DNA of 28,968 nucleotides from a virus. Position numbers and translations under genes: made by a program. The notes below the pieces were generated by a model, which was given only the letters and a program-made list of their open reading frames with translations, did no database searches and was not told the origin of the DNA. Positions 1-28,968 of this stretch are shown in pieces (within the stretch, counting starts at the first letter, position 1; every line of letters begins with the position of its first letter). The DNA lies in the IMG/VR virus record IMGVR_UViG_3300044678_000913, positions 1 to 28,968 of that record; one strand, given 5' to 3'.

Positions 1-2
1 GC

Positions 3-47
3 GCGGTCGCAATGGCCGCAGCCCTGCTCGCATGGTGGGCGGCATGA
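3..47 (+). CDS. 3' end of an upstream gene (partial)
   Basis: An open frame enters from the left edge and stops at TGA 45-47. The visible residues are hydrophobic and alanine/tryptophan-rich, ending in LLAWWAA, so this may be the last part of a membrane segment. The stop overlaps the ATG of the next gene as ATGA, the usual sign of translational coupling in a phage operon. Too little is visible to assign a function; the call rests on the overlap and the open frame. Confidence 0.4.
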   Translation, partial: AVAMAAALLAWWAA

Positions 48-181
48 GCATCGACCGAGTCATAGCAACGGTGGCGCTGATCGGGTGCCTGTGGCTGTTC
101 AGCACGGCGGGCATATGGGGTGAATGGTTGGACAACATGGAATGCAGTGCGCCGAAGGTGGCGAAGCGGGTGCAGTTGTGA
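44..181 (+). CDS. Small single-pass membrane protein (45 aa)
   Basis: A short gene starting at ATG 44 within an ATGA overlap, with a purine-rich GGTGGGCGG just upstream. The product has one hydrophobic stretch (about residues 6-24, containing ALIGCLWLFSTAGIW) followed by a charged, lysine/arginine-containing tail, so it is probably a membrane protein with its basic C-terminus in the cytoplasm. An in-frame ATG at 32 would add four residues. Function is not recognisable. It lies upstream of the RecT-like gene in the early operon, where phages often carry small accessory membrane proteins. Confidence 0.45.
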   Translation: MSIDRVIATVALIGCLWLFSTAGIWGEWLDNMECSAPKVAKRVQL

Positions 182-235
182 TCGCCGCCGACATTTACTC
201 AGCAGCACAATCGAACGAACAACGGAGATACGAAA

Positions 236-1045
236 ATGGGAACCGAGTTGATACCAGTGAACGAAGTGCAAATCATGGCCGCAGCGGTCGCCAAGTCGGG
301 ATTGTTCGGCGTCAAGTCTCACGAGCAGGCGTTAGCCCTCATGCTCGTGTCGCAAGCCGAGGGACGACACCCGGCGCTTGCCGCCCGCGACTACGACGTG
401 ATCCAGGGACGACCGGCAAAAAAAGCGGAGGCAATGCTCCGGGACTTCTTCGCAGGCGGTGGCAAAGTCGAGTGGCACCAGCTCGACGACACGATAGCCG
501 ACGCGACGTTTTCGCACGCACAGGGCGGCAGCGTACGGATCGTTTGGGACATGCCGCGAGCGAAGAAAGCCGGGCTCGGCGGCAAGGACATGTGGTCCAA
601 GTATCCCCGTCAGATGCTCCGTTCTAGGACGGTGAGCGAGGGTGTTCGCACCGTGTGGCCTGCTGCGACCTCCGGCATGTACGTGCCCGAGGAAGTGCAG
701 GACTTCGCGCCAGCGAAAGCCCGTCAGGTTAGCGAAAGCCCGCCCATGCTTGCCGCTCCAATTACGCCGACTACCGGCGCAATGGAGTCATTGCCGGAAG
801 ATCGCATCGAGATCGTGCAGCGTATCGGGCAAGCAGTCGTCGAAATGTTCCAGGCCGGTGCAATCGAGGATGCGTATACGTATCTCTACGTTGAAAACAA
901 GGACGCAGGACGCATAGATAACGACGAATTCGTGGCCATTTGGAGCATGCTTCAATCGTATAGCAAGGAGCGGAAGGCGCTTAAGAAGCTGCGCGATGAG
1001 GCGATGACGGTGCAGGCAACGACGCCCGAACCCGCCGACGCCTGA
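236..1045 (+). CDS. RecT-like single-strand annealing protein
   Basis: A 269-residue protein that probably binds and anneals single-stranded DNA during phage recombination. The region of about residues 8-158 resembles phage RecT-family proteins: a segment with HPALAARDYDVIQGRPAKKA near 45-64, a beta-rich region with FSHAQGGSVRIVWDM, and a basic motif at about 119-141 (MWSKYPRQMLRSRTVSEGVR) where the family has a similar arginine-rich turn followed by an aromatic/proline pair. The C-terminal part (from about 190) is acidic/helical and probably a separate interaction region. The start is ATG 236 with CGGAG nine bases upstream. It leads the visible early genes on the plus strand. The family call comes from motif resemblance only; an unannotated phage protein family is the alternative. 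Confidence 0.55.
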   Translation: MGTELIPVNEVQIMAAAVAKSGLFGVKSHEQALALMLVSQAEGRHPALAARDYDVIQGRPAKKAEAMLRDFFAGGGKVEWHQLDDTIADATFSHAQGGSVRIVWDMPRAKKAGLGGKDMWSKYPRQMLRSRTVSEGVRTVWPAATSGMYVPEEVQDFAPAKARQVSESPPMLAAPITPTTGAMESLPEDRIEIVQRIGQAVVEMFQAGAIEDAYTYLYVENKDAGRIDNDEFVAIWSMLQSYSKERKALKKLRDEAMTVQATTPEPADA

Positions 1046-1053
1046 GAGAGACG

Positions 1054-1773
1054 ATGATGATGCCTGACAAGATCGAAGAACTGCACATGGCTGTGTGTAA
1101 CGCGGTTCACCTCATGAACATGTCGCCAGACATTGCGCGATCGTCAGACGGCAGGAAGGCGCGCGACATTCTTCGGCAAGCGTTGATCGACTACGCCGAC
1201 GCATCCCTGGCGACGCCCGAGCCGAGCCGGGAGCCGACGCAGGAGCAGGTGCGTGCGGATTTTGAGGCGTGGATCAAAGCACCGCCGTACGAGCGCATAC
1301 CAATGCGCTACCCGCAAACGGATGCAACGTGGCCCGGCTCATACCGAGTCATTGATATCGATTTAGCTTGGCAGGCATGGCAAGCCGCCCACGCCGCAGG
1401 ATTCGAGGCCGGAGTCGACCAGCGCGACGAGTTCAAAATCTGGTGGGAACGCGATAGCAAGTCATTAAGCGTGGCATTAGGTCAGCGCGATACGGCTCGT
1501 GCGGTAGCAGAGGACAATCGAGCGAGGTATGCAGTGGCAGAACGCCAGCGCAACGAACTCGCCGAGGCGCTGCGAGTCCGAACCAAGCAACTTGGCGTGG
1601 CCTGCATGACGCACGATCTGACGCATGCTCTCGCCTGCGGGCATTGTTTCCGCGAACTCGCCGAGACTCTACGTCGTTACCGCAACGAAGTACCACTGGG
1701 TCATCAACCTCACATGCTGGCGTACGAAGTAGACGCCATCCTCGCCCGCATCGACTCGGAGAAAGCGAAGTGA
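1054..1773 (+). CDS. Hypothetical phage early protein, Ea22-like
   Basis: A 239-residue protein of unknown function. The middle section (about 75-125) has FEAWIKAPPYERIPMRYP followed by a W-rich AWQAWQAAHAAGFEAG, a pattern I associate with variable early-region phage proteins often labelled Ea22-like. The stretch around 125-180 is highly charged and probably coiled coil. A CMTHDL...ACGHCF cysteine/histidine cluster near 188-205 could bind zinc. It begins with three consecutive ATG codons after GAGAGACG, eight bases past the RecT-like stop, and ends in a GTGA that could restart a tiny downstream frame. No biochemical role can be inferred. Confidence 0.6.
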   Translation: MMMPDKIEELHMAVCNAVHLMNMSPDIARSSDGRKARDILRQALIDYADASLATPEPSREPTQEQVRADFEAWIKAPPYERIPMRYPQTDATWPGSYRVIDIDLAWQAWQAAHAAGFEAGVDQRDEFKIWWERDSKSLSVALGQRDTARAVAEDNRARYAVAERQRNELAEALRVRTKQLGVACMTHDLTHALACGHCFRELAETLRRYRNEVPLGHQPHMLAYEVDAILARIDSEKAK

Positions 1774-1807
1774 GCGAGCGGCTGACCGCGTCGGAGGTGT
1801 CGGCGTT

Positions 1808-2002
1808 ATGGAGATGACAATGGAACCTGAATTGATGACGGTCGAGGAGGTTGCGAAGCTGTGCCGCACGCCTCTAAGCACCGTCCGCAATCGGTGGGTG
1901 TATCGTCCAGACTTCCCGCGAGCGTATAAGCCGGGTAAGCGTTGCTACTGGGCACGACGTGAGGTGCTGCAATGGCTAGAAAATCAGAGGGTGTCAGCCT
2001 AA
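1808..2002 (+). CDS. Excisionase / AlpA-like DNA-binding protein
   Basis: A 64-residue winged helix-turn-helix protein of the MerR/excisionase type. Residues about 10-30 (MTVEEVAKLCRTPLSTVRNR) form the helix-turn-helix, followed by a basic hairpin (PRAYKPGKRCYW) and a final helix starting RREVLQWLE, the order seen in AlpA and small Xis proteins. A strong Shine-Dalgarno (GGAGG at 1793-1797) precedes ATG 1808. It converges on the integrase gene and their 3' ends overlap by nine bases. Such proteins usually bind att sites to steer the integrase toward excision, and the proximity fits that; a role as a transcription regulator is the alternative. Confidence 0.65.
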   Translation: MEMTMEPELMTVEEVAKLCRTPLSTVRNRWVYRPDFPRAYKPGKRCYWARREVLQWLENQRVSA

Positions 2003-2980
2003 CCGTTTCGCAATGTCTGCTGCTGATTCTCGGTAGTAGACCATCAAAGAGCGTACGTCGCGGTGACCTAGAATACGCGCGAGCGTTAGCACATCGACTT
2101 TTGCAGACAGGCGAGTCGCCGCTTCGGCTCTACTGTCATGGAAGTGTAGATCGAGGATTCCGGCTCGTTTACGCAACTTGCGAAACGTCGAGTCCATCAC
2201 TCCCGCAGTCATTGGCAACAACGCTCCCGACTGTGGCTTGAGAATGCCGATGATCTCCCGCGCACGAGACGACAACGGCACCTCCCGAGCATCGCCATTC
2301 TTGGTTAGCTCCAGCTTGGCCACGCCGCGTTCTAGGTCGATGTTCGCTGCGTCGAGTGTACGGATCTCCCCGGCGCGCATGCCGGTTTCGATGGCTAACT
2401 CGAAGGCAAGGACGACGCGATGAGTCTGAGTTACTGGCGGGTATCCTTCGATCATTGCTGCGTGCCGTCTGAGCATGGCTATATCATCGCTGTGGACTCT
2501 GCGGTGCCGTGGCCGAGTCGATTCTGGCCGCTTAACGTCTTGCATAGGATTGTCCTTCAGCCATCCCCACTCACGCCGAGCCACGGAGAACACGCTACGG
2601 AGCAGGTTCCACTCACGGTTGACGCTGGCAGCGGAAACCTGCGTTAAACGCTTGTCGCGCCACTCAGCGATGTCTGATGGTGCTATTTCGGAGATAGGTT
2701 TATGAGCAATAGGGCCAAAGTCGCGGACCAGCTTGGCGAGTCTGACTTCCTCCCATTTGGCACCACGATGGTTGGGGGAAACTTCGACGGAATATCTATC
2801 CAACGCTTTAGTCAAGCTATACGCATTGGATTCTCGGAGGACGAAGGAGACGTAATCTTTTTCAATCTCAGCGATCCACGCCTGCGCGCCTGCTTTCGTC
2901 CTGAATTCTTGGCTGCGGTAGACACCCTTGCGGCGTACCTCTGCCCGCCAGGAATCGCCCCGCTTCCGAACGCTGCCCAT
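1994..2980 (-). CDS. int: Tyrosine recombinase phage integrase
   Basis: A 328-residue site-specific recombinase that integrates the phage chromosome by strand exchange through a covalent 3'-phosphotyrosine. The N-terminal region (about 1-50) is an arm-binding type domain and 55-150 a core-binding SAM-like domain. The catalytic domain shows R202 (in TGMRAGEI), K227 (TKNG), H281-x-x-R284 (FHDSR), H306 (LGHRD) and Y315, nine residues after the histidine as expected. Length is normal. ATG 2980 is preceded by AAGGGG. The adjoining 3' side of the window carries repeats resembling integrase binding sites, and one pair overlaps this ribosome-binding region, so integrase or Xis may repress the gene. 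It shows the element is temperate. Confidence 0.93.
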   Translation of the reverse strand: MGSVRKRGDSWRAEVRRKGVYRSQEFRTKAGAQAWIAEIEKDYVSFVLRESNAYSLTKALDRYSVEVSPNHRGAKWEEVRLAKLVRDFGPIAHKPISEIAPSDIAEWRDKRLTQVSAASVNREWNLLRSVFSVARREWGWLKDNPMQDVKRPESTRPRHRRVHSDDIAMLRRHAAMIEGYPPVTQTHRVVLAFELAIETGMRAGEIRTLDAANIDLERGVAKLELTKNGDAREVPLSSRAREIIGILKPQSGALLPMTAGVMDSTFRKLRKRAGILDLHFHDSRAEAATRLSAKVDVLTLARILGHRDVRSLMVYYRESAADIAKRLG

Positions 2981-2984
2981 AACG

Positions 2985-3190
2985 ACCCCTTGGCGTAGCC
3001 GTGGCGTAAATGGACGGAGATAATAGAAGCAGGACGAAGAAACACGCTAGCGCCATGTGGTGCGCTACGTGGAATCAACGAGTTACGAACGGAGAAAAAC
3101 GGAGAATATGTCGAGAGTCCTCTTCTCGGCACCAAGGCGTACTGATTCTACGCTGGTTTTTCTCCCCTTGGCGTAGATTTGGCGAAATGC
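2985..3190. other. Candidate attP region with arm-like repeats and a core-like inverted repeat
   Basis: This 200-base stretch between integrase and the Rz gene has no credible ORF but much structure. TTGGCGTAG-type units 11 bases apart occur at 2990 and 3001 and again at 3168 and 3179, and CCCCTTGGCGTAG is repeated exactly at 2986-2998 and 3164-3176. Between them, TAGCGC (3048-3053) and GCGCTA (3062-3067) are inverted around an 8-base spacer, and the arms extend to about nine bases with one bulge, as in a tyrosine recombinase crossover core. A 10-base inverted pair (GGAGAAAAAC 3091-3100, GTTTTTCTCC 3156-3165) lies inside. A weak integrase -10 (TATTAT, minus strand, 3020-3025) is possible. Location next to int is typical for attP; the crossover site itself is inference. 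Confidence 0.5.
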
Positions 3191-3191
3191 A

Positions 3192-3650
3192 TTATTTCGG
3201 CCAAGCCGCCACGCAGCTAGCTAACGCGGCGCGGTCCTTATCAGCCCTTCGAGCCAATTCAGCAATGGCTTCACCATGTCGGAGTAAGTCTCCTGCTGCC
3301 GGTCCGCTTGCTGCTGGACACTCTCCGGCAACGGCGGCGGTAAAGCGCACTCCCTTGACTGAACTATAGGCGTTGCGCAGCCGGTCAAGACTGCTGTCAA
3401 AACTAGCGTCAGCCATCTTCGCGCGCTCATCGTATTTCGCTCCTGCGACGGTAACTGCCTGCGTCCACATCCGCACCCGCTCGGCTTCACGTCCAGCAGC
3501 CTGCGCCGCCGCGACCTCGTAGGACTGCCGTAGCGCGTCCATCTGGCCTCGCACTGCCTTGCGCCCGGCGACGTAGGACGACACGCACAGGATGCCGACT
3601 AGGGCGGCTGCGATGCCGATACGGTAGGGGAGTGGTATCAGCCCGATCAT
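3192..3650 (-). CDS. Rz-like inner-membrane spanin subunit
   Basis: A 152-residue i-spanin that would connect inner and outer membranes in the last step of lysis. Residues about 8-28 form one N-terminal membrane anchor, followed by a long charged helical periplasmic region (about 30-95) rich in A, E, R and Q, consistent with a coiled coil, and a cysteine-containing C-terminal part. Its start overlaps the ADP-ribosyltransferase-domain gene stop by four bases. The o-spanin gene is embedded in another frame inside it, a classic Rz/Rz1 arrangement. An imperfect hairpin (TTGGC..GCCAA, 3179-3204) covers the stop codon but lacks a clear U-run, so I do not call a terminator. Confidence 0.8.
   Translation of the reverse strand: MIGLIPLPYRIGIAAALVGILCVSSYVAGRKAVRGQMDALRQSYEVAAAQAAGREAERVRMWTQAVTVAGAKYDERAKMADASFDSSLDRLRNAYSSVKGVRFTAAVAGECPAASGPAAGDLLRHGEAIAELARRADKDRAALASCVAAWPK
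3221..3430 (-). CDS. Rz1-like outer-membrane spanin lipoprotein, nested in Rz
   Basis: A 69-residue lipoprotein read in a different frame inside the Rz-like gene. The N-terminus is a lipoprotein signal: basic MSARRW, a hydrophobic run, then the lipobox VLTGC with the cysteine as the lipidation site. The mature part has the proline-rich LPPPLPES typical of Rz1 and ends in a short amphipathic helix. I chose ATG 3430 because the signal starts there and AGGAG lies nine bases upstream; the open frame extends to 3490 but the added residues are cysteine/arginine-rich and would spoil the signal peptide. Confidence 0.8.
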   Translation of the reverse strand: MSARRWLTLVLTAVLTGCATPIVQSRECALPPPLPESVQQQADRQQETYSDMVKPLLNWLEGLIRTAPR

Positions 3651-4732
3651 TGCCGCTCTAGGATCTTCAGCAGATCCTCGTTGCCTGGGAATACGACGTA
3701 GTTGCGTGAGCCTTCGCCCGCTGCGCGAGAGCCGCCGTCTAGGTACTTGATGCCGGGGATGCCTGCCTGTCTCAGAGATTGGCTTGCTGTATCCTTATTC
3801 CCTGCGAAATGAGCTATCCACGAGTACGCCTTCCCACCACTCCAAGGCGTATATTGGTCGTTTATCATCCTGGCCCAATCTTCTGGGCTAACTGCTTTTT
3901 TCAAAGCCGCCTGCACCTCCGGCGACTGCTGACTCAGCGGCGCATCCCAATCCAGCATCTTCGGAATCGCGGCGTCGGAGAGGTCGGCTTTGTAGTGATA
4001 TGATCCGGTAAAGGCGCTTGCGGCTTTCTCTGCATCGGCCCTAGTCGCAAATGTCCCGAGTTCTTCCAGTGGCCCACTTGCACGAGTAGCCACAACGTCG
4101 TATTTGTTCCCGTTTCGCATAATTCGCACAGATGAGGCTGGATTCATGCCCGCATATTGCTTTGCAACTGCTGGATTCTCGGCAACATACAACCCATGCC
4201 CATAAGCCTGCGCACCCTCCCCCGTCCCGATCTTAGAAGAATCGAACTTGTCGAACTTGTGCGGGCTCCCGTGCCACACAATCGCGCCGGTCTGAGGATT
4301 CATCCGGTTAGGAATCGCCGCATTCTGCAACGCCTTGGCCACAGCGTTTTCACTGAGCATGCCGACCTTGCCAACCACCTGCGGGCTGTTCAGTATTCCA
4401 CCCAAGAACCGCCCCGCCGTCTCGTTCATCGAACCCGTTTGCTGCCGCAGCAGCCCGAGCCCTTCCATCGCCCCGCCAATGCTCGCAGACCCGCCAAATG
4501 GCGCTGCCGCGAAGTTCGGCGTATTCGCACCGAGATACCTGGGAACCGTCATTAGTTGCGCGGCGAGATCCACCGGAGCGCCGAGGAAATCAGCGGACAT
4601 GCCACGGCTCACCCCGTGCGCCAAGTCTTTCAACCCGGCAACGTTCCGATTCGGCGTGCCCAACAATCCGAGCGGCCCAACGCTCTTAGCCCGGTCTAGT
4701 GTCCTGCCAAGGAAACCGAAGAAATCGTCCAT
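3647..4732 (-). CDS. Virion-type protein with C-terminal ADP-ribosyltransferase domain (ART-PolyVal-like)
   Basis: A 361-residue two-part protein. Residues 1-125 are glycine/alanine-rich with weak amphipathic helices and resemble N-termini of phage internal or ejected proteins. From about 150 the sequence matches the ADP-ribosyltransferase fold seen in phage polyvalent proteins: WHGSPHKFDKF (153-163, candidate NAD-binding H154), GHGLYVAEN (178-186, candidate Y182), and a C-terminal NYVVFPGNEDL (344-354) carrying the acidic position of an H-Y-E type triad. It would transfer ADP-ribose from NAD to a host target. ATG 4732 has AGGAAG five bases upstream. It sits between lysis genes, yet its N-terminus suggests packaging and ejection. 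The target is unknown and the triad assignment is tentative. Confidence 0.65.
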   Translation of the reverse strand: MDDFFGFLGRTLDRAKSVGPLGLLGTPNRNVAGLKDLAHGVSRGMSADFLGAPVDLAAQLMTVPRYLGANTPNFAAAPFGGSASIGGAMEGLGLLRQQTGSMNETAGRFLGGILNSPQVVGKVGMLSENAVAKALQNAAIPNRMNPQTGAIVWHGSPHKFDKFDSSKIGTGEGAQAYGHGLYVAENPAVAKQYAGMNPASSVRIMRNGNKYDVVATRASGPLEELGTFATRADAEKAASAFTGSYHYKADLSDAAIPKMLDWDAPLSQQSPEVQAALKKAVSPEDWARMINDQYTPWSGGKAYSWIAHFAGNKDTASQSLRQAGIPGIKYLDGGSRAAGEGSRNYVVFPGNEDLLKILERQ

Positions 4733-4741
4733 GTCACTTCC

Positions 4742-4855
4742 TCACTTCCGCATCGCCTTGTCCACGTAGTGCAGGATGATGGCCAGCAGGATCGCACCGG
4801 CCCCGATTCCGAACAGGAATGCGAGCCAGGATGCGAGGATGCAGGAGGCGGTCAC
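4742..4855 (-). CDS. 37-residue membrane protein in the lysis cluster
   Basis: A short gene beginning at GTG 4855 within a GTGA overlap with the endolysin stop and preceded by GAAGGCGG, so it should be translated with endolysin. The product is almost all one hydrophobic segment (about residues 5-29, including GIGAGAILLAIIL) followed by a short basic tail (DKAMRK). It ends nine bases before the ADP-ribosyltransferase-domain gene. Possible roles are a second holin-like or antiholin component or a small accessory membrane peptide; the sequence does not decide. The coding signal is the tight coupling and good ribosome site. Confidence 0.6.
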   Translation of the reverse strand: MTASCILASWLAFLFGIGAGAILLAIILHYVDKAMRK

Positions 4856-5421
4856 AACACCGCCTTCGCCCGTTCGTAGTATTTCACCCGATCCTGCCAG
4901 CCGTTTGAATCACCCTCACGCGCCGTCTTGCGCCCACGGTTGATCACGTCGCAGCAGCCGTCGAAGTCGCCTTTGTCGGCGAAGGCGTTGATCCCGTTCA
5001 CGTGCCAGAACCAGCCCGCCGACAGGCAACCGTAGTGAGGCTGGCACAGCATGCCGGGATAGTGGACGGCATCGATCCCCAGGTATTCGCCCACCGCCTT
5101 ATGGTTCCAAAAGCCGGTGATCTGAATGGGTCCGTGGCCCTTCCACATGCGCCCGGGCGTCGTGCCATTTGCCTTTGCAATGCGGATTGCTTCCGGGTCC
5201 GTGTTGCCCAGGTCGGCGCGGTTGTCGTACGCGCTGCCGTCTGCAATCTCCTGCATGTACCGGAATTCGCCCGACTCGTGCGCGAGGTTCGCAATAAACG
5301 CTGCCTGCCGTAGCGTCGAGTTGATGTCGAAGCGGTGCATTGTCTCGTCAAGCGGGTCGATAAAGTAGGCCAGATTCTTGGCATGCGGCATGATGGTGCG
5401 TAGCTGGTCGTGTGTGATCAT
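4852..5421 (-). CDS. Endolysin, glycoside hydrolase family 19 (chitinase-like) fold
   Basis: A 189-residue peptidoglycan hydrolase. Family 19 lysozyme features are visible in order: LAHESGEF (47-53) with likely catalytic acid E49, a nearby second glutamate (E58), WKGHGPIQITGFWNH (93-107) that matches the conserved G-G/R-G-x-IQxTG loop, and a C-terminal helical part with SAGWFW and a late NRGRK segment. Length is typical of a single-domain phage endolysin and there is no signal peptide, so it needs a holin to reach the cell wall. The start overlaps the holin stop as ATGA. Confidence 0.88.
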   Translation of the reverse strand: MITHDQLRTIMPHAKNLAYFIDPLDETMHRFDINSTLRQAAFIANLAHESGEFRYMQEIADGSAYDNRADLGNTDPEAIRIAKANGTTPGRMWKGHGPIQITGFWNHKAVGEYLGIDAVHYPGMLCQPHYGCLSAGWFWHVNGINAFADKGDFDGCCDVINRGRKTAREGDSNGWQDRVKYYERAKAVL

Positions 5422-5789
5422 TTCTCACTCCCAATCCCAAATCGTGCGGACATGTTCTTCTCCAGCACCCGCTCCATGAAAAACACGAACCGCGTGCCCA
5501 TGTGGCCAGAAATGCCGATGAATACCGCCGACAACAGCGGGTCGACCTTGCCCCACTCGCAAATGTAAAACGTCGTGATGCCAGCGAAGGCAGACGTTGC
5601 AATCTCGCCAAGCAATTCTGCCAAATTGAACGGGCGCGCATGGCCTGCTTTAATCTTCCCGTACCACGACACCAGACCACCGAGCACGGACCAGATGACG
5701 ACCCATGAGTACGTCACCCACGAATAGGATGTTGGATCTTTGGCCCGTTCTATTACCGCCGCAATCGACGCCTGCGCCTCCTCAATCAT
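5418..5789 (-). CDS. Holin, LydA / phage holin 3 type
   Basis: A 123-residue membrane protein with about three hydrophobic segments (near 24-44, 60-80 and 84-105) and a charged C-terminal tail, as in the LydA-like holin superfamily. It would form lesions in the inner membrane that release endolysin. Immediately upstream of endolysin with a four-base overlap, it opens the lysis cassette (holin, endolysin, small membrane protein, ADP-ribosyltransferase-domain protein, Rz/Rz1). AAGGAG lies seven bases before ATG 5789. Confidence 0.8.
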   Translation of the reverse strand: MIEEAQASIAAVIERAKDPTSYSWVTYSWVVIWSVLGGLVSWYGKIKAGHARPFNLAELLGEIATSAFAGITTFYICEWGKVDPLLSAVFIGISGHMGTRFVFFMERVLEKNMSARFGIGSEK

Positions 5790-5874
5790 TGGACTTCTCC
5801 TTGTGGCGGTCGATCACTTGCGTTGCTCCTGGTTGCGGTGTAGGGTTGCGGGCTGTTTATCTTGTGGAGTCGTC

Positions 5875-6051
5875 ATGATTGATTGGCTGCATTCACTGAT
5901 GCCGAATCAACCGATTTCCGCCATATGGAGCATGATCATCGTTCCGGTGGTAGTCGTGATCGCCGGTCTACTGGTTGACAACACCAGCAGCGCCCGCCGC
6001 TCCCAGGGGAGCACCAAGCATTCCGACTCTCGGGACGATCCGCCGCAATAA
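5875..6051 (+). CDS. Possible small membrane protein on the opposite strand (58 aa)
   Basis: An ATG at 5875 with GGAG five bases upstream opens a 58-codon frame encoding one strong membrane segment (about residues 15-34, MIIVPVVVVIAGLLV) and a hydrophilic serine/aspartate-rich tail. It fills the otherwise empty 178-base gap between holin and the ejection gene, then runs antisense through the last 84 bases of the latter. A weak promoter-like pair (TTGCGG 5833-5838, TTTATC 5856-5861, 17-base spacer) precedes it on the same strand. All neighbours are on the minus strand, so this could be a moron or a chance frame. Confidence 0.3.
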   Translation: MIDWLHSLMPNQPISAIWSMIIVPVVVVIAGLLVDNTSSARRSQGSTKHSDSRDDPPQ

Positions 6052-8004
6052 GTCTTCAGGCAGAACCGCTTGCCCTAGTTGCTGCGGGGTTCCAAGCGGA
6101 TTATTCAATGCCTGCCCGGACAGGTAGCCGCGATAAAGATCGCCCGGCTTTCCCATTAATGCGCCAACTACCGGCATCTGCCCGACTCGGTCGAAGAAAT
6201 CAATCGCTGCTGGCGTTGTCCATGATCGATTGACACCCGACGCTATCGGGTCAACCTGCACCAGTTCCGCGACTGACTGCGTGCTGCGCAAGCCTTTCGC
6301 TACCGACTTGCCGAAGACAAGCTCTAGTTTCCGGTCACCAATGCGATTCAGTGCTCGCTTGAATGCTGCCTGCGAGAACTTGGCCGTTTCAGCCGATGCG
6401 CCGCTGGTTGCTTGAGTGCGCAGGTAGTCCATAATCTGTCCCTGCATTTGCATCTTGGCAGACGGGCCGAGTTGCTTCATCAACGCCGATACGTCATCGA
6501 TAGATGCGCTTGGGCTGATGACGTACTTCTCTATGAACTTCTCCGGTGCAATCTTCGCCCCAGGCTCAACTGCCGCCTTCATTGCCGGGGTTGCATCAAG
6601 CACGTCGAACCGCTGCTTTGCCAAGCCCCGAGCGGCATCGAATGCGCCCTTCGCCGCCTCGCCTACGTTGTCCGCAATGGGCGCGTTGTTGAGCGCATCA
6701 CGCACTTTGCCGATTGCCATGCTTTGCGGAGAACCCGGCCCGGCCGTTCGTTGAGCCGCAGACATCACGCGGTCTATCTGCACCGCCGTGTTGACGTTGA
6801 ATGGGATCTTCCCGGATGAAACATCATTAAGGATCGTCCGAACTTCTGCCGGTAGATACGCCCCTAGCATTCCGTCATCTAGCGAAAGATTCGCTTGACG
6901 AGAAAACGTCGACGCATCCATCGGGGCTGCTCGCCCGAGATGATCTTTCGCCACTGCATAAGCGCCGTCTACGGTAGAGCGCATCGCCTTGTCAGTGTCA
7001 CGCAACGAACTGATGTTCGCCCGTCCTACGTCGTAGGGGTCAACGCTTTCAGCGCCCGTGCGTAGCACCCTATCGTCCATGCCTTCCACTAAGGCGCGGT
7101 TCTGCTGCGTGAATCGTTCTGCGATGTCCTGACCGGCTTCAGTGCGCGCTAGATTTTGCTCCCTGGACCATGCAAGAGGATTGCGCGTAGCTTGCCCTTG
7201 CGTAAGTTTAATCCCCTGCGATTCTGCCTTGGCGAGACGCGCTACCGCTGCCGGGTCAAGATCGACGCCAGCCTTGAGCGCGCGTCTTGCTTCTTCGACG
7301 AGCCCGTTACGGACTTCTTTCGATAGATTGTCGAAGTCGATGTTTTCTTTTTGCAGTTCGATCTTCAGTTGATTTGCAACGGATGACTGCGAGGTCTGCC
7401 CGGTCATCGTCTTGGCCGCGCCCTTGAACTTCGACGCCAGCCCGTTCACCGTCGCAGCCAATCCGCGAAACATCGGCTCGATGACGGCAGGAGCAGCAAA
7501 GGCCAAAGCAGTCCCGATTCCGGTCTGAATTCCTTTCCCAAGCCAAAAATTATCGGGATCGTTTTCGTACGGAGTCATAGCCGCCGACAGTCCGCCGATC
7601 TTTGCGCTTTGTGCCATTCTCCCGACTAAACTCGGCGCAGCCTGAGATTGCGTCATGCCGATAGCAGGAATCGCTCGGCCGAATGCCCTGCTGATCTCTA
7701 CGCTATCTTGCGCATTAGGGACTGCGTTGCGATAGGCATCTTCGCGCATCTGCATGTACGAGTTCATTGCGCTCTTGGCACCTTCCGGCATGAACGGAAG
7801 GTTAGCAACCGCTTGAGCGGTGCCTACGCCATAGTCTGCAATGCCTTTGACCAGACCGAGAGCGCCGCCCGCCGCATACTCCGGCACCATCTTTGCCGTA
7901 TCAGAAACCGCCCCCATGTTGATGCCGCGCGGCTGTTGTACTGGAGCCGTCGGCGCTTGCTTCGCGGGCTTTGGTGCTAGAAGGTCGCTTGCGAAATCTT
8001 CCAT
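5968..8004 (-). CDS. Large internal virion / DNA ejection protein (678 aa)
   Basis: A 678-residue protein at the position of P22-type ejection protein genes, after adaptor and gp10-like genes. The N-terminal third is alanine/glycine-rich with amphipathic and hydrophobic helices (for example ALAFAAPAVIEPMF near 165-180) that could cross or perturb a membrane; residues about 215-480 are charged helical segments; the C-terminus returns to small hydrophobic residues. I infer it is packaged and ejected with DNA to build the conduit through the envelope. No enzymatic motif such as a lytic transglycosylase signature is visible. Function is assigned by position and composition rather than a recognised family. 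Confidence 0.5.
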   Translation of the reverse strand: MEDFASDLLAPKPAKQAPTAPVQQPRGINMGAVSDTAKMVPEYAAGGALGLVKGIADYGVGTAQAVANLPFMPEGAKSAMNSYMQMREDAYRNAVPNAQDSVEISRAFGRAIPAIGMTQSQAAPSLVGRMAQSAKIGGLSAAMTPYENDPDNFWLGKGIQTGIGTALAFAAPAVIEPMFRGLAATVNGLASKFKGAAKTMTGQTSQSSVANQLKIELQKENIDFDNLSKEVRNGLVEEARRALKAGVDLDPAAVARLAKAESQGIKLTQGQATRNPLAWSREQNLARTEAGQDIAERFTQQNRALVEGMDDRVLRTGAESVDPYDVGRANISSLRDTDKAMRSTVDGAYAVAKDHLGRAAPMDASTFSRQANLSLDDGMLGAYLPAEVRTILNDVSSGKIPFNVNTAVQIDRVMSAAQRTAGPGSPQSMAIGKVRDALNNAPIADNVGEAAKGAFDAARGLAKQRFDVLDATPAMKAAVEPGAKIAPEKFIEKYVISPSASIDDVSALMKQLGPSAKMQMQGQIMDYLRTQATSGASAETAKFSQAAFKRALNRIGDRKLELVFGKSVAKGLRSTQSVAELVQVDPIASGVNRSWTTPAAIDFFDRVGQMPVVGALMGKPGDLYRGYLSGQALNNPLGTPQQLGQAVLPEDLLRRIVPRVGMLGAPLGAAGAAGVVNQ

Positions 8005-8005
8005 G

Positions 8006-9259
8006 TCATTGCTCGTAAACTAGGCCGAATTCTTCGGCGAGGCGTCGTCGCACCATGCGACCCATCTCTTGCTCTTGCATGCTTGGATTGCCGGACTGTA
8101 TCTCGCTCTTAATCTGAGCCCCCCGGTCGTTCATAATCTTCGGCATCTGGTCTAACTGCACCTGACCAAGTGAGAACCCTTGACGCTTGATGTAAGAACG
8201 TCGAGCCGTTGCCATGCGAAGATCCTTGGTCACTGCGTCCATCTTTGCCTTGAACTCAGTCGGGGAATCGCCGTCCCACATTCCCGTGCCCGCAAACGGG
8301 ATCGCCTTCGTCAAGCGTTCTGCTTCTGCCTCAGTCAGTGCCGCGCCGGTCATTGCCTTGATGTACTGATTCAGCGCATTGGCAGATCGCCCACGGTAGC
8401 GCGTGAAGTCTTCCAGCAGCGCCTTGTCGTCTTTAGTGACCCCTAATCCCAACCGTTCCTTCATGCCAGTTTTGAGCGCATTCCAGCGCGTTCCTAGCGT
8501 CTGGAACTCCGGTCGATATTCCTGCTGGATCGCACTCATACCGGACATCATCTGCCCTGCGTCCAATAGGCCTTGATCGTTCGTATTCTGCGCGGCCTGC
8601 CCCGGCATCAAAGGAGAATTGATGTTGAGCGATGGCCCCTGCGCCGCCCCGGCTCTGTTGAGCCCCGCCTGCCGTTGATACAGTTCCTCGTTAACGCTGC
8701 CGTCTGCATTGAGCCATGCGGGACGTGACCCCGGCGCAGCAGTCTTCTCAGCCTGAAACACCGGCTGTACCTGCTGCGTGACAGGATCTCGCACGAATCC
8801 CGCCTGCTGCCCGCCGAGGTCGGTCTGGAAGAACTGCGGGCTAATTCCCGTCTTCGCCTCTATCGCCGCAGTCCGTTTCGGCCCCTCCGGCAGCGCGTTA
8901 ATCATCCGCAGATCGGACGGCATCTCGTAATTCTTCTCAAGCACTTTCGACAGCGATCCGGGTCCGCCCATCGTAAACAATGCGCGTACCTGATTCGCAG
9001 GCATCCCGAGCATCCCTTGGATCACGTCGTCAGGCTGCGACAGCAACCCCTGCATGCGCTCCTGCGCCTCGACTTGCTGTTGCGCTTGGCGCTGCCTCTC
9101 GGCCAATTGCGCCTGCATGGCGTTGCGCTGCATGTCCTGGGTTTGCATGTTGGACAGCATCCCCATCCCCTGCAACGCCTGCATGTTGCGGTTCTGCGAC
9201 GATTGCATCCCCTGGAGATACCCGGCATACCCCGGTCCGTACAGTTGCGAGAGATCCAT
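8006..9259 (-). CDS. Internal virion / DNA ejection protein (417 aa)
   Basis: The N-terminus has a short GYAGYLQGMQ segment and then a long glutamine/methionine/arginine-rich stretch (about 18-75) predicted as coiled coil, with many MQ and QRQAQ runs. The rest mixes proline-rich linkers and helical parts and ends in a basic helical tail. The stop is one base from the next start, so it forms a unit with the 678-residue protein. This is typical of ejection proteins in P22-like and related podoviruses. The specific counterpart (gp7, gp16 or gp20) cannot be assigned. Confidence 0.5.
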   Translation of the reverse strand: MDLSQLYGPGYAGYLQGMQSSQNRNMQALQGMGMLSNMQTQDMQRNAMQAQLAERQRQAQQQVEAQERMQGLLSQPDDVIQGMLGMPANQVRALFTMGGPGSLSKVLEKNYEMPSDLRMINALPEGPKRTAAIEAKTGISPQFFQTDLGGQQAGFVRDPVTQQVQPVFQAEKTAAPGSRPAWLNADGSVNEELYQRQAGLNRAGAAQGPSLNINSPLMPGQAAQNTNDQGLLDAGQMMSGMSAIQQEYRPEFQTLGTRWNALKTGMKERLGLGVTKDDKALLEDFTRYRGRSANALNQYIKAMTGAALTEAEAERLTKAIPFAGTGMWDGDSPTEFKAKMDAVTKDLRMATARRSYIKRQGFSLGQVQLDQMPKIMNDRGAQIKSEIQSGNPSMQEQEMGRMVRRRLAEEFGLVYEQ

Positions 9260-9268
9260 GTATCGCTC

Positions 9269-10687
9269 CTAAGGCAAGCCGAACTGCTGGCGGAACATCC
9301 GTTTCATCATATCGTCCATGCTGTTGTCGCTGGTCAGCCCGGAGATCGTGTTGCCCGCAATGGCATACGGTTGCCCCGACGTGCTGGCGATCTGCTGCCC
9401 GAGATTCGCCTGGATGCCCTGCCCCGAAAGCCCGAGCGATCCGAGCGAGTTGACAGTGTTGGTGTACCTGTCATAGAGCGCCCCGGTCGCCAATGACTGC
9501 GCGGTCGGAGACGTGCCAGGATTGCCGAACTTCGTCGACAGTGCCCGCATGGTTGCGTTGGCTGCGCCGGTCGCCTCCGGGCTGGTGTAGAACGAGTCGG
9601 GATTGTTTAGGTAGCCGACAGCTTTGTTCAAGAACGGCGCACGCTGGCCGGATAGTTGATTCTGCAGGTTCGTGAGCGCATCGGACTGCTGTTTGCTGCC
9701 GAGCAGACCAATCCCTGCGCCACCGAGTTGCCCGAGCATGCCAAGCATGTTCTGGTCAACGTCGAGGTTGAACTTGTCTTTCAGGAACTTCTGCAACGGG
9801 CTGGTCGGCGTGGTAGGCGTCGTGGGTGTCGTCGGCGTGGAACTGGTCGGCGGCATTCCAGGCGTAGACGGTAGGCCTGTTGCTGCCGGGATCGTCGACA
9901 GCATGCTGCCTGAGTTCGCTAGATCGACCATCCCCGGCACGATGTTGCCCGCCGCATCCAGCCCCAGGCTACCGAGCGCCCCCGTAGTACCTGCGCCGAG
10001 TCCAGCACCCGCAGAGCCCATCGCCCCGAGTGCGGCCATTCCTTCAGCCGTCAGACCGCCGACGCCCGTCAACCCAGCGACCGTAGGCATGCTGCCGCCC
10101 GAGTAGAGCAAGCCTGACTGCGCGACCGTGCTTGGCGTGATCGTGGGCGCGAAGGATGAACTGAACGTACCTGCACCGGCCGCTTCCGGGGCCGCAGCCG
10201 CAGCGCCCGCGCCCGCTGCCCCCAATGATGCCGCATACGGTCCTGCGCCGACTGCAACCAGCGGCAGCATCGATACAAGATCGGCGTTGTTCCAGAATCC
10301 GCTTGGATTGATGCCGTAAAAATCCTCGCCGCCCGTAGCCTGTGCCGAAAGTTCTGGCCGATATACGTACTGCCCATTTTCAAGCCGTACTGCTGATCGC
10401 GGGTCCGAAAGATACTGCTCAGGCGTTAGGTTTTGCGCACCGAGATAACCTCGATTGCTGCTTCCAGGGTCGCCAGTGCCACGGAGATTATTCATAAGCA
10501 GATTGAATTGCTCCGGCGAGAGCACCGAACCGGGGCGCAGGTTCCACTCGTTCATGACCCCGGCAGGCGAGTTCGTAGCGAACCGCTCGACAATCTGAGG
10601 ATCAATGTCGCCCCAACCATTGCGCATCATTTCTTGAATGCGAAGTTGGGTGCTTCTCTCCCGTTTGTCTTCCTGTCTCTCGCTCAT
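9269..10687 (-). CDS. Internal virion / DNA transfer protein (472 aa) with TPT repeat linker
   Basis: The N-terminal 130 residues are hydrophilic; residues about 135-255 are low-complexity glycine/alanine/serine, then a threonine/proline linker with repeated TPT (about 278-293). The C-terminal 170 residues contain a hydrophobic MLGQLGGAGIGLLGSKQQSD segment followed by a helical part with repeated small polar residues, a pattern I associate with P22 gp7-like DNA transfer proteins. It heads the three ejection-type genes and overlaps its upstream neighbour as ATGA. The assignment is by position, composition and partial resemblance. Confidence 0.5.
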   Translation of the reverse strand: MSERQEDKRERSTQLRIQEMMRNGWGDIDPQIVERFATNSPAGVMNEWNLRPGSVLSPEQFNLLMNNLRGTGDPGSSNRGYLGAQNLTPEQYLSDPRSAVRLENGQYVYRPELSAQATGGEDFYGINPSGFWNNADLVSMLPLVAVGAGPYAASLGAAGAGAAAAAPEAAGAGTFSSSFAPTITPSTVAQSGLLYSGGSMPTVAGLTGVGGLTAEGMAALGAMGSAGAGLGAGTTGALGSLGLDAAGNIVPGMVDLANSGSMLSTIPAATGLPSTPGMPPTSSTPTTPTTPTTPTSPLQKFLKDKFNLDVDQNMLGMLGQLGGAGIGLLGSKQQSDALTNLQNQLSGQRAPFLNKAVGYLNNPDSFYTSPEATGAANATMRALSTKFGNPGTSPTAQSLATGALYDRYTNTVNSLGSLGLSGQGIQANLGQQIASTSGQPYAIAGNTISGLTSDNSMDDMMKRMFRQQFGLP

Positions 10688-11079
10688 ATCTCATTACTCC
10701 CTGCGATCTTGATCGCATCGCCTGTTGCGCCCCATGTAGGCAGGTACACCCGCGACGTTGTTACGTTGATCGCGCACACGCCTATCGCTACGTTCGTGGC
10801 GTCGTTGTAGGCCACCGCTACGCCCGCCAATCCCTTCGCAGGCACCGGAAGCGGGAAATACGTAGTCCCTGCCGTGCTTGCCGTGCTCGTTCCAGCAACG
10901 ATACCTATCTGCCAATCCAACTTCCTGCCGTCAAAACGCATGCGCCCTGAGTACGTTGCCGTGCCTACCTCCGTCATTCCTGACGGCGCAGGCGTCCACA
11001 AGCGCCACGAATCCTGACCGATCAAGTTCTGATACGCAGAACTCGTCGTGTCAATGTTCGGGAGGCGCTCGTCCTTCAT
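10684..11079 (-). CDS. Hypothetical beta-rich structural protein (131 aa)
   Basis: A 131-residue protein overlapping the gp10-like gene stop by four bases (ATGA) and the next start likewise. It is rich in glycine, threonine and valine, with alternating residues suggesting beta strands. The pattern of WRLWTPAPSGMTEVGTATYSG near the N-terminus is similar in style to small fibre or appendage proteins in phages. No catalytic motif is visible. Probably a minor virion or tail appendage protein made with the gp10-like protein. Confidence 0.55.
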   Translation of the reverse strand: MKDERLPNIDTTSSAYQNLIGQDSWRLWTPAPSGMTEVGTATYSGRMRFDGRKLDWQIGIVAGTSTASTAGTTYFPLPVPAKGLAGVAVAYNDATNVAIGVCAINVTTSRVYLPTWGATGDAIKIAGSNEI

Positions 11080-12521
11080 ATCGCGCCCTCAGTGACTTCG
11101 AGTTCAATGGCTTCCAGCAATTGATCCCGACCCGTTGCAGCGGCGCTCAATCCAGTAATTCTGAATGCGCGACGTTTAAACAAACCAGCGCGGAGCAAGC
11201 GAGGGTCATTAGACGCCATATCGACCGTTCTCCCTGCGCTCCAAGTCTGCCCGTCATCGTCCGACCATGAGATCGTCAACGTACTTGTGGATGTCGCCTT
11301 GTCGCCAATCACCCGAAGAGAATTCAGCGTCTTGTACTTTCTGGAATCGAAATCCATCGGCTGAGTCTGGATCGTTCCCGATGCCGGCGCGTTGCCAAGG
11401 TTGCTCAATTGCTTAGTCGAATCCTGCCCGACATACACCGTGCCACCACCCGAAGCATCGCTTTGCCGAATGCCGTACTCAAGTGTCCACGGTTGCCATG
11501 CGCCTGTCGTCAAATCGTGCGCGTAGACATTCGTCGCGTTAGACGACGAACTCACCGCGATGTAGTACCGATTGTGATCGGCAATGATGTGGAGCCTAAG
11601 CCCCGCAGTATCGCCACCGGCCGCAATGATCTGCGCAAGAATCCATGTATCTACGGCTTGAGTAGAAATCTTCTTCGGATTCCCATCCGACAGAATATAG
11701 ACTCCAACGGTATGCAGATGCGAACCGACAAAGGCCAGTGTCTCCTCTACCGGAGCAATGCAATAACGGTTGACCGCGCCGATCTGCTTGGCCATCGACT
11801 GTACCCGCTGAAGCACTGCCCCTGCGGCGTTCCCGGCATTAATGAAAAACTCGATCGAGTATCGAGAAAATCCAACAATGAAATTACGATACCGAGCTAC
11901 GCCTACGCCTAGATCAGGGTATTCCTGAGCCGTGATCACCGCCGTCGAAGTCCAGTTCACAAGCGTGTTTACGTCTGAATGCCAAATCTGGCCGTTCGTA
12001 CACATCACGAACCCATAGCCGTCCATGTGCGCAAAGTTGCCGGTAAGCGTCAGTGCTGGCGTTTGCTTCGGCGGAAAGTCCGTATCCGTTATTTCAGTGA
12101 GCGATCCCGCGTCAACATAGTAGTAAGCAAGATTAGAGTCGGACACGAAAACAAGCGTCGGGACCGAGCTAATCATCGTCTCGGAGATATGGATGCAACG
12201 CCCGGTGATCGCCCCGAGCGAAGAATCGTTGTTGTAGATCGTAGAGTTCGTGCTACCGAACGCAGTGATCGTGGATGCGCTTTTGCCGCGCCAAATCTGG
12301 ATCGCTGTCCCGTGACCCGATGCGCCTGCTGGCGAAGCCGTCTCCGCAAACACTTTTCGCGGGCCGACCTTGACTAATGTCTTTCCAGAAAATGCGTTCT
12401 GCGTGACGTGAAAAACACAGTCCTCGAAATACTGATCTTTCTGACTGGACGAAAACAGGCCAGCATTGGTCCCGTCTCTGCTGACCAGTGATCCGACCAA
12501 AGGGATACGAACCTTCGCCAT
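11076..12521 (-). CDS. P22 gp10-like packaged DNA stabilisation / tail hub protein
   Basis: A 481-residue protein close to the length of P22 gp10. It starts MAKVRIPLVGS, then has a cysteine-containing segment near 30-50 and a long series of beta-strand repeats with patterns such as YRNFIVGFS, LAFVGSH and NRYYIAVSSS that suggest a propeller-like body; the C-terminus (about 385-470) is another beta domain with LTISWSDDDGQTW. In P22, gp10 plugs the portal/gp4 channel after packaging. The gp4-like adaptor gene lies upstream, separated by a glycosyltransferase and a small coiled-coil gene. Confidence 0.72.
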   Translation of the reverse strand: MAKVRIPLVGSLVSRDGTNAGLFSSSQKDQYFEDCVFHVTQNAFSGKTLVKVGPRKVFAETASPAGASGHGTAIQIWRGKSASTITAFGSTNSTIYNNDSSLGAITGRCIHISETMISSVPTLVFVSDSNLAYYYVDAGSLTEITDTDFPPKQTPALTLTGNFAHMDGYGFVMCTNGQIWHSDVNTLVNWTSTAVITAQEYPDLGVGVARYRNFIVGFSRYSIEFFINAGNAAGAVLQRVQSMAKQIGAVNRYCIAPVEETLAFVGSHLHTVGVYILSDGNPKKISTQAVDTWILAQIIAAGGDTAGLRLHIIADHNRYYIAVSSSSNATNVYAHDLTTGAWQPWTLEYGIRQSDASGGGTVYVGQDSTKQLSNLGNAPASGTIQTQPMDFDSRKYKTLNSLRVIGDKATSTSTLTISWSDDDGQTWSAGRTVDMASNDPRLLRAGLFKRRAFRITGLSAAATGRDQLLEAIELEVTEGAI

Positions 12522-12709
12522 TAGATCGTACCGGCTTCCGTCTTGAGGGTTGCAGTGCGCGTATCGCGCTCCGTACGCAACGTGGCAATATCCGCGTTGA
12601 TGACTACAATCCTTGCCTGTAGCGTGTTCTTCTCATCCTGCAACGCATCGATGCGGTCGTTCACATCCTTGAGCGCCGCAGCAGCAGCAATGACCGTGGC
12701 GTAGCTCAT
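12521..12709 (-). CDS. Small coiled-coil protein (62 aa)
   Basis: A 62-residue protein that is almost wholly helical. Residues about 12-50 (ALKDVNDRIDALQDEKNTLQ and on) follow a heptad-like pattern with leucine/isoleucine spacing, so it probably forms a coiled-coil oligomer. It overlaps the glycosyltransferase stop by four bases (ATGA) and shares its stop base with the gp10-like start. A structural or chaperone role for tail assembly is possible, but no family is recognised. Confidence 0.6.
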   Translation of the reverse strand: MSYATVIAAAAALKDVNDRIDALQDEKNTLQARIVVINADIATLRTERDTRTATLKTEAGTI

Positions 12710-13383
12710 CGCTTCTCGTCCACATCAATGGATCGGTGGAACTCTTGCCACCACTCCTGCGAATGGTCGCAATCTTCGTAAGAGGACACCGCGGGGATCG
12801 CAAGTGTGAAGTGCAGCAGCTTGGCTTCGTCGTTGTGATCGTACTCGTCGACCAGATGATTCCATTCCTTCGGCAATTCCTGAATCCGCTCATCCTTCAG
12901 CCACTGGAAGCGGTGCAGGAACTCGCTGGACTTCTCCGAGATGTAATCCGGCGTGAGCACATGGTTCGGATGGTTGCCGCAGTTCCACAGCATGACGCTC
13001 GACCAGTTCTTGCGCGGGTAGTTCTTGTTCGCCTGCCCGAAATACTTCACCGGGTACTTGGTCTGGTAGTCGTGCTTCACCACGGCCACATCGCACTCGT
13101 TGCGCATCAAGGCGAACAGTTCTGCCACGTCCGCCTTGAAGATCATGTCGCCATCGACGAACAACGCATGACCTTGAAACCCGCACAGGTACGGCACAAG
13201 AAAACGCGAGTGAATGAACTGATTCGACCCCTTGTGCGTCTCCTCGTAAAACGGCATCGTGTTCAGCGCCAACGGGTGAATACTTACCGGCACCGACGCA
13301 TGCCGAATGATGCTGTTCACGCAGACGTGAAAGGCGATTGCCTCACGAGCATCGTAACCAACGAAGATTTTTAGAGGATGCAT
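12706..13383 (-). CDS. Glycosyltransferase, GT-A fold with DxD motif
   Basis: A 225-residue protein with an N-terminal nucleotide-sugar binding start (KIFVGYDAREAIAFHVCVNSI, GT8-like) and the metal-binding DxD motif VDGDMIF (D77, D79). A region of conserved aromatic and histidine residues follows (YFGQANKNYPRKNW). It would transfer a sugar from a nucleotide donor, acting in the cytoplasm. It lies between adaptor and coiled-coil/gp10-like genes with one- and four-base overlaps, so it is expressed with virion proteins. Possible acceptors are a tail/capsid protein or host surface sugar; the sequence does not tell which. Confidence 0.75.
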   Translation of the reverse strand: MHPLKIFVGYDAREAIAFHVCVNSIIRHASVPVSIHPLALNTMPFYEETHKGSNQFIHSRFLVPYLCGFQGHALFVDGDMIFKADVAELFALMRNECDVAVVKHDYQTKYPVKYFGQANKNYPRKNWSSVMLWNCGNHPNHVLTPDYISEKSSEFLHRFQWLKDERIQELPKEWNHLVDEYDHNDEAKLLHFTLAIPAVSSYEDCDHSQEWWQEFHRSIDVDEKR

Positions 13384-14000
13384 TAGAACTCGACCTCGCT
13401 TCCCTCGTAGCCTTCAGTGTTAACTTCGTTCATGAGCGCATTGCGAATCGTCTGATACTTGGCCTCCCAAACCTGAAGCCTGGATTCCATGCCAATGAAC
13501 GGAATTGCCTCCGAGATCGCCGCCGACAAATACAAGTCGGGATGCACGCGGAACACTTCGTTAAACGTGAGCGTCGTGGTCAGCGTCATCCGCCGCCAGT
13601 ACACGCCCTTCAAGTTGTACGTCGTGCCGGTGTCCGGATACGGACCGAAGATGAAGTTGGTTCCCTCTCGCGCAACGTAGCCAGGACGCCCCGCAGCATC
13701 ACGGTGCGGGTATCGCTCGTAGATAAACCGCGCCGTGCGCTTCTGTAGAAACTTGGTCGGCTGCTCGTTGTTCAGGTAGGCGTACTTCAGGTCCACGAAG
13801 TCGGCCGGCAACGGGACCACGCCCGCACTCACCGTCGCGGAGATGTCAGCCTCCATCTCACGGCATCGAACCTCGCGCCCGATCCGCTGGTGCGCCATCA
13901 GGATCAGGTCGTCAATCGTCGTGCCGCTGAAGTCGCCAGAGGATGAATCGACCCAGGCGAAGATCGCTGTCTTGAGTTCGCTATACGTGCTAATAGCCAT
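13383..14000 (-). CDS. Head-tail adaptor, P22 gp4-like
   Basis: A 205-residue protein with an N-terminal helical bundle (starting MAISTYSELKTAIFAWVDSS) and segments such as DLILMAHQRIGREVRCREME and a later PADFVDLKYAYLNNE, typical of phage adaptor proteins that bind under the portal. The C-terminal region is helical and acidic (ending EGYEGSEVEF). In P22, gp4 extends the portal and is needed for tail attachment. The link with the portal and gp10-like genes supports the call. Its stop overlaps the glycosyltransferase start by one base (TAATG). Confidence 0.65.
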   Translation of the reverse strand: MAISTYSELKTAIFAWVDSSSGDFSGTTIDDLILMAHQRIGREVRCREMEADISATVSAGVVPLPADFVDLKYAYLNNEQPTKFLQKRTARFIYERYPHRDAAGRPGYVAREGTNFIFGPYPDTGTTYNLKGVYWRRMTLTTTLTFNEVFRVHPDLYLSAAISEAIPFIGMESRLQVWEAKYQTIRNALMNEVNTEGYEGSEVEF

Positions 14001-14003
14001 GCC

Positions 14004-14213
14004 TTACCCCTTGCACGCGCGGATGTGGAAGTGCGCCCCGCGAGGCTGGAGCGCTTTCCCACACGTCGGACAATTGACGCTGCTTACTTCTTTCCTTTGC
14101 CCGGAATCGGCATTGGCATCGGCTTCTTCGACTTTGAACGCACTTCGGATCACCTCCCTTCGTAGTTGCTCGGCTTCCTGCTCTCGGATGGCATAGATCT
14201 GTCGGCGTCTCAT
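14004..14213 (-). CDS. Small zinc-knuckle protein (69 aa)
   Basis: I start this at ATG 14213, which overlaps the methyltransferase stop as ATGA; the open frame extends upstream but those residues lie antisense-like within the methyltransferase and look non-coding. The N-terminal half is a charged helix (RREVIRSAFKVEE); the C-terminus has CPTCGKALQPRGAHFHIRAC, a single CxxC...H..H...C zinc-binding motif. It could bind nucleic acid or act as an assembly partner. It follows the methyltransferase closely, so a role in the modification cassette is possible, with no direct support. Confidence 0.5.
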   Translation of the reverse strand: MRRRQIYAIREQEAEQLRREVIRSAFKVEEADANADSGQRKEVSSVNCPTCGKALQPRGAHFHIRACKG

Positions 14214-14707
14214 CGCATCACCGCCATGAACTCCGGCCCGAGATCCTGAAATGCAATCAAATCCCACCGATTCATCAACTCCGGCAACCACCACTTCACC
14301 GGCCGAAGCAATATGTGAGCATTGCGCCCATCGGGCAGCGTTTTCTTCGCTGGCACGGTCGCCACGGTCAGCAGCGTCAACTTTCCCGTGCAACGCTTGA
14401 TGTCATCCAACACATCGTCGATGCAGCGCGGCTCGATATGCTCAAGCACGTCGGTGCAGCACACGAGATCGGCAGGCTTCGGCTCTGCGTCTAATCCCTC
14501 GATGCAAGGGTCGTAATTGTGGATCGGGAAGCCGAGCGCCTTTTCGAGCGTGCGCTTACCGCAGCCGTAGTCGAGCACCGATACGCAGCCGTGCTCTTGC
14601 ATCAGCATATGCACCACTTGCGCCCACTTCTTGCCGCTCGTCCCGTAATCCGCCCGGTCCTTATGCAGCTCGGCGTTCTGCGCTCGGTACTGCTGCGTGA
14701 TCAGCAA
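14210..14707 (-). CDS. Class I SAM-dependent methyltransferase
   Basis: A 165-residue methyltransferase. Motif I is VLDYGCG (44-50), a downstream acidic motif D66 and the motif TDVLEHIEP (85-93) fit class I enzymes that bind S-adenosylmethionine. It is short for the class, with a minimal C-terminal part, and no target-recognition domain is visible. The start is TTG 14707, preceded by GGAGA, and lies inside the 3' end of the TPR glycosyltransferase gene (47-base overlap). Close homologs I recall begin in the same way (LITQQYRAQN). It might methylate a sugar or a small molecule; the partner glycosyltransferase suggests glycan modification. Confidence 0.75.
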   Translation of the reverse strand: MLITQQYRAQNAELHKDRADYGTSGKKWAQVVHMLMQEHGCVSVLDYGCGKRTLEKALGFPIHNYDPCIEGLDAEPKPADLVCCTDVLEHIEPRCIDDVLDDIKRCTGKLTLLTVATVPAKKTLPDGRNAHILLRPVKWWLPELMNRWDLIAFQDLGPEFMAVMR

Positions 14708-16019
14708 TCGCTTTCTCCACTAGGTTGATCTGCTCGGCCCAGCCGTTCTTCGCGCGGCACAGTTGCACCGAGCGATACCACGGCATGTCGCCCGTGAGTC
14801 CATAGCGCCAGTGCGGCGTCGGCCCGATAATCGCATAAGTCTTCGCCCCGACAGCCCCGGCCACATGAACCGCCGTCTGCTGCACGGTCACGACGTAATC
14901 GACCGCCGCGAACAGCGCCGCCTGCGCTGCGAGGTCTTCGCCGACGCATAGGTTATCCAGCCGCACGAGTCCGGCGTCCTCGCGTGCCTTCTGGAGCATC
15001 GGATTCGTGTGCTCGTACTGTGCGGATACACAGGTGTATCGATTGCGAATCGGCTCGAACGAATCGAGATCGATTGACCGATCTTTGACCCGCGTCTGCT
15101 TCGTGCCGCCATGCCATGCGAGCGCTACCCAGGGACGCGGGCCGATAGCGGTGAGCCGCGCCTTGTAGTGCTCAACAAGCTCCGGGTCGGGCTTCAGGTA
15201 CGGTGTACCTGGGAACGCATCCGCCGAGCGCCGTAGACGCGCTGCAAGGCTCCCGATTGCGATCTTCGCGGAATAGTCTCCCGGCGTCTCAGTCGTAACG
15301 ATTGACACGCTCGGCCACGTCTTGCGAGCAATGCCTGCGACACGCTCGTTGAGTTCCAACGTCACGCGCTTGGCCAGTGGCAAGACTTCGTCTAGACAAG
15401 ACAGGAACATGATCTCATCACCCACGCCCTGCTCGCCGTGGATGTAAAGATGGTCGGTCGGCGTGAAGTCCCACATAGGCGCGTCCACAGTGGTGCGCGA
15501 GTGCCAGCCTTCCAACTGCTGGCGAAACTCATACAGCGGCCAGCCGTTCGCCCAATCCTTCTTAGTCAGCAACGCGAGCGACTTCGACCACCGAGCCCCG
15601 ACGCTTTCCGGGTCGCACTTGAGCGAACGGTCGAGCCAGTGAATCGCCTTGTCAGGTTGCGCTCTGTCGCTGTAGAGCGTGGCCATATTGCAGCAGACTT
15701 CGGCGGTATCACCTTGGATTTTGAGCGCACGCTCCCAGGCGTTTACCGCTTCCGTGTATCGATCTTCCTTGCGGAACGCGATCCCTAGGTTGCACCACGC
15801 GGCACCGTTCTTCGGATGCCGATCAAGCAAATTCGTCAGCAGGTTAATGGCGAGTCCGCTGTATTCCTGCCGCAAATACAGGTCCGACAACAGGTACAGC
15901 ACGCCCTCATCGAATGGCTTCAGATTCAGGACGGCGTTATAGAGATGTGAGGCGCGGCCAAAGTCGCCCGCCTTGTGATGGATGAGTGCTTGGTCAATCG
16001 TCTGGTCGATGACGTTCAT
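14661..16019 (-). CDS. TPR-domain glycosyltransferase
   Basis: A 452-residue protein. Residues about 5-150 form tetratricopeptide repeats (for example AAWCNLGIAFRKEDRYTEAV and ATLYSDRAQPDKAIHWLD). Residues about 190-440 are a GT-B type glycosyltransferase half, starting with HGEQGVGDEIMF and continuing to a C-terminal nucleotide-sugar region (TVQQTAVHVAGAVGAKTYAI and later HWRYG), a pattern seen in bacterial TPR-linked heptosyltransferase or family 9-like proteins. It would add sugar to a protein or a cell-surface glycan. ATG 16019 follows directly after a strong hairpin and a T-rich tract, so translation and transcription entry may be limited there. Confidence 0.72.
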   Translation of the reverse strand: MNVIDQTIDQALIHHKAGDFGRASHLYNAVLNLKPFDEGVLYLLSDLYLRQEYSGLAINLLTNLLDRHPKNGAAWCNLGIAFRKEDRYTEAVNAWERALKIQGDTAEVCCNMATLYSDRAQPDKAIHWLDRSLKCDPESVGARWSKSLALLTKKDWANGWPLYEFRQQLEGWHSRTTVDAPMWDFTPTDHLYIHGEQGVGDEIMFLSCLDEVLPLAKRVTLELNERVAGIARKTWPSVSIVTTETPGDYSAKIAIGSLAARLRRSADAFPGTPYLKPDPELVEHYKARLTAIGPRPWVALAWHGGTKQTRVKDRSIDLDSFEPIRNRYTCVSAQYEHTNPMLQKAREDAGLVRLDNLCVGEDLAAQAALFAAVDYVVTVQQTAVHVAGAVGAKTYAIIGPTPHWRYGLTGDMPWYRSVQLCRAKNGWAEQINLVEKAIADHAAVPSAERRAA

Positions 16020-16046
16020 AAAGAAACGGGGGCACGAGGCCCCCGT
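16019..16046 (-). terminator. Intrinsic terminator between capsid block and modification cassette
   Basis: On the minus strand an 8-base perfect stem (ACGGGGGC / GCCCCCGT, plus-strand arms 16026-16033 and 16039-16046) with a 5-base loop is followed by TTCTTTATG, giving a U-rich tail. It lies just below the decoration-like gene stop and ends at the start of the TPR glycosyltransferase gene. It probably trims transcripts of the scaffold-capsid block, so capsid mRNA should exceed the mRNA of the cassette and tail genes. Partial readthrough must occur unless the downstream genes have their own promoter. Confidence 0.7.
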
Positions 16047-16051
16047 GTCCG

Positions 16052-16525
16052 TTACTCGCTGCGCCCGTCAGCGACGTATCGCAGATACCCCTGGAAGCTA
16101 AACGACGTGGTTCCAGAGACACCCACCGTACAGTTCAGCGCCAACGTGGCGTATTGAATTGCACGGTCATCCGAAATGCTCAACTTTCCGCCCGGATTGA
16201 CCAGCGTATAGCTTTGCACCGTGGATGCGTTCGCGGTGATCGATCCTTGAGACGCCCGCAGGGTGTTAAGCACCGTGTAGGTGCCCCCTGCATCTTGCCC
16301 GAGTACCAACATCGTGAACGTCTCGGCTGCGTTCTTCTGCACGCCAAACGTGATCGCCCCATCGGTGATCACAGCACCATTCGGAATGCGACCAAGCAAG
16401 TACACATCGGAAATGCTTCCGAACTTGTTTGCGCCCGAGTTGATGTCGAAGGTAATCGTGCTCGGACCCGCATGTATCTTTTGCGGACCGAGAGCGGCGG
16501 TTGCGGCAGTAATGGTGATAGGCAT
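16052..16525 (-). CDS. Probable head decoration or minor structural protein (157 aa)
   Basis: A 157-residue beta-rich protein directly after the major capsid gene, with AGGAGA ahead of ATG 16525. It starts MPITITAATAALGPQKIHAGPS and has repeated threonine/serine/glycine strands, then a C-terminal aromatic FSFQGYLRYVADG. Position and composition fit a head decoration or stabilising protein in N4 gp56-type capsid clusters. It is followed by the intrinsic terminator. No family signature is visible. Confidence 0.55.
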   Translation of the reverse strand: MPITITAATAALGPQKIHAGPSTITFDINSGANKFGSISDVYLLGRIPNGAVITDGAITFGVQKNAAETFTMLVLGQDAGGTYTVLNTLRASQGSITANASTVQSYTLVNPGGKLSISDDRAIQYATLALNCTVGVSGTTSFSFQGYLRYVADGRSE

Positions 16526-16537
16526 GTCTCTATCTCC

Positions 16538-17614
16538 TTATGGGGCCGGAGCGAAACCGGACATGACAATCGTGGCGTAATCGGACGAGTTGAATTTCGT
16601 CTTCTTAACGCCAAAGATCATCCCGGCCGACACGCCCAGTTGGTTGCCGTAGTCGAACATTTCTTCTTCCCACGACATCTTCGTCGCAGAACCGTTTTGT
16701 CCGACCGCCACTGCAAGCGCCTGCGCGCCGCAGAACACGCCACGACGGTACGAGGTCGAGGACGATACGGTGCTCTTGACCACGGGCAGGTACGGCCACT
16801 CGTAGACGATCACGCCGTTGTAGATGAACTCGCCGCCCGTGAGGATCGGGTTGTCGCTGATCTTCCCGCCCGTCAGTTGCGCTTTCTGCACGTCGAAGAA
16901 GTTACCCGCCGTGCTGGCGTCCTGCCGAAGCTGGTTGATTTGGTACGGGTGCAGGAAGCACACGTAGAGCGATTTGCCGTCGACCCGAATCGGACGAATG
17001 CGAGGCGTCTGCGTCTTTGCAATCGCAGCAGCCTTGTCCAAGTCGGACAACTTGATCGCATGCGTGGTCGTTGCCGACAGCGAGCCTTCGGCATCGTGCC
17101 CACCGCCAACCAGAATCCGCTTGGTACCGGATACCGTGGACGGCTCCAGCGCCGCGTTGTTGCCGGTGTAGCGCGTGTCGCTCTGGTCCGCATAGCCCGC
17201 GAGTTGATTGGCAATGCTGGTTTCGAGACGCTCAAACCACCAATCTTCGGCGGCGCTACGCAGTTCTTCGCGGACGCTGAACGGTACGCGCTGCTCGCTC
17301 ATCCTGCCGCCCGTGCGGAACGCATGGCGCAGTTGATTGACAAGAAGTGCGTCGTTGTAGGTCAGCAGGGCTTCTTCATTTCCCTCCAGGGTTGCGTCAC
17401 CCTGAATGCCCGCGCCGACCGGCAATCCACGCAGGCCGATGGTGATCTGGTCACCGGGGCCTTTGCTGGTTTCTTCCTTGATCTGAAACAGGCTGTTGGA
17501 ACCCTTGCCGATGAAGCGACCGTAGTAGCCTTTGCCAACTACGTCTTCATACAGCTTGCGGGACCACAGCTTGACGGCGAGTGGGTGACCCACTCCGAAG
17601 TCAGTCGTTGCCAT
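16538..17614 (-). CDS. Major capsid protein, N4 gp56-like (DUF4043-type)
   Basis: A 358-residue capsid protein. The N-terminus reads TDFGVGHPLAVKLWSRKLYED, then a glycine-rich loop (QIKEETSKGPGDQITIGLRG) and the middle motif LHPYQINQLRQD near 220-235, which are features of the N4 gp56-type major capsid family, followed by a C-terminal domain with VYEWPYLPVV and EEEMFDYGNQLG. These assemble the icosahedral shell in an HK97-like fold. It follows a scaffolding protein gene, and AAGGA lies eight bases before ATG 17614. This capsid type is combined here with a P22-like portal and tail genes. Confidence 0.8.
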   Translation of the reverse strand: MATTDFGVGHPLAVKLWSRKLYEDVVGKGYYGRFIGKGSNSLFQIKEETSKGPGDQITIGLRGLPVGAGIQGDATLEGNEEALLTYNDALLVNQLRHAFRTGGRMSEQRVPFSVREELRSAAEDWWFERLETSIANQLAGYADQSDTRYTGNNAALEPSTVSGTKRILVGGGHDAEGSLSATTTHAIKLSDLDKAAAIAKTQTPRIRPIRVDGKSLYVCFLHPYQINQLRQDASTAGNFFDVQKAQLTGGKISDNPILTGGEFIYNGVIVYEWPYLPVVKSTVSSSTSYRRGVFCGAQALAVAVGQNGSATKMSWEEEMFDYGNQLGVSAGMIFGVKKTKFNSSDYATIVMSGFAPAP

Positions 17615-17695
17615 GAGAATGTCCTTAGTGAATGGAGAATCGGGTTGACGCGATCACGCTTCGTCTTGCGATTCGTCCACTCACGCGGGACGCAA

Positions 17696-17773
17696 CGAAT
17701 CCGGTTTAGAGCCTCGGGCGGCTGTCCGGGGTTAACGCCTCCGGGGCGAATCCGAGTTAGAGCCTCGGCGGCT
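17696..17773 (-). repeat. Two imperfect direct repeats (about 27 bases) between scaffold and capsid genes
   Basis: Two copies of a GC-rich element, at 17696-17723 and 17747-17773, start 51 bases apart and share the minus-strand core CCGAGGCTCTAA. They sit in the 164-base gap between scaffold stop and capsid start, which is otherwise non-coding. The lower copy carries a small inverted arrangement (CCGAG-7-CTCGG), so each may form a short stem-loop on the mRNA. They may protect or process capsid mRNA or bind a regulator; nothing in the sequence decides. No good sigma-70 promoter is seen here. Confidence 0.6.
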
Positions 17774-17778
17774 TATGC

Positions 17779-18636
17779 TCAACTAAGCTGAGAAACGTTT
17801 TCTTCCCAGTTCGTGTTGAACTTCTTGAACTCTGCGTCCGACATATTTGCTGCGTACTCCCAAGTCATTGCCGGAACCGGACGCCCTGGTACTTGTGACA
17901 ACGACTTGCTCGATTTTATCCCATCTGCCACGTTTTGTAGCTTTTGTGTCGCATTTTCCGCAGTGGGTTTTGCTTTGGGCTTAATGCCCTTGGCAATCGC
18001 GGTCTGATAGACCATCTGCGCCGGGTTGACGCCCATCTGAGCGGCAGTCAACGCGAGCAGTTGCTCCTCTTGCTGCATCTTGGCGACGATCTGCTGCGGC
18101 GTCATTCCTGCGTCGGCCAATTCTGTCTGCCGGGCCTCGATGAAGGCCGAGTAGGTCTCCATGAAGTCGGGCTGCGCCTGCAAGAACGCTGCCGCCTGCG
18201 TCTGATACCAGTTGGCGAACTGCGCCTGTCGCGCGCTGTCCTCGCTCTGCCGCTTGATCGCCGCGAGTTCTTCCTTAGCCGTCGTCACCTCGTGTCGCAA
18301 GTTCTCGGCCGGGTTTTCCTCGAACGCCGGAACTTGCGCCTGCGCCTGCGGATTCAACCGGGATTCGATCTGCGCGCGCCAATGTGCGAACTCCTGCCGC
18401 TCCTGATTGAGCCGAGCAAGCTGAGACTTCAGTTCCTTCGCCTGCGCCCGAGCCTCATGCAGCGCCTCCAGCGGCACCAGTTTAGGCTTGGCCGGTTCTG
18501 CTGCCTCCGTCGCCTCCGGTTGCGTCTCTGCCACTTCCGTCGCCTCGGCGACCGGCGTCTCGGCCTCCGGCGCTTCCGGTGCCGTCTCGCCCTGCGTCTC
18601 GAAGAATGCTTGCTCTTGCTGCGTCAATTCGCTCAT
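17779..18636 (-). CDS. Putative scaffolding protein (285 aa)
   Basis: A 285-residue, strongly charged protein just upstream of the capsid gene, the standard place for a scaffold. The first 50 residues are acidic and repetitive (glutamate/alanine/threonine), then a long helical, probably coiled-coil region (about 55-150) rich in glutamine, glutamate and alanine. A helical segment follows (DAGMTPQQIVAKMQQEEQL), and the basic C-terminus (KPKAKPTAEN, KSSKSL) could bind coat protein. Composition, position and lack of enzyme motifs support scaffold rather than protease. Confidence 0.7.
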   Translation of the reverse strand: MSELTQQEQAFFETQGETAPEAPEAETPVAEATEVAETQPEATEAAEPAKPKLVPLEALHEARAQAKELKSQLARLNQERQEFAHWRAQIESRLNPQAQAQVPAFEENPAENLRHEVTTAKEELAAIKRQSEDSARQAQFANWYQTQAAAFLQAQPDFMETYSAFIEARQTELADAGMTPQQIVAKMQQEEQLLALTAAQMGVNPAQMVYQTAIAKGIKPKAKPTAENATQKLQNVADGIKSSKSLSQVPGRPVPAMTWEYAANMSDAEFKKFNTNWEENVSQLS

Positions 18637-18643
18637 GTGCCCT

Positions 18644-19009
18644 CTAAAGGATAAGAACCAAGGTTTCTTCCTCGTCCATCTCTGCGATGCGCCTTTTGGC
18701 CAGCGCCACCAACTGCCTTAGCTGTCCTGCCTGCGCCTGCGTTGCATCTGCCGCCGCTTGCAACAACATCCGCTGCTCCACCAGCAAATCCGCAATCTCG
18801 CCGGCCTGCGCTAGCCGGTTGATGTAATCGCGTTCTTCTTTGACGGATGCGGCATCGAATACCCGCTTCCCATCAACCAGTCGCCACAGTGGCGCCCGGC
18901 CTCGCCTGCCACGGCTTCCAACAAGAGCCGCAGGAGGCGCAGCACCTTCAGCCGGCCCCCAATATCGAGCGCCGAAGTATCGAGCGCCAAAGAAACGATG
19001 CCCAAACAC
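18644..19009 (-). CDS. Hypothetical protein with repeated FGAR motif (121 aa)
   Basis: A 121-residue protein starting at GTG 19009, one base after the previous stop. The N-terminus repeats FGARYFGARYWG, an aromatic/arginine pattern I have seen in unannotated phage structural neighbours. Residues about 55-115 are helical and alanine/glutamine/leucine-rich, perhaps coiled coil, and the C-terminus is acidic. It is coupled to the 223-residue protein, and lies just above the scaffold gene. Function is unknown. Confidence 0.5.
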   Translation of the reverse strand: MFGHRFFGARYFGARYWGPAEGAAPPAALVGSRGRRGRAPLWRLVDGKRVFDAASVKEERDYINRLAQAGEIADLLVEQRMLLQAAADATQAQAGQLRQLVALAKRRIAEMDEEETLVLIL

Positions 19010-19010
19010 G

Positions 19011-19682
19011 TCACGTCAGGTCCAACGTCACCGCAGTCCTGTTCCCGTTTGCGTCCACCGTTGCCGTGATGCGATCTTTGGTATCCGCAGTGTCCCGATA
19101 TACCGCTGTCGTCGTATCCAGCCCGGACGCCTTGCCAAGCATTGCCGCCGCATATCCGCGCAGATAATCGCGGATGGAATAAACGCCCTCGACAATCGCG
19201 TCAAGAATGGCGCTAATGCCGGTACTGGATAACTCGTATCCGGTCTTGTCGTTGTTCGTGCCTACCGTTACGGCTGCTGTGACGCTCCCAACCGATCCGG
19301 CGACACTACCGGCCACATTGCCGCCCACGCTTCCAGTCACGCTACCGACTGCGCCAACAACGCTTGCCACGCCGGCATTTAGGTCTGTGTCCAGCACCTC
19401 AAACTCGCCAATCCCATCACGCCCTGTGATCGCGCCAACCGTGGCAACGACGTAGACGCTGTAACGCTGCCCCGCGCCGAACCCGTTACCCGCCGTCGCA
19501 TCAATCTGCACCATGTATAGACCGGTCGTGATGTTGGTCACGGTCGGCGCATAGCCAAGTGCGACGCCATCCTCGACCACGGTAACTGTAGGCGTGCTGT
19601 CTGCGTTCGTTGCTGCTCCAGTTGATACGCTGGACGTACCAAAGTGCAGAAACACGCTATCTCCGAGCGCGACGGGATTCAT
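19011..19682 (-). CDS. Hypothetical structural protein with glycine/serine/valine repeats (223 aa)
   Basis: The N-terminal half is a beta domain starting MNPVALGDSVFLHFGTSS and resembling immunoglobulin-like phage appendage parts. Residues about 105-142 hold tandem GSV/GNVAGSV repeats, which may be a flexible or fibrous stalk. After that is a helical segment (ISAILDAIVEGVYSIRDYLR) and a C-terminal strand pair (RITATVDANGNRTAVTLD). Likely a head or tail fibre-like virion protein. It overlaps its upstream neighbour by four bases. Confidence 0.5.
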   Translation of the reverse strand: MNPVALGDSVFLHFGTSSVSTGAATNADSTPTVTVVEDGVALGYAPTVTNITTGLYMVQIDATAGNGFGAGQRYSVYVVATVGAITGRDGIGEFEVLDTDLNAGVASVVGAVGSVTGSVGGNVAGSVAGSVGSVTAAVTVGTNNDKTGYELSSTGISAILDAIVEGVYSIRDYLRGYAAAMLGKASGLDTTTAVYRDTADTKDRITATVDANGNRTAVTLDLT

Positions 19683-19948
19683 AGTTGGATGCCCCGCACA
19701 ACTGGCGAACCGATGGGGCGGAATACTGCACTACCACCGCCACCGGACATTGTCCCGGTAAGGTAGCCCTGCTTCTCATACTGACCCGGCCCGTAGACCG
19801 TGCCAGAGCGCACATCGGCCACGTTCGGGAACCTGTGGTGCGAGTGATACGGCGCTGGACTTTCACGCAGCACAACCGTCGTCGGCGTGGCGTGTGTGGT
19901 CCGCAGCACGAGTTTCGAGAAGTTCGGGACGTTAAAATATGGCATCAC
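19679..19948 (-). CDS. Hypothetical protein (89 aa)
   Basis: An 89-residue protein, basic in the first half and glycine-rich near the C-terminus (SGGGGSAVFRPIGSPVV). A histidine-containing segment (APYHSHHRFPN) stands out. Overlaps of four bases on both sides (ATGA type) tie it to the 180-residue and 223-residue genes, which supports it as a true gene. Its function is not recognisable; position suggests a minor head or connector component. Confidence 0.5.
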   Translation of the reverse strand: MMPYFNVPNFSKLVLRTTHATPTTVVLRESPAPYHSHHRFPNVADVRSGTVYGPGQYEKQGYLTGTMSGGGGSAVFRPIGSPVVRGIQL

Positions 19949-20487
19949 GTACCATCGATGTTTGCCGGGACCAGCGTATTAACCGTCGTGCCTGCGCGGT
20001 CAGGTGAGCCCGTGAGATACGCAACCACGTAGTGCGCGACTCCGGGGAAATTTGTTGCAAGGTCGTAGCTGCCATCGGTGAGCGATTGGACCTCATAGCC
20101 GCCAAACGCATCATCCGACGTGCGAAACGCTTGCAGCACAGCCCCAGACAACGGCGCATCGTTGGTATCAACGCATAGCCCCTTGATGAACTTCAGCGAC
20201 TGCTGCCCCGGACCGTCGCACGAGTAAGGTTCGTAGAGATCGGCTTGCGCCAAGTCACGGCATGTGACGCCATCACTCCCAGACGGCGCACCAATGCCAA
20301 CACGACACCCAAACGACCACAGGGACCGCCACCGCTGCGGATCTTTCCATGACTTAGGTGCGCGTGCCTGCCATTGCCACTTTGGCTCGGCCCAGCGTTC
20401 GTCGAACGCTGGCTGCAACGTGCCCGGCTGCGCTGAGAATCCACCGCCCGTGGCCCCTGCCGTACCGAATTGCAGTCGCGCGCCCAT
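19945..20487 (-). CDS. Protein with carboxypeptidase-regulatory-like (Ig) domain (180 aa)
   Basis: A 180-residue protein. The N-terminal 85 residues are tryptophan-rich and basic (KWQWQARAPKSWKDPQRW). From about 100 to 170 the sequence reads IKGLCVDTNDAPLSGAVLQA and continues with DGSYDL, the strand-turn pattern of a carboxypeptidase-regulatory-like beta sandwich common on phage surfaces. Such domains often bind glycans or decorate capsids. It overlaps neighbours by a few bases. The role is inferred from the fold and position between portal and scaffold genes. Confidence 0.55.
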   Translation of the reverse strand: MGARLQFGTAGATGGGFSAQPGTLQPAFDERWAEPKWQWQARAPKSWKDPQRWRSLWSFGCRVGIGAPSGSDGVTCRDLAQADLYEPYSCDGPGQQSLKFIKGLCVDTNDAPLSGAVLQAFRTSDDAFGGYEVQSLTDGSYDLATNFPGVAHYVVAYLTGSPDRAGTTVNTLVPANIDGT

Positions 20488-20774
20488 TACATCGCATTCG
20501 CGAGCTTGTGCCGCGCATCGAGCAATCGCTGCTCTTGCGGCGTGTTCACAAGCGGCGTGTCGTAGACCGGAACGATCACGCCCTTGCCTGCCTGCAATTG
20601 GGCCCGTTGATGGAAATTGCTCACCACGTCACGCGCCGTATCAAGCATGAACGTCGCAAAGGCATGATCCGTAATCGCGCCCTCGACCTTGCAATTCCCC
20701 GAGCGAGACATCGTGATAACGATTTGAGCAACCGCCGTCTCGCCGTGAACGTCATCAAGCGTCTGTCGCTTCAC
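20487..20774 (-). CDS. Hypothetical protein (95 aa)
   Basis: A 95-residue protein with an N-terminal half that looks like a small alpha/beta unit (QIVITMSRSGNCKVEGAITD) and a C-terminal helical part (TPQEQRLLDARHKLANAM). The stop touches the next start, and the start overlaps the upstream gene by four bases. This tight packing argues that it is translated. No family is recognised. Confidence 0.5.
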   Translation of the reverse strand: MKRQTLDDVHGETAVAQIVITMSRSGNCKVEGAITDHAFATFMLDTARDVVSNFHQRAQLQAGKGVIVPVYDTPLVNTPQEQRLLDARHKLANAM

Positions 20775-21202
20775 TCGTCCACCACCGCATGGATATCGAC
20801 CACCGCCGAATTAGCCGTGATGTTCCATGCCACCATCGCCTGACCACCGGCAGGCAGCACAATGCCACGAGGGAACGTAAACACAGCCGCCGCGCCCACC
20901 AGTGCCGCCAGCGAGAAGCGACGGAAGAACTGCGTCGGCACAGTCGGCGCCGTACCAAACGCCACCGCGCCTTGCGTCAGTCCGGTCGGGCGGTCGAAGT
21001 CCTCGGCCAGAAACGCCACACCGCCTGTAAGCGTCGGCGTGTTAGCCGACCGTCCAAAGCCCACCACACACGCCGTCGCCGCACCGTTAAAATAACCCCA
21101 CTCCATCAAGGCAGGCTCGTTCGTGGCGGGCGCAAGAAACGCATGCGACGCCGCTGCAAGAGTCGTTACGGTCGTACGCTGAGAAAGCGAATAAATCGCC
21201 AT
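20771..21202 (-). CDS. Hypothetical beta-rich virion protein (143 aa)
   Basis: A 143-residue protein immediately after the portal gene. It is rich in alanine, glycine, phenylalanine and threonine, with a likely beta sandwich in the second half (FTFPRGIVLPAGGQAMVAWN). That pattern is similar to small surface-exposed phage proteins. It overlaps the next gene as ATGA. No enzyme motif is seen. Likely a minor structural protein; the sequence does not give a specific role. Confidence 0.5.
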   Translation of the reverse strand: MAIYSLSQRTTVTTLAAASHAFLAPATNEPALMEWGYFNGAATACVVGFGRSANTPTLTGGVAFLAEDFDRPTGLTQGAVAFGTAPTVPTQFFRRFSLAALVGAAAVFTFPRGIVLPAGGQAMVAWNITANSAVVDIHAVVDE

Positions 21203-21228
21203 GCCTTAGGCTCCAGTCTCGTTATTTG

Positions 21229-23472
21229 TCATTGCACCGTCTGTACGGTCATCGAGCCATCAGGCCCGCGAACCACTCTTTTCGGCGTACGCTGGTACTC
21301 CGTCATAGCGTTCACCGCATCGACCATCTGAGATCCCTGTATCTGCATCTGGTTCGATATGCCTGATATGAGTTCATGCATCTTGTCGCCAAAGTCGCCA
21401 ATGATTTGCATCGCAATCTGCGTGCTGTTCGCCACGTCTTCCGCCATGTTGTTCTGCGCAGTCTCCTGCATCTGGCTTTGCTTCAACCGCGTCTCAACGG
21501 CCATTTTCATGTCAGATGTCGCAGACTGGATGCTCATGCCTAACCGCTCCAGCATGGCGTCCATGTTCACGCGATAGACCTCAACCGCGCGCTTCTCGCT
21601 CTCGGTTTCTGCCTTCACCGACGCCAGTTCACGATCTATTTTCGCCTGCTCGTTGATGCGATACACCTCGACCGTGGCATCCGTCTTGAGCCGGAAGTTC
21701 TCCTGCGCGAGCTTCTGCGCGTCCTGCTGCGTTGCCTGGATCACTTGCTGCATCTGCATCATCTGCGCTTGGAGTTCAGAAGGGACTTGCTTGTTCTCTC
21801 GGATGAACTGCTGCCACTTCTGCACCAGTGCGGCCGGGAGCGGGCTGTACTCAAGCAAGTCAGGCGTAAGCGGAATGCCGGAGTTCTGCAACACGGGTGC
21901 AAGCTGCGTCATCATGGCGAAGACGCGCTCTTTATTGTTCGGACTGGTCGGCGCCTCGTCCACGACCACGTCAAACTCTTTCGCCGATTCGTCGCGCAGC
22001 AGCGGGATGTATTGCGCCCCGTCCTTGCCGAGTACGCGAATCAATCTCCCGTCGCTGATCTTGTCGCGGATGATCTCGATCATGATCCGCCCTTGATCCT
22101 TGCGGTACAGGCGGATGGCATCGAAGAACACGGCGAGGATCGTCATGCCCGCCTGCTTGCGCATGTTCTCCAGCACGCCGGGTTGATTCGTGCCGACGAG
22201 GCCCATGAGTTCCATGTTCACGCCGGGAACGTCGTTAATCGAGTTCACCGCGAAGTCCAGCAACTTGGCGAACCCATCCGGCATCGCGGTCGTGGGCTTG
22301 GGCTGAATCTTGCCGCCCGATACCGCGCCCGGATTCGCCCAGGTGATCGTCTCGGCCTTAGCCCATGAGGCTTCCGCGTCGGCCGTCTTGGCGAACGCAT
22401 CACGCTCCGCAATCAACCCGCCCTTGGCCGACGAGTTGAGAATGTGCATGATCTGCGACAGCCACTTGTTCGCCCACCGCTGCGGGTCCATCATCAGCGC
22501 CACGAGGCCGAACCACGTGTTATTGTTCCGATCCCGTGCGCCCGTGATGAGGTGTAGCGTGAACCCGCTCTGCACCTCCAGCGGCATCGACTCAAGCACC
22601 GTGCCGCCGACCATGTAGGCTTTGTTGTAGATCTTCTTGGTCTGCTTCACCATCTCTGGCATCGGCATCCCGAGTGCGGTCATACGCTCTTGCAAGGAGC
22701 GTGCTTGTTCTTCGCTGATGCTCTTGATCTGCCCGTCGATGTCTTGAAAGCGGAAGTATTGCTCCCGTTCCCACCACTGGAAGCACACGAGTTCCCGGTG
22801 CTTGGGCTGCGTAGCTGAAGGCTGGTCATCGTTGTAGAGCGGTCGCGTGCTGTCGTGCGGGCTGTCCTGTTCGTCAAGATACGTCTCGCTCGACTTCTCG
22901 GGCGGCACGTAATCCGGCCACATCTCGCGTATGTCTTCGTCGCTCACGCGCTTGATGCGAGCACACCAACGCCTGTCGCGCAGGTTCTTCTTCCGCGCTA
23001 CCGGATCCCAATACAGTTCGAGCGGATCGACGCGCTCGATCACCGGCTGGCCGTCTGGATTCTCGTCGTAATCCATCCGCGTCTCGGTGCCGCCGATGCC
23101 GGAGATCATCAAGTCCTGAAACGACTCCGATTCCTCGTCCTCGGCATCGCAGTTGTCCCTGATCCAATCGGCTGCGGAGGTGTATAGCTCATTGACTTGC
23201 GTGTCGCCCGGCTCGCGCGGGATGTACTGCACCTGTTGCCGATTCTGGATCTCCAGGCCGATGACGGCGTTAACCGTCCTCGCAACTCTGTTGAACACAA
23301 CGGGCACCTTGCGCTGCTCGATCATCTGCGCTTTGGCTTCTTCCTCCCACTGGTTGCCCGCGTAGAAGTCGTACCATTCGCGCGCGTGCATACGCCATAC
23401 GGACGAGTGTTTCTTCGCCTCCTGCAGAGCGGTGCTGATCCATTGGGCGAGGTCGTCGTCAGATTGCATCAT
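21229..23472 (-). CDS. Portal protein, P22-like
   Basis: A 747-residue portal that would form the dodecameric DNA channel at one capsid vertex. P22-type portal features include an N-terminal helix with REWYDFYAGNQW, PVVFNRVARTVNAVIGLEIQ (about 50-70), a central DPLELYWDPVARKKNLRD segment, and a C-terminal coiled-coil with many M and Q residues (the barrel-forming region). The length is near the 725 residues of P22 portal. I start at ATG 23472, whose first base is the last base of the upstream stop (TAATG); the open frame continues upstream to 23511 but this is antisense to no recognised conserved part. Confidence 0.88.
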   Translation of the reverse strand: MMQSDDDLAQWISTALQEAKKHSSVWRMHAREWYDFYAGNQWEEEAKAQMIEQRKVPVVFNRVARTVNAVIGLEIQNRQQVQYIPREPGDTQVNELYTSAADWIRDNCDAEDEESESFQDLMISGIGGTETRMDYDENPDGQPVIERVDPLELYWDPVARKKNLRDRRWCARIKRVSDEDIREMWPDYVPPEKSSETYLDEQDSPHDSTRPLYNDDQPSATQPKHRELVCFQWWEREQYFRFQDIDGQIKSISEEQARSLQERMTALGMPMPEMVKQTKKIYNKAYMVGGTVLESMPLEVQSGFTLHLITGARDRNNNTWFGLVALMMDPQRWANKWLSQIMHILNSSAKGGLIAERDAFAKTADAEASWAKAETITWANPGAVSGGKIQPKPTTAMPDGFAKLLDFAVNSINDVPGVNMELMGLVGTNQPGVLENMRKQAGMTILAVFFDAIRLYRKDQGRIMIEIIRDKISDGRLIRVLGKDGAQYIPLLRDESAKEFDVVVDEAPTSPNNKERVFAMMTQLAPVLQNSGIPLTPDLLEYSPLPAALVQKWQQFIRENKQVPSELQAQMMQMQQVIQATQQDAQKLAQENFRLKTDATVEVYRINEQAKIDRELASVKAETESEKRAVEVYRVNMDAMLERLGMSIQSATSDMKMAVETRLKQSQMQETAQNNMAEDVANSTQIAMQIIGDFGDKMHELISGISNQMQIQGSQMVDAVNAMTEYQRTPKRVVRGPDGSMTVQTVQ

Positions 23473-24830
23473 TACGCCACCAGCGTCGGCTGGGTGAGTT
23501 GCGAATACCACTGGCTAGGAGAAACTACGTCAACCAGCCCTTCCAGTTCCCGCGCACGAAGCCACGCCGCGAAGTCTAGGAACGCCGCCGTGTACGTGGT
23601 CAGCCCGTTCGCGTATTTGGCAGGCTCGTTCACACTAGGCCGAAGGCTCGCTGATCCACCGGGCGCGAAGGTGTGCCAGTACATATGCAGGTCGCCGCCA
23701 TACGTGATAGCTCGTGTCACCACGCTTTTAAGCACCGAAGATTCAGCATTGTCGATACCTATCGAGCCAACGCGCAAAAGCTCCTGCGCTGTGGGCGCTT
23801 GCACGGAACGGTCAAATATCGTGCGTTCAGAGATACCCGCACGCCCCAATTGAATGCCAACAGCCTGCGCGGCCTCCAACAGAGTCGAGTTGTAGGCGTT
23901 GTTGTTCCAAACCCAAATCTTATTCCCACGATTTAGGCCGTAACCTGCAAGCGTCTCCCGCGTCTCTGACATAGCATCGATGGCTTGCGAAAGCGTAAGA
24001 CCAGCGGTCGCCATGTTCCGGTCGGTAACATCATTGCAAACCGCCTCGCAGCCCTCTGCCTCAAGCTCTTGGAGCACCGACACAGGCCCGTTACCTGTGT
24101 TGCCGATTTCGTCCAGCGGGATCGTAACGCCCCATTTCCAGCCGTAGCCACCCTGGCCGATGGTTGGTCGAATAGCCGTGTGCGCGGCATCGTAATCCGC
24201 TCCGGGATTGCCGCCTTGCCAGTTGTCGAAGTACAGCACCACTTTTGGACGCATCCGGCGCATGCCCCATAGCGCCTTCAGGTAGACACTGCGCCCGTTC
24301 GTGTGCCAGTTGGAAAACGTGATGCGGAAATTGCGCAACAGCGTGGCCTGTGCTCCAAGTGCGCCACCCGAAGTTGCCCATCCAGACGGAGCGTTGAACG
24401 GATATCCCCCAACATACGGGCCGAACATCGCATTAGTTTGGTCGTGACGAAACACAACGAAATGACGTCCTCGCGTATTTGTGTTGGTTGAGTTCGTCGT
24501 GTGCGCGATGTTCTTGTCTACCGTCCACGCATCATCCTCGACGCAGTGCATAGTCATGCCGCAGTTCGTGTCGTAGGTATCAACGTAGTATTCCAGGCCG
24601 AGCGCCTCGTACGCACGCCAATCTCTATTGCCGTTGGTCCCGGACAGGTACGCGCCACTGCCAGAAGGCGTGATCTTCAGAGTCGTCACATCGAACGTCG
24701 TTGTATCGACTACGCGCGTGGCGAGGTTGGTCGAACCGCTGACGCCTTGCGCAAGATCCACCGGAAAGTCGATGAGCTTGACCGCCGACAGCCCGCCTAC
24801 CTTGTCGGTAAAGGGCGCGAACGTCGTCAT
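23472..24830 (-). CDS. Virion protein with polysaccharide deacetylase-like domain (452 aa)
   Basis: A 452-residue protein. Residues about 1-200 are beta-rich with aromatic pairs (for example RAYEALGLEYYVDTY, RHFVVFRH), like a carbohydrate-binding sandwich. From about 215 the sequence follows a NodB/TIM-type deacetylase order: KVVLYFDNWQGG (candidate metal aspartate D222 region), a KWGVTIPLDEIG strand, the helical TLSQAIDAMSETRETLAGYG, a KIWVWNNNAYN strand, and a late GDLHMYWHTF strand with histidines. It may remove acetyl groups from surface polysaccharide at adsorption. TAATG overlaps couple it to both neighbours. The fold call is from motif order only. Confidence 0.45.
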   Translation of the reverse strand: MTTFAPFTDKVGGLSAVKLIDFPVDLAQGVSGSTNLATRVVDTTTFDVTTLKITPSGSGAYLSGTNGNRDWRAYEALGLEYYVDTYDTNCGMTMHCVEDDAWTVDKNIAHTTNSTNTNTRGRHFVVFRHDQTNAMFGPYVGGYPFNAPSGWATSGGALGAQATLLRNFRITFSNWHTNGRSVYLKALWGMRRMRPKVVLYFDNWQGGNPGADYDAAHTAIRPTIGQGGYGWKWGVTIPLDEIGNTGNGPVSVLQELEAEGCEAVCNDVTDRNMATAGLTLSQAIDAMSETRETLAGYGLNRGNKIWVWNNNAYNSTLLEAAQAVGIQLGRAGISERTIFDRSVQAPTAQELLRVGSIGIDNAESSVLKSVVTRAITYGGDLHMYWHTFAPGGSASLRPSVNEPAKYANGLTTYTAAFLDFAAWLRARELEGLVDVVSPSQWYSQLTQPTLVA

Positions 24831-25255
24831 TACACCGGCCTCCAGAACACGGCGACCTTGTTGTCATCGCCTGCGTTGCTGCATGTGATCGTGAGTGCGC
24901 CTGCGCTGTTGATCGCGCCCTTAAAGTCGAACTCGCCCACAACGCCCGCAGGGATCGTGTACGTCTGCGCCGTACCGTCAGAGTCCGCGAATCCGGTAAT
25001 TGCACACGTCCCGGTAAGCGCCGTGTGGATATACAAACCCATCAGGTGCGTATCGTTAGCCGCACCGGCCCCAATCGTCACCGCCGTTGTCTTGCTGATG
25101 ATCGACAGGTTGCACTCTTGGCGCACCGGTAGGTACGCATTCGTCCCGCTCGACGGGTTGCGCAGGCCGGTGATATTTCCCTGCTCGACCACGTGCTGCG
25201 ATCCGCTCGTGGCGTCTACGTCAAAGTCCAGCGGGCGCTTAAAGTCTCTAGCCAT
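24830..25255 (-). CDS. Hypothetical small structural protein (141 aa)
   Basis: A 141-residue protein following the large terminase by nine bases. It is beta-rich, with alternating hydrophobic/polar residues (LGLYIHTALTGTCAITGF would be typical of its strands, here LMGLYIHTALTGTC) and glycine-alanine turns, starting MARDFKRPLDFDVDATSGSQ. This style fits small phage virion proteins. It lies upstream of the deacetylase-like protein with a TAATG overlap. No family or catalytic motif is recognised. Confidence 0.5.
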   Translation of the reverse strand: MARDFKRPLDFDVDATSGSQHVVEQGNITGLRNPSSGTNAYLPVRQECNLSIISKTTAVTIGAGAANDTHLMGLYIHTALTGTCAITGFADSDGTAQTYTIPAGVVGEFDFKGAINSAGALTITCSNAGDDNKVAVFWRPV

Positions 25256-25264
25256 TCCGATCTC

Positions 25265-28200
25265 CTACGCAGCCCATGCGCTGCCGTTAGTCCTGCGCTT
25301 TGAGTACCGCTCCGGCTCCGCATCCAGCAGCGGGAACGTCGCGTTCATATCCGGGTCCGTGATCCGCGCGAGACAGTCCATACCGTCGTCGTGCGCGCCT
25401 ACTGGGAAGCGGTCGTATTCCTCGACCAAGAACTGCTCAAGGATGTCTATCGTGCGTCCGTCTGACAGCGTGCGATGCATCGTCGGCGGTGCGTAGACCT
25501 TGCCCGCCTCGAACAGCGGCACGAGCCTGCGGATGCGATCCTCTTTCTTGAGCGAGCCACCGAGCGGGACGATGTCGAAGCGATAGTTCTCGTGCGCCTG
25601 GACGATCTTCACCGCCTCGATGTCGCTGTCCTTGCCGTACTTCTCATAGCCGACGCGCATCGGTCGCCACTTGCGGTGCAGGCGCATGAGTTCGCGTGCT
25701 CGCTCGGTCAGGTTGAGCCGGTCGTACAGGAAATCCAACAAGTAGTAGTTACCGTCGTTGTTCAGGCCAACCACCCACATGGCGGTGCGGTCGCTGGTTT
25801 TCTTCTTCTCGCCTGCCGGATCGACGATGATGTAGACGTTCATGCCCTCGCCGCTGAGTGAATTCTGATACCAGCGCAACCAGTCGCGGCGGAACTCGGA
25901 TTTGCCATCAGGGATAGGCGACTGCTGATACAACGCCGACCAATCGCGCGGACCGATCACGCTGCGGATGCGCTCAAGCTCTGGCACCGGATACCACTCG
26001 GGCCACAGCGCCTCGCCCTGATCGTCGATGGCCTTGAGTTCAAGCACGTCCCACTTGTCGCCGCCTGTGCGTGCCTGTGCGGTCAGCAGCCGCCCGGCGA
26101 GGTCGTCTTCGTGCCATCGGGTATTGTGGCTAACCATCCCGTTAGCAATAAAGTTTTCAGTCCCCTCGACTTGAATGTCGAATACTTCCTCAGTGCCGCA
26201 ACACTGAATGCTAACGATCTGATCGTTCCCAATTCTGAAGGTATTCGGCGGCACGGCGTAAGCGTTCGGCGTGCTTTCCGTAGCCAACGGCGAGGTTGCA
26301 ATCGTTACACAGGAGGCCGCGAACTCTGCCGGTATCGTGGTCATGGTCAACGCAAAGCTTCCCTCCCCAATGCGCTCTGACGTTGTTTCCCGGCAGTTCA
26401 TTGCATACAGCACATCTCCCGCCCTGCTGATGCAGGAGTCGTTCATACTCGACCAGATCGATGCCGTAACGGTGTCTGAGATGCGCTGCGCGTCTTGCGC
26501 GGGCATTGACTGATGGAGCGCGATACCCGCTTGCCCATCTGACCTTGTTGTAATGGGGCATGCAATAGCCTTTGGCTTTTGCTGGCTTGTCACAGTCTTC
26601 ATGTCCACACTGGACGCCCCGCCACTTACCCCAATGGCCTGCGCCGTCTTGATCTTGTCCCCAACCTTTAGATCCCGAATCCGAACCCATTCTTCCTTGC
26701 CGTCCCTGTCGATTAGAAATGGATGCCGCTCATTTCCTTTGACAGATGCCCCAGACATAGTTCTGATTTCATAGACGCAATCAACACCATTGCTGGCCCA
26801 ATTCAACACGCGCGCACTTGTAGTTCCGCCGTTCAAATACGACAGGACCATGTGCCCCGGACGAACGTCACGCAGCGGCATACGACCGCCATTTGCCATT
26901 GTTACCAGCGTATCCCCGGTCAAGCACTGAATCAGCACTATCGCGCCTCCGGGCATGAGGCGGGTGTATGCCGTGCTGGTGTACCAGTCCCACACTCGAT
27001 TGCGTGTCGTGGTGCTGTCGGCTTCCTCGCGGTCCTTGAGCGGATCGTCGATGAGTAGGCAGTTGTGGACGCAGATTCCTTCAGCGAAGAAGTTGTGATT
27101 GTCCGCTACTTGCAGGTCGTAGACAGTGGTCTTGCTGTGTACTCGCTCAACCACGGCCACAGCGTCGTTGACGGTAACGAATCCTTCACCGCATGCCAAC
27201 GTCTGTGACACTGCGAACAGAGCGTGACTAGATTGCTGGCTACGTTGTTCATCGGCCAATTGTCGATGTGATGCACTTCCAGGCGTCCCGTCGAATGACA
27301 CACCACGCACTTCTTGGAATCTCTCTCCAAGATCCTGGGGCGCATCAGGCGAAACGCACGGGCCGAATGCGGCTGCATCCGCAATGGCGTTGCCCCGTGC
27401 TTCCACTTCGGGTTGCCCGTTGCCGACATACGCCGAGAGTGCGCGTTCCTCGCGCATCCCGAACTGCAATACTTGGCATGATCCGCTACCGACTTGCCGC
27501 GCCACTTCGCTATGAAGGTCTGATTGCATACCGGGCAAACGCGCTGTACTGGCGGATATATCACCGCTCGCCCGGTCGGCTTGGGCCGACACGTCGTGCA
27601 ATACTTCGCACCCTTGCATGCCCCGGATTCGACTATCGGCGTGCTGCACGTCGGGCACAGCTTGGCGTTCTTCACCGCATGATGCGCCATCGAGCACGAT
27701 GGGCTGCAATAATGAGCTTTGTGTCCGCGCTTTATCGACTTCCGATACGCATACGCCGGTTTCGTGAATGACTCGTGGCACTGCGCACAAGATAGGATCA
27801 CCGGAGGCAATTGCATCCGCTCGCACCCACTGTCCCGCGCTAAGGATTGGATGTTCGCCAGTAAGGAGGAGAACTCTTCCGGCGTGAGTGGTGATCCGGT
27901 AATACCCATCTGCCTCGCGAACCGAGACAGCTTCGATACCTTTGTACTCAAGGGAACCCCGCGCACTCATCGACAATACTTTATTAGACGATGTACGCAT
28001 GATTAAGTTTTCAATGCAGACGGGTCCAACGTCTGTTTGTATTCGCGACCCGGCGAGCAAGCAGTGCGCGCCGCGACCCGTGATAGCCGTCCCAACGCCA
28101 GCCGCGACGTATGAGCCGCCGCTCGATGTGTGCCAGCGGTTTGCAGCCTGCGAATCAGGCGCAAGCTGCGTGTGAAATAGCGCACGGTATTCGCGGGAGC

Positions 28201-28606
28201 CGACGATGTTGCGGACCTCGCGGCCGAAGTCTGAGGCGAGTTCGGAGTTATACGAAGCTGCAATGATTTGGTGTCGTGGGAACGCGCCCAAGTACCACGC
28301 CGGGAACCTGCGCGAAGCAAGTTCCGATTTGCCATGCCGGGGCGGCATGAAGACCATAAGCCTGCGGCACTCGCCACGAGCCACCGCTTCAAGCGCTTCG
28401 CAGATGCGTTCATGGTGCGGTGCTGGCCGGTAGTCACCGTGGGTGAACTTAGTGAAGTCCAGCAGGTTCCGTCGCGCCATCCTCCGCGCTAACAGTTCCG
28501 CTGCTGCGATTTGCGGCGACAAGCCCGGCAAGGCTCGCGTCGTCCAGATCAACGACGGATCGACTGGTAACGTCGATGTCGATGGCTTGCTTAGGTTTGC
28601 CGTCAA
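25265..28606 (-). CDS. terL: Terminase large subunit interrupted by two inteins
   Basis: A 1113-codon frame encoding the DNA-packaging motor with two protein introns. Exteins: residues 1-181, 516-560 and 829-1113, giving 511 residues after splicing, normal for a TerL. Walker A is MPPRHGKS (87-94); Walker B is LLIDDP (517-522), reconstituted by intein 1 removal; the coupling motif IQ/TRWHEDD is rebuilt by intein 2 removal. The C-terminal nuclease has IIVDPAG (926-932) and GAHDDGMD (1070-1077), consistent with metal-binding aspartates. The start is TTG 28606, 158 bases inside the small terminase gene; TTG or ATG codons down to 28480 are alternatives. Neither splicing nor packaging activity can be read from sequence, but the splice residues are intact. 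Confidence 0.93.
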   Translation of the reverse strand: MTANLSKPSTSTLPVDPSLIWTTRALPGLSPQIAAAELLARRMARRNLLDFTKFTHGDYRPAPHHERICEALEAVARGECRRLMVFMPPRHGKSELASRRFPAWYLGAFPRHQIIAASYNSELASDFGREVRNIVGSREYRALFHTQLAPDSQAANRWHTSSGGSYVAAGVGTAITGRGAHCLLAGSRIQTDVGPVCIENLIMRTSSNKVLSMSARGSLEYKGIEAVSVREADGYYRITTHAGRVLLLTGEHPILSAGQWVRADAIASGDPILCAVPRVIHETGVCVSEVDKARTQSSLLQPIVLDGASCGEERQAVPDVQHADSRIRGMQGCEVLHDVSAQADRASGDISASTARLPGMQSDLHSEVARQVGSGSCQVLQFGMREERALSAYVGNGQPEVEARGNAIADAAAFGPCVSPDAPQDLGERFQEVRGVSFDGTPGSASHRQLADEQRSQQSSHALFAVSQTLACGEGFVTVNDAVAVVERVHSKTTVYDLQVADNHNFFAEGICVHNCLLIDDPLKDREEADSTTTRNRVWDWYTSTAYTRLMPGGAIVLIQCLTGDTLVTMANGGRMPLRDVRPGHMVLSYLNGGTTSARVLNWASNGVDCVYEIRTMSGASVKGNERHPFLIDRDGKEEWVRIRDLKVGDKIKTAQAIGVSGGASSVDMKTVTSQQKPKAIACPITTRSDGQAGIALHQSMPAQDAQRISDTVTASIWSSMNDSCISRAGDVLYAMNCRETTSERIGEGSFALTMTTIPAEFAASCVTIATSPLATESTPNAYAVPPNTFRIGNDQIVSIQCCGTEEVFDIQVEGTENFIANGMVSHNTRWHEDDLAGRLLTAQARTGGDKWDVLELKAIDDQGEALWPEWYPVPELERIRSVIGPRDWSALYQQSPIPDGKSEFRRDWLRWYQNSLSGEGMNVYIIVDPAGEKKKTSDRTAMWVVGLNNDGNYYLLDFLYDRLNLTERARELMRLHRKWRPMRVGYEKYGKDSDIEAVKIVQAHENYRFDIVPLGGSLKKEDRIRRLVPLFEAGKVYAPPTMHRTLSDGRTIDILEQFLVEEYDRFPVGAHDDGMDCLARITDPDMNATFPLLDAEPERYSKRRTNGSAWAA
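26123..26926 (-). mobile_element. Intein 2 of the large terminase (268 aa)
   Basis: A protein-splicing element covering TerL residues 561-828. It starts with C561 (CLTGDTLV, block A), has block B GNERHPF with H628 (the usual preceding threonine position is N625), and ends with block F VFDIQVEGTENFIANG and block G SHN with H827-N828, followed by T829 as the +1 nucleophile. Removing it joins IVLIQ to TRWHEDDL, a strict terminase motif. The N- and C-terminal splicing parts sum to about 130 residues. The intervening in-frame stretch (about 654-790) has no LAGLIDADG or HNH signature and overlies an endonuclease VII-like gene in another frame. Confidence 0.9.
26211..26690 (-). CDS. Endonuclease VII-like protein nested out of frame in intein 2
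   Basis: A 159-residue open frame, in the +2 frame relative to terL, wholly inside intein 2. It carries an N-terminal zinc finger (C28, C33, C43, H46, in CDKPAKAKGYCMPHYNKV) and a recombination endonuclease VII signature (C93-x-x-C96, then DHDHDTGRVRGLLCNDCN at 115-132 with C128 and C131), so it should be a metal-dependent nuclease with the beta-beta-alpha-metal fold. These sit where an intein endonuclease domain usually lies. ATG 26690 has AAGGA three to four bases upstream, rather close; the zinc finger argues for a start upstream of residue 28. I infer it acts as the homing endonuclease for intein 2. Confidence 0.8.
   Translation of the reverse strand: MGSDSGSKGWGQDQDGAGHWGKWRGVQCGHEDCDKPAKAKGYCMPHYNKVRWASGYRAPSVNARARRAAHLRHRYGIDLVEYERLLHQQGGRCAVCNELPGNNVRAHWGGKLCVDHDHDTGRVRGLLCNDCNLAVGYGKHAERLRRAAEYLQNWERSDR
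27062..28063 (-). mobile_element. Intein 1 of the large terminase (334 aa)
   Basis: A protein-splicing element covering TerL residues 182-515. Block A starts at C182 (CLLAGSRIQT), block B is RVLLLTGEHPIL with T249 and H252, block F is VYDLQVADNHNFFAEG and block G is ICVHN with H514-N515, followed by C516 as the +1 residue. Its removal joins GRGAH to CLLIDDP, restoring the Walker B strand. The splicing parts (about 182-279 and 481-515) sum to roughly 133 residues, the usual mini-intein size. The in-frame middle (about 281-470) is polar and shows no known endonuclease motif; it overlies an HNH gene in the +1 frame. Confidence 0.92.
27106..27816 (-). CDS. HNH endonuclease with zinc fingers, nested out of frame in intein 1
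   Basis: An HNH nuclease read in the +1 frame relative to terL, wholly inside intein 1. The frame is open from 27966 (GTG), giving 286 residues; I prefer ATG 27816 (236 residues) because upstream residues overlie conserved intein block B and look unrelated, and ATG 27909 with GAGG is another option. In the long numbering, three cysteine-rich fingers (C60/C63/C87/C91, C104/C107/C123/C126, C144/C147/C167/C171) precede NPKWKHG and an HNH core: CVVC (220-223), EVHHIDN (230-236), N245 and CSQCHRRWH (250-258). It has the full features of a freestanding HNH homing nuclease; I infer it mobilises intein 1. Confidence 0.82.
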   Translation of the reverse strand: MQLPPVILSCAQCHESFTKPAYAYRKSIKRGHKAHYCSPSCSMAHHAVKNAKLCPTCSTPIVESGACKGAKYCTTCRPKPTGRAVIYPPVQRVCPVCNQTFIAKWRGKSVADHAKYCSSGCARNAHSRRMSATGNPKWKHGATPLRMQPHSARAFRLMRPRILERDSKKCVVCHSTGRLEVHHIDNWPMNNVASNLVTLCSQCHRRWHAVKDSLPSTTLWPWLSEYTARPLSTTCK

Positions 28607-28784
28607 GCGTATCCCTCAAGCATTCAACCGCCCAACGCTCGCCGCCTGCGGCCAAGTTGAGTAGCGTTTCAGCCGCTTGCCGCAGTCGCACGCCGTCGTC
28701 CTGAACGAGTGCGCGGCGCACTGTGTGCTCGAAAAGTCGCCGTTTTGCGGCATTTTCGCTGCCTTTTGGCGCACCACCCGGCAC
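28449..28784 (-). CDS. terS: Terminase small subunit
   Basis: A 111-residue protein that recognises packaging DNA and recruits the large subunit. The N-terminus MPGGAPKGSENAAKRRLFEH is a pattern common to small terminase-like proteins of this type, followed by a helical middle (LRQAAETLLNLAAGGERWAV) and ECLRDTLDGKPKQAID, which usually precedes TerL. GTG 28784 has AGGAG seven bases upstream. The reading frame overlaps the 5' end of terL by up to 158 bases, depending on the terL start. It is the first gene of the visible virion cluster on the minus strand. Confidence 0.75.
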   Translation of the reverse strand: MPGGAPKGSENAAKRRLFEHTVRRALVQDDGVRLRQAAETLLNLAAGGERWAVECLRDTLDGKPKQAIDIDVTSRSVVDLDDASLAGLVAANRSSGTVSAEDGATEPAGLH

Positions 28785-28968
28785 AATTAACTCCTAACCC
28801 ATTGACGAGCAATAGGCGGAATCTAGCACATTTGCTGCACTGTGTGTGCATCCAGTGATGGATATTTGCACAGTTCGGTCACGGCAACCACCGCCACCGC
28901 CGCGCCGACATCGGCTCGCACGGTTCGCCGTCCGGTTGCGGAGTGCCGAGGTGGGCCGCTGAGACCGT
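28785..28968 (-). promoter_or_regulatory. Leader of the terminase gene cluster
   Basis: The 184 bases ahead of the small terminase gene. On the minus strand, CTAGATT (about 28819-28825) is a weak -10 candidate, without a clear -35. Inverted repeats (TGCAC-5-GTGCA near 28836-28850 and TCCA-4-TGGA near 28850-28861) could be operator sites. Short frames enter from the right edge, including one that stops at 28823-28825, but none has a recognisable product, so an upstream gene's end may occupy part of this stretch. The call is only that this is the likely place for late-gene control. Confidence 0.3.

Follow-up and report, generated by a model that had tools for sequence, protein, structure and literature searches.

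A putative glycosyltransferase-methyltransferase cassette behind the capsid cement gene of uncultured podoviruses

Few phages have been documented to carry glycans on their virions. The closest known case is that of mycobacteriophages (Che8 and others), whose own glycosyltransferases have been proposed to glycosylate capsid or tail proteins (Freeman et al. 2023, as cited in PMC11256854 and PMC12619734); siphovirus glycans have been reported on capsid and tail-tube subunits (PMC12619734). The locus described here has in common with them phage-encoded glycosyltransferases that may act on virion proteins. Unlike the siphovirus mycobacteriophages, it belongs to a podovirus, in which a cement gene and a conserved terminator precede a block of a TPR glycosyltransferase (TPR-GT), a methyltransferase (MT), a GT8-like transferase (GT8) and a zinc-finger-like protein. 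The gene preceding the block encodes a protein that shares its predicted fold with the capsid cement protein of Ralstonia phage GP4. Cyanophage Pam1 shares both this cement fold and the annotated gene order MCP (major capsid protein), cement, adaptor, but there cement is followed directly by the adaptor. Phage T7 has a partial terminator directly behind its capsid gene, which resembles the arrangement found here, but T7 is not known to have glycosylation genes at that position. While phage virion glycosylation is known as such, the enzyme block behind a cement gene and a terminator is apparently undescribed: no description of it was found in literature searches or in tblastn searches of 50,697 phage records with three TPR-GTs as queries.

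The window, i.e. the whole stretch of DNA analysed, is IMG/VR virus record IMGVR_UViG_3300044678_000913 (28,968 bases). Its gene content and order, which are observed directly, place the virion genes on the minus strand as follows: terminase large subunit (TerL), portal (P22_portal), MCP (PF13252), a 157-aa gene, a hairpin (16046-16026), TPR-GT, MT, a 69-aa zinc-finger-like protein, an SU10-type adaptor, GT8, a 62-aa protein and a head-closure protein. The features relevant to the analysis are:

16538..17614, minus strand: major capsid protein, context (PF13252, 5.4e-62)
16052..16525, minus strand: cement (capsid decoration) protein homologue by predicted fold, 157 aa, the favoured acceptor
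16026..16046, minus strand: terminator-like hairpin and tail TTCTTTAT between cement and TPR-GT (hairpin scan, conserved position)
14661..16019, minus strand: TPR glycosyltransferase, 452 aa, with a TPR arm and a GT-B half, GT9-like (Pfam, predicted fold)
14210..14707, minus strand: Class I SAM methyltransferase, 165 aa (Methyltransf_23 and conserved motifs)
14004..14213, minus strand: 69-aa protein with an MRRR start and a C-terminal C2HC zinc-finger-like motif (similar ORFs in cassette relatives)
13383..14000, minus strand: SU10-type adaptor, context, the far boundary of the capsid-adaptor interval (PF24175, 7.9e-25)
12706..13383, minus strand: GT8-like glycosyltransferase, 225 aa (PF01501, DxD motif, co-occurrence with the cassette)

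An earlier, sequence-only reading of this DNA had described TPR-GT, MT and the zinc protein as linked by overlaps, and its coordinates are right: the overlap is 47 nt between TPR-GT and MT and 4 nt between MT and the zinc protein. The three genes start with ATG, TTG and ATG, respectively, and the adaptor starts at 14000, 3 nt past the zinc protein. A 129-aa ORF (14004-14393) was rejected as the zinc protein, being a 5' over-extension of the 69-aa ORF.

We propose, with a probability of about 55%, that the cassette is a phage-encoded module for glycosylation and methylation of the virion, with the cement protein as the main acceptor. As to catalysis, sugar identity and acceptor, we infer the following scheme. 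TPR-GT would use its TPR arm to recognise a protein on the virion surface and would attach the first sugar to it, GT8 would extend this sugar or add a second one, and MT would cap the glycan (or methylate the protein). As the likeliest acceptor, the cement protein of the preceding gene would display a methylated glycan on the outside of the capsid. Located between cement and TPR-GT, the hairpin would leave the products of the shell genes abundant and those of the enzyme, adaptor and tail genes scarcer.

The sequence-only reading had suggested a comparison of relatives for the presence or absence of the cassette. The capsid search of viral contigs yielded 221 relatives, of which the best 80 were taken, together with 11 from bacterial or archaeal genomes and two from annotated phages. 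From the window and 98 MCP loci, 61 deduplicated rows were scored, 41 with TPR-GT and 20 without it; repeat fetches (L082-L084, L086, L087), remote loci (L099, L100), loci with an unreadable cassette state, short MCPs and MCPs whose last 200 residues duplicated those of another were left out of the 61-row trees. Profile mapping revealed two layouts, namely MCP, cement-like gene, TPR-GT, MT, GT8, (zinc ORF), adaptor, head closure, and MCP, cement-like gene, adaptor, head closure. MT and GT8 were each found in 31 of the 33 TPR-GT loci with the adaptor in view and in none of the 20 loci without TPR-GT; a small C2HC ORF precedes the adaptor in 17/33 and 0/20, respectively. Two of the counted presences, the GT8 of L015 and the MT of L090, lie outside the capsid-adaptor interval, both upstream of MCP, and the sequence of L006 stops too early to show whether GT8 is present. 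GT8 is located behind the adaptor, between it and the head-closure gene, in the window, and also behind the adaptor in L004, L007, L009 and L013, and before the adaptor in the other cassette loci. The pattern over the 61 rows is directly observed: the enzyme set is inherited nearly all-or-none, as a block between the capsid and adaptor genes. The earlier placement of the cassette in this interval is borne out by its presence or absence as a block, while the gene set then proposed was incomplete, as it left out GT8 and the cement gene. The three-gene set (TPR-GT, MT, zinc protein) was rejected as the unit, since GT8 co-occurs with it (31/33 vs 0/20), and so was a recent insertion special to the window phage, since the cassette is present with capsids of ~50% identity.

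In the annotated isolates KLEP18-1, Mae-JY35, RHph_Y1_10 and Pam1 no glycosyltransferase is annotated between MCP and connector genes. Among 60 listed of the 66 annotated records with a related MCP, only MW202512 (uncultured, Manatee Spring) was also matched by the TPR-GT queries. In the tblastn searches with three TPR-GTs (50,697 records) it was the only annotated phage record with a close full-length match (at least 80% of the query, 32-43% identity); two records of S-SRM01 also matched at least 80% of the query, at 24.5% identity, and the other matches covered less of it.

The close kin of the window phage are mosaics, and the exchange takes in head closure, i.e. extends beyond the cassette. 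Compared with the window, L004 has a nearly identical MCP (99%) and adaptor (94%), with a more divergent cement protein (62%), TPR-GT (77%), MT (52%), GT8 (78%) and head closure (39%); L007 shows 84% identity in MCP and 77% in the adaptor vs 94% in cement, 88% in TPR-GT, 95% in GT8 and 98% in head closure. About 600 extra nt lie between MT and the zinc protein in L004 (13394-14029). In L009, MCP, TPR-GT, GT8 and head closure are each broken into at least two frames, which looks like sequencing indels or decay. Annotated endonuclease genes were found in the capsid-to-adaptor interval of relatives with and without the cassette (L088, 13187-13663; L202, 7588-8070), hence this interval may often receive insertions. 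One cassette-free capsid relative (L092, 3951-5009) comes from a contig that had been assigned to the MAG of an archaeon (Candidatus Nitrosotalea), where a binning error is likely. The context of L173 was dropped, the locus being only 4.2 kb long.

The product of the gene before the hairpin was assigned by its predicted structure. The AF2 model of 16052-16525 (pLDDT 76) matched best the GP4 chain 8h89_J (Z 12.9, rmsd 3.0, 137 residues), followed by Pam1 (7eel_H, Z 10.5), KHP40 (7dou, Z 9.8) and KHP30 (Z 9.3); these top four matches are all phage capsid or cement chains, at only 10-16% sequence identity, and the next row has Z 8.7. By its predicted fold, 16052-16525 is therefore a homologue of capsid cement proteins. 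The cement tree has one clade (support 100/100) made up of 16 rows, none of which has the cassette; the other 45 rows include every one of the 41 cassettes and the last four of the 20 cassette-free rows (L076, L079, L089, L092). In the MCP tree the cassette label changes six times, two of the changes being forced by well-supported branches. L081 illustrates the difference: its MCP adjoins that of the cassette-free L070, and its cement protein adjoins that of the cassette-bearing L071. This association of the cassette with cement subtype is observed in the trees, and is suggestive of the cassette tracking the cement subtype. A strict phylogenetic test of the coupling offered only two independent pairs and was not significant, and adjacency alone could link the cement and cassette genes. 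Two sequence features of the cement proteins were discarded. The T.T motif at the N-terminus was rejected as a cassette-specific acceptor motif, since the cassette-free L031, L036, L056, L063 and L070 share it, and the serine content (0.099 in the 41 cassette rows vs 0.052 in the 20 others) was set aside as a clade difference.

The same enzymes might instead glycosylate a different virion protein, such as MCP, the adaptor or a tail/needle protein, which we regard as possible, if unlikely. The position of GT8 in the window, flanked by the adaptor and head-closure genes, would fit such an acceptor; however, over the same 42 rows the cassette state requires the fewest changes on the cement tree (4, vs 5 for MCP, 7 for the adaptor and 8 for head closure), with small differences between quick trees. 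The second point in favour of another acceptor comes from a different capsid lineage. An alignment search with TPR-GT returned at least 596 confirmed relatives, of which the best 80 were used, giving 70 new loci (L101-L170) that partly repeat contigs of the first set. Among these best 80, adaptor or head-closure genes lie downstream of TPR-GT in 41 of the 43 loci with more than 5 kb of downstream sequence, and in the same 43 loci GT8 follows in 35 and MT in 26. An MCP of the PF13252 type is absent upstream in 18 TPR-GT loci with more than 1.5 kb of upstream sequence; five capsids from loci without this MCP were tested, and all proved to be SU10_MCP. In the loci with other capsids MT is found in 6/17 and GT8 in 11/17, and in one exception (L137) TPR-GT lies ahead of MCP. 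No cement homologue was found before TPR-GT in the SU10-type loci, hence the acceptor there must be another protein, which lends some weight to the alternative. The enzymes thus keep to the junction of shell and connector genes in two capsid families, which argues for a role of the cassette in the virion.

The predicted enzymes agree with the module proposed above. Pfam supports the TPR in TPR-GT and gives for its C-terminus a weak match to GT9 (PF01075, 21.0 bits, under the cut-off of 22), which was seen at E up to 0.01 in 3 of 17 relatives; the catalytic model of GT41 (OGT) had no match to the window TPR-GT among the 17 Pfam families listed at E up to 0.01. The structural model (pLDDT 90.6) consists of TPR helices followed by a GT-B half, and its residues 184-442 align as a unit with the GT9 structure 3tov (Z 15.8, rmsd 3.2, 242 aligned), which identifies the predicted fold of this half as GT-B of the GT9 type. 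Over its whole chain the model resembles OGT only loosely (5djs, Z 18.1, rmsd 9.4). The TPR arm joined to a GT-B half is shared with the protein-glycosylating OGT/SPINDLY-type GT41 enzymes, and we count this likeness in favour of a protein-glycosylation module. GT8 scores above the curated cut-off of PF01501 (26.8 bits vs 24.3), which also matches 12 of 15 relatives at E up to 0.01, and MT above that of PF13489 (Methyltransf_23; 35.4 bits vs 27). The putative active-site residues are observed directly: the TPR-GT motifs, with D201 and H385 as putative active-site residues, are invariant among the aligned relatives, the DxD metal-binding motif of GT8 (D77, D79) in 15/15 and the MT motifs in 16/16 aligned sequences. 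As judged from the alignments, conservation of these motifs across capsids of ~50% identity indicates selection for activity. Neither Pfam nor PHROG gave a match for the zinc protein (14004-14213). Bacteria often encode full-length homologues of TPR-GT (in a sample of 200 genomes of one phylum, 59 match at E up to 1e-40), therefore the phages probably acquired it from their hosts. Flagellin near the bacterial homologues was dropped as a clue to function, as it occurs in 55/57 of the genomes and there is no background rate for the phylum.

The enzyme families also bear on two other targets. The sequence-only reading had left the choice between modification of a virion protein and of host surface sugars, and of these the virion protein is the best reading. 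Modification of the host's surface sugars during late infection or lysogeny, e.g. against superinfection, would be compatible with the families GT8 and GT9, some members of which synthesise surface polysaccharides (WbbM matches GT8 weakly), and with the tyrosine recombinase of the window phage, which may be temperate. We nevertheless consider it improbable, since the cassette lies inside the virion operon in two capsid lineages and is associated with the cement subtype, and since the TPR arm is like that of protein glycosyltransferases. The transferases could also glycosylate modified bases of the phage genome, i.e. take part in DNA or nucleotide hypermodification, as glycosyltransferases of phages often target DNA (PMC12619734). 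To this we give very little credence: no base-modifying neighbour was found among the genes scanned, the cassette sits with virion genes, and the TPR arm is of the kind that binds proteins.

The virion module, as proposed, would be expressed behind a transcriptional step-down. The earlier reading placed a strong intrinsic terminator directly before the set, and the hairpin is indeed there: the stem (16046-16026, 8 pairs, 7 of them G-C, tail TTCTTTAT) is at the top of the scan list, although the scan of the whole window is no richer in terminators than shuffled sequences (20 found vs a mean of 17.8). A terminator-like site lies within ~100 nt of the cement stop codon in 28/41 cassette rows (shuffle mean 0.7, maximum 3), vs 3/20 cassette-free rows (0.1 expected). 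Elsewhere in the cassette rows such sites are found after MCP in 0/41, TPR-GT in 0/36, MT in 0/33, GT8 in 3/32 and the adaptor in 1/30. Among the SU10-type loci, 9/15 have the site immediately behind MCP (0.05 expected) and 0/15 behind the next gene. The terminator-like site is thus conserved together with the cassette, as directly observed; the count of 29/43 from the TPR-GT search is not independent of 28/41. The site is missing in 13/41 cassette rows, including the close kin L004, L009 and L013. G+C at the junction is higher in the cassette-free loci (0.63 vs 0.52), hence T-runs are rarer there.

The hairpin may be mainly an element of RNA processing, stability or translation rather than a terminator, which we find rather unlikely. 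It lies nearly on the start codon of TPR-GT, and the ATG falls within its tail in the window, L006, L007 and L009; strong hairpins, with or without a T-run, follow cement in 11/20 cassette-free rows as well as in 27/41 cassette rows, and the former mostly lack the T-run. However, it is the T-run that recurs behind the hairpin in the 28 cassette rows, and in the SU10-type loci the T-run hairpin lies at the end of the MCP gene, well away from TPR-GT. As to terminator strength, which is likewise inferred, all later virion genes lie behind the hairpin and no sigma-70-like promoter was found on the minus strand in 9000-28968, therefore a terminator must be leaky or overridden. To keep the catalytic products low, as suggested earlier, cannot be its only role, since the adaptor and the later connector and injection genes also lie behind it. 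More likely it separates the high-copy shell genes from everything low-copy.

A more far-reaching version of the virion module can be put forward tentatively, the chances being somewhat against it: a widespread glyco-coat, in which a complete cytoplasmic pathway would build a methylated multi-sugar glycan on cement, be inherited or exchanged with the cement subtype, have been gained in at least two capsid lineages, and have its dosage held down by a leaky, conserved terminator, the hairpin of which lies nearly on the first enzyme's start codon and might also affect translation. If true, glycosylation of the virion would be commonplace in a large group of uncultured podoviruses, as a modular trait whose enzymes are defined, for which there is a candidate acceptor and for which cassette-free relatives provide natural controls. 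The purpose of capsid glycans (particle stability, surface adhesion, escape from grazing) would become directly testable, and the small TPR-GT/GT8/MT set could be used in studies of protein glycosylation.

A few further observations concern the window. In the window, L006, L007 and L009 the hairpin ends so near to the ATG of TPR-GT that there is no space for an ordinary Shine-Dalgarno site. The 452-aa gene between portal and terminase (23472-24830, minus strand) has no Pfam or PHROG match, and a gene near the end of the virion operon (3647-4732, minus strand) has a weak match to PF18760 (ADP-ribosyltransferase of polyvalent proteins; 25.7 bits vs a cut-off of 31.2). The gene of the terminase large subunit (25265-28606, minus strand, 1113 aa) apparently contains two inteins, as Pfam reports two stretches of PF14890 (Intein_splicing, 1.2e-31) between the Terminase_6N and Terminase_6C matches.
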